The notes beneath the pieces were generated by a model. The model was given only the letters and a program-made list of their open reading frames with translations, searched no databases and had not been told where the DNA came from. From Chrysophaeum taylorii (taxonomy: Eukaryota; Sar; Pelagophyceae; Pelagomonadales; Pelagomonadaceae), in contig JAQMWT010000166.1 of assembly GCA_029834535.1 (NCBI GenBank), forward strand, positions 113,448-177,447: a DNA stretch of 64,000 nucleotides. The letters run 5' to 3'. The position numbers were made by a program, and so were the translations under genes. The first letter of the stretch is position 1. Each line of letters opens with the position of its first letter. Below are positions 1-64,000 of the stretch, piece after piece.

Positions 1-436
1 GGTAGAGGGGGAGGACCATCTCGGCTGGCTGGCGCACCACTCGGGTCGCAGGTAACAACGACGACGACGTGGGCACATAGGGCCGGCCGCATTGGAGGGA
101 GATTGTCGCGGCACGAGAGCCAGGCATGGCGACTACGAAGTGCCGCGATCCTTCTCTAAAGAGAGAGAGACTGGACGCAGAAACGAATCTGCGAGGCTGG
201 GGCTCATTCATCAACAAGGGTAGGATGCCAGCCAGCCAGCCAGAGCGACTGCCAAAAAACCGTCGGATAACGTATCCTACAACATACCGAATGGATGACG
301 TGGTCGGTTCCGCGAAATTCGATTCTTGCAGAAGGAATGGGAAGCCAGGAGAGCACTTAACGCAGAAGGAATGGGAAGCCACCAGAGCAAAGGAGGAGGT
401 CGGTCGAGCCCAATCGTGTACGGGACGGAGGCGATC
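1..436. other. Upstream non-coding stretch
   Basis: No convincing gene. The stretch has a short GCCA-type tandem run near 228-244. A roughly 17-bp direct repeat (GAAGGAATGGGAAGCCA) occurs at about 334 and again at about 367, just upstream of the MsrB-like gene. It could hold that gene's 5' exon or leader, but no splice pattern is clear. Confidence 0.4.
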
Positions 437-883
437 ATGAGGCGGAAGGAGCACGGTTCTTGTTCGACGGGCGTTCAAGGAGGTCTGCGGTTTGGGTGCG
501 ACGCGAAGACGGCTGATCGGATTTGTTGCTTCAACCGGCATTACGCCGAACACAGCGGATACTTCCGGTCGACGTCGTGGGTCAAGCAAGTGAGAGAGGC
601 GGGGGAAGTGACCTACTACGACTCGGTCGCGGGGACGCCGCTCTTCGTCGCGCCGCGCGGCAGAAGTTTCGACACGTTTTTGCGCGAGACAAAGTCCCAC
701 GGCTGGCCGAGCTTCCGCGATGAGGAGGTCGTCTGGGAGAACGTCCGCATCCTCCCGGGCGGCGAGGCGGTCTCGACAACGGGAACCCACCTGGGCCACA
801 ACATCCCCGATTCCAAGGGGAACCGCTATTGCATCAACCTCGTATCTATCGCCGGTCGACCCCAAACAAAATCACCCTCCTAA
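437..883 (+). CDS. Methionine-R-sulfoxide reductase (MsrB/SelR)-like protein
   Basis: Predicted 148-residue protein of the SelR/MsrB fold, which reduces methionine-R-sulfoxide in proteins. Seen directly: a GWPSF motif, then GTHLGH, then RYCIN, in the order and spacing of MsrB. The cysteine of RYCIN sits where the resolving or catalytic Cys of MsrB lies. The N-terminal part has FNRHYAEHSGYF and PLFVAPRGRSFD, which I recall from a stramenopile subfamily of this fold. The two CxxC zinc pairs of classical MsrB are absent. The start chosen is the ATG at 437, closest to the conserved part. The frame stays open upstream to about 326 and an upstream exon cannot be excluded. Enzymatic activity is inferred from the family only. 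Confidence 0.72.
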   Translation: MRRKEHGSCSTGVQGGLRFGCDAKTADRICCFNRHYAEHSGYFRSTSWVKQVREAGEVTYYDSVAGTPLFVAPRGRSFDTFLRETKSHGWPSFRDEEVVWENVRILPGGEAVSTTGTHLGHNIPDSKGNRYCINLVSIAGRPQTKSPS

Positions 884-900
884 GAAGAATCAAATTACAA

Positions 901-1644
901 CTAGGTGGTGCGTCGGCGACGCTTCTTCTTGCGACTGGTCGTCGTCGTTTCTTCTTCTTCTTCTTCTTCTTTTTCTTCTTCTTCTTCTTCTTCTTGGGGG
1001 GGGCGCATGACGCGGGCGAGGGAGGAGCGCGGGACGTAGGTAGCGCCGTTGATCTTGACCCTCGCGGCGGCGGCCTCAAAGTCGGCGAGGGTGAGATCGT
1101 AGGCCCAGTGGAGGAGGGTCTGGCGGACTACGGGGGAGACGGTGCGGTCGTCGAAGGCGCGGCCATCGCGAAGACATTTGGCGACGAGGTTCGAGCGCCA
1201 GCGGCCGCGGTCTCCCGCGCACTTTACCCAGCGCGAGATCTGGCGGTCGTCGTCGTCGGTTCGGCGGCCCGCGAAGAAGCGACAGTACCACTGAAACCAG
1301 CCGTACGGGTCCTGAGGACGCATCCAGCCGGCCGTTTCCCAAGCCTTAAGTCCGAAGGCGTCGTCCTTCCCGGCCTTGCCCCCGCAGTCGACGCCGTACT
1401 TGTTTACCTCCTTGCGGTACACTTGGCTCGCGAGTCGAGTTTTTACGTCGAGGCCCTTGATCCAATCCTTCGGAAGCTCGCGCCACGCGTCGACGTACGA
1501 CTCGCTCGTTACCGTCGACGTTATATCGCGAAAGTAACCGCCCCCAAACGCGCCTGCGCGGAGGACCTCCTCCGGACTCAGATTCGGTCGAAACGCGGGC
1601 TTGTCCGCGAAATTAAAGCAACCGTTTGCCTCGCGTCTCAGCAT
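901..1644 (-). CDS. Conserved protein of unknown function with glutamate-rich, basic C-terminus
   Basis: About 247 residues from the first in-frame ATG at 1644. The frame is open to 1827 without another ATG, so an upstream exon or a longer N-terminus is possible. The core has PAFRPNLSPEEVLRAGAFGG, DPYGWFQWYCRFFAGRR and a stretch rich in W, R and C, then TVSPVVRQTLLHWAYDL. I recall similar proteins in algae and fungi, but no function. The C-terminus is a long Glu run (a CTT/TTC microsatellite on the plus strand at about 950-995) followed by a Lys/Arg tail, which suggests a nuclear or nucleic-acid-associated location. It is convergent with the MsrB-like gene, with only about 17 bp between the stops. 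Confidence 0.7.
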   Translation of the reverse strand: MLRREANGCFNFADKPAFRPNLSPEEVLRAGAFGGGYFRDITSTVTSESYVDAWRELPKDWIKGLDVKTRLASQVYRKEVNKYGVDCGGKAGKDDAFGLKAWETAGWMRPQDPYGWFQWYCRFFAGRRTDDDDRQISRWVKCAGDRGRWRSNLVAKCLRDGRAFDDRTVSPVVRQTLLHWAYDLTLADFEAAAARVKINGATYVPRSSLARVMRPPQEEEEEEEKEEEEEEETTTTSRKKKRRRRTT

Positions 1645-1827
1645 CCGAACACTCCCAAAGATCGAGTGCGCTGCGGTGGGGAGGGTGGTGACTCGCGTCG
1701 CAGCCACAGCTTGATACGCCACCACCACGGCTCCTCTATTTCGGAGAAGCCCTCGCGAAGCGGCGCCGCCGACGCCGGCGGTGGCGGCGGCGTTGGCTCT
1801 GGACGAGAAGACGGGACGCACTGGCAC

Positions 1828-2855
1828 GCCGTCGTACCGACCTGCTCAGGACCCAAGTTCTAAACCCTTTATTTCTGTAAAGGGTGGTGACCCTCATAAC
1901 ATAAGCGGGGCTGCTGTAGTGGTTTTCTCACCAGACACCCGCCCCTCTTGGCCGGACCAGGGGCCTCAACAGCCCGTTCTCCCAACCCGAACCGCGGGTG
2001 AAACCACCACACGCCCCCCGATCTCAGCGTAATACCTCACGCCATCACGAAAATCGGACAATCAAAAGAGTGAGGGTAATAGCAAGAAGACAGCAAGAAA
2101 GCAACACAAATGCCTGGTGCATTGGGTTCAGTGGAAGCGCAGGTGAGGGTGTCAAGATGACACCCCCCCTCATAATTGCAAGGTCAGTACCAGAGCAACA
2201 ATCAGGGTAAGTCATGTGGCAGGCAGGCAAGCGGGGGATGCGCGTTACTGCCACACTGCCACACGACCTGGACATCAGAAGCTGGCTGCGCTGCTGGAAC
2301 GACCAATTAAGAGGCCGCGCTGCAAGTTTGCACGGCGCGACGTCGCTGGGTCGGTGATTTGGTCTCATTATCAGCGGCCCGCGGCGCATGACCATGAAGT
2401 CTTTCTCTCGCATGGGGATCACCCCTGCCTTCAACAACACAGCCAGTGCCATCATCATCAAGCGGAGGCACTTTACGGCCCCGACATTCAGAGGACTTCG
2501 CCACTGGGGCTACATCCTGAAGTACCCCTTTCAAGTTCCAGGGTCGACGACCCAGACGCGGCGGCTTCGGATGATACTTGCCACCACCCGATACCGATGT
2601 CAAGGACAAACATGCTCGGCTGTCACCATTCTGACTTCCCCAAGACGCTGTGGAGTGCCCTGGCATCATCTTGGCGGCAGCCAGGGATCTCTCTTGCCAC
2701 TACGTTGACCTTCACTAGCATCGCCGCTGCGGCGCCGATGCAGGAAGATCCTCCGCCATCGGCAAAGAAAGCAGCAGCCCTGAGGAGAAGTAGCGTGCGC
2801 CCCAGAGGCTGGTGGCCAAGGGGACAGTGAAGGATGCACCAGCACCTGCTCGTGA
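1828..2855. other. Intergenic region, nothing recognised
   Basis: A thousand bases without a recognisable gene on either strand. Several frames are open for 100-200 codons but have mixed composition and no motif. No repeat family shared with other parts of the window was noticed. Confidence 0.4.
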
Positions 2856-3240
2856 CCCACCGACCTCAACAACGGCGAGATCCCCACCGACGACCTGCCG
2901 CGCCTTCATTCCACGGAGAACGAGCTCCTCGAGGGCACGATCGAGTCCCTGACCGTGGTTCCGTTTTGTCTTATGACAACGAGTCGAATCCGAGCTCTTT
3001 GAGGCCGAGGCTACTAACGTTTGCCTGCACAGTCAATAGTTCTACGAAGCGCAGCTCTGACACCGCCGCCGCCGCTGCCGCCGCCTGCGAGGAGCTCGAC
3101 GACGTCGACGCCACCCTCGCCAAGAACTCGCGCGCGGCCGCCAGCGCACTTATCGATCGACGTGAAGCAAGCGCGGATCCCACGCGCAACAAACCGAACT
3201 GGACGAGCAGCAGCAGCGTCGTCGAGCACAAGCGCGCGTC
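2856..3240 (+). other. Possible spliced gene fragment with a yeast-like branch point
   Basis: Seen: a coding-like stretch (from about 2856; contains DLNNGEIPTDDLPRLHSTEN) that runs into a non-coding-looking segment. That segment ends in TACTAAC at 3012-3018 and a pyrimidine-rich acceptor ending in CAG at 3032, followed by another coding-like stretch (about 3033-3160; contains ACEELDDVDATLAKNSR). This is the arrangement expected of an intron with a canonical branch site. The two pieces can be joined in frame if the donor lies near 2970. I do not recognise the product, and neither the start nor the end of a gene is clear. It may be a relic. Confidence 0.3.
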
Positions 3241-3433
3241 ACCATCAACACCGCCAATATCGAATGCAGCTGAGGTGTTGTATGGAAGCTTGCGCCGACC
3301 CCACCAATTGTGCGGGCCCTGGCCCCCAAATAAGATTAATTAAGTCTGACGGTCTGCAAACGAAACGCGCCAGCTTTCTTGCATTCCACGTCATGATCCT
3401 CTATCTCCACAAAAATGTTTTAGTTTTCGTATT

Positions 3434-6400
3434 TTAATAACGGAGCTCCTCGCGATAGGTGCGCTCGAGTCTGTGGATGAGGCGGTGGAGCCTCCGATCC
3501 GACCGCCTCGGCGGCTCGGGCCTCTGCTGAATGCAGGATGCCGCCGCCGCCGCCGCTTTGAGGCGGGCGCAGGTGATTTTGTAGGTAGCGTCGACGCAGG
3601 CGATCGTTGGCGTTTTGACCCACGGGGGAGGCACCAGGTGTGGTGACGGCGGCTTCACCTCAGGCTGCTGCTGCGGCTCGGAGGTGGAGGCCTTCCGCGG
3701 ATCCTCCTCCTCCTCATCCCTCTCGTCATCCTCGTCGGTCGCCTCCTCGAGCGGTGGCGGCTCCTCCTCCTCCTCATCGTCGTCGTCGTCGTCGTCATAA
3801 TCCTGTTGGTCCTGCGAAACGGAACTGGTCGCGCCCGGGGGGGCGTCTTCGTCCGAGTCGGCCTCCACGCTAGTCCCGCGCGACCAGACGGCCATGAGTC
3901 GGATGGCCGTCTTGATGTCGTCATCGCGGGTCCGCGCGTCGAGGCCGCAGACGAGGACTGCCGACCAGCCTCTCGCCTCGGCGAGAGGCTGAACGACGCA
4001 GGTGACGACCGAACCCTGAGGCAAGCGCACCACGGTCCAGAGGGACGCCGAGTCGCGGACGGCCTCGACGACGCAGCCTGGGAGGAGCGCGGCGAGCGGA
4101 CTTTTGCAGGTCGCTGCGAGGTGCTTTGCTCGGGCGTTGTGCGCGCAGAGTTTGAGGCGCTTGCCGCCGCGGAAGCGGGCAAGCGCAATCGGAAAGTCGG
4201 CGGCCTCGAGGGACAGGCCCCAGACGTTCGTGGAGAAGAGCTTGGTCGTCTTCCAAAAGAGGAGCCGCTCGGCGGTGCCTCGCAGCGATCGTTCGGCATT
4301 GTGGAAGCGAGGCCGGACGAGGCGGCGATAGACCGTCGGGAGGACGACCGGCAAGATGATCCGGGCGAGCGCGGGCGCGAGGTGGTCGCGCCACTCGGAG
4401 ATGAGGCGCCACGCGACGTCGGCATCGGCTTCGGGATCGAGCGGCGTCAGGAGCGCGAGCGCGTTGTCGGGCCGCAGCAGGAGCTCGCGGACGACGCGGC
4501 GCTTTGCCGTCGCGGAGTCGCACCCGCGGAGTTGATTGGCTTCGACGACGAACCGAAGCAGCTTCCTCGCGAGCATCGAGCCGAGATCGTCGCAGACGGA
4601 TTCGAGCAATTGCTGGTCGTGGGAGAGGAGCGCCTCGAAGAGGGCGGTCCACCGGGACGTAGTTTTGGCGGGGTCGTCGAGCGCGAGCCACGTCGCGAGG
4701 TGCGTCGGGATGGTAGGGTCGTGCAGGCAGCCCGGCGGACGGTGGCGGAGGTCGCGCGCGTGTCGCAAAGCTTCGCTCGCCTCGAGGTCGCTTCCGGTCG
4801 TGGTGCGCGGCATGTTCCGCAGCAACACGTCCGCGGCGAAGAGCTCTGCCGCCACCTTGGCGGGACTCTCGAGTCGAAGCTGGGCTCCGACGAGGTACGC
4901 GCACTCGTCGCGGCCCGCGACCCACACGGGCGCGATCACGACGACGCACCAAAAGGCCTCGCCAAACCCGTCGTAGTTCCGGACGCGCACGACACCCTCG
5001 CGATTTTTCCGAACGCATTTGGCGAGCCGAGCGATGGCGGCCCGTTGCGCGGCGTCTGCCGTCGCGGGGCCAACCTTCTCGTTCTTCGGGTTGGTTTGGA
5101 GCAGGTTGCAGTTGCGGCCGACGACCTCGCGTCTCTGCCGCTTCACGAGCTTGGCAAACCCATCGTTCACGTATATGAGAGGGCATCCGGGCGCGCGCGC
5201 GTCGACGCCCACGAGTCCCACTTTTCCGTGCGCCGACAGCGCGTCGCCCAACGCCGGCAGAAACTGGGACGCCCACGCCGTGTCGCCGCCATCTCCGCGA
5301 GAGGAATTGTCGCCGTCGATCATCGTGCCGCACAATGCCGTCCGCATCGTCCAGGACGGGTACGCCCCGTTCAGCCGAGTCTCCGCGCTTCGGACCTCCT
5401 CGACCAACTTCCGCGCGTTCTTCTGCGTCGCCGGCGCCGCGACGAGCTCGATCAACGCGGACGCGCACTTCTCGCGAACCTCCTTCATCTCCTCCTGCAC
5501 CTTCTCCTCGCGCGTCGTGTTCGGCTTCATGATCACGTTCGACAGCCGACGCACCTCGCACCGCACCGTCTGGAACCCGTACGACGAAAATTCGTTGTCT
5601 GCCGCTTCGTCCTCCTCGTCCTCTTTGGGCTGCTGTTGCCGGCTCGGTCGGCGCGCGGAATGTGTCGATTCGCGCCGCGACGCCACCGATTCGCGCCGCG
5701 ACGCCACCGATTCGCGCCGCGATGCCACCGATACGCGCCGCGACGAATCGCGCCGTCGCGGAGAAAACGACATCTTGCTCGACGACGGCGACGACGACGG
5801 CAACGAAGATCGATGACGCGGCGGCGGCGAATCTGTTGAGAACGTCGCTGAGCCGCGGCGGCGGTCTTCCGACTCTCGACGGCGCGATAATACGTTACTG
5901 CTGCGCGAGTCGGTTGACGCTTGCGAGTTGCGGCGCGGCATCACCGGCGAGCCCTTGGTCGGCGAGCCCTTGGCCGAAACTAAGCGACGCGATGCCCTCG
6001 GAGACGACGTAGCGTCAGAAAAACCGCGAAGCGATTCCGTCCTGGCGCCGGTGGCCTCGCCGCGCAGGCTCGCGCCAAACATGGTCGCCGCCTTCAACGA
6101 TCGCAGTCGCAACTGCGGCGGCGGCGGCAGCTTGGAGCGCGCTCGGGGTGTCGCGGGCTTGGCGACGGGCGAGAGCGCGACGTCGTCGTCGTCCTCGAAC
6201 ACGAAAATGCTCGCGCGATGTTCGTCGAGCTGTGGACACATGATGACGAGGGTCGAGAGCGCGCCGGCATCTTGGATGTCGGCAAGCCTGTCGGCGAAGG
6301 CGGGGTCCTGGTCGGAGGACGAGTCGGAGGTTTCGCTTGCCTTTCCGCCTCGCTCGGGCGCTGCCGCCGCGTCCTTCTTGTTGTTGTGCTGCAGGTTGCC

Positions 6401-8077
6401 ACCGAAGAGTGCGCCGAGGACGCCTGCGGCGGCGCCGCGCTTGGCGCGCATTTGCTCGTGGCGCTTGGCTGCAACTCGGGTTTCCTCCTCGTTGGTGAGA
6501 TCTATGGCTCGCGCGAGCGCCGAAAGCGTCCGCACGGCGCCCGCGCGCTCGCGCTCGGCAAAGGCCGCGAGTCCGGGAGCCGCGAGCGTCGCCGACCGCT
6601 CGGGAGCACACCAGTGAACGAGCCACGCGCACCGCGTGATCCACACGTTGCCGCGCGTCGTGACGACGTCTTCGGGCCCGTCGTAGTCGGGGACGAGCGT
6701 TTGCGCCCGGCGTTCGGCAAACACCTCGTCGAATTCCTCGCTCTCGTCCGAGCTGCTGTCGTCGTTTTTGTTGGTGTTCGGCACGACGCACGACATCCTT
6801 CTTCCCATTTTCTTCTTTTCGGTGGCATCCGCAGTCGTGGAGGCGTCCGAGCCAGCCGCCGAGTCCGAAGAGCGCCCACCGACCCAAGAGGGGTCGTCGA
6901 GTCGGAGAGAGCCGCGCAGCATGAGACGCAGGGCATCGTCGCTCGACGGCACGGTCAGGCAAGTTGGTATGTCTGAAGCGAACCTCGCGAGGCGGACGAA
7001 GCGCTGCACGATGTTCTGTTGGCCGCTGAGGCTCGCGGTTGCCGCGCGACGCGCGACTTCGATCTCGAACTGCGCTCCGATGACGAAGCGGTAGTATTTA
7101 TTGGCGTCGAAGACGGGCGTGAGTGTCAACAAGTTTCGGAACACCTCGCCGTTCTTGCGATAATTCGTCAACAGCGTGTGGACTCGCCACGCGTGGCGCA
7201 TGCCGCGGCGTATTCGCTCGACCGCCTGGCACTCGGTCTGCGGTCCCTGGAGCACGCCGAGGTTTCCGCCGAGCACCTCGTGCTCCTCGTAGCCCGTCGC
7301 CTTGGTGAACTGTGCGTTGACGTAGACGATTGGTGCTCCCGGCGTCGCGACGTCGGCGACCACGCAACACACGGGCGCTTCGTTCACAAAACTCGCGAGA
7401 AGACCGAGCCACGCTTCGGCCGACTGCGGGAGCCGTCCCCAGAGATCGCGCAACAAACGCCTCAAAGCCGTCGACGCCGTCTCGTCGCATACCTCGTCCG
7501 CGCTCGCAAGCGACGCCAAAAATCGCGGCAGCGCGACCGCGGCCAGATGCCGGATAACGTGCGCGACCTCGCTCTGGCAGTGCTCGACCTTGTCCCAGCT
7601 CACGACCGACGCACTCCGCACGAGATCCCTGGACAGCGACGTCCACACGCTGTCGCTCGCCGCGTCCCTTTCTTCCCTCACACCACCACCACCGCCGCCA
7701 AAGGTTGTGGTCCCGCCGCCAAAGGTTGTGGTCGCCTCGTCGTCTGTCGCTCGGACCTTCTCGCGGACCCACCGACGCCCGTAATCCATCCACAGTTTCG
7801 CGGCGCGTTGCATCACTTTCTCGCTTCGCGTCGACTTGCCGATGTTGAAGCTCAGGACGGCGCGCGCGAAGGCCACGTCCTGCTCCTCGTGGCAATTGAG
7901 TTGCCCCAAGAAGCGATTGGCGATTTCGGACGGCTCGTCCAGCAATCGCCTCACGGCCTCGACTCCATCGTCGCACCACTCCCGGTCGGTGCCCTTCGGG
8001 AATGCTCGCTCCACCGCCGCCGCGCGGAGACGTACCGCGCGCGCGGCTGCCGCGGCGGGGCTCGACGGATCCATCAT
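3434..8077 (-). CDS. Large protein with two LOV/PAS domains, no recognised output domain
   Basis: A 1547-residue single-exon protein. The first LOV-like PAS domain lies at about 234-345: PIVYVNAQFTKATGY, then GGNLGVLQGPQT, NYRKNG and GAQFEI. It aligns with flavin-binding LOV domains, but the photoactive cysteine position (GxNCRFLQ) is Leu. The second domain, at about 953-1068, has PLIYVNDGFAKLV and GRNCNLLQ with the cysteine retained (Cys990), then NYD and GAQLRLES. Between them is a long Ser/Arg-rich linker with four SRRES(V/T)-type heptads (about 779-805), which look like basophilic kinase sites. The C-terminus is acidic (Asp/Glu runs encoded by GTC/CTC repeats on the plus strand). No kinase, bZIP or cyclase was found. 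A blue-light or redox sensor role is inferred. The start is the ATG pair at 8077. Confidence 0.8.
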   Translation of the reverse strand: MMDPSSPAAAAARAVRLRAAAVERAFPKGTDREWCDDGVEAVRRLLDEPSEIANRFLGQLNCHEEQDVAFARAVLSFNIGKSTRSEKVMQRAAKLWMDYGRRWVREKVRATDDEATTTFGGGTTTFGGGGGGVREERDAASDSVWTSLSRDLVRSASVVSWDKVEHCQSEVAHVIRHLAAVALPRFLASLASADEVCDETASTALRRLLRDLWGRLPQSAEAWLGLLASFVNEAPVCCVVADVATPGAPIVYVNAQFTKATGYEEHEVLGGNLGVLQGPQTECQAVERIRRGMRHAWRVHTLLTNYRKNGEVFRNLLTLTPVFDANKYYRFVIGAQFEIEVARRAATASLSGQQNIVQRFVRLARFASDIPTCLTVPSSDDALRLMLRGSLRLDDPSWVGGRSSDSAAGSDASTTADATEKKKMGRRMSCVVPNTNKNDDSSSDESEEFDEVFAERRAQTLVPDYDGPEDVVTTRGNVWITRCAWLVHWCAPERSATLAAPGLAAFAERERAGAVRTLSALARAIDLTNEEETRVAAKRHEQMRAKRGAAAGVLGALFGGNLQHNNKKDAAAAPERGGKASETSDSSSDQDPAFADRLADIQDAGALSTLVIMCPQLDEHRASIFVFEDDDDVALSPVAKPATPRARSKLPPPPQLRLRSLKAATMFGASLRGEATGARTESLRGFSDATSSPRASRRLVSAKGSPTKGSPVMPRRNSQASTDSRSSNVLSRRRESEDRRRGSATFSTDSPPPRHRSSLPSSSPSSSKMSFSPRRRDSSRRVSVASRRESVASRRESVASRRESTHSARRPSRQQQPKEDEEDEAADNEFSSYGFQTVRCEVRRLSNVIMKPNTTREEKVQEEMKEVREKCASALIELVAAPATQKNARKLVEEVRSAETRLNGAYPSWTMRTALCGTMIDGDNSSRGDGGDTAWASQFLPALGDALSAHGKVGLVGVDARAPGCPLIYVNDGFAKLVKRQRREVVGRNCNLLQTNPKNEKVGPATADAAQRAAIARLAKCVRKNREGVVRVRNYDGFGEAFWCVVVIAPVWVAGRDECAYLVGAQLRLESPAKVAAELFAADVLLRNMPRTTTGSDLEASEALRHARDLRHRPPGCLHDPTIPTHLATWLALDDPAKTTSRWTALFEALLSHDQQLLESVCDDLGSMLARKLLRFVVEANQLRGCDSATAKRRVVRELLLRPDNALALLTPLDPEADADVAWRLISEWRDHLAPALARIILPVVLPTVYRRLVRPRFHNAERSLRGTAERLLFWKTTKLFSTNVWGLSLEAADFPIALARFRGGKRLKLCAHNARAKHLAATCKSPLAALLPGCVVEAVRDSASLWTVVRLPQGSVVTCVVQPLAEARGWSAVLVCGLDARTRDDDIKTAIRLMAVWSRGTSVEADSDEDAPPGATSSVSQDQQDYDDDDDDDEEEEEPPPLEEATDEDDERDEEEEDPRKASTSEPQQQPEVKPPSPHLVPPPWVKTPTIACVDATYKITCARLKAAAAAASCIQQRPEPPRRSDRRLHRLIHRLERTYREELRY
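5670..5760 (-). repeat. 21-bp minisatellite encoding SRRESVA heptads
   Basis: Four near-identical copies of a 21-bp unit inside the LOV-domain gene encode SRRESVA repeated head to tail. On the plus strand the unit reads as GCCACCGATTCGCGCCGCGA-like blocks. Each copy carries an RRxS site. Confidence 0.85.
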
Positions 8078-8371
8078 ATCAACAACACATCTTCGCAGCA
8101 GCGGTTGCTTTTCTACATTCAGAGATCATTCAATTTCTTCAAGGATACATTGTACTTGTAGGAGGACTTTGGATATTCTTACAGCAACAGGACGATGATT
8201 GGATTCCTTACTTCCTTCCTTTTCGAATAAATAATGTGTTCCTCCTTCCTCCCAAGTGCGGGTTTTCAATCGAGGGACGTCGCACCCAGGCAGGGGTTTT
8301 TTCTTTTACGATGATGATTGATTGCCCGCAGTGTCGCACTAGCGGATGGGGTGGATGGACTGCAGACGCTG

Positions 8372-9442
8372 CTAGCCCGATGATGTTGACGGGCGCCGCC
8401 GCCCTGGTGATAGTTGGAGGGCGGGGTTCGAGGAGGATGTCCTCCTGGGTCGGGTTGCGAGGGCGTCGAGGTGGGCGAATAAGGTCGCGCAGGGAGCCGG
8501 ATCGTAGGTGAGCGCGCCCGTGCCGAAGAAACAATCGTGAAGGACGTCGTCGTCGTCGTCGAGGGCCCCCCTTTTGTTTTTATTTGTGGATCGCGGCGGC
8601 GCTCGGGGATGGGCGGACGCGAAGGCCTCGTCGAGCGCCTTGAGGAGTGCAGTCTCTTGGTCGGGCGAACACGCGACGTCAAAGCGATGCGCGGATAGGA
8701 CGGCGGTCGAGGACCTCTGGGGCGGTGTCGTTTGTTCGAGAGAGGCGGCGAGGACGGCTTTGGTGGTCCTGACGTCGCCCGTGCCGTCGTTGACCCAGTA
8801 CACGCAGCCGGCCTTGGTCTCTCGGTGCCAGGCGGCCTCCGAGGCGAGCGCGTCGTCCGGCTTGGCGCGGCGTCCCCTGCCGAGGAGGGCGTCGCGCTCG
8901 GCGATTTTCTTTTTATTCTTTCTAATCTCGTTCGCTACGCGCAAAAACCCGGCGTGCTGTCGGACCGACTCGGAGCCGCAACAATCGTCGTCGGTTGTTG
9001 GCTTCTTTTTGTGGACCTGCTCGAGGAGTGGGTCGCTCAGGATGCGCGACTGGACCTGTGCCCTCGACTGGATGACCGTCGGCGTGGGCGGGACCATCGT
9101 GTAGACGCCGCGGGGAATCATCCTGTCGCTCGCGAGCGGCGGCTGAGCGAGGAGAAAGGGCATGCGCATTCCGTAGTCGAGCCTGCGCCGCTCGCGGTCG
9201 AGCTTTGTTTGGTAATGGTCGTCCGGGACTCGATGATGATCATCGGCCCCGGCCGACAGAACCTTGGTGGTGGTCTTCTTCGCCGCCCCGCGACGCAGCA
9301 TCGTCCCGGGTGTTATCAATGCCAGGGGCGGCTCGAGCCTCCCCATCGCGGTCGAGGGGCGTCGCAGCGTGTAGCGCCGAGCGCGGCTCCGCGCGGTCAC
9401 GGGCCGCAGATGCCACGCGTCTCCGGTCATATCATCATCCAT
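8372..9442 (-). CDS. Unknown protein with a WW-like stretch
   Basis: A 356-residue basic and polar protein with no family I recognise. Around residues 205-230 there is AAWHRETKAGCVYWVNDGTG, which loosely resembles a WW domain (aromatic pair, N/T-G turn) but lacks a clear second Trp-Pro. Residues 85-135 (YGMRMPFLLAQPPLASDR onward) look globular. Later parts are low complexity (Asp run, Ser/Pro-rich tail). ATGs lie at 9442 and 9430; either could be used. The gene is tandem with and upstream of the LOV gene on the same strand, about 295 bp away. Confidence 0.55.
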   Translation of the reverse strand: MDDDMTGDAWHLRPVTARSRARRYTLRRPSTAMGRLEPPLALITPGTMLRRGAAKKTTTKVLSAGADDHHRVPDDHYQTKLDRERRRLDYGMRMPFLLAQPPLASDRMIPRGVYTMVPPTPTVIQSRAQVQSRILSDPLLEQVHKKKPTTDDDCCGSESVRQHAGFLRVANEIRKNKKKIAERDALLGRGRRAKPDDALASEAAWHRETKAGCVYWVNDGTGDVRTTKAVLAASLEQTTPPQRSSTAVLSAHRFDVACSPDQETALLKALDEAFASAHPRAPPRSTNKNKRGALDDDDDVLHDCFFGTGALTYDPAPCATLFAHLDALATRPRRTSSSNPALQLSPGRRRPSTSSG

Positions 9443-9505
9443 ACGGAGGAGGAGTGTGTGTGTGCTTTTCTTCTTCGCGTTATTATTATTTAACGTATAG
9501 TTCGC

Positions 9506-9551
<46 letters not shown>

Positions 9552-9791
9552 GTTACTAAAAAGAGTAGTAGTTGAGGACCAAAAAGCCAGCAGCAGCGCG
9601 AGCGTTTTCTTTTTCTTTCTTTCTTTCTTCTTGTTGGGATTGGACGACCGACCTGTCATCCAATCGACCGGATCATCATCACATCCGAGAGCACACGAGG
9701 GAAACGAAAGAAACACACACCGCCGATCGATTTAAAGAAGAAGAAGCAGCAGTCGGCGGCTTTGAGGAATTGACAGATCAAGAAGTCGGAT
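9443..9791. other. Intergenic region with microsatellites
   Basis: Contains a short TTA run, a perfect (CAA)n tract and T-rich stretches (TTTC/TTTCTT). No gene is seen. It is the 5' side of the 9442 gene and the 3' side of the small membrane protein gene. Confidence 0.5.
9505..9551 (+). repeat. (CAA)n microsatellite
   Basis: About 15 perfect CAA units in intergenic DNA. There is no sign of translation into poly-Gln, since the surrounding frames carry stops. Confidence 0.95.
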
Positions 9792-10514
9792 CTAGGGGTC
9801 GACGACGACGTCCGGACGCTCGGCAGAAGCCGTAGCAGTTTGGGGGTCGACTTCGCTGGCCAGAGCCATGGGAACGTCATGCGGCCTCGGAGGGACGCGA
9901 GCTTGGATGATGGGCGGGAGTTTGTTGATGACGATGAGAAGCTTGCGCGAGTACTCCGCCGTCGCGCCCGTAAGGACGAGGAGGAGAAAGTTGGTCACGA
10001 TCTGGCGGGCATCGAGATAGAGGAAGGCTATAAAGAGGCGAATACTGCGGAGGAAAGCGAATATGACGTAGATAAACATGAACGCCTGGAGGAAGCCGCA
10101 GCCCTGGCAGCAGTCGCAGCAGGGAGCGTTGCGCGTGCGCACGCCCTGGATGCCGAGCCACATGACGTAGTACGCGAAGCCGACCCAAAGGAGGAAGAAG
10201 ACGACGGCCACGAGGTAACCGTCGATGAGGCGCAAGACAAGCAAATAGAATTCGATGAAGAGCGCGAGCATGAAGTTGATGACGGCGAGCTGGAGGACGA
10301 TGCGCGAGAGACGGTGGACTTGGGAATCCTCTGTGCGCGCGAAACCTGACTGGACAACGAGGGTTGAGGCCTCGACGTCGTCTCCGGTGACGAAGGGCAC
10401 GAGGTGGATGAAGACGGGATCGGCGGTCGGAATGTCTTCCTTCCGCTCCTCGGGGGGCGGCACCGCCGGCACCTCCTCGTTCCTCTTTGGGGCAGAAACG
10501 GCAGCATCGTCCAT
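9792..10514 (-). CDS. Small polytopic membrane protein with Cys-rich loop
   Basis: A 240-residue protein starting at the ATG at 10514. After an acidic, Pro-rich N-terminus (to about 70) there are about four hydrophobic segments: LQLAVINFMLALFIEFYLLV, then LVAVVFFLLWVGFAYYVMWL, then a stretch beginning FMFIYVIFAFLRS, then IVTNFLLLVLTG. A Cys cluster (CCDCCQGC) sits between the second and third segments. The C-terminus is hydrophilic. The family is not recognised and no transport or enzymatic motif is visible. It is likely an integral endomembrane or plasma-membrane protein. The stop of the downstream gene end (10525) is only about 10 bp away on the same strand, so the two genes are tightly packed. 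Confidence 0.65.
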   Translation of the reverse strand: MDDAAVSAPKRNEEVPAVPPPEERKEDIPTADPVFIHLVPFVTGDDVEASTLVVQSGFARTEDSQVHRLSRIVLQLAVINFMLALFIEFYLLVLRLIDGYLVAVVFFLLWVGFAYYVMWLGIQGVRTRNAPCCDCCQGCGFLQAFMFIYVIFAFLRSIRLFIAFLYLDARQIVTNFLLLVLTGATAEYSRKLLIVINKLPPIIQARVPPRPHDVPMALASEVDPQTATASAERPDVVVDP

Positions 10515-10524
10515 CACTCAGAAT

Positions 10525-11607
10525 CTAATCAAAACGATGGCGGCGGGTAAGGAAGAAATCTGTTTCGAACTTGAATCGTTGGTTGGTGCGCGTAGGAGGG
10601 GGGAGCGCGTGGCGGCGAAAGGTGGAAGCGGGCCTCTGGTCCGCCGCCGCGAGAATGTCGAGGTCCGCGGCGAGGTGGGTCATGAAGTCGTCCGCCCCCA
10701 TTTTCAGGGGGATCTGGTGCTCGAGGGCGCCGGACTTGGCTTTGGTGCCGAGGGCGCACTCGGTGAGGAGGCGCCTAAGGACGAGAAAGGGCTCGGGGTC
10801 GACGATCACCACGGCCCGCGCCTTCATGTGCTTGAGCCACTTGAGGCCAGTCCCGTTGGTCTTGTTGCGGAGGGAGTTTCCGAGGACGAGCAGGACCTCT
10901 CTGCCGGCCGCGACCTCGGTAGAGGCCTGGAAAAAGTCGTCGCTATCGTCGTCCTCGGTCGACGGGACGCACCCCCGAACGACGCCGTCGCAGGCGTCGC
11001 ACACCTCGGGTACGCGGGGGTCCTAAGGGGTGCGTGGCCGGAAGATCTTTCCGCGCTCGCGCTTCGAGCAAGCTCCGTCGAAGATCGCGCGATGGACGGC
11101 GACAAAATTAGACCTCGCCATATTTGGATCCTCGACGCGCAGCTGCAACCCGCTTATGTTCGTGGTGACGTGGGCCACCCGGCCATCCGAGAGGAGTTCC
11201 GCGATCACCCTGCGGGTGCGCCCCGGCGCGGGCTCGACGAGCTCCGGGCGCTCGATCTCGGTCCCGGCCCCGGTTAAGACAACGAGCTTCTCCGGCGATT
11301 CTCGACAGGTCGCTGCGACCAGCGACACCGCGACCGACACGTTCGGGGCCTGCTGCCCTACGCGTCGTTTCTTCTTATTTCGCGACGGCGATACGATCTC
11401 GACCCGTTTTTTGAGAACGAGATCGTACCGGAGGTCGCGGGCCAGGTACCCGAGGGCCCGCGCCGCGGCCACCGTGACGCCCTCCGGGCCCCAGAACTGC
11501 CGCCTCGCCTTGTTGGCCCGAATCGAATTCGCGCTCCTTCCCCCATTGGCGGGCAGCTCCTTCACAAACCGCAGCACGCCGCCGCCGCAGCCGTCGGAGG
11601 CGATCAT
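10525..11607 (-). pseudogene. Divergent sirtuin (Sir2)-like gene interrupted by an in-frame TAG
   Basis: The frame from ATG 11607 runs to a TAG at 11025-11023 and continues in the same frame to 10525. Features of the Sir2 fold are spread over both halves. The upstream half has VVLTGAGTE (cf. GAG motif), HVTTNISGLQLR (cf. QNIDGLH) and FVAVHRAIFDGACSK (cf. ELHG...C). The downstream half has VCDACDGVVR (second zinc Cys pair) and VLLVLGNSL (cf. GTSL). There is no ATG near the start of the downstream part, so it is not a separate gene. No GT-AG intron removes the stop without deleting the homologous stretch. Several catalytic positions differ from active sirtuins (NIS for NID, one zinc Cys pair incomplete). 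It may be a pseudogene, a polymorphic or erroneous base, or a read-through gene. Deacylase activity is doubtful. Confidence 0.6.
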
Positions 11608-11638
11608 GATAAATTTTAAGGGTTTTTTAAAGGGTTAG

Positions 11639-12949
11639 TTAGTTAGTTAGTCGGAGTTCGCGCTTCTCCACAATGATGCGACGCGTCACAGCGGCGGCTG
11701 TATTGAGGAGGGCGTCCCTGTCCTCGGGCCGAAACTTGGGGGCGACGGCCGCGGCTTTGTCGGGGTGCCATCGGAGCAGCGCGGCCCGGATCCTCGCCTT
11801 GATCTCGTCCGCGGGCATCAAGCCGTTGGCGCCCGAAACCGAGGCATCGGCCGGCGGCAGCGGAAGGTCCGCGAGGCCCACCGACGCGCCCGGGGCCGCG
11901 GCGACGAGACCCTCGAAGGCCCTGAACTTGGCATCGTAGACCGCGAAGCTCGCGTCGGGCGGGAACGCGACGCCGGGTTCGTCGTCGAGCGATGCTTCCA
12001 ATTCGGCCGCCGCGTCCTCGGCCAGCTTGAGCTCCGCCTGGATCTCGGCGCGCTCGGTCTCGCCGACCCCTTCGGCCGCCTCGAGCGTCGCCGTCGCGGC
12101 CGCGATCTCCAGCAAAACGCGTCGCTTGTCGCGCGGCCCGCGCTCGAGAGCGCGCCGCGCGGCCAATAAGTCGCACCGCGCCTTGAGCCGCACCAGCGAT
12201 GCCTCGGCGGTGCCCCCCACGGCCGCGAAGGCCGTCGTCCGCGCGCCCGCGGCCGTCGCGGCGCGACTCAGGTCGTCCCGCGCCGCCGCTATCTTCCCGC
12301 CGAGCACGGAGACTCTCGAGCGAACGGCGTAGAGCGCGGCCCGGTGCGGTGCCGCTCCCCCCGGCGGCGCGGCGCCCCCACGGGTAATCGCCTCGTCGAG
12401 CCGTCGTTTCGCGGTCGCGATGTCGCGCCGTCGCATCGCCTCGACGGCCTCCGTCAGCTCGCCGAGGCGCGCGTGAGGCGCGACCCGACGCGCGCGCGAG
12501 GCAGCAACGCCCACGCGGTCGGCGTCAATCACGACGCCCCAGCACGCGCTGCGCAGCTCGGCGAGCGCGGCCTCGAGCGCGTCGCACGCGGCGCCCACGC
12601 GCGCGGCCTCCTCGCGGCGCTCGTCGCCAGCTGCTTCGCAGTCCCGCCGCGCGCTTCCCACGTCGCCCAGCGCGACCCGCGCCGCGGCGCGGCGCAGCAG
12701 AGCCTTGGCGCTCGGCCGCACCCGCAGCGACGCCTCGCAGTCCTCGATGGCCCGCGCGTACTCGCTCCGCGCGGCCTCCGCGTCGCCGCACTCCCCGCCC
12801 ATCATCAGCCGACATGCGGCGCAGTTTGCCAGCAATGACGCCTTATCCCCCTCTTTGGACTCCAAGCTGTACGCCGCGAGCGCCTCCTCGAACCGCTTCG
12901 CGCCGTACAACGCGTCGCCCGACGACGACGAGGAGCAGCTCGACGGCAT
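11639..12949 (-). CDS. TPR-type helical protein with C-terminal J-like HPD motif
   Basis: A 436-residue protein from ATG 12949. The N-terminus reads as a TPR array: GDALYGAKRFEEALAAYSLE, SLLANCAACRLM, YARAIEDCEASLRVRPSAKA, LLRRAAARVALGD. It continues with Ala/Arg-rich helices to about 320. The C-terminus has IRAALLRWHPDKAAA with His395-Pro-Asp, the hallmark of J domains that stimulate Hsp70. This is preceded by an IKARIR helix and followed by a short helix, as in the degenerate J domains of DnaJC7-like TPR co-chaperones. The stop lies in a TTAG tandem repeat on the plus strand. A co-chaperone role is inferred. The very high Ala/Arg content reflects the GC bias. Confidence 0.72.
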   Translation of the reverse strand: MPSSCSSSSSGDALYGAKRFEEALAAYSLESKEGDKASLLANCAACRLMMGGECGDAEAARSEYARAIEDCEASLRVRPSAKALLRRAAARVALGDVGSARRDCEAAGDERREEAARVGAACDALEAALAELRSACWGVVIDADRVGVAASRARRVAPHARLGELTEAVEAMRRRDIATAKRRLDEAITRGGAAPPGGAAPHRAALYAVRSRVSVLGGKIAAARDDLSRAATAAGARTTAFAAVGGTAEASLVRLKARCDLLAARRALERGPRDKRRVLLEIAAATATLEAAEGVGETERAEIQAELKLAEDAAAELEASLDDEPGVAFPPDASFAVYDAKFRAFEGLVAAAPGASVGLADLPLPPADASVSGANGLMPADEIKARIRAALLRWHPDKAAAVAPKFRPEDRDALLNTAAAVTRRIIVEKRELRLTN

Positions 12950-14479
12950 ATCCACCACCCTTCAGTTTTTCCAGCGCTGCATATCTAAACCCTCGCTAAC
13001 TTCAACACAAAAAAAATCACTTCATTTCACTTCACGTCCTGTCGACTTTGTACATTCACTTCACCTCCGGTGGTCGAGCCGCAGGCTCCGGCGGAACAGA
13101 AGGAGGAGCGCAAGAACGAGGCTGACGGGAAACACACGCAAGCAAAGTGGACGAGCACCTAACCCTCCCTTCGCAACAAAACCCGAATGAGCCTAAGAGC
13201 ACCAGACCTGAACAGTAGCGGATGGCGGGCACGGGAATTGGCGGGGCGGCGGGGACCGACACGCGCAACGTTTATTTACAAAAAGTGATTAATTTCCTGT
13301 TAATTACCAGGCACTCAAGAAGGCACCCGCTTCACAAAAGACTCACGATAGGCCGACGCGTTTACTTCAAATCACCACTTGACAAGACCTGTGACGCGAG
13401 GCGTGTTCACGAGACGGATTTATTATGAGTGAAAATGCAACGCTGCTTTTTCTGTAGCACCTCGGTGCACCATATTATTATCCTCAGCGTCTTGTGGAAT
13501 GGATGCACCAAAATAGAAACGGCGAGGGCGGCAAAGAAAGAAAGCTCGAAAATAATTCGAAACGAAGACGAGAGAGAAAATCAGAGAGAGGATAAAGGGC
13601 GCGCAAGCAGAAGAATCAGAAAAGACGACTCAATGAGAGCACAGACGCCGGCGAAAAGGGGCAGCAGGCGGAAGTAGTAGAATACAGCGAGGTTCGACCC
13701 CCACTCGGCCAGCTTCTCCTAAGAGAGATGTTAATATTCATGTCTTAAGCGGGCGACGACAGGCTGTCGTCGAGGAGTCTTGCAGCATTGACGCACATCA
13801 CGTATGAGGTCGGATCGCGGGACGATGAACTTGGTGGTCGTAAGCTTGGTCTTTTTTCCATCCATGTTCACTGATCGCGACCCTAGATGTCGTTGAGTAC
13901 CTACCCTGACGGCGGACGAGAAGTAGAGCGTGCTCGCCTCGAATATTTGTTGTTGACGTGTGCTGCGAAGGGCGTCGACTAGAAATGCATAGCTGCGCAC
14001 TGCGGGGATTGCTGGAGCTTTGTCGCATATCTTCCGTTCAGTTCGACGTATTATTATGTCAAGCTTCTGTTGTGTCCAGATTGCGCTCATCCAAGACGAG
14101 GAGGTTGTCGCGTGTCAAATACCAAGCTAAGTATACACGAGAGAAAGGAAGAAGACGGCATAGCCTTGTTCCGAGCCAGGTAGGACTTTCCTTATCCACG
14201 GATTTCGGGGGTGTACGTTTTCGGTGAAACTCGATGAAAGCCTTGCGCTTGTCAGCAAGTACGAAGGCATAGGCGCGTCTAGCGAGAAGACGCTCGACGT
14301 TGGTAAAGATATGTATCTGCTGCTAAGAGACGCTCGACACCAGCGCCGTGAGCGCACGACGAGGCAGCATCGATCCGCTTGAAGACCAGACAAGCAGACT
14401 TCATAAACGCTACTTGCTCTCGAAATGCGTATTATGTTTTCGGTTTCTGGCTAAACATTTTAAGAAAGCTCACGGACAC

Positions 14480-14720
14480 TTTTTATCCGTATCCGCGGCG
14501 TGTGTGCATCGGGTGGTCATCCGAGTCCTCGGCATCCGCTCGTCGCGGGGTTATCCACATCAGCGGCCGTGTGCGCATCCGCTCGGTCCGTATCCGCATG
14601 CTATCCGCATCTGCTCGTGGCGGCGCTGTCCGCATCCGCGGCGTGTCCTCATATGTCCGCATACGTGCATGTCCACATCCGCGCGTTATCCGCATCCGCA
14701 CGTTTCCACGTGTGCTTCGG
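14480..14720 (+). repeat. Irregular array of (G/T)TCCGCATCCGC-type motifs, copy 1
   Basis: About eight variants of TATCCGCATCCGC or GTCCGCATCCGC separated by 5-25 bp. A 19-mer (GTATCCGCATGCTATCCGC at 14590-14608) is repeated exactly in the second cluster at 15780-15798. Confidence 0.75.
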
Positions 14721-15769
14721 AGCCGCTTCTGCAGCCCGTGTCTAACCTCACTTGTAGGACGTCCGTGCCTGGCAAGTCTATCTGTGCTTCTGTCTATGGC
14801 ACATCCGTCCCGGTGCCTGCTCCGAGTCGGCAGGGTTGTTCGTACTTTCTGACTAATAACTATAGTCAGACTTGAATGGTAACATTTCAACTTCGAATCC
14901 ATGACGCTTTTGCCACAAAACTCTCGAGTGATTGCCGACGGTGCCCTCGTCCGTTTCATCGATCAGGATCCGATGATTTTGCATGGTGCGCCCGACAGCT
15001 AATAGGCGGCGACGAATAAAAAGGAGGCGGCGACATGGAGAAGCACGAGGGAGAGTGAGAGCGGCGGAGTAGAAGATAGCCATGAAACCAGGCGCCGGGA
15101 GTTGGTTTTCGTAGGAGGAGCGGAGGCGCGCGCCTCAGGACGCGGAGATACGTTTGAGGCGGCGAAAAGAATGCAGGACCATCATCAAGAGCAGACGACG
15201 TCCAGTGGAGAGGCGTGTTGACTCCGGGCTATCAGATGTCTTCGGAGCCGGACTCTTCATTATCGACCGCGGTGTGGGATCATTGTTGTGTGCTCACCAC
15301 TGGGTAGGGCGTCTGTTTGAAGAACGCGCCCCAAACCAGTCTTAGCCTCGATACCGCCGTCGACTTTCTTCTTCCAGTCCAGATGGGGACATTATGTTTG
15401 ATGATTACAAAGGCCTTGAGCAACGACTTGGGCCTGAGGCGAAACGATGCATTATCTTGGTCAGCTTCGTTAAGTTGAAGACCCGCTCCTCGTGAGCTTC
15501 AGTGATCTGTGCGCAGCACTTACTCTCAAACAGTATGGTCGTGGCTGGGTATTAGTCGTAGATCGCCTAGTTCGCATACATCTTCATCGTATCGAGACGC
15601 TTGCAACAAACTCCATCGTCGTCGACGGCGAAGTGCTCGTATGTATCCATAATCATCGCACGGAAATCGGAGAGTTCGATTTGAGCGTCTTGTTTCTGCC
15701 GATGAGCTACCGCCTCATCTGCTGATTCATCACTTTCGCCAAGCGCTATCGCCCATTGTTGGCTGTCTG

Positions 15770-15870
15770 CCTGTACAAGGTATCCGCATGCTATCCGCTG
15801 GTTGTCCGCATCCACGGCGTATCCGCATCCGTAGGTGCCCTGGTCGCGGATACTCGCGGTCACGAACCAA
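15770..15870 (+). repeat. Irregular array of TCCGCATCCGC-type motifs, copy 2
   Basis: Four to five variants of the motif of the 14480-14720 cluster, same orientation, including the shared 19-mer at 15780-15798. The 1.05 kb between the clusters has no recognised gene. The pair may bound a non-autonomous element. Confidence 0.65.
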
Positions 15871-17380
15871 ATCCGCGATTTCGTGTCCGTAAGCTCCCTT
15901 TGAGCGTTTCCACCTCGGTCGAAACGAATAAACTAATGACTCTTGCAGAAACACGCGATCAAAGTGGTTTTGTCAATCGCTCAGCTAGTGCTGGCGATCG
16001 ACGCTCCCCCAAAAAAAAACAAGCATCTCACGAGTTGAGCCTTTGTGTGCTGCAACATATGATGACCGCGCTTTGCCTCCACTCGAAAACGGCTTGGAAT
16101 TAATGCACCGAACCAGATTTCGTTCGTCGTAGAGGAAGCGAAAGCGCCTCTGGTATGCGCAGCATCAAAAGAATAACTTGAGGGGATCTCTGTCAGCTCG
16201 CTCACTCATGATCCGCCGGATACTGTTGATGCCGCTGGTAGAGCGCACGAGCCTGATATTTTTGTTGTTCTGGACGTTGCGACAGCACGCACGCAAGCTG
16301 AAAGCGCTGGGCAAGCATGATTGCAAGGACTGCTCCGGGCAAAGCACACGGGAGATATTATGTCCCGTCTCAGAGTTGGATAGTTTCTGCTTCGAACCGT
16401 CGCAATGTCGATGAGCTCAGATGCGCCTTTCCAATTCTCTTCGGCACATCGATGACCACGAGCTCTTTATCGAGCATTCCACTCGTGGCAGATTCAGTTT
16501 AAGCCGGACTTTAAGGACTACTTATATATATAGACTCCTCTCGCAACGCCAGGTTGAGTAAACGTCGCAGTTTGGCATGCATAACAGTAGAACAACTTGT
16601 TGCCGTGTTCTTCGTGAGATGCAACAAAACTTGCGCCGACAGTGTTCCCAAACCCCGGTTCGATGCACTGTTGGTGGTACACGAACTCTTCTTTCTCCAC
16701 GTCCAAGAGTGGAGGTAAGAAAACCCGTGTGTGTCGTCGACGATATTGCGAATAGATGACGGTCGTGGTGTTGGTGGCAGCTTGACGGTTTGCTCGCGAG
16801 CGTTCAGTCCACGGTTTCATGATGACGCAACCAACAACAACAGTTTCGTGTACCTTGGTTCGAACTGCACAGCGGTAAAATTGCTCGCAACGCACGCAAC
16901 GTTTTCTGATAGCACAGAACACAGCGCCTGGTTAACTCATTATGAGTCGAAACCTATACTTGGCGGCTGCACAATCGACGGGGCGTTGCTGTATAGCTTC
17001 CGAATCCAAGCTTTCCCCATCTCGCAATTGCCGATGATGAAAGTGCTCGTAGAAGGGATGCCGTACCACACTCTTGACATGGTTTCGAATTTCATGAAAT
17101 GTTTGGAATTTTAAGAGACGGGCTCGGAGCTCAGACGGGACATCTATGATCTCCTACATTCTAGGATACGCAGTTCCCTGATGTTGAAACACCGACCAGC
17201 CTCGTTGACTTCACACTGCAGCATCAGGAATACCACCAGCCCGTACGACCAAGACGATGCTTCGGCTCATCACCCAACGTCCAGCGATACCTCAGGCAGC
17301 GCTCGTCCTCGTAGCTATGTCAACAACTCGCAGCTCGAAACGCGCTGCGCCAACCTTGGCCTCATATATATTTATGGGAT

Positions 17381-17645
17381 CGGTCAAGTTTGGTCAAAAA
17401 GTTTGGTGAATTTCTTTCATGTTTGCTCGATTTTGATGTATGATTAAGGAAAAACTCACATGCGTGGTCACTTTCCATAGAAGTTAGGTCAGTTAAGTTT
17501 GGTCACTCCGAAGTTGCATTAAGTTTGATCAATCAACCCTTCAAGTTTGATTAATTTCCTTGTAAGTTTGGTCAACAAGTTTGATCACTACTCCTCAAAC
17601 TTCCACAGTATTGACCAAACTTCGGCTTTTTAAATCAAACTTAAG
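17381..17645. repeat. Left array of AAGTTTGGTCA-like motifs
   Basis: About eight direct copies (AAGTTTGGTCA, AAGTTTGATCA and close variants) and at least two inverted copies (TGACCAAACTT, TCAAACTT) with variable 5-25 bp spacers. The array lies just inside the left terminus of the Mutator-like element, a subterminal position typical of transposase-binding repeats. Confidence 0.8.
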
Positions 17646-17717
17646 GAGGCTTTTGAAGGGGGCGCGTGAGCGCTTTTGGTGCGAAAATGCTTTTAAAACG
17701 AAAGCTAGGTGCTGCAG

Positions 17718-18428
17718 CTACGCAGAATCTACCGTGGCGTTACACGCGCGGCATGGACACCCCCCCATGACTGTCTTAGAAGGAGATCCTAAGGCAGCGC
17801 GGCGATACGCAAGGAGCTTCGCATATTGAGGGCTGCGACGCGCGGCCTCGCCAGCAGTTTCCCACGGCTTGACGCGGTTAAGCTGGGCCCATTCTCGCAC
17901 CTTCCATCGTAGGAGCATCCCATGCCGCGACTCACCATGGTGCTGTTGCCGTGGTCGTCCGCCATTCTTCGGCAAGAGGCAGACGCCAAAAGACAAAGGT
18001 AAATGGTCAGTGTGACACGGATCACCCCATTCTGGATCCCAAAATCCGAGAGGGAGAGCGTCTTTGCGAATCGATTCAGGGTCGAGAGCGCGCATCAAAG
18101 GTTCTAAGGAGGGTGCCTCTTGATAGTGTTGTGGAGGTTGTCGTTGGCGGTCTTGTCGAGGCAACCACACGGCTATGTCGAAGTGCCCCCCGGGCGTTAA
18201 TGAACCATGGATTTGAAGTCGACGCGGGAGCTTGGAAATAAACAAGTCACCTGTGAGCCTTGTTGAACGAGCGGAGAACATGGCGCACTGGGTCCTTTTC
18301 TTGGAGCGAGGCTTTCCGGCCGGTGGAGCACGCGTAGGCCGTCCTGATTGATTGGATTCCTGCACGAAGCCAGTTGTTTCCGTGTCGAGTGCGTTGGGTG
18401 TACATGCCCGATAGGACCGTGGGGTCAC
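17718..18428 (-). pseudogene. Open frame inside the Mutator-like element, unknown
   Basis: About 236 codons near the 3' side of the element, downstream of the transposase on the same strand. It contains GFWDPEWGDPCHTDHLPLSF and QSGRPTRAPPAGKPRSKKRT, the latter a basic AT-hook-like or nuclear-localisation-like patch. There is no recognised family. It may be the C-terminal exon of the transposase gene or a captured host fragment. No confident start. Confidence 0.35.
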
Positions 18429-18844
18429 ACGAGCTCGCTGCTACAAACATTCTTGGACACTCCCATAAAAACACACATCATTGAACTCGGCTTCAAATAT
18501 CGCACCGAATCGTTCTCGAAAGGTAAGAAGTACCCCATACTCAGCTCGGCAAGGATTCCCTTGTCTTCGTCGTTCGCATCATACCGCTCCGTATCGTCCC
18601 CGTTGTCGTACGTGACGGCGAACTTGTTTCTGGCGTAGGTGACTGTTCCAGGAACGCAGTGTTTAGGCTGCGCAGCGGGATATGGCACATCCGAAGCCAT
18701 CACCCGGACTGATTTGACACTCCTTCCGCGCGCCGTAAGCATATTGAGGGTGGTGGTGAGCTCGGCGCGCGCACGGTCCCACGCTTCTTTGTCTGTTGGC
18801 CACCAGGGAGGAAACGAGCTTGTAGACGACTATTTCTGCTGCTT

Positions 18845-19010
18845 GTTTGGGGACTCGGTCGACGCGGGAGGCTCGGTCGACGCGGGAGGCTCGGTATACG
18901 CGGGAGGCTCGGTAGGCTCGGTATACGCGGGAGACGCGGGAGGCTCGGTAGGCTCGGTAGACGCGGGAGGCTCGGTAGACGCGGGAGGCTCGGTAGGCTC
19001 GGTTGCTTTG
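18845..19010 (-). repeat. Minisatellite encoding Thr-Glu-Pro-Pro-Ala repeats
   Basis: Irregular tandem units of about 9 and 18 bp (GAGGCTCGGT and GACGCGGGAGGCTCGGT on the plus strand) encode alternating TEPPAS and TEP units at the C-terminal side of the SWIM-finger reading frame of the transposase relic. Confidence 0.85.
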
Positions 19011-21074
19011 CGGCCTCCTTTCCTCCGCTTTTTACTGGCGACCCGGGCTGCAGTTCCTTCTGGGTCCAACCCGGCGAACGTCTTCGCCATTTCTTTTCGT
19101 GCTCGCTTCCGGTCCTTCTTTGACCTCGACCCCGTATTCTTTCGCAGCGAGGATTCTTGGCGTTGGTCATTCTTTGGCCTGCCTGTCCGTCGGGGCCCGA
19201 TCGCGGATGGCAGCCAAGGCTCAAACTCCTCACCAGCTTCTTTGCATTCGGCTTCAATTTCTCTTTGCGCCGATTCAATTTCCGTTGCGTTGAGAATCGG
19301 AAACACCCCCCCGACCCGATATTGATTTTCCCAACGCTGCGTCGTGGTCCAAAGTGGATAGAGATCCTCAGCATGCTCACCGCGAGCTATCTGAGCTCCA
19401 ATCATGCAAACGCACGGCAAGCGAGAGAACGCGTAGTTGCCACAGCTACAGGAAAGTACGTCGAGTTGCTCCGAATCTTCAAAATTCACGTATCCCTTCT
19501 GCCCGATAACAACGACGGACGTAAGTTGCTGATTGTTGTCACCTTTGACATACACCAAGAACGTCCCCTTATTGGCCCCAGCGCCGCCGCCGTAAGGCTG
19601 AACTCTTGTTATCCGGGTCTTGCTTTTTGCAACCTTGACTTGGGCATCATTATTGTAGTTGGGCCTACGGTTCACGCTTAGATATCACATAGAACAACCC
19701 GACAAGTGTGAACATAACAACGGGAGTTTGATCTGAAAAGACAAAGGCCCGTAGGCCCGTGCGTATTTGAGATGGTTGAGACCCTTGAGATTATTGGCCG
19801 AAAACACGCTATTTTGATCGAAGACAAGACGAAACTAATGACGCAACAATTTGCATCCGAACACGAGGAAGACTCACGTGAGCCTCTCGCCGGTTTTTGC
19901 GCACCGGATGGCCGCTGCGCTCGTATCCGCGTAGGTCGTTGCCTGCTCAGCGAACAAGGTCTGGAGGGACTTGGGTCCGTTGCATAACCTCGCGTTGATG
20001 TGCTTCTTGTTGAAAGCCTCCGCCGGGTTGTTCGTACTCGTGCCAAAGAGTGCCCTGGGCCCGTCTAACACTGTGACGGTGTCTGCTTCCTGATCGTTCA
20101 GATGCTTTCGCGTATATTCGCGCCGACTGGCAACCTGTAGTGCCAGAAAACTCAATGCCACGAGGAGATTATGACTCACCCAACGCTGGGCCTTGGGAGA
20201 AAGTTCGGCATGAAAAGCGTCGCTGGCCGCCTTCGTAGGCGCCTCAATAAAGCGACGAAAGATAGCGGCGTCCCCGGATTCCGCGATCTTTGCGATGTTC
20301 TCGCTGCCGTGGTTCACTGTGAATAGGACGTATTCACGAAGAGTAAACAGTTCATCAAAGACTTACTGCACGAGAAGGCGTCGGCCTCGGGCGTATGCTG
20401 CGCAGGAATCGGAATTAGACGAGGAATCAAATGGTGCTAGCGAGGTCACTCACGGTGACGTGCGCTATGAGGCCTCCCTTTTGGAAGTCCTGTACTATGA
20501 CGAATCCCTGACAGTTTATGTGCGGGATGTTCTCGGCGGTCAGTTTAATGACCTTGCCGATCGATTCCGCTGACTCGGTCATGTTCCACCGCGAAGTGGA
20601 TATCATCACGAGGTGGTTGTTGGCATTACGGCCGGTCACAGAAATCATCACCTGGTTGTCGAGGCAGTGAGCGCCGTCAATAAACGCCTGCCGGCGCAGG
20701 AGGCCCGCATTCATCATGCGTATGGCGGGTTTCGACACGACGACATAACCTAAGAAGAACTTCCTATCAGCCAAGGCAGGTGACTGCAGCGTTTCAGGGA
20801 TCTTGTAGTCGTTGAGGTCTAAGCTCTTGTACCGGCTCCTGTCGGAGCCATCCCTGAACTCTTGTTCCGACTTGTGCTCAGACTTGAGCCTCTTCATGAA
20901 TACCTTCAGGAGATCTCCTTGTTTCGCGCCATACAACTTAACCGCATGACCGTGGGCTCGCAACGCACGCTGGCAAGCGTGCAACTCCGCCTATGAGAAT
21001 GACAAGTGTGAATTTGATGCACACACGTGAATGTAGATGTGGCGAAGTATACTAACACACTAAGCTTCGATTTT

Positions 21075-21278
21075 CAAGTGTGGTCACGAAACCAAAAGAG
21101 TTTGATCAGAAAGCTACAAGTTTAATCACAAAGTTTGATCACACGGACATAAGTTTGATCATAAATTTACAAGTTTGGTCACCAAGTCAAAAGTTTGGTC
21201 ATAAAGTCACACGTTTGGTCATACAGTCACAAGTTTTGTCACAAAGTTTGGTCAGAACATTACGAGTTTGATCACACA
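21075..21278 (+). repeat. Internal array of AAGTTTGGTCA-like motifs
   Basis: About ten direct copies of AAGTTTGGTCA or AAGTTTGATCA at roughly 17-20 bp spacing, in the presumed intron between the N-terminal and MULE-domain exons of the transposase relic. Same motif as at the element's ends. Confidence 0.85.
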
Positions 21279-22133
21279 CATGCACCTCCTCGCAGGACAG
21301 CAGCCACAAACAAGACCTGCGCAAGACACCGCTGATACCGCGTTCCTCTCCTCGTTTCCCAAGAGCGCTAGGATGGACTTGAGCTAGATGTTCTCGACGG
21401 ATGAGAGTGTATGCTCACGGTTCGTCATCTCATTGAGCCTTTCCTTGATGACGTTGTTGTGGACATCTACCAGACGCCTTTCCGAGTAGTGCCTCCTCAC
21501 TTGCTCTCCATAGAGCCCTTCTTGATGATGGTCGTCACGGCCTCTAAGAAGTGCTCTGCGCGGTAGTTCGACTTGGGCTGGGTTTTCGTCGGTGTAAAAA
21601 CTCCTGTGTGAGGTTCATCATGCGTGACGACGAAGTCTATAAGCCCATCACGACGAGCAGCGCGCTTAAAGAAGCCGCAGCCCTCTACTTTACACTTGAA
21701 CGACAACGCCGTCGCGGTATTGATCATGTTATGCACGCTGTTGCTTGCCCCCCGTGTCGACCATCTTCTGCTGCAACTCGGCCTCTTCCCGAACGCACAT
21801 ACTAAATTCGGATTTCGTCGGGTAGCGTGAAAGCAGCGAAACGTGGTGCTTGAACATTCTGAGCTGCGACAGCGTACGCGGCGATCTGTCACAGTCGTTA
21901 ACCTTCGTCAGGCCACGCTTGCCGTTCTTGGTGTCGTCGTCGCCCGACGTCAGCGTGATACCAGCACGATCCCGCTCGACCTGAGCGAAGCCCTCGTCGA
22001 TATCGACCTCCTCGTCATCCGTGTCGAAGTCGAAGGACGCTCCGGAGTCACGACGCGACATGCAGAACCTTCAAATGCTTGATCACAGCGGGCCTTGTTT
22101 TGTCAGCGAGCCCTATCCTTGCTTTCCTCAAGC

Positions 22134-22240
22134 ATAAGTTTAGTCAGCCAAGATACGGATTGACTAAACTTAAGTGACCAAACTTGTTGGGGATTTACGG
22201 TGACCAAACATACGTGGTGGTTGGAAACTTGACTTTTCCC
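22134..22240. repeat. Right array of AAGTTTGGTCA-like motifs
   Basis: One direct copy (AAGTTTAGTCA) followed by inverted copies (TGACTAAACTT, TGACCAAACTT, TGACCAAAC, AACTTGAC). The predominant orientation is opposite to that of the left array, as expected for subterminal repeats at the other end of the element. Confidence 0.75.
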
Positions 22241-22258
22241 TATATTTATATATTATGA

Positions 22259-23768
22259 TGGCCTACAACAGCGCTCGTTGGCGTAAGATTTGGACAAGCG
22301 GACAATTGTTTCGCCATTGACTTCATCAAAAACTCGCGGCCATGCATGCACAGCTATTATTACAATGACATCAAACTATTGACTCATAATTTCGATGACT
22401 ATCTTGGCGAATCGAACGCACTCTCACCAGACGTTGTTGTTAACTTTCAGTCGGAGTATCGATCTTATTCTCGGCAGTGTTCGCTGTGGCGAAAGTTCGA
22501 TTTGCGTTGTTGAAGAAGGGTGCCGATGGGAACGCATTGACGGCGGCAAAGTCGTCGCGACCGTCTCAAACGGCCACCACCCTGGCGCATGCGAGGCGAG
22601 CTGAATCTCCACAGGTGTAATAAGGCGTACTGTCTGAATTTGGAACATTCGCGGTCATCCAAGACCTCATCCAGCGGCGGTACTAAAGACGTCAGTGGTC
22701 CGTACTGCAGCCTGGCGATCGCATACGGCATACTACATAAACGTCTGTGGAGTTCCTTCCCCCTGTTGGGACAAAACGCGAGGGGAGTCAGACGCGGTCT
22801 CGAGGAAGACATGAGTCCCCTCTTAGCAGTCGACATTTAAAGACATGAGTCGTGGGTGTCAAGAAAGACATGAGTCATGGATGTGGTACACTAAAAAATT
22901 CACGGCTGTCGAAAAAAAGACGCTCTCGCGTACACCTGTGCCCCCTTGGCTGGCACCTGTTCCATGGAAATACATTGCACGACAAACTCCGCACCCTTTG
23001 CAGATCATTGCGTTGCCAAATTTACTCATACGCGTTGCCCGGATCCGTTTTAACCGGCCATCGCCGCCTGTTCTCCGGCTGAGTTTGGTTGCTCATCGCC
23101 GCCGCCAATTGTCGTCGTTTATTCTGTGGCACTTCCAGCTCGTCGTCGGCGTCGTCTAAAGTACAGAGTCTTGAATCCCGCTTACTACGCCGGTCCACGA
23201 GCGTCGACAAGACAATTATGCACGTTGTGACATGTCTACGGTAGTGGGCGGGCTTGCATTTCTCCGTTTCGGATCTCTGCTCAAATCATTGTGCTCTTGC
23301 ACGTGGGCTGGGGCGCACATCATTAGCGCGGGAGGGACGCTCGCTCGTCCCGTTTGGACAGCATCGTAAAACCGAGTGATGGACGGAAAACCGCACGACA
23401 TGTTTTTGTTGTTCCTCTTCGACAGGGGGGTCTGTCTGCAGTGGCGGGAACAAAGAAGCAAGCAAACGCGAGGTCCTTCACTGGTTCAAAGGTTTCGCGC
23501 CAAGGAAGGTCCGTGGTGGCAAGGAGGGAAGAAGCTGCTACCGAGAAAACATGAATGACGGCTCCAGCTGCGCCTCCATTCGCCAGCGCCGATTCATAAT
23601 CACGGGATGTAATTAAAGTTATGATTTTTTCGTTGAAAGCTCTTTTCATGAGAGGGGTGTGCTTTAATGTGGCTGGACGTTGTCGGAAGTGTGGGTATCC
23701 CGTTCAGGTGAGGCCTGCGTTCGTACTGCGAAAGGGTCGATCGTTGCGAAAACCCTTGAAGTGTTGAG
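22259..23768. other. Gene-poor region right of the Mutator-like element
   Basis: No intact gene. A 12-bp motif, AAGACATGAGTC, occurs three times (about 22806, 22840 and 22865). Short ordinary-looking open stretches (minus strand 23022-23210 and 23323-23649) have no recognisable motif and look like eroded coding DNA. Confidence 0.45.
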
Positions 23769-25307
23769 ATGGGTTGTGCATCCAAGTGGGTCGCGCTAGT
23801 TTGGAGCGGTCATCAGGTTGCGGCGTCCCTGCGCGGGCGGCGGCTCGGGGTGTCGCGGGGCGCGGGATTCGGCGACGCGGTGGCGACCGTGGTGTGCATA
23901 GGGCTCGCCGCGACAGCCGCGGGGCTGACGATGGGTATAGTGAGTCTCGACGCTCTCGAGCTGCGCGTTGTGATGCGCACCGGAACGGCTGCCGAGCAGC
24001 GGTACGCCTCGCGGTTGCTACCATTGGTGGATCGCGAACCGCGGCACCAGGTTCTCGTGACGCTGCTGTTGCTGAACTCGGTGGCGAACGAAGCCATGCC
24101 AATATTTCTGGACGCCCTCGTGCCGTCGTGGGCCGCCATCGTCGTCTCGGTAACCGCGGTGCTGTTTTTCGGGGAAATTATGCCCTCGGCTATCTTCACG
24201 GGGCCCCAGAAGCTGCGCGTCGCGGCGACGTTCTCGCCCGTCGTCGTCCTGGCCGTGTTTCTACTGTGGCCTATCGCGTGGCCGATAGCCGTCGTTTTGG
24301 ACCGGTGTCTCCCGGAGGACGCCGAGAAGCGGTATACTTCGCGCCAGGAGGTGCGCGCCTTGGTCGACGTCCAGCGCGACGACGCGCACGAGAATTCGGT
24401 TCCGGAACCTTTTTCGGAAGACGAGGCCGACCTCGTGAGGGGTGCCATGTCCTTGAGCACCACGAGCGTGGCGGACGTCATGGTGCCGCGGGACCGCGTC
24501 TTTACGCTTTCCGCCGATCAGGAGCTCTCGACGGCAGTCGTGCGAGCTATCTACGACGCGGGATTCTCGCGCATACCCGTCGTCGACGAAGACCGGGTGT
24601 TTACGGGCAAGTACTTGCTGGTCAAGGACGTCCTTCTCGACATCGCCGCCAACGCGCCCAAGCGGATCGGTGCGCTCCCGATGCGCGACCCCGTCTGGAT
24701 CCACCCCGACCACTCTCTCTTCGACCTCATCAACGAGTTCCAGACGGGCAAGACTCACATGGCCTTCGTCTCCGAAAAGCCGCCCTCGGACTCGCAACGT
24801 CCAATGCGCGTCAAGCTGCTCTCGGGGATCCTCAAGCACCAGCTCTCCCGCGCTTCGAGTAGTGTGCCGCCCTCGCGCCACGTTCTCGGCATCCTCACGC
24901 TCGAGGACGTCCTCGAGCAGATCCTCACCGAGCCCATCTACGACGAGGCCGACCGCGCGAACGCGTCCGAGGTCATACGCAACTTTGTCAAAAATATCGC
25001 GCTTCCCAGGCTCCGCGAGCTCCGCAAATTGCCACCCTCCTCGTTGCTTCAAAAGGACGCCGCCGCCGCCGTCGCCGCGGACACGCCCCTCCTCAGACGC
25101 CTGGGCAGCAGCTCCGCGAGCGGCACGGCCCCGGGCACGGTCCCGCCCCGCGTGCGCCGCGCGGCCTTCTCCGAGAGCTCCCCGCGACGCCCGCGGACCA
25201 AGCCCCGCTCCTCCTCGGCCGAGATTCCCCTTCCCCCTCGGCCCCTCCCGACGTCCTCCTCCTACCGCGCGATTCGGCGCCCCCCCCCCACCACCAATCT
25301 GGTCTAG
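23769..25307 (+). CDS. CNNM/CorC-family transporter (DUF21 plus CBS pair)
   Basis: A 512-residue protein. The N-terminal DUF21 membrane region (about 35-195) has AAGLTMGIVSLDALELRV, LVTLLLLNSVANEAMPIF and FFGEIMPSAIFTGPQ, all close to the CNNM/ancient conserved domain protein consensus, with about four hydrophobic segments. A CBS pair follows (about 236-390): VADVMVPRDRVFTLS, FSRIPVVDEDRVFTG, then HVLGILTLEDVLEQILTEPI. The Ser/Pro/Arg-rich tail is likely cytosolic and disordered. The family handles Mg2+ or other divalent cations across plasma or organelle membranes. The start is the ATG at 23769, which leaves a short leader before the first membrane span. No intron. It is co-directional with the Tudor-repeat gene 40 bp downstream. 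Confidence 0.88.
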   Translation: MGCASKWVALVWSGHQVAASLRGRRLGVSRGAGFGDAVATVVCIGLAATAAGLTMGIVSLDALELRVVMRTGTAAEQRYASRLLPLVDREPRHQVLVTLLLLNSVANEAMPIFLDALVPSWAAIVVSVTAVLFFGEIMPSAIFTGPQKLRVAATFSPVVVLAVFLLWPIAWPIAVVLDRCLPEDAEKRYTSRQEVRALVDVQRDDAHENSVPEPFSEDEADLVRGAMSLSTTSVADVMVPRDRVFTLSADQELSTAVVRAIYDAGFSRIPVVDEDRVFTGKYLLVKDVLLDIAANAPKRIGALPMRDPVWIHPDHSLFDLINEFQTGKTHMAFVSEKPPSDSQRPMRVKLLSGILKHQLSRASSSVPPSRHVLGILTLEDVLEQILTEPIYDEADRANASEVIRNFVKNIALPRLRELRKLPPSSLLQKDAAAAVAADTPLLRRLGSSSASGTAPGTVPPRVRRAAFSESSPRRPRTKPRSSSAEIPLPPRPLPTSSSYRAIRRPPPTTNLV

Positions 25308-25348
25308 TCGTTGAGCGGTTGTTGTGTCGGTTATTTATTTATTACACT

Positions 25349-28300
25349 ATGAACGGCGCTACTACTACAATTGCGAAGCGCGGCCAGAGCCAGAGCCAGC
25401 CCCCGCCCTGCAAGCGGAACGTCGAGCAGCGCGCCAACGACATCCTGGCCATGGCGCGCGCGCTCGTGCACCGCGGCGAGAAGCCCCTGCGTCGCAACAA
25501 GACCTCTCCTCGCCGCTTCCAAGGCGCCGGCAGGTCAGTCGACGAGTGCCGGGCCCAGGCGCACGTGGCCCTGGCCTCCCTCAAGCGCCACGACTGGAGC
25601 TCCAAGACGATGCGCGAGGTCCTGTCGGACCGAGGATGCGACCCCGAGATAGAGACGCCCGTGGTCGAGGGGGGGCTCCTCGACCTCACGTCGAACGACG
25701 CGTTCGACCGCCGCGACGACCGCTTCTCGGGGCTGCTCGCCTTTGGCGAGTCCGGCATGACGAGGCTCGAGGAACTTGTGGAGGCGGCGATGGCCGCGTC
25801 GGAGCGAGCCGCCGCCGAGCGGCGGCCATCGAGATGCGCGAGCATTCTGACGGCTCGCGGCCTCGTCCACGTCGCTTGCGACGTCGTCTCGCGCGCGAGC
25901 GCGACGCTGAGCGTGAGCGCCGAACGATCGGTCGTGCTGAGAGCCGCGAGCGACGGCGACACCCGCTTCGTCGGGATGGTCGTCGCCGACGCCACCGACG
26001 CCGCCGTGCCCGCGCCGGACGGACCGACCAGACAATTTCTCGCCGAGTACGGCGACTTTCCGGTCTACCTGGTTACCCGCGACCTTCAGGCAAAGCGTGT
26101 CTCGACGCACGAGCTCTTTCCATTGAGGCCGCCGCCGCCTTGGACGTCGTCATCGCCCAGCAGCCCTCCTCCGAGGAGTCCTTCTTCTTCTTCTCCTCCT
26201 CCGACGAAGAGGAGGAGGAAAAAGAGCAGCCCCGAGGAGTGGACGGTCGCCGACGTCGGCGCGTGGCTCGAGGCGGACGTCGGACTTCCCGAGTACGTGT
26301 CGATCTTCGGCAGGGCCAAGGTCAACGGCGCCTTGCTCCTCAAGCTCGAATCCCGCGACCTCGAGGACACCCTCGAGGTCAAGCACGCGCTGCACCGCCG
26401 CAAGATCCTCGCCGCGATCGAGGACGTGGTCGAGACTGACTACGAGCTCGCGTGCGACGAGAGCGACATCGACGAATTCGTCAACGGCCTCGACAAGGAC
26501 AGGGTGCGCGCCGTCGCGAGACTCAAGGTCGCCTTTGACGAACACGCGCGCGTTCTTCGCGATGATGATGAAGATGGCCCCCGGCTCCTCGACGCCGACG
26601 GACTCGAGCGCGCTCTCGTTCGACTCGGTCGCAACGTCGACGCGCCTCGCGTCAAGGACTGGCTCGTCCACGACGGCCGTCGGCTCGCGTTTCTCGACTT
26701 CGTCGACGTCTACGTCGACCTCTTCTCCCGGGAGGATCCCGACCTCAAAATGCGCGATCACAAGGCCAAGGCCCTCTCCCAGCGCGTCAGGCTCCTCGCT
26801 AACGGTCACGTCCATCTCGCCGACGAAAAAATCAACAAACGCCAGGATGATGAGGAGAAGGAATATTATTCGTCGGAGGACGACGAGACGAATCGCCGCC
26901 GCCGTCGCGCGAAGAAGGCAGCGCGCGCGGCCGACGAAACCTTAGGGTCCGTGCGGCGGCTTGCCGAGCTCAAGCAGACCTTTGATCGCTTCGCGATCGC
27001 CGACCTCGTCACGGGTGCCGAGGCCGTCCAAGCCCTGACCGAACTCGGCTCGACCCTCCCGCGCAAAGTCGTCTCGGCGTACCTCCGAGAGCGCGGCTTT
27101 TACGGGCTCCAGCGCGACATGAGCTTCTTTGAATTTCTTCGCGCTTTTGCAGCTTTGGAGCTCGAAGACCGGGCGCAGGTTGCCGCGCTCAGGACGGCGC
27201 AACGCAGAGCTAGGGCGATGGCCTGGTCGAGCGACGACGACGACGACGACGTCGTCAACTCGGACGAATCAGATTCAGTCGACCGCCGCATCTCGCGCGC
27301 CACGAGCAAGCCCTACACCATCACCTCGATGCGCCGCGGGCACCGCCGTCGCTTTCGGACCCCTCCAAGGCGAACGGTCGATTCGTCGGACGACTCGCCG
27401 CGCCGCGCAAAGTCGACGTCTCCGCGTCACTGCAGCAGCAGCCGAAAACGCAAAACATCTCCCGACGACTTTAAGGAGGGCGACCTGATCGAGGCGCGCT
27501 ACCACGGAAAAGACAAGTGGTTCCCGGGGATTGTCCGGCGCGCGAGGGCCGACAACACCTACGACGTCGAATACGACGACGGCGACAAGGAAATGGGCGT
27601 CGACGCGGACGTGGTGAGAAAGCGACGTCGCCGTTCCCCCCGTCTGCGCGCGGGGGACCGCGTCGACGCGAGGTATCGTGGCAAATCTAAGGCGTACGCG
27701 GGACGAATCACGAGGGACCGCGGCGACGGCACCTACGACATTGACTACGATGACGGCGAGAAGGAAAAGCGCGTTCGAGAAGAGCTAATCACCCTCAACC
27801 ACTCCTCCGACTCGGACGCAACAGCAGCAGACCACAAGGATCGCGACAGAAAGCAGCGGCTTCTCGTCGTAGGGGACAAGGTCGAAGCGCGGTACCGCGG
27901 GCGGTCAAAGTACTACCCGGCTCGAATATCGCGCGTCCACGCCGATGGCACCTACGACCTCGACTACGATGACGGCGAGAAGGAAAAGTGCGTCGATGCC
28001 ACAACGGTGAAAGCACTCGCTGGCGGGTCTGCGAGAAGCCCAAAAAAAATCGCCAACGGCGACGACTATTTTGTCCAGGGCGACAGAGTCAAAGCGCGGT
28101 TTCGTGGACGCGAAAGGTACTATCCTGGTCGAATCGCCCGAGACCGCGGCGACGGGACGTACGACGTCCGCTACGACGACGGGGAGAAGGAAACGCGAGT
28201 GCGTGCCGAGCTCATCCGTGGTCTCGTCGACAAGGAGCTCGCCGAGGATGACGGCGGCGGCATGAGTGTCGGGGACAAAGTCGAAGCGCGATACAAGGGC

Positions 28301-31300
28301 AAAGACAGATATTACCCGGGTGTTATTGACCGCGTTCACGCGGATGGCACTTACGATATAACGTACGACGACGGCGACAAAGAGAAGCGCGTAGACAGCA
28401 AGCTCGTCCGCCCGGCGGTGTCGTCGAGTCGCTCGTCGTCGCGGCATTCGCCGTCATCTTCGAGACACGGGGGCTTCCGTGTGGGCGACAAGATTGAGGC
28501 GAGGTATCGTGGGCGCTCGAAGTACTATCCCGGCGCCATTGCTCGTGTTCACGCCGATGGGACGTATGACGTCGACTACGACGACGGCGAAAAAGAGGAC
28601 CGAATACGAGAGGGACACATCAGGATCCTCGATGTGCCGCGCTCTGCACGAGGGGGCCGGCTTAGGGAAGGAGATCGCGTCGAGGCGAGGTATCGCGGCC
28701 GCTCCAAAGCCTATCCTGGCCGCATTGCACGCGACAGAGACGACGGCACGTACGACGTCGACTACGATGACGGAGAGAAAGAGACGCGGGTGCGAGAGGA
28801 GCTCATAACCAAGCTCTCCTCCTCCGAAGAAGGACCGCGTTCAGCGCAACGCGGGCGCCTGCGAGAAGGCGACCGAGTCGAGGCAAGGTATCGCGGTCGC
28901 TCCAAGGCCTATCCTGGGCGCATCGCTCGCGACCGCGGCGACGGCACCTACGACGTCGACTATGACGATGGTGAAAAAGAGACGAATGTCCGTGAAGAGC
29001 TTATCACGATGCTCAGCTGTGATCGCCGTGACAGCTTCGACGATCACCCCCGCGACGGAAAGTTCAACGTGGGAGACAAGGTCGACGCCAAGTATAGAGG
29101 TCGATCCAAGTTTTATCCAGGCCGCATTGCCCGTGTTCGTGCTGACGGCACCTACGATATCGAATACGACGACGGTGAGAAGGAGAGTCGGTTGCTCGGA
29201 GAGTACATCAAGCTCATCGACGGGTCATTGAGTGCTCGAGGCCGAAACAAAATGCGGGAGGGCGCCAAAGTCGAAGCCCGCTATCGAGGGCGATCAAAAT
29301 TCTATCCTGGGCGCATCGCTCGCGACCGTGGCGATGGTACGTTTGATATCGACTACGACGATGGAGAGAAGGAAACGCGCGTATCGGAGGAGCTAATCAA
29401 ATTGTTGCCTGGTTCGAGTCCGCGCTCGCCGCGCGGCCGGCTGCGAGAAGGTGACCGCGTCGAGGCGAGGTACCGTGGACGATCCAAGGTCTACCCAGGT
29501 CGCATAGCGCGCGACTGTGGCGATGGGACGTACGACATCGACTATGATGATGGCGAGAAAGAAACACGCGTGCGACAAGAGCTTATTACAAAGCTCGACA
29601 TTGACCGAAGGGATAGCATCGACGATGATGACCGTCGCGATTCAAAGTTCAACGTGGGCGACCCGATCGATGCCAAGTACAGGGGACGATCGAAATACTA
29701 TCCCGGGCGCATCTCCCGTGTGCACGCTGATGGCACGTACGATGTCGACTACGATGATGGGGAGAAGGAGAGCCGCGTGACGTTAAATTACATCAAGCGC
29801 AGGGACAATATCAAGAGCCCTCGCGGTAGGAAACTCGTCGAAGGTGATAAGATCGAGGCGCGTTACCGTGGACGATCCAAGTTCTATCCTGGGCGCATCG
29901 CTCGTGACCGTGGCGATGGTACTTTTGATGTCGACTACGACGATGGAGAGAAGGAAACGCGCGTGTCCGAAGACCTTATCAGGCTGCGCCCTGGTTCGAG
30001 TCCGCGCTCGCCGCGCGGCCGGCTGCGAGAAGGCGACCGCGTCGAGGCAAGGTACCGTGGACGATCCAAGGTCTACCCAGGTCGCATAGCGCGCGACCGT
30101 GGCGATGGGACGTACGACATCGACTATGACGATGGCGAGAAAGAAACACGCGTGCGACAAGAGCTCATTTCAAAGCTCGAAAATGAGCGAAGGGATAGCA
30201 TCGACGATGATGACCGTCGCGATTCAAAGTTCAACGTGGGCGACCCGATCGATGCCAAGTACAGGGGACGATCGAAATACTATCCCGGGCGCATCTCCCG
30301 TGTGCACGCTGATGGCACGTACGATGTCGACTACGATGATGGGGAGAAGGAGAGCCGCGTGACGTTAAATTACATCAAGCGCAGGGACAATATCAAGAGC
30401 CCTCGCGGTAGGAAACTCGTCGAAGGTGATAAGATCGAGGCGCGTTACCGTGGACGATCCAAGTTCTATCCTGGGCGCATCGCTCGTGACCGTGGCGATG
30501 GTACTTTTGATGTCGACTACGACGATGGAGAGAAGGAAACGCGCGTGTCCGAAGACCTTATCAGGCTGCGCCCTGGTTCGAGTCCGCGCTCGCCGCGCGG
30601 CCGGCTGCGAGAAGGCGACCGCGTCGAGGCAAGGTACCGTGGACGATCCAAGGTCTACCCAGGTCGCATAGCGCGCGACCGTGGCGATGGGACGTACGAC
30701 ATCGACTATGATGATGGCGAGAAAGAAACACGCGTGCGACAAGAGCTTATTACAAAGCTCGACATTGACCGAAGGGATAGCATCGACGATGATGACCGTC
30801 GCGATTCAAAGTTCAACGTGGGCGACCCGATCGATGCCAAGTACAGGGGACGATCGAAATACTACCCCGGGCACATCGCCCGTGTGCACGCTGATGGCAC
30901 GTACGATGTCGACTACGATGATGGGGAGAAGGAGAGCCGCGTGCCGCTAAATTACATCAAGCGCAGGGACAATATCAAGAGCCCTCGCGGTAGGAAACTC
31001 GTCGAAGGTGATAAGATCGAGGCGCGTTACGGTGGACGATCCAAGTTCTATCCTGGGCGCATCGCTCGTGACCGTGGCGATGGTACTTTTGATGTCGACT
31101 ACGACGATGGAGAGAAGGAAACGCGCGTGTCCGAAGACCTTATCAGGCTGCGCCCTGGTTCGAGTCCGCGCTCGCCTCGCGGCCGGCTGCGAGAAGGTGA
31201 CCGCGTCGAGGCGAGGTACCGTGGACGATCCAAGGTCTACCCAGGTCGCATAGCGCGAGACTGTGGCGATGGGACGTACGACATCGACTATGATGATGGC

Positions 31301-34300
31301 GAGAAAGAAACACGCGTGCGACAAGAGCTTATTACAAAGCTCGACATTGACCGAAGGGATAGCATCGACGATGATGACCGTCGCGATTCAAAGTTCAACG
31401 TGGGCGACCCGATCGATGCCAAGTACAGGGGACGATCGAAATACTACCCCGGGCACATCGCCCGTGTGCACGCTGATGGCACGTACGATGTCGACTACGA
31501 TGATGGGGAGAAGGAGAGCCGCGTGCCGCTAAATTACATCAAGCGCAGGGACAATATCAAGAGCCCTCGCGGTAGGAAACTCGTCGAAGGTGATAAGATC
31601 GAGGCGCGTTACGGTGGACGATCCAAGTTCTATCCTGGGCGCATCGCTCGTGACCGTGGCGACGGTAGTTTTGATGTCGACTACGACGATGGAGAGAAGG
31701 AAACGCGCGTGTCCGAAGACCTTATCAGGCTGCGCCCTGGTTCGAGTCCGCGCTCGCCTCGCGGCCGGCTGCGAGAAGGTGACCGCGTCGAGGCGAGGTA
31801 CCGTGGACGATCCAAGGTCTACCCAGGTCGCATAGCGCGCGACCGTGGCGATGGGACGTACGACATCGACTATGACGATGGCGAGAAAGAAACACGCGTG
31901 CGACAAGAGCTCATTACAAAGCTCGACAATGAGCGAAGGGATAGCATCGACGATGATGACCGTCGCGATTCTAAGTTCAACGTGGGCGACCCGATCGATG
32001 CCAAGTACAGGGGTCGATCGAAATACTACCCCGGGCACATCGCCCGTGTGCACGCTGATGGCACGTACGATGTCGACTACGATGATGGGGAGAAGGAGAG
32101 CCGCGTGCCGTTAAATTACATCAAGCGCAGGGACAATATCAAGAGCCCTCGCGGTAGGAAACTCGTCGAAGGTGATAAGATCGAGGCGCGTTACGGTGGA
32201 CGATCCAAGTTCTATCCTGGGCGCATCGCTCGTGACCGTGGCGACGGTACTTTTGATGTCGACTACGACGATGGAGAGAAGGAAACGCGCGTGTCCGAAG
32301 ACCTTATCAGGCTGCGCCCTGGTTCGAGTCCGCGCTCGCCTCGCGGCCGGCTGCGAGAAGGTGACCGCGTCGAGGCGAGGTACCGTGGACGATCCAAGGT
32401 CTACCCAGGTCGCATAGCGCGCGACCGTGGCGATGGGACGTACGACATCGACTATGACGATGGCGAGAAAGAAACACGCGTGCGACAAGAGCTCATTACA
32501 AAGCTTCACGATGACCGTAGAAAAAGGCTCGACGATGACCACCGCGACAGAAAGTTTAACGTGGGCGACAACGTTGAGGCACGCTATCGCGGGCGGTCCA
32601 AGTACTACCCTGGCCGTGTTGCCCGCGTGCATGCTGATGGCACGTACGATATCGATTATGACGACGGTGTGAAGGAGATACGGGTCCTTGGAGAGCACAT
32701 TAAGCTCAATGACTTTCCTCTTCGGAATCCTCGAGACAAGAAATTGCGCGAGGGTGCAAAAGTAGAGGCTCGGTATCGAGGTCGATCCAAGTTCTATCCT
32801 GGCCGCATCGCTCGTGATCGCGATGATGGCACGTTCGATATCGACTACGATGATGGAGAAAAGGAAACGCGTGTATCGGAGGACCTCATCAGGTTGCTGC
32901 CTAGTTCGAGCGCGCGTGGCCGATTACGAGAGGGTGACCGCGTCGAGGCGAGATTTCGCGGCCGGTCGAAATTTTACCCTGGTCGCATTGCGCGTGACAG
33001 AGGCGATGGCACCTACGACGTAGACTACGACGATGGTGAGAAAGAGACACGCGTGCACGAAGAGCTCATCACAAAGCTCGATAGCGATCGCCGTGATAGT
33101 CTCGATATTGTCCGTCACAATGGCAAATTCAATGTGGGCGACGCGATCGATGCCAGGTACAAGGGTCGATCGAAATACTATCCCGGACGCATCGCCCGCG
33201 TGAACGCTGATGGAACATACGATGTCGATTACGACGACGGAGAGAAAGAAAGTCGGGTGCTCGGAGACGACATCAAGCTCAGAGATGGACCAGGAAGCGC
33301 ACGTGGCAGAAAACTACGTGAGGGTGCCAAGGTTGAGGCACGCTATCGAGGAAGGCAAAAATACTACCCGGGACGAATTTCTCGTGATCGTGGCGATGGC
33401 ACGTTTGACATCGACTACGACGATGGCGAGAAGGAGACCAGGGTCGAAGAAGAGTGCATTAGACTCTTCACTGACGATGACCAACCTCTATCTGCACGCG
33501 CGAATAGAAAGCTCGTCGAAGGCGACAAGATCGAGGCACGATACCGCGGACGATCCAAGTATTATCCTGGTCGGATATCGCGCGATCGCGGCGATGGTAC
33601 TTTCGACGTTGAATACGACGATGGCGAGAACGAGACGCGCGTATCCGAGGACCTCATCAAACTGCTGCCTGGTTTGAGCCCGCGCTTATTGCGTGGCCGG
33701 TTGCGAGAAGGTGACCGTGTTGAGGCGAGATATCGCGGCCGGTCCAAGGCCTACCCTGGTCGCGTTGTTCGCGATCGCGGTGACGGGACGTACGACGTCG
33801 ACTACGACGACGGTGAGAAGGAGACCCGCTTACGCGAAGACCTGATCACAAAGCTCGACAACAACGATGATCGTCGTGATAGCCTCCTTGACGACGACGA
33901 CCACCACCACCAAAAGTTCAAGGTCGGCGATAAGATCGAGGCGCGCTATCGCGGACGATCGAAATTCTATCCTGGACGCATTGCTCGCGTGCATGCTGAT
34001 GGCACGTACGACGTCGATTACGACGATGGTGAGAGAGAGAGTCGAGTGCTCGGAGAATACGTAAAGCATCCGGGACCACGAAGTCCGCGTCTCCGGAAAC
34101 TCATCGAAGGTGACCGTGTGGAGGCGCGTTATAGGGGTCGATCAAAATTTTATCATGGACGTATTGCGCGTGATCGTGGTGATGGCACGTACGACATCGA
34201 CTACGACGACGGTGAGAAGGAAGCTCGCGTAAGTGAAGACCTAATTACGAAGCTCGAGATTGAACAACAACGCCGCGACAGCCTTGACGACGATCGCGAC

Positions 34301-35290
34301 AACGAAAAAAGGTTCAACGTTGGAGACAAGATTGAAGCTAAATACGGGGGGCGATCGAGATACTATCCCGGCCGCGTTACCCGCGTGCACGCTGACGGCA
34401 CGTACGACGTCGATTACGACGACGGCGAGAAGGAGAGTCGAGTACTCGGAGAGCACATCAAGCTCAGCGATGGTCCAAAACGGAGTGCTCGCGGGAAGAA
34501 AATTCGTGAAGGCGCCAAAATTGAGGCTCGCTATCGAGGGCGATCAAAATACTATCCGGGACGCATCGTTCGAGACCGCGGCGACGGCACGTTCGACATT
34601 GCCTACGACGACGGCGAGAAGGAAACCAACGTCGAAGAAGAGTTCGTCCTTCTAGTCGATGATGATGATGATGATGATGATGATGATCGGCCTCGATCTC
34701 CGAGGACGAGGAATGCACGATCGCCCGATCGCTCGGGCGAACTACGCGTTGGCGACGCGGTCGAGGCGCGGTATCGAGGCAAGAATACGTTTTACCCTGG
34801 CCGCGTTGCCCGCGTCCACGCCGACGGGACGTACGACATCGACTACGACGACGGCGACAAGGAGAGTCGTATGTCCCGCAAGGACATCACGTTTCCAAGG
34901 CGCGGGTTGAGCCAAGGTGCGAAGATCGAGGCGCGGTATCAAGGACGGTCGAGGTACTATCCGGGGCGGATCTCGCGGGAACGAAGCGATGGGACCTACG
35001 ACGTCGATTATGACGATGGCGAGAAGGAGACGAGCGTGCGCGAGGAGCACATTCGGCTTAGTCGCGACGAGCCGCCGCTTGGCTCGCCGACGACGTTCCG
35101 GCGCGGGGAGAACGTCGAGGCGAGGTTCCGAAGGCGGTCGAGGTACGAGCGGGGTGTGATCACCAAGGTCAACCGCGACAGCACCTACGACGTCGAGTAC
35201 GACGACGGTGAGCGGGAATTCGGGGTGCGGGACTACCTCATACGATCGCGCGAACGAGAGAGACCCCCCTCAATTTCAACCTTAGACTGA
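25349..35290 (+). CDS. Giant SAM / EF-hand-like / 40x Tudor-repeat protein
   Basis: A 3313-residue single-exon protein. Residues about 297-361 form a SAM domain (WTVADVGAWLEADVGLPEYV ... VKHALHRRKILAAI). Two EF-hand-like helical blocks follow at about 394-465 and 538-606 (FFEFLRAFAALE), without good Ca2+ loops. From residue about 709 to the end I count 40 copies of a roughly 42-residue Tudor/Agenet-like module with consensus GDKVEARYRGRSKYYPGRI, a short loop, then DGTYDVDYDDGEKETRV. Modules are separated by charged Ser/Arg/Asp linkers. Tudor modules bind methylated Lys or Arg or scaffold complexes; which applies here is unknown. Modules 12-26 repeat as triplets. The ATG at 25349 is the first in frame. 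A chromatin or RNP scaffold role is inference. Confidence 0.85.
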   Translation: MNGATTTIAKRGQSQSQPPPCKRNVEQRANDILAMARALVHRGEKPLRRNKTSPRRFQGAGRSVDECRAQAHVALASLKRHDWSSKTMREVLSDRGCDPEIETPVVEGGLLDLTSNDAFDRRDDRFSGLLAFGESGMTRLEELVEAAMAASERAAAERRPSRCASILTARGLVHVACDVVSRASATLSVSAERSVVLRAASDGDTRFVGMVVADATDAAVPAPDGPTRQFLAEYGDFPVYLVTRDLQAKRVSTHELFPLRPPPPWTSSSPSSPPPRSPSSSSPPPTKRRRKKSSPEEWTVADVGAWLEADVGLPEYVSIFGRAKVNGALLLKLESRDLEDTLEVKHALHRRKILAAIEDVVETDYELACDESDIDEFVNGLDKDRVRAVARLKVAFDEHARVLRDDDEDGPRLLDADGLERALVRLGRNVDAPRVKDWLVHDGRRLAFLDFVDVYVDLFSREDPDLKMRDHKAKALSQRVRLLANGHVHLADEKINKRQDDEEKEYYSSEDDETNRRRRRAKKAARAADETLGSVRRLAELKQTFDRFAIADLVTGAEAVQALTELGSTLPRKVVSAYLRERGFYGLQRDMSFFEFLRAFAALELEDRAQVAALRTAQRRARAMAWSSDDDDDDVVNSDESDSVDRRISRATSKPYTITSMRRGHRRRFRTPPRRTVDSSDDSPRRAKSTSPRHCSSSRKRKTSPDDFKEGDLIEARYHGKDKWFPGIVRRARADNTYDVEYDDGDKEMGVDADVVRKRRRRSPRLRAGDRVDARYRGKSKAYAGRITRDRGDGTYDIDYDDGEKEKRVREELITLNHSSDSDATAADHKDRDRKQRLLVVGDKVEARYRGRSKYYPARISRVHADGTYDLDYDDGEKEKCVDATTVKALAGGSARSPKKIANGDDYFVQGDRVKARFRGRERYYPGRIARDRGDGTYDVRYDDGEKETRVRAELIRGLVDKELAEDDGGGMSVGDKVEARYKGKDRYYPGVIDRVHADGTYDITYDDGDKEKRVDSKLVRPAVSSSRSSSRHSPSSSRHGGFRVGDKIEARYRGRSKYYPGAIARVHADGTYDVDYDDGEKEDRIREGHIRILDVPRSARGGRLREGDRVEARYRGRSKAYPGRIARDRDDGTYDVDYDDGEKETRVREELITKLSSSEEGPRSAQRGRLREGDRVEARYRGRSKAYPGRIARDRGDGTYDVDYDDGEKETNVREELITMLSCDRRDSFDDHPRDGKFNVGDKVDAKYRGRSKFYPGRIARVRADGTYDIEYDDGEKESRLLGEYIKLIDGSLSARGRNKMREGAKVEARYRGRSKFYPGRIARDRGDGTFDIDYDDGEKETRVSEELIKLLPGSSPRSPRGRLREGDRVEARYRGRSKVYPGRIARDCGDGTYDIDYDDGEKETRVRQELITKLDIDRRDSIDDDDRRDSKFNVGDPIDAKYRGRSKYYPGRISRVHADGTYDVDYDDGEKESRVTLNYIKRRDNIKSPRGRKLVEGDKIEARYRGRSKFYPGRIARDRGDGTFDVDYDDGEKETRVSEDLIRLRPGSSPRSPRGRLREGDRVEARYRGRSKVYPGRIARDRGDGTYDIDYDDGEKETRVRQELISKLENERRDSIDDDDRRDSKFNVGDPIDAKYRGRSKYYPGRISRVHADGTYDVDYDDGEKESRVTLNYIKRRDNIKSPRGRKLVEGDKIEARYRGRSKFYPGRIARDRGDGTFDVDYDDGEKETRVSEDLIRLRPGSSPRSPRGRLREGDRVEARYRGRSKVYPGRIARDRGDGTYDIDYDDGEKETRVRQELITKLDIDRRDSIDDDDRRDSKFNVGDPIDAKYRGRSKYYPGHIARVHADGTYDVDYDDGEKESRVPLNYIKRRDNIKSPRGRKLVEGDKIEARYGGRSKFYPGRIARDRGDGTFDVDYDDGEKETRVSEDLIRLRPGSSPRSPRGRLREGDRVEARYRGRSKVYPGRIARDCGDGTYDIDYDDGEKETRVRQELITKLDIDRRDSIDDDDRRDSKFNVGDPIDAKYRGRSKYYPGHIARVHADGTYDVDYDDGEKESRVPLNYIKRRDNIKSPRGRKLVEGDKIEARYGGRSKFYPGRIARDRGDGSFDVDYDDGEKETRVSEDLIRLRPGSSPRSPRGRLREGDRVEARYRGRSKVYPGRIARDRGDGTYDIDYDDGEKETRVRQELITKLDNERRDSIDDDDRRDSKFNVGDPIDAKYRGRSKYYPGHIARVHADGTYDVDYDDGEKESRVPLNYIKRRDNIKSPRGRKLVEGDKIEARYGGRSKFYPGRIARDRGDGTFDVDYDDGEKETRVSEDLIRLRPGSSPRSPRGRLREGDRVEARYRGRSKVYPGRIARDRGDGTYDIDYDDGEKETRVRQELITKLHDDRRKRLDDDHRDRKFNVGDNVEARYRGRSKYYPGRVARVHADGTYDIDYDDGVKEIRVLGEHIKLNDFPLRNPRDKKLREGAKVEARYRGRSKFYPGRIARDRDDGTFDIDYDDGEKETRVSEDLIRLLPSSSARGRLREGDRVEARFRGRSKFYPGRIARDRGDGTYDVDYDDGEKETRVHEELITKLDSDRRDSLDIVRHNGKFNVGDAIDARYKGRSKYYPGRIARVNADGTYDVDYDDGEKESRVLGDDIKLRDGPGSARGRKLREGAKVEARYRGRQKYYPGRISRDRGDGTFDIDYDDGEKETRVEEECIRLFTDDDQPLSARANRKLVEGDKIEARYRGRSKYYPGRISRDRGDGTFDVEYDDGENETRVSEDLIKLLPGLSPRLLRGRLREGDRVEARYRGRSKAYPGRVVRDRGDGTYDVDYDDGEKETRLREDLITKLDNNDDRRDSLLDDDDHHHQKFKVGDKIEARYRGRSKFYPGRIARVHADGTYDVDYDDGERESRVLGEYVKHPGPRSPRLRKLIEGDRVEARYRGRSKFYHGRIARDRGDGTYDIDYDDGEKEARVSEDLITKLEIEQQRRDSLDDDRDNEKRFNVGDKIEAKYGGRSRYYPGRVTRVHADGTYDVDYDDGEKESRVLGEHIKLSDGPKRSARGKKIREGAKIEARYRGRSKYYPGRIVRDRGDGTFDIAYDDGEKETNVEEEFVLLVDDDDDDDDDDRPRSPRTRNARSPDRSGELRVGDAVEARYRGKNTFYPGRVARVHADGTYDIDYDDGDKESRMSRKDITFPRRGLSQGAKIEARYQGRSRYYPGRISRERSDGTYDVDYDDGEKETSVREEHIRLSRDEPPLGSPTTFRRGENVEARFRRRSRYERGVITKVNRDSTYDVEYDDGEREFGVRDYLIRSRERERPPSISTLD
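29654..32563 (+). repeat. 582-bp higher-order tandem repeat, five copies, in the Tudor gene
   Basis: Units starting at 29654, 30236, 30818, 31400 and 31982 are nearly identical, 582 bp (194 codons) long, and keep the frame. Each encodes three Tudor-like modules (starting VGDPIDAKY, EGDKIEARY and EGDRVEARY) plus linkers. A sixth position at 32564 begins a diverged module. Copies 1-2 share GRISRVH and EARYRG; copies 3-5 share GHIARVH and EARYGG, so the duplication history can be read. Confidence 0.95.
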
Positions 35291-35382
35291 TGATAAAAGA
35301 CATCAACAACATAGGAAATAGGGTCGAGTATAATATTGTTATTATAACGCCGCCCCAAGAAGAAAAAAAAGAAAATTGCGTT

Positions 35383-37017
35383 ATGAGCGAGTGCGTGATA
35401 TGTCTTCGAAGCACGGAGGATGTCGTTGTGTCGTCGTGCGGAATCCTTCGGCACGGCGCGTGCCGCGGTTGCATGCGCGCCGCGCTGTTGTCTCCGTTGG
35501 AGCGGAACCCCTTGCGTAAACGAGACGGGTCGATGGCATGCGTCGCCGCAAACTGCGACGGGCAATGGCATCTCCGCGAGCTGCTGGAGATGGTCGAATC
35601 GAAGAGCGACAAGGCTCATGTTCTCGGGATCGTAGCAAAGCGGCGGGAGACGACGGCGACGCGATTGTCCGAGCGCGAACGTCTTCTCGCGGCGGTGGAC
35701 TTTTTGAAGAAGCCCGAGATCAAGGACCGACCTCGCCAAGCAGTCGACGAATATTTGATGAGACAGGGAATCGCAGAGGATGTCGTCGCCGAGGCACGCC
35801 GGCTCGTGGACGAAGACATCGTTCCCTTGGCGGGAGGGCAGTCGCACGCGCCGGCGTTCGCGTCGGTCGAGGTCGATTCCGCCGCCGCGGAGGAGATAGA
35901 CGCGATCGAGGCCGAGCTCATCGCCGTCGACGACCTCGCCAGCGTGCTGCGAAAAATCGAAAGCACGAAAAAAAAAGCGACCAAGAGGGTGTTGCGGAAC
36001 AAGGTCGGCGAGCGAGCGAAGTTGTGCGCGGCGGCGCTCGACTGCCAGAGCTGGGCGTGCTTGGACGGGTTCGCCGGACCCGACCTCGTCGACGGCGTCT
36101 TGCGCGACGTCGCGTGCCTCGAACCGCTCTACGCGCCCTCGGAGATATGGGTGGGGACTTCCGCGACCCTGGGCGCGCAGGTCGTCGTCCCGGAAGTCCG
36201 GGGAGACAAGGTGTTGTGGATGTGCGGCGCGCATCCCGGCCGGGAGCGCGGGGGCGTCGAGCCCTGCGACGACGAGGTCAAGCGGGGGGTTTCAGCGGGG
36301 GTCTCGAGACTCTCAAAGTCGCAGGAGGCGCGGTTCCAGCATCTCCGCGACCTCATGCGCTCCGTCGACGGCTTTGTTCTTGGCGAGCTCGTCCCGAGGC
36401 TTGGCGTTTTATCCGACGTCTCGTCGCGCTCGGACGCCATGCTTGCCGTCTATCCTGGCGACGGGGCGCGCTTCCAGGCGCACGTCGACAACACCTCCCT
36501 TGACGGCCGGAAACTCACGACCGTTCTGTACTTGAACAAGGGCTGGACGCGCGAGAAGGGCGGTCAACTAAGGATTCACGCGACGTCGAAAGCGCACTAC
36601 GACGTCGAGCCGAGGGCGGGCCGGCTCGCTCTGTTTTACGCCGACCGCATCAAGCACGAGGTTCGCCCGACGTGGCATCAGGACCGGGTGGCTCTTACGC
36701 TCTGGTACTACGGCGACAACGAGCGCCGCGACGCCGTGGACAGAGCCAAGGTCGACGCGGCGACCGAGGTTGCCGTCAACGCGACCGACGCCGAGCGCCG
36801 AAGGGCCCAGGCTTATGCCCGCGACCTTTGCGACCCCGCGCACCACGCCTCGGTCGAAGACCTCGCCGACCGCGCCGAGTACCTCCCGCGCAACTCACAG
36901 AAAATTCTGGCCGCGATGGCGGGCGTCCCGGACACTCACTTTGCCGTCGCCGTCAGGAGAATGACCCCGGACGCTCTGAACGGCCTCCGCACGCGCTTCG
37001 CCACCATGGGGGTCTAA
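35383..37017 (+). CDS. RING-like finger plus HIF-type prolyl 4-hydroxylase fusion
   Basis: A 544-residue protein. The N-terminus has a RING-like cluster (CVICLRSTEDVVVSSCGILRH, with CRGC following). A helical middle and a C-terminal 2-oxoglutarate/Fe(II) dioxygenase domain follow. In the latter, His367-x-Asp369 (AHVDN), His425 (IKHEV) and Arg435 (QDRVALT) form the iron and 2-oxoglutarate sites. The flanking text (AVYPGDGARFQAHVDN, TTVLYLNKGW, GGQLRI, RLALFYADR) matches EGLN/PHD-type prolyl hydroxylases. Such enzymes hydroxylate proline on signalling or ribosomal proteins and depend on O2. A C-terminal helical tail of about 95 residues follows. The ATG at 35383 is preferred over 35290, which overlaps the preceding stop. 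Linking the RING-like finger to the oxygenase suggests coupled hydroxylation and ubiquitination (inference). Confidence 0.82.
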   Translation: MSECVICLRSTEDVVVSSCGILRHGACRGCMRAALLSPLERNPLRKRDGSMACVAANCDGQWHLRELLEMVESKSDKAHVLGIVAKRRETTATRLSERERLLAAVDFLKKPEIKDRPRQAVDEYLMRQGIAEDVVAEARRLVDEDIVPLAGGQSHAPAFASVEVDSAAAEEIDAIEAELIAVDDLASVLRKIESTKKKATKRVLRNKVGERAKLCAAALDCQSWACLDGFAGPDLVDGVLRDVACLEPLYAPSEIWVGTSATLGAQVVVPEVRGDKVLWMCGAHPGRERGGVEPCDDEVKRGVSAGVSRLSKSQEARFQHLRDLMRSVDGFVLGELVPRLGVLSDVSSRSDAMLAVYPGDGARFQAHVDNTSLDGRKLTTVLYLNKGWTREKGGQLRIHATSKAHYDVEPRAGRLALFYADRIKHEVRPTWHQDRVALTLWYYGDNERRDAVDRAKVDAATEVAVNATDAERRRAQAYARDLCDPAHHASVEDLADRAEYLPRNSQKILAAMAGVPDTHFAVAVRRMTPDALNGLRTRFATMGV

Positions 37018-38281
37018 GTACCCTGCCGCCCTCCACGGACACACTGCGCGTGGAGATGCCCGCTTCAATTAACTAGAGCGGATCTGTTTGTGGCCGCCCG
37101 AAGCAATCCGAACGGACACTCGGGCGGGTTGTTGTGCGCCGAGGGCGTCTCGAAGAGGAAAGAGCCGCGGGACAAGCGTCTGCTCCACGAACGGCACTTG
37201 CTGAGGGGTCCTTCCTTGGGGTTATTATTATTAACCAAGGCGATAGGCGGGTGTGGGTGAGTGAACCGCGCGGCGATGTGCTGTTGGGAGGATACACGAC
37301 GCCGGTCCCGCAGATGGCCCTGCGAGGAGCGCAGCAGCAGCTACGTCTCTTCAAGTCTATCGGGTAGCTTGTGTGATCGGTCACTTCTCTCTCTCTACGC
37401 TGCGCTCCTGTCTGAAAGCGCACGCGCGACTCGCGTGGCCATTTCCGGACTGCTTGCCGGCAATGATGATTATTAGCGTGCAGGGGAGGCAAGAACATCT
37501 CAGCGCCGCGAGCCTCAGATACTATACTGCCAATAAAGCCATCATCGAATCCCCAAGTCGAGCATACTACATACAGTCGTGGTCCTGCGAGCAAAAAAAG
37601 CACATATAGTCTTGCAATGATCGAAGCATCGCAAGTTGCTCGTTACGGCGCGTGGCCCGACAGCGCATCGGACCTCGAGCGGACACGTCCGAGGGACCTA
37701 GCGACTGTCTCGATTGTTTTGTCGTTGTTCGTTCTCCTGTAGCACCGGCTCTCGCGTTGGCAACGACCACCGTATTGTGATGACTACTGACGCTTCATAT
37801 CCCTCGCAACGGCTTTGGCCCGATTAATTCCTGTGATCGATCTCTGGCGACTCTTCACCCGCACACACCGCCTGCTTGAGCCGAAGTGTCCTCTTGCGCT
37901 TGTGAGAGACGTGACTCCCTCCGTGCGTAGGCCAACAACCCCTCGAGCCAAAGCGCGCGGGATCAGAATCACAGGGTGTTGAGACGACGGGCACCGAAAG
38001 CCGAGTCGACCGGGAGTGATCATCATCAGGCCCCGGTCGCGCGCGCGTTGACCGAGCATCAGCGTCGTCGTCGTCAACTTCATTCGGCGCCTCCCGGCGG
38101 GGCCATACCCCATCGCGCACGTTCCGGCTTCCAACCGGCTCGCCGCCCGGGTGTCTGTCACCCTATTCTTCTTCAGGGAGGACGGACGGACGCCCTCGTT
38201 AGGCGCAGAATCCAGGACGCGCTTTCCTCTACACGATTCGGTTATTGCTCCACGACAAATAACTAGGTCGAAGTGATTAAA
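37018..38281. other. Intergenic region, nothing recognised
   Basis: About 1.26 kb with no recognisable gene. It has short TTA runs near 37206 and mixed composition. A 176-codon minus-strand open stretch at 37073-37603 has no motif and odd composition, and was not accepted. Confidence 0.4.
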
Positions 38282-38697
38282 TTAACCCAGGCGCTGGAGG
38301 TAATCAGCGACTGTCGCATCGTCGACGGGGTTGCCCATCGTCGCGCTCGTGAGAATTCGCACCCCCTCGCCGACGATGGGGTCTTGCTGCGAGACTATCT
38401 GAAGTTGCATGACGCCAACCATGACGTTGGGGAGGCCATACTCCCCCAATTTCGCCCCCGCGATCTCGGTAACGAGCGGTACGAGCTTCTGCATCCGCGC
38501 GATGGGCTGTTGGTCGGGTGGCAACGCGCTCGTGGCGTCGACGGCAGCTTGGAGGCGCGACCGGTTTTCGGGGAGCGTGAAGGTGGTGATGGTGTCCTTC
38601 AAGATCACCTGCGACGGCGAACCTTGCAGACGACAAGATGTGGTGGTGCACCAACCTTCGCGCGGTCGACCGTCATCGGCGGAGGCTGCTGCGCCAT
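38282..38697 (-). CDS. C10-family protein (C12orf57-like), one 47-bp intron
   Basis: Two exons: 38656-38697 (14 codons, from the ATG at 38697) and 38282-38608. They are separated by a 47-bp GT-AG intron (38609-38655) and encode 122 residues. The joined sequence runs from MTVDRAKVILKDTITTFTLP (cf. EQAKVVLAEVIQAFSAPEN of animal C10) through MQKLVPLVTEIAGAKLGEYG to QLQIVSQQDP near the end. This matches the family in order and in length (about 126 residues). C10 is a small conserved eukaryotic protein of unclear biochemical role. The intron is required: without it the conserved N-terminus is in a frame that reaches a TGA. Confidence 0.78.
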
Positions 38698-38758
38698 AGC
38701 GACTACGAATTCGATCGATGCCGGCAAGCAACGCCCTAACGGAAAATTTAACGGAATT

Positions 38759-39565
38759 TTAGATGTCGAGGGGGGAGCCGAGGTCTCTCGACGCGCGTCG
38801 GAGAAAGTCGCGGAAGTAGTCGGGGTTGAGAAAGAGGCCCGTCGAGCCGGCGCAGGGCATCGAGTTGGAGGAGAGGATGCCAAGGACTCGCGCCTGGTCG
38901 TCGAGCGCGGGGCCGCCGGAGTCACCGTTGCAGGAGCCGCCGGATCCCGATGCGAGGGTCGTCTTTGTGTAAAACGAGGGAGCGTCGCGCGGCGTGAGGG
39001 CCTTAATCTCGAGCTTCCGGAGTTGACCAGACGTGTAATCCTCGGGGTCGTCGACGGCGTCCCCAAATCCGTACAAGGTGAGGCGCCCCCCCCCTCCGCC
39101 CCCGACGCGGGCCACCCTCCAGGTCTTTGGCGCCGGTCTTTTGAGCTTGATGAGGACGAGGTCGCTCCGCTGGAACCCGACGTCGCTTGGTCTGACGTAC
39201 CGCTCGACGTCGACCGTACGGGCCGTCTCGTCGAATATATCCGTCCCAAAAACAACCTTCGTTAGCCGTCCGTCGAGCTCTTCGGGAATGTCGATGCAGT
39301 GCTGCGCGCTCAGCACGAGGTCCGGCGCGACAAGGGTCCCGCTGCAGGCGGCGGGTACGTCGTGTCTGCAGATCTCGCAGCCGTCGAGGTCGATCCACAG
39401 CGCGACGGCGCCCGAAGCGGCGGCCTCCGACGACGAGACGCGAGACCCGGAGATGATCGAATTCGAGGGTAATGGCGCGCACACCGAGGCCGCAGCCCCT
39501 CGCAGCACCCACCGCCGGCTAGGAGAGAGGCCCCAACACCTGTTCGCAACAAGCAACAAAAGCAT
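38759..39565 (-). CDS. Secreted trypsin-like serine protease (S1 family)
   Basis: A 268-residue protein from the ATG at 39565. A hydrophobic leader (MLLLLVANRCWG) suggests secretion. The chymotrypsin-fold catalytic triad is present in order: His89 in LVLSAQHC, Asp135 in RSDLVLIKL, Ser216 in CNGDSGGPA. Cys residues near the His (CSGTLVAPDLVLSAQHC) and around the Ser (GGSCNGDSGG ... SMPCAG) can form the usual disulfides. The stretch before the fold has no clear IVGG activation site; RVSSSEAAASGAVALWID may play that role. An N-terminal extension open to 39604 lacks an ATG. The domain is complete to the C-terminal helix (YFRDFLRR). Confidence 0.85.
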   Translation of the reverse strand: MLLLLVANRCWGLSPSRRWVLRGAAASVCAPLPSNSIISGSRVSSSEAAASGAVALWIDLDGCEICRHDVPAACSGTLVAPDLVLSAQHCIDIPEELDGRLTKVVFGTDIFDETARTVDVERYVRPSDVGFQRSDLVLIKLKRPAPKTWRVARVGGGGGGRLTLYGFGDAVDDPEDYTSGQLRKLEIKALTPRDAPSFYTKTTLASGSGGSCNGDSGGPALDDQARVLGILSSNSMPCAGSTGLFLNPDYFRDFLRRASRDLGSPLDI

Positions 39566-39689
39566 GGCGGTGGTGAGGGCAAAAAAACAACAACACTTAC
39601 TCAAAGCAGGAGTGCTATTTTCGAGAGAGATAATAAATAATAATAAGGGTTTGTATCTTTGCTAAAAGTTGGTTTTTTTAGTATCATCA

Positions 39690-42600
39690 TCATATTAAAT
39701 CATCGTTCGGAAACTCTTCCAGCCAGTCTCTAATTTTGGCGCAGGTGTCGAGTTCCTCGAGGCCGTCGGCGGTGCGGTACCTTTTGGGATAGATGGTGGC
39801 GCCCTCGTCGCAGGAAAAGCGATCGAATTCGGACCTGTGGACATCCTTGCAGTCAAGGAGCTGCCAGCAGCACGAGCCCGAGTGGTCGTTGTTATTGTAG
39901 GAGGATAAGGCCCAGAAGGGCCCGTTCAGAAAGTATTTCGGCGGGTAGGTGAGCTGGAACCAGGCGACGGAAAAGACGACAAAGAGGACGAGGACGAAGA
40001 GGGCGAGGGGCCGAACGAGAAAGCGATGCGCGATCGACTCTGCGACCGGCCTGAGGAAGCAGAGTCCAAAGAGAAAACCGCCGATCCAGCCGCCGACGTG
40101 GGCCGAGTACGAGGTATCGGCGTCCTTGTAGATAAAGACGTAGACCATGACGTCGAACAACGGCACGAGAACGCAGAGCGACCCGCGGATGAGCAGGCTG
40201 ATATCCTCAGCCATGGCGCGCCAGTTAATACAGCAGTCGGCCGTGTGCAGACCAATCAGCGTGTAGACGCCTCCCGAGGCCCCGACGACCGTCTTGTGGA
40301 TGTCGGAAAAGGCGCACGTGAGCGAACCGAGCGCGACGCCGAGCTGGTACACCAAGAACGAGATGAGATGTCCGTGGACGATCTCGACGGGGATCCCGAA
40401 CACGAGCTGGACGAATATGTTGGAGACGATGTGCGTGTAGCCAATGTGTGCGAATTGGTAGGTCCACAGCCGCCACACCTGGGGCCGCCGGTCCTTGCAC
40501 TGGGGAAAGTTCGAGATGAGCTGGTAGTGGAGCCACTTTGGTCCTACGACCGGCGACCCCGCCTTGACCCGGCCCCAGCCGCCCGGTTTCCGCTTGCTGT
40601 AGAATACGAACGACGCGATCTGGAGGCCCGAGAGCAGGACGAGAGCGAGCGGCCAGTATTGTTGCTGATTCGCGTACTTGACGACGATGACGTCGCGCGG
40701 CACGCTCACAAACAAGGTGCCCTTTGGGAACTTTCGCTTCGACGTCGTCGCCGGCCAGTCGTAGTCGTGCGGGCCGTCGAGATACTGGAGTAAGTACCGC
40801 GTCGCGTAGCCGGTGCCGTGCTCGCGTCGCAATCGCATCGCACGCTTGACCTTGGCGCGGCAGTACTGGCCCGGCTTGAACGGCGTGTCCTCGTCGTCGT
40901 CGTCGTCGTCGTCGCCGTTCGGCGGCGAGTTCCCTCCCGACATGAGGCTCTGGAACACGCCGCGCTTGGCGAGGCCCCCCGAGTCGACGTTGTTGTCTCG
41001 AGTCGCTCCGTTCTTCTTGCGGCCGGTCAGCATCACCTCGCCGAGCGGCGTTCGGACGGTGTACGTGTCGGCGGCGTACATCACCTCGACGACGACGCCG
41101 GAATTGAGGGTTTGCCACCACGCCCGCTTCGTGTCTCGGCGAAACATGAGGGCGCTCGCAGCCGTCCGCAGACGACGCGACCGCACGCGGCCTTGGCCAT
41201 CCGACGAAAGGCTCGCTAACAGCGACGACGACCCCGGAATGGCGAGGTTGACGTGCCCCGCTCGTCGGCCGCCGCCGCCGCTGCTCGAGGTCGCGGGCGG
41301 CGCGGCGCGTCTCGCGGCCCGGTCATCGACGCCGGACATGGCCGTCACGAGCGCCGATCGCGTGACGCACTGGTGCGTGATGGCGATCAGGAGGCCCTCG
41401 GCGAGCGAGTGCGCGAGCGCCGGGCAGTCGGTCGAGAGGTCGAGCGTCAACCGCCGGCCGCCCGCGCCTCGTCGGTACGCGACGCTCAAGGACGAGGCAA
41501 GCGTCGCCGATCCCACGGCATACTTGGAAGGCATCGGCATGTCGACGCCTTCCATGTCGTCGAAGTAGATGCGCATCTCTCCGAGACCGTAGGCGGGAAT
41601 CACGTCGATACCGGCCAAGTCGCCGACGCCCGAGATGACCACGGGCTTGGGCTTGGCCGGCATGCCCGTGTCTTCTCGCAGAGCGTGCTGCTCGGCGCCC
41701 ACGCCCTGGCTCAACAACCGATTAAGCTGCGCGAGCTTCCGCCTCTCGCTCGGGCGGAGCTGGTTCAGCGACGACGACGACAAGAGCACCAGGTCGCGGC
41801 GCGAATCGGGCGAGTCGTGGACCTTTTCCTCGGGCCCGCCAGACGACGACGACGACGGCGGCGGCAACGCGGCGCCGCCCGCGGGCGCAGCAGCAGCCGG
41901 CGGCTTGGTGGACGTGACGAAGAGGCGACTGTGTGCGTTAAAGAGGTCGGGGCTCACCAAGGTGAGCGCGACGACGCCGCGCTTCGAGGTCTTGGCTTTC
42001 CTCGCGGCGGCGTCGGCGGCGACGCCAAACGCGAGGAGCGTGTAGTGCGAGACGTGGTGGTTGTCCATGAGGACGAGGACGTCTTCGACGCGGGCGGCCG
42101 TGGTCTTTGAGGTGATGGCATTGACGACGAGCACGCCCGAGCGCTGCGTTAGCTCGAGGCCCCACGTCTCCGTCGCGCACGGCGGCTTGCGCGCGATCGA
42201 GTTTTTTATCATCCACGAGCCCGATCGTCGCTTCGAAGAGTCGTCGTCGTCGTCGTCGTCGTCTTCTTCTTCTTCTTCTGCCGAGAGAGCGATGGTGTAC
42301 AAGACGTCCTCGTTGGTGTCGGTGCGCGCGAAGACGACGCGAACGCTCGGCTTTTCGGCGACGGCTCGGACGCACTTGTCCATCAAGTAGTGCACGCCGC
42401 GCGCGTCGGGGGGCGGGACGACCAGTTTGCCGTCGATCGCGACGAGGGTGTCGCCGGGATGCACGCCCTTGGCGCTCGCGCCCCCCGAGGCGCTGCGGAC
42501 GGCGATGACGGCGCGCTTCCTGTCGGTCGTGAGCGCGCCGCGAAGCTGGACTTTTCCGACGACCGAATCGCCGCCGGCGTCGTTACGACTCATCGTCAAC

Positions 42601-43043
42601 ACGAGAGTCGCGTCGTTGGGCCTCGTGCCGCCACTCCTGGGCGTCAAGACCTCCTCAAAAGAAATCGCGCAGTCGAGCTCGACGAGCCCGAGGCCGCGCG
42701 TATTCTGGCGGAGGTGGCGCGGCGGCGGGAGCGCGGGCGCGGGGGGGGGAAGCGCGAGGAGTCGGTGGTTGCGCGAGGTGGCCTTGCCTGCGACGAAGGT
42801 GAGGCGGAGCGGGCGACGCGTGGTGTTGCGCAGCATTCCCAGCACGTCGTCGAGGCCGCGGTGCTCGACGTTGGTCCCATTGAGACCCGTCAGCTGGTCA
42901 CCCTCCTGGACCCCCCCCGTCCGGGCCGCGCCAGTAACGCTCACGACGGCGATGATTTCCTCGCCCGACTCGAGGGTCGTGGTGGTCAAACCGAGTCCGA
43001 GCTCGCGGCTGCGGAACGTTACGTCGAACTGGGCGGTGTCCAT
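39690..43043 (-). CDS. PDZ-repeat protein fused to a rhomboid intramembrane protease
   Basis: A 1117-residue protein from the ATG at 43043. The N-terminus carries PDZ-like modules: IAVVSVTGAARTGGVQEGDQ with LTGLNG (about 25-95), a second with GVHPGDTLVAIDGKL (about 180-245), and a weaker third around GVLVVNAITS (about 300-350). A long linker follows with a few ordered parts (VVVEVMYAADTYTVRTPLGE). The C-terminal third is a rhomboid fold with about seven hydrophobic segments: catalytic Ser923 in VVGASGGVYTLIG, His982 in AHVGGWIGG, and RLWTYQFAHIGYTHIVSNIF in the first loop region. The catalytic dyad is intact, so activity is expected. The PDZ modules presumably select substrates or partners, as PDZ does in HtrA and site-2 proteases; in rhomboids this fusion is unusual. 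Confidence 0.85.
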   Translation of the reverse strand: MDTAQFDVTFRSRELGLGLTTTTLESGEEIIAVVSVTGAARTGGVQEGDQLTGLNGTNVEHRGLDDVLGMLRNTTRRPLRLTFVAGKATSRNHRLLALPPPAPALPPPRHLRQNTRGLGLVELDCAISFEEVLTPRSGGTRPNDATLVLTMSRNDAGGDSVVGKVQLRGALTTDRKRAVIAVRSASGGASAKGVHPGDTLVAIDGKLVVPPPDARGVHYLMDKCVRAVAEKPSVRVVFARTDTNEDVLYTIALSAEEEEEDDDDDDDDSSKRRSGSWMIKNSIARKPPCATETWGLELTQRSGVLVVNAITSKTTAARVEDVLVLMDNHHVSHYTLLAFGVAADAAARKAKTSKRGVVALTLVSPDLFNAHSRLFVTSTKPPAAAAPAGGAALPPPSSSSSGGPEEKVHDSPDSRRDLVLLSSSSLNQLRPSERRKLAQLNRLLSQGVGAEQHALREDTGMPAKPKPVVISGVGDLAGIDVIPAYGLGEMRIYFDDMEGVDMPMPSKYAVGSATLASSLSVAYRRGAGGRRLTLDLSTDCPALAHSLAEGLLIAITHQCVTRSALVTAMSGVDDRAARRAAPPATSSSGGGGRRAGHVNLAIPGSSSLLASLSSDGQGRVRSRRLRTAASALMFRRDTKRAWWQTLNSGVVVEVMYAADTYTVRTPLGEVMLTGRKKNGATRDNNVDSGGLAKRGVFQSLMSGGNSPPNGDDDDDDDEDTPFKPGQYCRAKVKRAMRLRREHGTGYATRYLLQYLDGPHDYDWPATTSKRKFPKGTLFVSVPRDVIVVKYANQQQYWPLALVLLSGLQIASFVFYSKRKPGGWGRVKAGSPVVGPKWLHYQLISNFPQCKDRRPQVWRLWTYQFAHIGYTHIVSNIFVQLVFGIPVEIVHGHLISFLVYQLGVALGSLTCAFSDIHKTVVGASGGVYTLIGLHTADCCINWRAMAEDISLLIRGSLCVLVPLFDVMVYVFIYKDADTSYSAHVGGWIGGFLFGLCFLRPVAESIAHRFLVRPLALFVLVLFVVFSVAWFQLTYPPKYFLNGPFWALSSYNNNDHSGSCCWQLLDCKDVHRSEFDRFSCDEGATIYPKRYRTADGLEELDTCAKIRDWLEEFPNDDLI

Positions 43044-43240
43044 CGGGCTTATTATTATTATTAGTGAGTTAGCTAGCAAAAACGACGACAGACAGATTAA
43101 GGTACACTATACTCTACGCGTATGATGTACAAATCAAGAATAGAATGGAAAATTTTGCGCGGCGAAAAATTCAAGGAGGAAACCCTACTACTACTAGCCG
43201 TTTGTTTTTATTCAACGGACAATCTTTACTAGTGAGATAG

Positions 43241-43966
43241 ATGCTCGACGAATCGCTGTGGACGGAGAAGGACGAGGCGGACTGCCAGGCGTGGCGGTCG
43301 ACCAAGGTTGCCGACTGGGAAAGCGGTGGGAAGCTCCTCAAAAAGTACCCGACGCGCGAGGAGCTCGACGCGTGGATGGACAAGCAGTGCGAGAAGACCA
43401 AGGCCGCCGCGCTGACTGTGCGCTCGAACCCCAAGGCGTTCTTCGACATGACCATCGGCGGGGAGCCCGCCGGGCGGATCGTGATGCAAGTCCGGAAGGA
43501 TGTCGTCCCAAAGACGGCCGAGAACTTCCTCGAGCTCTGCCTCGGTACCAAGGGCTTTGGCTACAAGGGATGTCCCTTCCACCGGGTGATTCCCGGCTTC
43601 ATGTGCCAGGGCGGCGACTTTACGAACCGGGACGGCACGGGAGGCAAGTCTATTTACGGCGAAAAATTCGAGGACGAAAACTTCAAGTTAAAGCACGTCG
43701 GCGAAGGCGTCTTGTCGATGGCCAACGCCGGCCCCAACACCAACGGATCCCAGTTCTTTTTGTGCACCGCCAAGACCACTTGGCTCGACGGCAAGCACGT
43801 CGTCTTCGGCAAGGTCGTTGAGGGCTACGACGTCGTCAAAAAGATTGAGGAGGTCGGTTCCCAGGGCGGCGAGACTTCCAAGCCGGTCCTCATCGCCGAC
43901 TCGGGGGTCCTCGGACAGCCGGCGGCCTGGGGGGGAGGCGATGGCCCGGTCGCGATGGAAGACTAG
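43241..43966 (+). CDS. Cyclophilin-type peptidyl-prolyl isomerase with N-terminal extension
   Basis: A 241-residue protein. Residues about 65-232 are a complete cyclophilin domain: [33 protein letters not shown] with catalytic Arg115, [14 protein letters not shown], and [14 protein letters not shown] with Trp181, the residue that confers cyclosporin binding. The first 64 residues are a charged helical extension ([20 protein letters not shown]) that is not a signal peptide, so a cytosolic or nuclear location is likely. It catalyses cis-trans isomerisation of Xaa-Pro bonds. The ATG at 43241 is the first in frame. It is divergent from the PDZ-rhomboid gene (about 200 bp between the starts). A TTA/ATT run follows directly after the stop. 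Confidence 0.92.
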
Positions 43967-44351
43967 TTATTATTATTATTACTCACTTCTTTTTATGATG
44001 ATGATTTAGGGGGGGTCCTGCGTTCGGTCCGCATCGACCGCAGGATCCTGAAAAGGGCGGTGCCCGGGATGTGGCCGCCCCTCTTACTTCGGGCGCCGGT
44101 CTACTTGGGCCCTCCTTCCCCTCTCCGTGGGGGTGAAAAGTTTTTTTCCCCATATATTATTATTCATTCGCACCCCTCTAGAGTTGTTGTAGTTGCCTCC
44201 ACATTGAAGCAAGCAAACACACGGTTGAGGAAAAAATACTGTATTGAAGAGTTTCCGGGGGTTTCATGGTTGAACTAAACTATTGAGCGACCGACAACCC
44301 TAAATTGCTAGACACCATTAACGCGCGCAGACGGAAAGTGACTGGTCCCCA
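43967..44351. other. Intergenic region, nothing recognised
   Basis: Begins with an ATT microsatellite directly after the cyclophilin stop. The rest is mixed, with G and C runs. No gene or RNA fold was recognised. Confidence 0.4.
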
Positions 44352-45179
44352 ATGACGACGACGACGCTGACCCGCTTCGAGATGGCCGTCCAGGAGGTGC
44401 TGCGCAAAAGCGTCCTCCAGCTTCGGGTAGCCCCGAGCCCCTACTTGCCGCCATTCGAATGCGTCGACGCCTCGGTCGAGCAGCTGTTTCGCGATGACGG
44501 CGCTCGGCTCAAGGACCGAGCATGCCGACGCATGGGTTGGACCCCAGCGATGGCGCGGCGAGTTTTCGAAGAATACAAAAAGTTCCTCACGCTCAAAGCG
44601 GCGGCGCACGACTGGAACTCTGACCTCCTCTTGCCCCCGCCTCTCATCGACGAAATGTGGCGCCTGCACGTCGTCGATAACCACGAATACTCCTCGGCCT
44701 GCCTCGCCGCCTTTGGAAAAGTCATCCAGCACGACCCCGACGGCGACATCGACCGCACAAAACGAATCGTCGGCCACTTCGCTTCCGCCGCCGCCGTTCG
44801 CGCCCGCTTCGCCGACGGCTTCGACGCCGAAATTTGGAGATTTGGTCAACCCCTGCAGGAGAGCGCCCAAGAGCCCGCCCCAAAGCGCCGCCGCTACGAC
44901 GACGACGACGCCACCAACAATAGTAACGTCATCACCGTCAGAATTCGGGACGACCTCTGCGCTTCATATTCCCACTTGAAACGCCGCGACTCGACTAACC
45001 CCGACGACGAGCTCCAGGCCTCGTACAAGCGGCGCACGCACAATCCCCCTGGCACCGTGCAATTCCTATTCGACGCTTGTCAGGTGCAACCGGGACAAAC
45101 GCCCAAGTGCCTCAGCTTGGCCGACGCCGACGTGATCCTCGCCATGCCCGACAATAGGCACGTTCCTCTCGTCCTATGA
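44352..45179 (+). CDS. Protein with conserved HDW/PP helical domain and C-terminal SUMO-like domain
   Basis: A 275-residue protein. Residues about 70-140 (EEYKKFLTLKAAAHDWNSDL ... PPPLIDEMWRLHVVDNHEY ... HDPDGDIDRTKR) belong to an uncharacterised domain that I recall as common in stramenopiles. After a nuclear-localisation-like KRRRYDDDD stretch, residues about 195-270 look like a SUMO/Rad60-SLD beta-grasp: ITVRIRDDLCASYSHLKRR, ELQASYKRR, VQFLFDACQVQPGQTPKCLS, LADADVILAM. There is no C-terminal di-glycine (it ends VPLVL), so it is probably a SUMO-mimic domain as in NIP45/Esc2, not a conjugated modifier. Function is unknown; a nuclear role is inferred. Confidence 0.72.
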   Translation: MTTTTLTRFEMAVQEVLRKSVLQLRVAPSPYLPPFECVDASVEQLFRDDGARLKDRACRRMGWTPAMARRVFEEYKKFLTLKAAAHDWNSDLLLPPPLIDEMWRLHVVDNHEYSSACLAAFGKVIQHDPDGDIDRTKRIVGHFASAAAVRARFADGFDAEIWRFGQPLQESAQEPAPKRRRYDDDDATNNSNVITVRIRDDLCASYSHLKRRDSTNPDDELQASYKRRTHNPPGTVQFLFDACQVQPGQTPKCLSLADADVILAMPDNRHVPLVL

Positions 45180-45834
45180 TCTCGAGACTTCACTCATCGT
45201 CGACGTATAATTTTTTAATTAATGCGACGTCGCAACGTGCCCCTCTTCTCGACGAACGGAACGGCTCCCCCGACGTGACGCACCTTGGTTTTTGCTGCCG
45301 CCGCACCATTCGCTGCACTTTCTTTTTGCAACACGCACGAACGAACGAACGAACGAACGACTGACTTTTGTTGTTGTGTCTTTTTATTTCCCCACAACGT
45401 GCTGACGACAGACATCCAAGCCCCATCATGCATGCGCCTCTCTATCCTTAATCTAATTGAAAAATATGCGCCTCTCTATCCTTAATCTAATTGAAAAATT
45501 ATAATATTCGCCGGACGGTGGTGGGAATGAACATCTCCTCTGGTCCTTTATTCCTCGAGGACGGACTACTAGTAGTAGCTCTTCGAAGATTTTACAACTA
45601 GCTTTCAAGATGACTGACTGACTGACTGACTGCCGTCGGCTCTCCAGGTGACGCGGGTTCTACCTAGTAATGCAAGAAGACGCATCAAGTCAGAGCCGCC
45701 CCCCGATATATATTTCGCAAGGACGCACGCGCCCCCCATTTCCTTTCGACGAGAGAGAGAGAGAGAGAGAGGGGCCCCGCCATCGTCCAGCGTCCACAAC
45801 TCAGTGCCAGGACAGGAGTTCTTTCGTCGTCGAG
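45180..45834. other. Intergenic region rich in short tandem repeats
   Basis: Holds a (CGAA)n tract at about 45338-45361, a perfect 34-bp tandem duplication (45432-45499), (TGAC)n at about 45610-45632 and (GAGA)n at about 45751-45770. No gene is seen. Confidence 0.6.
45432..45499 (+). repeat. 34-bp perfect tandem duplication
   Basis: Two adjacent copies of a 34-bp unit beginning ATGCGCCTCTCTATCC and ending TTGAAAAAT, at 45432 and 45466. They are identical in the bases read. Confidence 0.95.
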
Positions 45835-47952
45835 TCAGTCGTCGAGGTGATCGAGGAGATCGGTGATAGCCGCGCGACCTCTGTCGAGATCGAGCGTGGG
45901 ACCGAGGTTGGCGCGTTGGCGCCTGGCCTGTTCTCGCGCTTCCTTGCGCCTGAGCTCCTCCTCGCGACGAGTCTCCCGCTCGTCTTTGAGCTTCTGTCGC
46001 TCGGCGGCGGCGTCTGCGGCGCGGCGCCTTTCGTACTCCTCGAGGTGGTGCTGGCGGCGTTGGTCTTCGAGTTTGCGGGCGTCCTCCAGTTGCTGGGCCT
46101 TGCGTCGTTTGTTTGTGACTTCGCGGTCGCGTTTAGCCCTGGCCTCGGAACGAGCCGCGAGCCACAGAGGGTCTTCCTCCTCGGGCGGCGTTTCGACCGA
46201 ATCTGGTCCAAGATCGGACCACTTGGAAAGATCGATGGTGGGGTCCTCGTCGGGGGGGTCGGGGATGATAATAATATCGCGGATCGACACGTCCTCGAAG
46301 GGGTCTGCCGGAACATCCGCCCGTCGAACCGGCTGGTCCTCCTTCTTCCTCGGAGGGTCGACCTTGGACACCTTCTGGACTACGAGAGTCTCCATCATCA
46401 GAGGCGGCTTGTGGTGGTGGTGGTGATTTCGAGCTTTGTTCTCCTCTCTTTCGGGGTTTATTTTCTTCTTCTTGGCAGGAGGTGGTTCGTCCTCGACGTC
46501 GACCAGCGTCGTCCGTCGTTTATCCTCCGTTTTTTGCGGAGAAGAATTTTCTTTCTTTTTTTTCTTCGTCGTCGTCGACCCAGAAAGAAGTTTTATGGGG
46601 GGAGCCGCCGCCGCCGCCGCCCCGAGCTTGGCGAGGGTCTGGTCTGCGAGCCGCAAGTAGTGCTTGGCAGCGTCGTGCACGGCCAACTTTGGATTCTTGT
46701 TGTAGAGCATCGCGTTCCTAAACACGAGTCTCAGATCTTTCCCGAAAGCGTCGACCGTCGGATACGAGTCCATGCGCTTCTCGATTGTCCCGAGGTCCAT
46801 GGGCTCCTTGATGATCTCGTTGTAATCGGGCAACCGCATCGCCACCGGATCGACCGGGTGTAAAAAGAAATAAGCGTACGGTTTTTCCTTGAGCGTCGCC
46901 ACCAGAGCTCGCCATTTCGAGCGGTCCACGGGATCATCATCAGCCGCCTCCTCTTTGACCGGAGGAGGAGGGAACACCTCGCGATACAACTTTTCGAAGG
47001 CCTTGCCAAACTTCAACGCCTGCTGATGGATTTCGTGGTTCGCCGGGTTGAACTTTGTCGCGTTCGCGACCACGAGCCTGGCGTCGCTCAACAGTTCTTC
47101 GGGCGAGTAAGACCCCCCAACCTTCGCCCACATCTGGTCCAGCGACATCGGCTGCTTGATGACGTCGAGGTATTCGGGGATCCCGAGCGCGACGGGGTCT
47201 ACGGCCTGGCGAAAGTACAACGCCTCGTCCAAGTCGTAAGCCGCCTCGAGCACGCGCTCGACTTTTTTTTTCGGCGCCGGGTCCCCCGACGCCAGGGACT
47301 CGAACATCTCGCTCAACTCCTTCGCCGCCTCCCAGATCGGCGTCCCCTTTGGATTAAACCGCATCGCGTTCGAAAAAACGAGCCGCACGTCGCCCGCGAA
47401 CAGAGAAAATCTCCCGTAAGCGCCCGCGTCGAGCTTCTCCCGGACGGTGCCAAAGTCCATCGGTTTTTTTATAATCTTGTGGTACTCGGGAATATTCAGC
47501 GCGACGGCGTCCACGGGCTCGTTGAAGTGGTACGCCTCGGGCCGCGCGCCCAGCTTGGTGAGAAGCCGCCGACAAACGTTCGCGTCGGCTTCGTTCTTCT
47601 TCGGGCCAGCCTTCTTCTTCCCGCCGCCCGAAAACGTCCACTTCTTCTCGAACCATTCAATCAGCTCCGTCGCGTCGCGCCGCACCGGACTCTCGGGCTC
47701 CGTGTTGAACCTGATCGCGTTCTCGAACACCAGCCGTACGTCATCGGCAAACATTTCGCGAGATTCTCCGCCGTACGCACCCTTCTCCAACTTCTCGCCG
47801 ATCGTCCTCAGGTCCATCGGCTTCCGGATCACCTGCAGATACTGCGGCACGCCGTCCAACACGGGGTCCACGGGCCGCAGAAACCACCGCGCCTGACGCC
47901 TTTCCCGGAGCTGCCGCAATAGGCTTGACAACCCGCCATCCCGCGGCGGCAT
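45835..47952 (-). CDS. Four-bromodomain protein
   Basis: A 705-residue protein from ATG 47952. Four bromodomains lie in tandem at about 8-103, 125-220, 233-325 and 346-443. Each has the PVDxV...PxYxxxIxxPM(D/S)L core (e.g. GVPQYLQVIRKPMDL, NIPEYHKIIKKPMDF) and the acetyl-lysine-binding Asn (Asn83, Asn200, Asn302, Asn418). A Lys-rich linker and acidic stretches follow, then from about 600 a highly charged Glu/Arg coiled coil (RRQHHLEEYERRRAADAAAE) and a short C-terminal helix. There is no kinase, acetyltransferase or ET domain. It is probably a nuclear acetyl-histone reader or scaffold. The gene is followed on the 5' side by GAT and TTA microsatellites. The architecture resembles polybromo-type proteins without BAH or HMG domains. 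Confidence 0.88.
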   Translation of the reverse strand: MPPRDGGLSSLLRQLRERRQARWFLRPVDPVLDGVPQYLQVIRKPMDLRTIGEKLEKGAYGGESREMFADDVRLVFENAIRFNTEPESPVRRDATELIEWFEKKWTFSGGGKKKAGPKKNEADANVCRRLLTKLGARPEAYHFNEPVDAVALNIPEYHKIIKKPMDFGTVREKLDAGAYGRFSLFAGDVRLVFSNAMRFNPKGTPIWEAAKELSEMFESLASGDPAPKKKVERVLEAAYDLDEALYFRQAVDPVALGIPEYLDVIKQPMSLDQMWAKVGGSYSPEELLSDARLVVANATKFNPANHEIHQQALKFGKAFEKLYREVFPPPPVKEEAADDDPVDRSKWRALVATLKEKPYAYFFLHPVDPVAMRLPDYNEIIKEPMDLGTIEKRMDSYPTVDAFGKDLRLVFRNAMLYNKNPKLAVHDAAKHYLRLADQTLAKLGAAAAAAPPIKLLSGSTTTKKKKKENSSPQKTEDKRRTTLVDVEDEPPPAKKKKINPEREENKARNHHHHHKPPLMMETLVVQKVSKVDPPRKKEDQPVRRADVPADPFEDVSIRDIIIIPDPPDEDPTIDLSKWSDLGPDSVETPPEEEDPLWLAARSEARAKRDREVTNKRRKAQQLEDARKLEDQRRQHHLEEYERRRAADAAAERQKLKDERETRREEELRRKEAREQARRQRANLGPTLDLDRGRAAITDLLDHLDD

Positions 47953-50644
47953 GAAATGATGATGATGATGTCGCGACCCTTTATTATTATTATTATCAGG
48001 GTTTTTTTTTAATGTCGACTGCTAAGAGGGGGGTGTGTGTGAGGGGCATGAAGGATGTGGGTGGGTTTGTGGGGTAGGAGGGATGTGCCTGACGGCCGGA
48101 GGGAGGTAAGTAAGTACGCGGGACCTAGTCGGGGTCATCGCCGAGTCGTGGGGCAGGCGAAGAGAGGACGGGCCCCGCCCGTAGGTCGTACGCGTGCTGC
48201 CGCCGGACGTATGTGCGACGAATTATCAGGGTTTTACTAGGGAGGGCTCTCGAAGAGGTTATTAAGCTTAAGAGCCACAGGGCATCGGTTTTGTTTCAAA
48301 CACCACCGTACCGAAAAGATTATTCATGGGGCTTTTGTGTGATGGTTCGCGCTCGTGACGAGGTTTTATTTATGACGAACATCTCAGGCGCGGACATTTT
48401 TGATTGTGCGCGACATCGCACTTACTTTTGCGGGGGGAGTCTTCCTACTTCCGATTGATTACCTACCTACTTACTTACTTACTCACCCCGGCACTTTCGT
48501 GAGAGGGTGGAGCCCGGCTAGACACAGAGAGTCATGCTTCCGGATTGCTTCCGGTTTTACTCACTAACTGCGCGGGAAAATGGGATCGTTTCGGAGTTCG
48601 TCGACTCTGCGACCCATTGTGATCCAAGCCCACGCGTCGTGTTTATATTAGTCTTTCTTCCCCGCACCCCTCTTCGTTCTTCTTCTTCCGATTTGCCCTT
48701 TTCTTCTGTCTTTATCCTTTCCTGCTAGTGTGGTCTTTTCATTTCCTCGGATCCTCCATTTTAGGTCTTTGAGCCAGCCAAGGGGGAGTTGCTCGTAATC
48801 ACATGAGAATAATAGTCGTATGGCGACGACTTGGCACCGATACCCCGAACATCGGACGCCCTCGTTGCGCAGGCCGTATCTACGGTCCGATCGATGGGCA
48901 CCTCGAATCAAATCCCGAGGTGCTCGATCTGAAGATGCCATTGAAGAAGCGTCGTAAGCATGGCATGGTGGATCCTATTCATTTTGTCAAGCTTTTCGAA
49001 AAAAAACGGTCCCTACTCTGGCAAGTGCTATCGAAGTTGGGCGTTCGAGCGAAACAGTCTCGCGCGCCTCATTATATATAGCGCGGAAAAACCAAAGCAT
49101 TCAAGTATGGTTCTCCGGCACTTTCTTTTCGATCGACTCGATCATCACCGTTCAGCATAGGCCCGGTTCTTTGGAGATGGCGGCGGCCTTGACCGACGAG
49201 GGTACCAATATGTGTTTTCAAGACGAAGCAAGACGATGCACCCACTGGACGTCGTTACAATGCAAAACGTGGCACTCAGAACGTCGAAGAGTCCGCATAT
49301 GTATGTGCTGGCGTTTCCGTTTCCCGACCGTAGCACCAAGATAAGACGCCTCGGCTCATCAAGCAAATTGCCAGGTGGGGTATGGAAGTCCACGCGGGCG
49401 ACGGCCGAGAAGTCAAAACCGACATGCTTTTCGTTGCCAAGCCAGGCATTCTCTTCGATGACCCGCCAACCTCGCCGACCTCTCAGTGGCGACGTTCATA
49501 CACCTGAGCTCGGTACTCTCTCGCAACTGTAGCGCGGCTTTGAGGACGTTGACTCTCGTCTGAAGAAGACGGCGGCTCTAGAGTCATTACGTTTTCGCAT
49601 CGAAATCTGCGTCTCTGCTCATGCCGAGCGAACTGTCGGTCATATTCTCTCCATCATCCTCCTCCACGGTGCGAAATCATGGTGCCTTATTACCAAAGTT
49701 GTCTTCAGTTGTCAACGTTGCATTCACGCACACGCGCGCGACGTGTTGGTGCCAGACCTGGAAGAAACACCATATCAAAACTTCACCTCTCCTCCTTAGA
49801 GATTATCGACACCTACATCTCTCGCCGGCAACGCCGGAAGCAGACCACGTTGAAGATGCATGCACTAGAACATGCGTCTCCCTCGGATTCAAGATGCTCT
49901 CTCTCTTGAAGTGGTTCGCGTACGGTACTCCGCGAGTTCCACGTACCAACGAAGACCTGGTCTCGCTCAAGACTCTGACGAATGGCGACAGGCCATCAAC
50001 TCGCCCTCAATAGTCCTTACACTCGCCCGGTGATTCTGATCCCCAGGGCGGGCGCTGGAATTAGCGGCGGACGCCCCACGCGTGGTAGTTAGTTAGCTTT
50101 TGGTTGTAATCCCAGTCGGGGCATCTCCATTTTCCCGCGTACAGCGGGTACCCGAAAAAAGGAAATGACTGTCAGGACTGAGAGATTATTCTCTCCCGCC
50201 AGCGCAAACCAGTGTCGAATAGCAGCATCGCCCTCGTTACCGCGATAGATGCGGACAGGCATTTTGAATATCGCCCGACCCGTTCCACGCTTCCCGCCCC
50301 ACACCCGCATGGCTGTGCCCGTACACATCCCAACCGGGCATGCATGCGAGGACCCTAAGAGAGGCGACGCATGCTCGCTCTTCTAATCACAGTCCCCCAC
50401 ATAATGCCTGCGGGGAATTGCTTGCTTGCTTGCTTGGGATCCTGCCTTATTTTAGGGCGGCGCTTTCCTCCTCCTCCTCCTCCTCCTCCTCCTCCTCCTG
50501 CTCGTGCAACTTGTCTGGAGATTCGATCCTAGATCTCGCATCTTCGAAAATAATAGCATTGCACAAGGTCGCGATCGCATTTGCCTCTTCGCAACAGAAA
50601 GTTCGGCGAGGGCACAACATTTAAAGTAAAGAAGGGCGCCCTCC
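47953..50644. other. Gene-poor region, probable eroded mobile DNA
   Basis: About 2.7 kb without a recognised gene. It starts with (GAT)n and (TTA)n upstream of the bromodomain gene. A TACC/TTAC microsatellite lies near 48462-48484 and a (CTC)n tract near 50466-50498. Open stretches at 48803-49081 and 49212-50013 (plus) have ordinary composition but no motif I recognise. The base composition is less GC-rich than the genes, as in 13-23.7 kb. Confidence 0.45.
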
Positions 50645-52318
50645 TCAATCGCTGCAGTGGCACCCTGCCGTGCGATAGAGATGGTCGGCCATAACGGCCG
50701 TGTGACCCTCGTAGATGTCGCGGCGAAGGATGAAGTCGGTCGCGTTGATCTGAGCATCGCCCCGAGGGTTGATCACTCTCGCGCTGTAAATGTTTTCGAC
50801 GGCTGCTTCTAACACGTTCCTCCTCGAGAAAGCAGGATGCAAGAAGGCCGCTCGAGTGAGGGGCGGTTCGTTTTGCCTAGCTGTAGTCGGCGAAGTCGCG
50901 GGTGTATTCCACCAGTCAAAGGAGCCGAGATCGCCGTAAGGGACGCAGAGCACGAAGGCTGGATCGATGAGCTCGAGCTGCGAGGCGAGCACGGCCGCGT
51001 TGTCTGCGAGCACGGCGCTTTGAGCGCGACGCGTGCCTAAGTGCCGATGCACTGTTGTGGATGTGAGGACGTCTTCGGCTGGACGACTCAAGACAATAAC
51101 GCGAAGGTCGACCCTAGATCGCTCGGCCAGCGTCGCTAGTTGGCGAACGTCGACGTGGTTGAGAGGCCGGTATTCTCCAATTAAACTCGGATAGGAAAAA
51201 TGAGCTCCGAGAAGGGTGTTAAGGACAATCAGGCTCTGGTCGTTACTGCGCTGAGTGTCGCGGAGAAGGCCGACGAGCTCTGCGCGCCGGGCCTCGACGC
51301 GCCCCTCGTTCGTATCCGAGGGATGGACGAACGCGCTGCCGCCCGAGGACCTTAGGAGTTTGGTTGCCTCGGTGGCTTTGGTGCAGAGTCCTGCCCGTTG
51401 ACAGCCAGTAAAAAAGACGCCGCAAGCGTGGTGACCGGTGCCCTCGAGTGCCGCCACGAAAACAAAGCGCGCGGCGTTCGAGAAAACGGTTTTTTGCACG
51501 AAAAAGCTCTTCTTCCCAACGACGAAAGAAGGTTGTTGCTCGAGGGTGTCCACAAACGGCCTCGCGTGGGCAGCAAAGGTGCCCTCGACTTTAAGTTGGG
51601 GGGGTTCTCTGGAGACGCCCCTTTCTTCTTCGTGGTACGGGAGATCCGGGTGCAGGAACTCGACGATACCTCGTCGCGACGGATCGATGAAGAGATCGTT
51701 GTCGACTACTCGGGCAACGAACGCCGGGTCGACGAGGGCCAACTGTGCTGACAGGACGGCGGCGTTGTCAGCGACGACGCACGCCTCTCTCGCGTCCTTG
51801 ATTTCACGAATTCCCGAGACGATAGCAATCCGCAAATCTACGCCGGCAATCTCGGCTAATGCGGCGACCACGTGCAGACTTGGATGCTGCAGCATCGCTT
51901 TCGTGGACACCTCGGCGGGGTACAGGCCAAGGTCGTCTATCACGATCAGCTTGCCCTCGTTCGCGGCCGCGTGCGCCCGAAACGCAACCATGACCGCCTC
52001 GCGTCGCTCTCGCGTCGCGCGCTCCCCCTTAGGCGTGACGAAGATGTTTCCCAAGCTCGCGTTGACGCACAACTCTGGACCGCAGCGCTCTCGCAGCACT
52101 TTCGCAAACCCTCGAACTCTCTTTCCGTTGAGTCCTGCGATAAACACGAATCGCGTCGACACTGACGTGTGATTTTTCTGGACGTAAAGCCCGCAGTGCT
52201 CGGGATTCGCTGTTCCGCACCACCACAGCACGCCCAATACGGTTGTCAGGACGCGAGAGCGCCGCGCGCAAGTGACGTCATCCATGCTTTGCGAGCCTTT
52301 GTTTTTTGCGTTCTTCAT
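50645..52318 (-). CDS. Tandemly duplicated sulfotransferase-like protein
   Basis: A 557-residue protein from the ATG at 52318 (or 52285). After an N-terminal hydrophobic segment (VLTTVLGVLWWCGTA, probably a signal anchor) come two homologous modules about 227 residues apart. Each has a P-loop-like strand (RFVFIAGLNGK near 56; RFVFVAALEGTGHH near 283), a middle strand (GKLIVIDDL; QSLIVLNTL) and a matching landmark (ADNAAVLSAQLALVDPAFV; ADNAAVLASQLELIDPAFV). The EGTGHH motif and general layout resemble sulfotransferase-like proteins expanded in marine algae. Module 1 has lost the TGHH (it reads NGKRVRG), so it may be inactive. A Golgi type II location and sulfotransferase function are inferences. 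Confidence 0.6.
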   Translation of the reverse strand: MKNAKNKGSQSMDDVTCARRSRVLTTVLGVLWWCGTANPEHCGLYVQKNHTSVSTRFVFIAGLNGKRVRGFAKVLRERCGPELCVNASLGNIFVTPKGERATRERREAVMVAFRAHAAANEGKLIVIDDLGLYPAEVSTKAMLQHPSLHVVAALAEIAGVDLRIAIVSGIREIKDAREACVVADNAAVLSAQLALVDPAFVARVVDNDLFIDPSRRGIVEFLHPDLPYHEEERGVSREPPQLKVEGTFAAHARPFVDTLEQQPSFVVGKKSFFVQKTVFSNAARFVFVAALEGTGHHACGVFFTGCQRAGLCTKATEATKLLRSSGGSAFVHPSDTNEGRVEARRAELVGLLRDTQRSNDQSLIVLNTLLGAHFSYPSLIGEYRPLNHVDVRQLATLAERSRVDLRVIVLSRPAEDVLTSTTVHRHLGTRRAQSAVLADNAAVLASQLELIDPAFVLCVPYGDLGSFDWWNTPATSPTTARQNEPPLTRAAFLHPAFSRRNVLEAAVENIYSARVINPRGDAQINATDFILRRDIYEGHTAVMADHLYRTAGCHCSD

Positions 52319-52712
52319 GCATCTTGGCGTGGCAATCGCCCCACGAGACGTCAGAGCCAAACCTTCCTAAAATAATTGTTTTTTTTCATCATGGCCCCGC
52401 GGCCCCGGCCCCGGGGGGGAGAAGATGTCTGTCTACCGGACGTTGACGCAGAGGCGTGAGGAGCAGAGCCCCCGACACACTACTAATAATAGTCCACGAT
52501 GTACGCATCGAGCTCCAGAAACTCGCCCACGAAAAGGATGAGTTCTCCTCCTCCCCCGACGACCTAATAGATGATTAAAAAAAGCAGCTCCCGCCGCCGC
52601 CGCTTTAAGTTCGTTGTTTATTTTACGCGGAGCACCGACGGAGCCTGGACTCCCTCCGTCCAGGGGGGGCGCGCCCAGCGCCCAGCGCCCAAGCCTAGCA
52701 GAAGAGACCGAA
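52319..52712. other. Intergenic region, nothing recognised
   Basis: Contains a CCCCGG-rich inverted stretch near 52394-52420 and short AT runs. No gene seen. It holds the 5' side of the sulfotransferase-like gene and the 3' side of HemF. Confidence 0.4.
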
Positions 52713-53779
52713 TCAGACCCAATCTTTTGGGGTTTTAAAGACGCGGAGGATCTCGTCTTCCTTGGAGCCCGGCTCGGGGTTATGGTCGTACTCCCAGCGT
52801 GCCGTCTCGGGGAGCGACATGAGGATGGACTCGATGCGGCCGCCGGTCTTGAGGCCGAAGACGGTGCCCCGGTCGTAGACGAGGTTGAACTCGACGTAGC
52901 GGCCGCGGCGCATCAGCTGCCACTCCTTCTCCTTTTGCGTAAAGTCCGAATCGCAGCGCTTCTCCACGATCGGAACGTAGGCCGGGACGACGGCCGAGAG
53001 ACACTTTTTGGCGAATTCGAAATGGTGCTCGGGATCCTTGGCGTTCTGGTCGTCGAAGAAGATGCCGCCGAGGCCGCGGGTCTCGCCGCGGTGTTTAATG
53101 GTGAAATATTCGTCGGCCCACTTCTTGAACCTAGGATAGTATTCGGGGTCGAACGAATCGCAAATACCCTTGTAGGTGCCGTGGAAGTGCCTCATGTCCT
53201 CCTCGAACAAATATGCGGGCGTGATGTCGGTGCCCCCGCCGAACCACCAGACCCCGCCGTCGGTCTCGAAGTACCTATAGTTGAAGTGCATCGTCGGGGC
53301 CATCGGATTTCGCGGGTGCATGACCGAGGAGAGACCGCAGGCAAAGAAGGGGACCTTCTCGCCCGGCTTGAGGCCCTTGGCGCGGTCGACCCCGCGCTCG
53401 GTCGCCGCGGCGAGGGCCTCCTGGGGCATCTCTCCGTAGACGACGCTGAGCGAGCATCCCGCCTTCTCGAAGACCCTGCCGTCCTTCAGGACCATCGAGA
53501 TACCCCCCCCGCCGTTCTCGCGCGTCCAGGCGTCCTGCGAAAATTTCGCTTCCCCGTCGAGCTCCTCGATCGCCTTTGTGATTTCGAGCTGCCCGGCCCG
53601 CACCATCGCCTCGAACCGCCGCCGCATGCTCTCGTTCCCCTCGACGCCCCTCACAAGACTCTCCGGCGTGTTCCCCGTAATGGGCATGTGGTCGTCCCAT
53701 CGCGGCGCAGCCTTGGGGCTGGGCGCCTTCGTAGCCGCGCTCAGGCTCGAACAACTCCCAAACACCAGGAAGAGCCACA

Positions 53780-53780
<1 letters not shown>
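52713..53780 (-). CDS. hemF: Oxygen-dependent coproporphyrinogen III oxidase (HemF/CPOX)
   Basis: A 355-residue protein that oxidatively decarboxylates coproporphyrinogen III to protoporphyrinogen IX in haem and chlorophyll synthesis. Clear family motifs: [69 protein letters not shown] and [16 protein letters not shown]. The length matches the family plus a leader. The first 15-20 residues ([15 protein letters not shown]) are hydrophobic like an ER signal peptide, followed by a basic Ala/Pro/Lys stretch. This fits the bipartite targeting used for plastids in algae with secondary plastids, so a plastid location is likely (inference). The ATG at 53780 lies immediately downstream of an (ACG)n tract on the gene strand. 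Confidence 0.95.

Positions 53781-53816
<36 letters not shown>
53781..53816 (-). repeat. (ACG)n microsatellite abutting the HemF start codon
   Basis: About 12 ACG units on the gene strand (CGT on the plus strand) directly precede the HemF ATG, so they form the end of its 5' leader. Translation upstream of the ATG is not indicated. Confidence 0.9.
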
Positions 53817-53886
53817 TAAGAGGATGGATCTGTGGGATATCTATCTATCTATCCCCCAACGACTCAACTTCAAGGCACCTCCCTCC

Positions 53887-54901
53887 TCACTGGTGGGTGT
53901 TGTTGATCCACACGGCGGGGGGGTCCCCGCGGCGGATCCTGTGGACCGCGGCGGCGAGGGCCTCGGCCATGTGGGCGTAGGCCTCGTCCGAGTAGCCCCC
54001 GACGTGGGGCGTGAAGTAGGCGCGGGGGTGGGTGGCGAGAGCGTCATTCGGGTCCCAGGGCTCGGAGGAGGAGGAGGGTTCGCCCACCCCCCCAACCCCG
54101 ACGTCCGTCGCGAACCCGGCGAGGCGGTTCGCGTCGAGGGCCTCGAGCACGGCCTGCCGGTCGACGAGCGGTCCGCGGCCGACGTTGACCAGAAGCGCGC
54201 CCGGCTTCAAGGTCTGGCAGAACGCAGAGCCGACCAACCCCCTCGTCTCTTCGGTCAGCGGGCAACAGAGCACGACGATGTCCGCACGCGGGAGGGCGTC
54301 TTCGAGGTCGCAGGTAAATTTTGTCTCCTCGTCATCGCGCCATTTGCGATGGCCGTGGGCAGCGAGGACTCGAACCTTTATAGCGTCGAGAAGCCTCGCG
54401 ACCTCCTTCCCGACGGCCCCGAACCCAACGACCAACGCCGTCTTAGATTTAGCCTGCCGCGTGACGGTGGGCCCACCCAACACTTTGGCCTCGAAGCGCG
54501 AACGCAGCTCCGCGATGCCGCCCCGGAGGAGCGCGAGACACAAAAACAGCGCGTGCTCCGCCGTCGCCGTCGCGTTCCCCGACGCCTCGGCGGGGATGTT
54601 CGAGACGGCGATCCCGCGCCGCGTGCAGGCCGCGATGTCCACGCCCTCGAGGCCGACACCAAACTGCATCACGAGCCGTAAGTCGGGGGACCGCGCGAGT
54701 TCGGCATCGCCGATGCGCTCCATCAGCGGCACCACCACGTGCGCCTTCTCCAACGAGGAGGAGGAGGAGGGAGCACGACACCTCGTCCCCCGGAAGCAGC
54801 CGCCGCGTCAGGTCGGCGGCGGCGGCGAAGTGCCGGTCGCTTGCGAAGACGATTCGCACCGGGCAGCCACCTTGAACGCCGCCGCAAAAACGCCACGTCA
54901 T
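53887..54901 (-). CDS. D-2-hydroxyacid dehydrogenase, probable 34-bp intron
   Basis: Predicted exons 54782-54901 and 53887-54747, joined across a 34-bp GT-AG intron (54748-54781), give 326 residues, the usual length. The NAD-binding Rossmann motif is VVGFGAVGKEVARLL (about 147-160). The catalytic Arg231 is in NVGRGPLVD and His288 in TPHVGGYSD. LRLVMQFGVGLEGVDI and IPAEASGNATATAEHA are also typical of the family, which includes glycerate, phosphoglycerate and lactate-type dehydrogenases. The substrate cannot be assigned. The first exon (MTWRFCGGVQGG, then VRIVFASDRHF) supplies the N-terminal strand. The frame change could instead be an indel in the CTC microsatellite there. The conserved Glu of the triad is not obvious (an acidic residue may sit near GVGEP). 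Confidence 0.8.
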
Positions 54902-55116
54902 CGGATTCCTGCTCCTTATTACCCACCCTCGAGGTGTGGTGGTGGTGGTGGGGTGCCCTGATGACAAAAATGTCAACAGCTAGCTGCAGGTCTTCTCCTC
55001 CTCCTCCTCCGCACGAGTTCGCGACGACGACGACGACGACTACGATGGACGACGTTGCAGATAACAACAACGAGTCCAGTTACCTACCTACCTCCCCTAG
55101 CTAACTAAAATCATCA

Positions 55117-56379
55117 CTACACAAGGGAGTTTTCGGTTTCGACGTGGAGCGAGGGGGGAGGGCTCGAGCGCGGTCGCTCGAGCTGAACCTCGCCGCCGCC
55201 GCCACCCCCCGAGTGCTGGAGGCGCTGGTAGAGGTCCGCGGTGGGGGAGGGCTGGTGGTGGCGACCCGGTATGACCTGGCAGGCGCGACAGATCCCCGTT
55301 TTTTTGACAAAGGCGCGGGCCCCGAGGCCGAATGAAATGATGAGGGCGATGGTGAGGAGCCAGTCGATCGGGTCGCCCTGGACGGGGGAGTCGCTGTCGT
55401 CGTCGGCCCGATAGTCCCGGTACTCGAAGAGTGTCTGGGCGGAAGCGAGGGCGGGGGCTCTTACAGTCCCTTTGAGGACCTTTCCCGGAGTCCCGGTCGA
55501 CAACACGAGCGCGTTCGAGACGTTTTCGTAGTCCGCGTAGCAACCGGACACGATGTCAGCGAGTTCGGTCGAACCGAAGGAAACGAGCTCGGGATAGAAG
55601 AGCTTGTCGTTCTGCACGAAGTTGGCGCAATCGCGCAGAAATCGCGCGAAGTCCTTCTGATCGGCGTCGGTCGCCGCTTCCGATTCCCCCGAGACTCTAT
55701 AGGCGATCCCGAGGGTGCGCGGAGGGACGACGGGCGCGAAGGTCGCGCCCCCGTTGGCGAGCTGCGTGAGACACCACTCCAAAAAGCCCGTCGTCGTCGC
55801 CTCCCTCGCAACGTCCCTTTTCCAGCGCGCGTCTCCGGTCGCGTCCGACGATTCGACCGCGACGCCCGCGTATCGCGGATAGGCTTGCGCGAAGCCCTCG
55901 ACGCTGTCGGCGAGCTGCGAGAAGGCCTGCCCCGAGACCCTCGCCACCATTGTCGCCGAGCTCCAGTCGTCGACGTCGATACCCTGCGATACCCAGATAC
56001 CCGCGGTCGCGTCGGCAAACTCGCCAGACGCGAGCGGGAGCCCCAGGAGCGCCGCCGGGTCCCGCGGAGCGTAATGGATCAAAGTCACATCCTTACCCTG
56101 CTGCGCGTTCTGCCAGCTGATGTCCGTCTCCCGTCGCACCCCGAGAGCGTGGTACTCGACGTCGACGCTCAAGGGGGCCAGCGCCGAGCTGTTCACGGAT
56201 ACGTAGGTCCACAACGTGTGGATCTCGATCTGCTCGGTCATCGACACCCCCGCGGGAAGCAGCTGCGTGTCGTACGCCAGGACTTGGCTCAAGTCGAACC
56301 GGCGCACGGTCGATCTCCCGGACGATGACGAGGCCATCATTGCGATGATGAGTCGTCGCATCATCATCATCATCATCAT
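55117..56379 (-). CDS. Unknown single-span membrane protein
   Basis: A 420-residue protein. It starts with a run of seven Met codons from a GAT microsatellite, so the true start is uncertain. A long hydrophilic, Asp/Ala-rich domain runs to about 335, with GIDVDDWSSATMVARVSGQA, FARFLRDCANFVQNDKLF and GIAYRVSGES. One membrane segment follows (DWLLTIALIISFGLGARAFV, about 342-361) and a Gly/Pro/Ser-rich cytosolic-type tail with CRACQVIPG. There is no obvious signal peptide (MRRLIIAMMASSSSGRST is weakly hydrophobic). No family is recognised; it is probably a tail-proximal membrane protein. It is convergent with nothing close and divergent from the MYND gene, with about 175 bp between the starts. 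Confidence 0.6.
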   Translation of the reverse strand: MMMMMMMRRLIIAMMASSSSGRSTVRRFDLSQVLAYDTQLLPAGVSMTEQIEIHTLWTYVSVNSSALAPLSVDVEYHALGVRRETDISWQNAQQGKDVTLIHYAPRDPAALLGLPLASGEFADATAGIWVSQGIDVDDWSSATMVARVSGQAFSQLADSVEGFAQAYPRYAGVAVESSDATGDARWKRDVAREATTTGFLEWCLTQLANGGATFAPVVPPRTLGIAYRVSGESEAATDADQKDFARFLRDCANFVQNDKLFYPELVSFGSTELADIVSGCYADYENVSNALVLSTGTPGKVLKGTVRAPALASAQTLFEYRDYRADDDSDSPVQGDPIDWLLTIALIISFGLGARAFVKKTGICRACQVIPGRHHQPSPTADLYQRLQHSGGGGGGEVQLERPRSSPPPSLHVETENSLV

Positions 56380-56399
56380 CTGTTGTGTGGTCTAAATAA

Positions 56400-56505
56400 T
56401 ATAATAACCCTCATTTCATCAACCGTTTCATCTTCTAATAAATAAATAAACAAATAAATAAATAAATAAATAAAATAAATAAATAAATAAGGCAAAATAA
56501 ATAAG
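56400..56505. repeat. AT-rich (TAAA)n tract between divergent genes
   Basis: AAATAAATAAAT-type repeats from about 56436 to 56495, in the short gap between the divergent 56379 (minus) and 56554 (plus) starts. It may be part of a shared promoter. Confidence 0.85.
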
Positions 56506-56553
56506 CCTGGATCGATCGATCGTAGTTGAGGTGATGTTGCATTGTTTGGTAAG

Positions 56554-57648
56554 ATGTTCGCAGCTGCGCCGGCGTCTGTGCTCGGCGGACGGTTCGACCC
56601 AACGGTCCCCGGGGGCGCGGTGGCGAACCTGCTCGACTCGCTCGTCGGGGACCTCGTCGGGACGCTGCCTTTGTGCGGGAAAGTCGCCTGCGATACGTGC
56701 GGGCGGCAACCCCCCAAGCTCCTGAGCTGCGGGCGGTGCAATTCGACCTTTTACTGCAGCGTCGTGTGCCAGAAGATCGACTGGGAACGGTCGCACAGCC
56801 GGGTGTGTCAGCGGGGGCTCTGCGAGGCGCGGTCGAAGGAAGTGATGGCGCGAGTGGGCGTGAGAGCGCCGGATCTCGTCAAAGCTTGCCTCGCCGTCAC
56901 GGGGCAGCGCGTCGACGCGGCCTGCGCGGTGGCTTCGGCCTACTTATCGGGGAGCCTCGTGATCATGTCGGACGACGAGCTCTGCGCGGCCTTCAAGCTC
57001 GTGTTTGGGACGAACGTCAAACCGAAACACCTTCGCGACCTCGAGCGCTTGCTGCCGCGGGACGTCCGAAAAAAGCAACGATGCGCGGCGCCGACGAGGA
57101 TCCCGAGGCCGCCGCCGCCCCCTTCGAAGCGGAGGACGCGGTCCTTCGAGGGGGTTAGGGAGCGGTGCGCGGCGACTTACGAGAAAATTGTTCCGTTATT
57201 GCCGGCTATGGGCGTCGTGACTTCGAACGACTTCGAGAAGCCCCACGCCTCCATCCGAGCCCTCGTCGACTACGTCTACGTCCAGGTTTCGAAGGACCTC
57301 TCGAACATCGCTCCCTTCCTTGCCCTCGTCGACGAGCTCCTAACGCCGCCGATTCAGTACCTCCAGGAGGAGGAGGAGGAGGACGACGACGAAAAAGCCG
57401 CCCGCGACGTCCTTCGGCGGGAAGTCACTACCACGTGGGCCGCCTTTGCGAGGGCCAAGTACGACGATCTCCTCGGCCAGGAGGACGACGAGCACTGCGC
57501 GAGCGTCGCGCGCCTCGCCGAGAAGGCGCGATTCCATGGAGCGCAACGCCCCGACATCCGCAAATGGCTCCTCGAGCCGGGCCACTGGCTCCCAAAGTCG
57601 TCGTCGGCGTCCCCCCGGCACACCGACCTCCCGCCCCTCCGGGAATGA
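56554..57648 (+). CDS. MYND zinc-finger protein
   Basis: A 364-residue protein from the ATG at 56554. A MYND-type zinc finger lies at about 46-85: CDTCGRQPPKLLSCGRC, FYCSVVCQKIDWERSHSRVC, with the full C-C-C-C-C-C-H-C spacing. MYND fingers bind PxLxP-type peptides in partner proteins. The remainder is a helical region (RALVDYVYVQVSKDLSNIAP) and acidic stretches (a Glu/Asp run at about 270), with no SET domain. Function is unknown; it is probably an adaptor or a transcription-associated protein. No intron. Co-directional neighbours are absent; the NOT4-like gene lies downstream on the other strand. Confidence 0.8.
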   Translation: MFAAAPASVLGGRFDPTVPGGAVANLLDSLVGDLVGTLPLCGKVACDTCGRQPPKLLSCGRCNSTFYCSVVCQKIDWERSHSRVCQRGLCEARSKEVMARVGVRAPDLVKACLAVTGQRVDAACAVASAYLSGSLVIMSDDELCAAFKLVFGTNVKPKHLRDLERLLPRDVRKKQRCAAPTRIPRPPPPPSKRRTRSFEGVRERCAATYEKIVPLLPAMGVVTSNDFEKPHASIRALVDYVYVQVSKDLSNIAPFLALVDELLTPPIQYLQEEEEEDDDEKAARDVLRREVTTTWAAFARAKYDDLLGQEDDEHCASVARLAEKARFHGAQRPDIRKWLLEPGHWLPKSSSASPRHTDLPPLRE

Positions 57649-58022
57649 TGGTTGTTATAGAGGAGAAGAAAGAAAGAAAGAAAGAAAGAGCCGGAGGGGT
57701 CTGTCTGTCTTTTTTGCGGCGTGTCTTATTTTATTTTTTATTTTTCCCACTTTGACGACGACGAGGAGTCATCACACTCTTCGTAGGTAGCATCTTCTTC
57801 TTCTTCTTGTTGTTGTTGGTTTTTTTTTTTTCGAGGGAGGGAGGAAGGACGGCGTCAATCTCATGATCATCATCATCATCTTCTTCTTCTTCTTCGCAGA
57901 GGAGGAGAATATGCGCTCCCGAGGAAGGGAAGAAAGGAAGGTGTCGTAGATTGGCGACGAGGGGGCTTTTTCTTTATCCCAGAAGAGAAGAAGAGAAGAG
58001 GGTCTTGTTGGTTGGAAGATCA
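57649..58022. other. Convergent 3' intergenic region with microsatellites
   Basis: Contains (AGAA)n at about 57665-57690, TTTTATTT runs at 57725-57747, CTT/GTT runs at 57790-57825, and CAT and CTT runs at 57864-57897. No gene seen. It lies between the stops of the MYND and NOT4-like genes. Confidence 0.5.
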
Positions 58023-59048
58023 TCAGAGGTGGTAGGTGGAGCGGGGCGGGGGGGCGCCCCAGACGTTGTCGTCGGCGGCCGGGTGAAGCCAGAACGAGTT
58101 GGGTCCTCCGTAGTTTGTTGCGACAGGTTTTCGCGAAGCGTTGTCGACGTGGTTTTCGTTCGGCTCTTCGAGGACAGAAGTAGCGGCGGCGGCAGCCATG
58201 TTCCTCGAGTCGAAAAGTGGATCGTCCCTCGGCCGCCAGGCGTCCCAGCCTCCGTCGCGCGGGGTGTAGGAGACCGACCAGATGGAGGTAGTCGCGTCCG
58301 TCCAATTGCTCGGTTCGTGCGACAGAAAGAGCGGAACGGCCGTCTTCCTGGGGGTTTCGCGCCTGTACCCGTTCTCGCCCCAGGGAGCGCCGTTGTACCG
58401 ACCGAGACGCCTCCGTCTGTCGTCTTCTTCGGCAACGGGTCTCTCGACGACGCTCGCGCCGCCTCCGCCGTCGGTCACGCCTCGAAGCCCGAGAGAAGCT
58501 CTCGGCGCGAAGGGTGACGCGTCGGCGCCTAGCGGAGACGAAAGGCGCGACCGGTAATTTGCTTCGGCCGGGAACGCGGGCGTTCCCGCCGTAAACGGTT
58601 GCTCGGGCTCTGGCGGCCGAGGGGGCGCGGGCGCGCGAACCCCGGAAGAAGAAGAAGAAGAAGATGAAGAAGAAGAGGCGGCGGCGCCGGCGGCGGCGGC
58701 GGCGGGACCGCCTCGTTGACTCCGCGTCGCGCGCGGAGCGTCGACCGGACCGCTCACCTTGGCTCGGGCCGCCGCGACGGCCGCCGCCAGCTGCTCCTTC
58801 CTTTCCTTTTCCTTCGCCTTGCGTTCCTTCTTGTTCTTGATGATCTCGTTCCGGTCGACGGCGGCGAATGCGTGCGGGTCGTCCTGGTAGGGCGTCCGGC
58901 ACGCCGGACACAGCCCGTTCAAGTTTTCTTTTATGTGGTGCCAGCACCACATGCACACCTGGTACCCGCACTTGCACGGCAAAAAGTTCTGGTCGCTCAG
59001 GTCCAGCTCTTCACAGCACAAAGGACAGACCATGTCGTCGTCGTCCAT
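58023..59048 (-). CDS. NOT4/CNOT4-type RING ubiquitin ligase
   Basis: A 341-residue protein. The N-terminal C4C4 RING has Cys8, Cys11, Cys25, Cys27, Cys32, Cys35, Cys47 and Cys50 in MVCPLCCEELDLSDQN, FLPCKCGYQVCMWCWHHI and LCPACRTPY. This is the characteristic NOT4 pattern (CPLC...PCxCGYQxCxxCWH...GLCPACR). It is followed by a Lys/Glu coiled linker (NEIIKNKKERKAKEKERKEQ), as in CNOT4. The rest is Pro/Ser-rich and probably disordered. The RRM of metazoan and yeast NOT4 is not evident. The family ubiquitinates stalled-ribosome and CCR4-NOT-linked substrates. It starts 114 bp from a divergent PPR gene. Confidence 0.85.
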   Translation of the reverse strand: MDDDDMVCPLCCEELDLSDQNFLPCKCGYQVCMWCWHHIKENLNGLCPACRTPYQDDPHAFAAVDRNEIIKNKKERKAKEKERKEQLAAAVAAARAKVSGPVDAPRATRSQRGGPAAAAAGAAASSSSSSSSSSSGVRAPAPPRPPEPEQPFTAGTPAFPAEANYRSRLSSPLGADASPFAPRASLGLRGVTDGGGGASVVERPVAEEDDRRRRLGRYNGAPWGENGYRRETPRKTAVPLFLSHEPSNWTDATTSIWSVSYTPRDGGWDAWRPRDDPLFDSRNMAAAAATSVLEEPNENHVDNASRKPVATNYGGPNSFWLHPAADDNVWGAPPPRSTYHL

Positions 59049-59162
59049 ACTTTCTCTGGTCGCCAGATGTACGAGAGTACAAAATTAAAAAGGGGAACGC
59101 TCGCGGCGGGGCGGGCGCGCCGCACCTCTTGTGTTTTTGTCTTCGTCGTCGAATTCCATCAT
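59049..59162. promoter_or_regulatory. Probable bidirectional promoter between NOT4-like and PPR genes
   Basis: Only 114 bp separate the start of the NOT4-like gene (minus) from the ATG at 59163 (plus), so both promoters must lie here or overlap the coding ends. No TATA box is obvious. If the PPR start is 59343, the gap is 294 bp. Confidence 0.4.
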
Positions 59163-61286
59163 ATGCGGCCAAGGTGGCTCCACGCCTCGAGGGTCCTCTT
59201 CAAGGGCAGACGCGGCGGCTCCAAGGCCCACCTCCCGCGCCTCGGCGGAGGAGGAGGAGGAGGACGCCCCCCCCCCAAAAAAAAAAGAACACAGCCACTG
59301 CCGCCGCCGCCGCCGCCGCCGCCGCCTAGAAGTGCGGAAAAAATGAGAGACCTCGTCGCGATAAAAAAATCGCCAGGAAAAGAAGAAGAAGAAGATGATG
59401 ATGATGATGGTGATCTGGCGTGGCTCGAGGAGCTGCAGGCCGAGTACGAGGAAATCGAGAAAAAAAATACGCCCGCCGCCGCCGCCGCCACCAGGGTAGA
59501 AGTCTCGTACTCGGAAGCCCGGGTCGCGTTCCGAAAGTGCGACGACCTCTCGCGACCCGCCCCCTGGCTCGCGCTGCTCGCGAGCGCGCGGAGGGCGCGG
59601 AATTTCGAGGACTGCCTTTTCATCGCCGACGCCGCCTTCGAACGGCTTCCGGAGCCGTTCTGCCGCAACGAGGACGGGTGCGCGGACCGGCTCGTCTCGG
59701 AGGTGGTTCGAGTCGCGGCCGCGACGAGACGGCCTGCCGCGGCCTGGGCGACCTTCGAAGCCGCAGAGGTCTTGGGGTTCTGCGATCCCGCGGGACCCGA
59801 GACCTACGCGGCGCTGATGCGGTGCTGCGCGGTCCAGCAGCTCCCGGAGCGCGCCTTGAACTTGCTGGGCGACATGCGCGACCTCAAGGTACCGCGCTCG
59901 CCCGAGGTCTTCGCGGCTTTGCTCGACGCGGTCGCCGAGGCGCCGCAGTGGCACCCGACCTACGCGCGCCTCGTCGACGAGGTCCTCGACGAGATGCAGA
60001 GCGAGGACATCGAGCCCTCGCCGGACGTGTACCGCGCGCTCATCAACGCGGCCGGGAGGTGCGGCGACGCGCGAGCCGCAGCGCACTACTTTGCCGAGAT
60101 GAAGACGCGCCACGGCCTAAGACGGGACGCGACCCTCTACGCGGCGGTCTTTGCTGCTCTCGCCAGAGCCCAGACCGTGGGCCAGAAGTTCGGGACGCGC
60201 CGCCGCGCCCTCGTGGTTCCGCCGTGGACGACCCTCGGGGTCGAGCCGGAGGCTGCCGTCCGAGAGGCCGGCGACGTCTCGAGCGACGGCGTCGCTCCCA
60301 ACGTCGATAACCCCGAGGACGCCATGGTGACCGGCCTCGGCCGTCGCCGCCGCAAGGATCTCAAGGAACGCAAGAGTCTGCGCCAGCCGGTGCGCTTCGC
60401 CGACCGCGTAGCCGTCGACCACTTTCCGCCGCCGCCGCCGCCGCCGACTCGGGAGGAGGAACAACGAAGAGAAAACCCTACGACCGACGAGATCGCGAGG
60501 TTGCTTTTGTCGGACGAGGACGTCGGCGGCGGCTTCGCGGTGACAAAAACAAGTTCCGCAGCCGTGCAGAATTACGAGCCTCTCGGCGCGGTGACGCGGC
60601 TCCGCGAGCTGGGGAACGAGCCCGACCTCGACGACAGCGCCGCCGGCATTTACCGGCGCCAGGAGCGCCACATCGCCGCGGCCGAGGCGATCTTCGAGGA
60701 GATGGAAGCCCCCGCCACTCCGGCGACCCTCAACGCCTTCTTTTCGGTCTATACCGAAGCGATGCGGCGCCGCAGAGCCCGGGAGGTCGCCGAACGCCTC
60801 TCGGTTCCGGGCGTTTTTCCGAACGAGCGGACGAACCGCCACCTAGCGCGCATGCTCGCGCGCCGCGGCGAGCTCGAGGCCGCGCGCGAGTCCCTGGAAG
60901 ACGCCGACATCGAGACGATCGGCCTCGTTTTGGACGCCCACGCGCGAAAGGGCGACCTCGAGACCGCCTCGGTTCTCGCCCGCCGCCTCGTCGACGCCCA
61001 CGCCGAGCGCGCCCGAAAGGGGATCGGCGCGTCCGACGAGAGACCCCGGACCCCCAAACTCGTCAATTCGGGCGTCTTCCTCACCTGGTCCAGGCCGAGG
61101 GGTCCCCCCGAGCGGCTTCTCCGCGCCTACCGCCAACTCTGCCGCTCGAGGAAAGTTCCCCAGCTCCCCGACCTCCCGATAGACCCGGTCCTCTGGCGCC
61201 AAGACCTCGCGAGGGACAAACGCGACCCCAAGGGCCGCAAGTGGATCCGCCACAAGCGCGCCATGACGCGCGCGGGGGGGGGTTAA
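59163..61286 (+). CDS. Pentatricopeptide-repeat (PPR) protein, probably organellar
   Basis: A 707-residue protein from the ATG at 59163, or about 647 from the ATG at 59343. The longer start adds MRPRWLHASRVLFKGRRGG, which looks like a mitochondrial presequence, then a poly-Gly/Pro stretch. Helical repeats follow with PPR pattern: TYAALMRCCAVQQLPERALN, VFAALLDAVAEAP, VYRALINAAGRCGDARAAAH, LYAAVFAALARAQ, and later TLNAFFSVYTEAMRRRRARE and TIGLVLDAHARKGDLETASV. Between about 400 and 500 lies an acidic and Pro-rich insertion. PPR proteins bind organellar RNA; the target is unknown. The tail is basic (GRKWIRHKRAMTR). Very GC-rich, no intron. Confidence 0.8.
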   Translation: MRPRWLHASRVLFKGRRGGSKAHLPRLGGGGGGGRPPPKKKRTQPLPPPPPPPPPRSAEKMRDLVAIKKSPGKEEEEDDDDDGDLAWLEELQAEYEEIEKKNTPAAAAATRVEVSYSEARVAFRKCDDLSRPAPWLALLASARRARNFEDCLFIADAAFERLPEPFCRNEDGCADRLVSEVVRVAAATRRPAAAWATFEAAEVLGFCDPAGPETYAALMRCCAVQQLPERALNLLGDMRDLKVPRSPEVFAALLDAVAEAPQWHPTYARLVDEVLDEMQSEDIEPSPDVYRALINAAGRCGDARAAAHYFAEMKTRHGLRRDATLYAAVFAALARAQTVGQKFGTRRRALVVPPWTTLGVEPEAAVREAGDVSSDGVAPNVDNPEDAMVTGLGRRRRKDLKERKSLRQPVRFADRVAVDHFPPPPPPPTREEEQRRENPTTDEIARLLLSDEDVGGGFAVTKTSSAAVQNYEPLGAVTRLRELGNEPDLDDSAAGIYRRQERHIAAAEAIFEEMEAPATPATLNAFFSVYTEAMRRRRAREVAERLSVPGVFPNERTNRHLARMLARRGELEAARESLEDADIETIGLVLDAHARKGDLETASVLARRLVDAHAERARKGIGASDERPRTPKLVNSGVFLTWSRPRGPPERLLRAYRQLCRSRKVPQLPDLPIDPVLWRQDLARDKRDPKGRKWIRHKRAMTRAGGG

Positions 61287-61371
61287 TAAATAACTACCTA
61301 CTTTTTTTTATTATCGTCGGTGCTTTTGTTTTTTTCCGAAGTTTACGACCAGGATATTGTTGTTGTTGGAC

Positions 61372-64000
61372 CTACCTCTGGGTGTCGATGAGGCTGGGCT
61401 CCTTGTGGGGGTCCTTGGTGACGATTTGGGGCCGCAAACCGAAGAGGAGGCCGACGCACGCCTCCAAGACCGAGGGCGCGAGGTCCTCGCACACGTCCTC
61501 GATGCTCCGGATGAACCACGCGCACGTCTGATCGAACTGCGAAAAATTGGGGAAGAGGAGGTCGCGTCATACAAAAAAAAAAAACCCAACAACAACATAC
61601 CTGGTCGTGCGTGATTCCCAAGCGCGCGTGCCCCGAGGCGAGATCGCGGCCGCGGTACGGCTTGGACGACCCGAGCATCTCGCTGATGAAGGAGGACTGG
61701 AGGTGCCGCATCCGCCCCATGGAAATGTTGCGAAAGTAGTGGCTCAGCACGGGGTCCGTCACCACGTAGATATAGAACCGATCCACGATCTTGGCAATCG
61801 CCTTCTCGCCGCCCAGCGCGAGGCACAGCGAACGCCCGCACAACGCCTCCTCGACCGGCGGGCCCTCTTCGACGCTACTCTTTTCCTCTTCTTCGAACCG
61901 CCGCTTGATGTCGCTCTTGATTTTCACGAACTCCAATCTCGGAATCGTGTTGCCTGCGACGACGGGTATTATTACGAAACGAGCGAACGACGCGCGCATT
62001 CGACGTTGAGCTTCATCTTCCAGGTAATCGCGTCGACGATGGCATGGGCGCCATTGACGCCGATGTCGTTCCAACCTGGAAAAATAAAATGGCGCGTTCT
62101 TTTTGGTCGAAGAAAAAAAAGTGCACGCGCCGACGTCGAGCATCTTCAGCTTTGTCGCGGCCGACGCGGACCTCGCGAGACACAGCGATCCGCGCTCGCC
62201 GAGGCGGTTGTAGCGGAGGAGCAGCGTCGTCAGCCGGTTGCCTTCGAGGAGTTTGCCGACGAGCTTGGCGTGGACGTGATCCATGTGGCACTCGGTGAGA
62301 TCTAGCTCTTCGATGCTCGGCGAGGCGAGGATGCTGCCGACCAATCGGTCGAGCACCACCAAGGGCAGGAACGTCTTCTTGAGCGACAAGGTCCGCAGCG
62401 AAACGCAGCACCTGTGTTTTTTGACGTACATCAACTAAGATTTTTGTTTTAAAATGGCGCCGTTTTTGCTCGCTCGATGAGTACGTCGAGCCCGCCGCAC
62501 GGGTCGACCGGCCGCAGGCTGTTAAACGCGGACGCCAGTTCGTGCTTTTTTTTGCCACTCCGCAATAGGTTCGTGTGCGCTCGCCAGGCATCTTTGGCCT
62601 CGTCTCCGAGCGTCGATCCCTGGTAACCGAGTTTATGGAGAAATTTTGAACGCCCCGTCGAGCTCAAAGCGACGTCGCCGAGAGCGCCGCATTCGTTGAC
62701 CCCTCGGAGGAACTGCGTTCGATTGCAACCGAGGTCGAGGTCGCGCAAGGTCCCTCGGCTCGAGCCCTGGACGGCCGCGAGCAACACGGCGAGATGGAGC
62801 GACGAGAATTCGTTGAATCTCAACGACAGCTCGGAAAGCCGGAGCCGCCGAAGGACGTCCGCGTACCGCGAGATCGCGTCCCCGCTTGCCCCCAAAAAGT
62901 ACTTGTCCAAGTTCAGCTGCCGCAAACCATCGTCGTCGTCGTCGTCGTCGTCGCTTAGCTCGCCGTCCTTCGCAGTTACAGAATCGCGTCTCTCCTCCTC
63001 CGAAGAAGAAGTATAAGTAGAAGAGGTGGCCTCGGGCAGCACCTTTGGCGACGCCGACGAGGATCGTCGGCGTTCGAGTCCCTTTCGCTTCGCCTTTCTT
63101 GGACGTTGACGAAACGTCGCCTGGACGAGCATCTTGCGGATGGTGTCGCGGACGAGAAAGTCGTGGATCACCGTGTAGGCGACCAAGGCCGAAGGCACGG
63201 AACAGGCCACGTAGGCGACGACCAGGGGCGACGCGACGCCGTCGGGCAAGCGGATAACGAGAATTGCGACCAGGTTGTTGCACATCGCGTAGATCAGCGG
63301 GATGGCGAGGCCGCTCGTCATATTGACGTAGTAGAGGGGGCGGTGGTGGAGGAAGCACGCCAAGGCGGCGACCGCCAAGACGAGGAGCACGAAGGCTTTG
63401 AGTTCGACGGAGAGGACGGGCGCGAGGATGCTGAGCGGAAGCACGAAGAGGATTTTTATGACGAGGATTTGGAACGGGTACTTGGTCTCCCGCATCGACA
63501 TGCAAAAGACGCGGTCTTGCTTGGCCATCTCGATCGGACTCGTTGTCAAGATTTCCCACTGGATCGAGAGTAGGATCGTGACCGCGAGCAACGCCGGGGA
63601 GATCGCGACGTAATAGAGATGAATGCCCTGGAAGCACTTCGCGCCCGGCAGAAAGGGCGGGTGACCGTGCACGCAGCTCATGCTCTTCAAGAGAAATCGG
63701 ATGCAGGGCATCATTGCCACCGTCATCACGAAGAGCGCCGCCGCGAAGAGGATCTGAGTGCCGACGTCTCCAAAGACGACCAAGATCTTCTGCGTGGGCA
63801 CCATGATGGGCAACGAGGAGGCAACAATCAGCACGCCGAGCATGTGAAACGCGATGTGGTACGAGACGTGGACGACGGGATAATCAAAAATGATGAACAA
63901 TCGTCTCAGGAGTCGGACTGTAGGGTCGAACCACGTTGGCCATCGAACGTCCAACGTAAACGTCGCCGCGTTGTACTGGGCCGCATCGATGATGAACGCC
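61372..64000 (-). CDS. Polytopic membrane / LRR / truncated-haemoglobin fusion (5' end off the window)
   Basis: The frame is open to the right edge, so the N-terminus is missing. Inferred exons are 62501-64000, 62131-62411, 61992-62075 (or from 61989), 61601-61953 and 61372-61536. All phases agree, and 793 residues are visible. The first exon encodes about seven hydrophobic segments (e.g. YHIAFHMLGVLIVASSLPIM), then an acidic linker and leucine-rich repeats (LRLSELSLRFNEFSSL; LRDLDLGCN). LRRs continue through exon 2 (LRTLSLKKTFLPL; IEELDLTECHMDH) into exon 3 (WNDIGVNGAHAIVDAI). Exons 4-5 encode a group-I truncated haemoglobin: CLALGGEKAIAKIVDRFYIY, PVLSHYFRNISMGRMRHLQ, and SGHARLGITHDQ with the proximal His. 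One intron (62076-62130) seems to use a GC donor. Confidence 0.72.

Follow-up and report, generated by a model that had tools for sequence, protein, structure and literature searches.

A 3313-residue protein with 40 tandem Tudor modules behind a SAM domain in the alga Chrysophaeum taylorii

Results and Discussion

A single open frame encodes the array

We analyzed 64,000 nucleotides from one contig of Chrysophaeum taylorii (the window, meaning this whole stretch of DNA), in which a single open frame encodes a giant protein with the following features:

25349..35290, + strand: Tudor-array gene, single open frame, 3313 aa (computed 381 kDa, pI 8.8)
25769..26122, + strand: cytidine-deaminase-like domain, aa 141-258 (phmmer 4.1e-9 to 1jtk)
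26231..26428, + strand: SAM domain, aa 295-360 (Pfam SAM_1 4.1e-13, SAM_2 4.7e-12)
26498..27283, + strand: region formerly called EF-hand-like, aa 384-645, no family match
27470..35257, + strand: 40-module Tudor array, cores set at 50 aa, with linkers of 5-30 aa between them
29441..32350, + strand: five consecutive three-module units of 194 aa and 582 nt each, 96.7-99.0% DNA identity
30605..31159, + strand: triad of modules 17-19, structure predicted with AF2
35096..35257, + strand: module 40, the sole module whose cage is broken, by Glu in place of the second aromatic

The frame translates without an internal stop. The stop-to-stop span around it is 3475 codons; when its bases were shuffled 100 times as mononucleotides, stop-free runs on one strand reached at most 318 codons. 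A pattern scan for modules gave 42 matches, two of which were discarded as false: the match at aa 304 falls within the SAM domain, and the match at aa 2639 falls within another module. The remaining 40 modules span approximately aa 708-3303, and Pfam independently reports 40 Tudor_5 stretches, in agreement with the original count of 40 tandem modules. The module consensus given at that time also matches the column counts of the 40 modules. A 2025 preprint states that eleven is the highest number of Tudor domains known in one protein (PMC11956945); 40 is far above this, and that statement may miss unannotated protist proteins. Among titles and abstract openings we found no array of this kind, nor did our literature search return the union of Tudor, SAM and zinc-less deaminase-like domains. 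Within non-eukaryotic collections, the module pattern occurs 270 times in viral contigs and 269 times in contigs of GTDB genomes, and the pattern of the N-terminal part 71 times in viral contigs; none of these matches was confirmed.

The gene is closely flanked on both sides. A CNNM/CBS-type protein on the same strand ends at 25307, leaving 41 bases (25308-25348) before the ATG of the Tudor frame, a tight gap for a nuclear genome. Directly downstream (35290-37017, + strand) is a frame that matches 2OG-Fe(II) oxygenases (7.6e-20) and, weakly and below the cut-off, a RING-type domain (0.003); it opens at 35290, and the in-frame ATG at 35383 is probably the likelier start. Further along, the window holds a 1129-aa frame with PDZ and rhomboid domains (39690-43079, - strand), a perfect 34-bp tandem repeat in two copies (45432-45499) and, some 10 kb past the end of the Tudor gene, a 705-aa frame with four bromodomain stretches (45835-47952, - strand; Pfam E 2.5e-71).

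The N-terminal part

The original prediction placed SAM and EF-hand-like domains ahead of the Tudor-like modules, and of these two only the SAM domain is supported. Pfam SAM_1 covers aa 297-359 with 49.9 bits against a cut-off of 23 (E 4.1e-13), and the nearest PDB matches are tir-1/SARM1 (2.9e-8 for tir-1) and liprin-beta-1 (1.4e-7). Judging from the family, this domain may mediate oligomerisation. A search of its own 70.8-Mb genome (697 contigs) with the N-terminal part gave just three further matches, each confined to the SAM domain.

The region once read as EF-hand-like has no Pfam EF-hand match at E<=1 and no canonical calcium loop according to a PROSITE-like pattern. In the PDB, only two huntingtin-interacting-protein-1 sequences match it at E<=10 (E 0.11 and 0.16). 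The two suspected EF-hand lobes may be weakly related to each other by sequence, with a score that was reached by 4 of 100 shuffles. A search of the genome with EF-hand_7 scored 150 of its 388 candidates and gave 146 matches, all of them on contigs other than that of the window. On these results we rejected the EF-hand reading.

Upstream of the SAM domain we find a domain that the original prediction had missed. Searched alone, aa 141-258 match a cytidine deaminase at the E-value listed above, and at 2.6e-7 within the whole protein. Eighteen PDB sequences match this segment at E<=1, 13 of which are cytidine deaminases, including all of the best 11 (4.1e-9 to 0.012); Pfam reports no deaminase model on it, including PF00383 and PF08211. 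In the alignment the three zinc-binding Cys are replaced by Ser, Asp, and Thr, while the Glu of the AE motif is kept. With these residues at the zinc-ligand positions, the domain is predicted to be inactive, and we rejected an active cytidine deaminase because the zinc-binding Cys/His residues are absent from the alignment. Among the deaminases of the same genome that we compared, kinship to this domain does not exceed that of shuffles; three of them (L020, L021, and L022) retain both zinc motifs. Free cytidine deaminase enzymes form oligomers.

The modules are Tudor domains by profile and predicted fold

Several Pfam Tudor families match the array: Tudor_5 with 40 stretches, Tudor_3 and 53-BP1_Tudor with 29 each, and SGF29_Tudor with 13 (346 bits, summed over repeats), and the Agenet family matches as well. 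The profile check proposed with the original prediction, which named 53BP1-like families among others, thus came out in favor of Tudor. Tudor_5 is the best family, with 777 bits against a cut-off of 31, again a sum over repeats; many single modules exceed this cut-off alone. Because bits add up over repeats, four unrelated models (Gp18_dom_I, LPD30, DUF7141, and DUF1543) also exceed their cut-offs on the array, with no stretches of their own. A profile built from the 40 modules finds the Tudor domains of PHF20, 53BP1, Sgf29, and KDM4 among 31 PDB sequences at E<=0.1, a few of which, such as filamin-C and Sas-4 (E 0.058), look like chance.

Structure prediction had been suggested for adjacent modules, and our AF2 model of three of them, which bears on the fold only, has three Tudor barrels separated by disordered linkers. 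The top Foldseek match of this triad is the SETDB1 triple Tudor (2.9e-7). The Tudor domains of TDRD3, SPF30, and SMN are among the best structural matches, and DSIF/Spt5 chains, which have KOW domains, are also returned. The model and the fold searches both support the five-stranded barrel. Based on profiles and predicted fold, we conclude that the modules are Tudor domains.

Methyl-lysine-type cage residues in 39 of 40 modules

We next consider the residues that would line a binding pocket. Core position 11 is Tyr or Phe in all 40 modules, position 18 is Tyr or Phe in 39, and positions 35 and 37 are Tyr and Asp, respectively, in every module, such that a Tyr/Phe-Tyr/Phe-Tyr-Asp pocket is complete at the sequence level in all modules except module 40. 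The H3K4me2/3 cage reported for Sgf29 consists of Y238, Y245, F264, and D266, and its Asp tolerates Glu, is weakened in binding by Ala, Asn, Tyr, or Phe, and loses binding with Trp (PMC4589357). We mapped the cage to Sgf29 by spacing, which is +7, +17, +2 in the modules versus +7, +19, +2 in Sgf29, and to 53BP1 by HMMER alignment. Several other invariant columns of the module are not cage residues. In residue identity and spacing, the four cage positions match those of methyl-lysine readers. Given that the modules are Tudor by sequence and predicted fold and that 39 of 40 have the cage set, a multivalent reader, as originally suggested, is plausible.

The modules are connected by 39 short, charged linkers, and the array as a whole contains 16.6% Arg and 14.8% Asp. 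The joined linkers contain 25 SP and 15 RRxS motifs, against averages of 6.1 and 3.3 in shuffled sequence; none of 2000 shuffles reached these numbers. SP occurs in 18 and RRxS in 10 of the 39. Since the linkers are themselves repeats, this excess is not independent evidence, and we offer control by phosphorylation through these motifs only as a suggestion.

Growth of the array and selection on the modules

Modules are most alike three places apart (80% identity, versus 65-68% at lags 1, 2, 4, and 5), and the array grew by three-module units of 194 aa. The five consecutive units listed above share exact identical runs of up to 417 nt and are told apart by 6-19 differences. Clustering of the modules at 90% DNA identity gives 27 clusters, 24 of which are single modules. 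Between modules the median pS is 0.69, the median pN is 0.21, and the median dN/dS is 0.14 over the 580 pairs, out of 780, for which dS is finite, and cage codons switch between synonyms across modules. The modules are under purifying selection. With silent sites near saturation, little amino-acid change, and synonymous cage codons, these data indicate that selection has maintained the pocket in long-separated modules.

Related arrays and other features of the genome

A second array of 33 modules on contig C38 (L009, 76000-85900, - strand) is built on a 61-aa single-module unit and lies in two frames (19 and 14 modules) with stops between them. There, 31 of 33 scanned places have the cage set, and of the two that lack it one is not a module; in a third, small array 7 of 10 have it. 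Smaller module sets occur on contigs C167, C47, C480, C498, and C533. The module is a stock repeat of this genome that has expanded at least twice independently. Beside the C38 array is a bZIP and PAS protein (L010) that is aureochrome-like; aureochromes are described as exclusive to heterokont algae/stramenopiles (PMC3779222, PMC9416419).

Histone H3 has 18 matches in the genome: 13 at 98% and one at 95% cover the full length, and another at 97% nearly does. Canonical H3 is present, its tail having been read in two copies. The slightly divergent copy (95%, others 98%) is on the window's contig (C166:105580-105987), about 7.5 kb before the window start. Contigs C314 and C157 carry SGF29 relatives and C317 a partial match; the module profile did not detect the genome's own SGF29 above shuffles. 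The genome also has 84 light-harvesting matches, and clusters of these with identical scores on C88, C539, C390, and C533 suggest recent local amplification. Together with the aureochrome-like protein, the light-harvesting matches point to a probable photosynthetic stramenopile.

Possible functions of the protein

We propose, with about even confidence, that the protein is a giant multivalent methyl-lysine reader and scaffold that is oligomerised by its SAM domain. The Tudor barrel of each module would offer an Sgf29-type pocket with probably weak affinity for di- or trimethylated lysine, for which histone tails are the most plausible source. Held on flexible, charged linkers, adjacent modules would engage adjacent marks simultaneously, with strength coming from number, and the SAM domain, perhaps together with the zinc-less deaminase-like domain, may join copies into larger assemblies. 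We infer this mechanism, including the ligand, avidity, oligomerisation, and nuclear location, from pocket chemistry and valency. Human SGF29 is reported to form nuclear condensates (2023, PMC10630320), and condensation is a reasonable idea by analogy, though the report says nothing about the algal protein itself. If the pockets do bind methyl-lysine, the array would be nature's own test of extreme avidity: what number of weak reader modules can a chromatin scaffold use, and can mark density be read by counting? In an unlikely but more specific version, the 40 Sgf29-type pockets would form a chromatin-spanning "ruler" that bridges or counts runs of methylated nucleosomes, with the SAM and dead deaminase-like domains linking molecules; if true, no histone reader described so far would be as multivalent, and the domain combination would be new.

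Other functions deserve weighing against the same evidence. Many Tudor domains per protein is described as a known design of germ-granule scaffolds (PMC11956945), the TDRD3, SPF30, and SMN domains are among our top structural matches, and a SAM domain could multimerise such a protein. On this reading the protein would serve as a scaffold of cytoplasmic RNP granules and bind methylated arginine, like Drosophila Tudor/TDRD, rather than read histones. Animal multi-Tudor scaffolds use extended Tudor domains, however, and linkers of 5-30 aa are too short for the extension; a cage for methyl-arginine consists of four aromatics plus an Asn, whereas the modules have three aromatics and an Asp, and we regard this function as doubtful. 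A further reading is that the barrels bind protein without modifications, or RNA/DNA, and that the cage-like residues belong to the fold. The Arg- and Asp-rich composition, the DSIF/Spt5 chains returned by Foldseek, the invariant columns outside the cage and the Sas-4 match, itself probably chance, point in this direction, but the four cage positions fit methyl-lysine readers in both identity and spacing, making a purely structural or nucleic-acid-binding scaffold rather improbable.

Finally, the number of modules could itself mean little, either because unequal crossing-over inflated the array or because the assembly miscounted units. The near-identity of the five units with their 417-nt exact run and the existence of a second array, on a different 61-aa unit and broken by stops, speak for such a runaway repeat. 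Against this, the frame is open end to end, the units are distinguishable, 24 of 27 clusters are single modules, and dN/dS is low over saturated silent sites; we consider this explanation quite improbable.

Comparison with known systems

The methyl-lysine reader that we favor has partial counterparts among characterized proteins. Drosophila Tudor, with eleven Tudor domains, likewise combines many in one scaffold protein (PMC11956945). The algal protein differs in having 40 plain modules on short linkers and other N-terminal domains. Drosophila Tudor is built from extended Tudor domains, and linkers of only 5-30 aa place the array outside the extended class of Tudor/TDRD. Plant ADCP1/AGDP tandem Agenet proteins share repeated Tudor/Agenet barrels and the Agenet Pfam match, and their structures were solved with H3K9me peptides; they have fewer domains than the 40-module protein and are not known to have a SAM or deaminase-like part. 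The SETDB1 triple Tudor provides the best Foldseek match and Tudor_5 is the best Pfam family; unlike in SETDB1, no methyltransferase domain was found by Pfam in the 3313-aa protein. The tandem Tudor of Sgf29, described as an H3K4me2/3 reader of SAGA, resembles the modules in its Tyr-Tyr-(Phe/Tyr)-Asp cage with nearly equal spacing and in the SGF29_Tudor match on the array. In contrast to the one tandem pair of Sgf29, however, the algal protein has 40 modules, and the SGF29 relatives of this genome are separate genes on C314 and C157.
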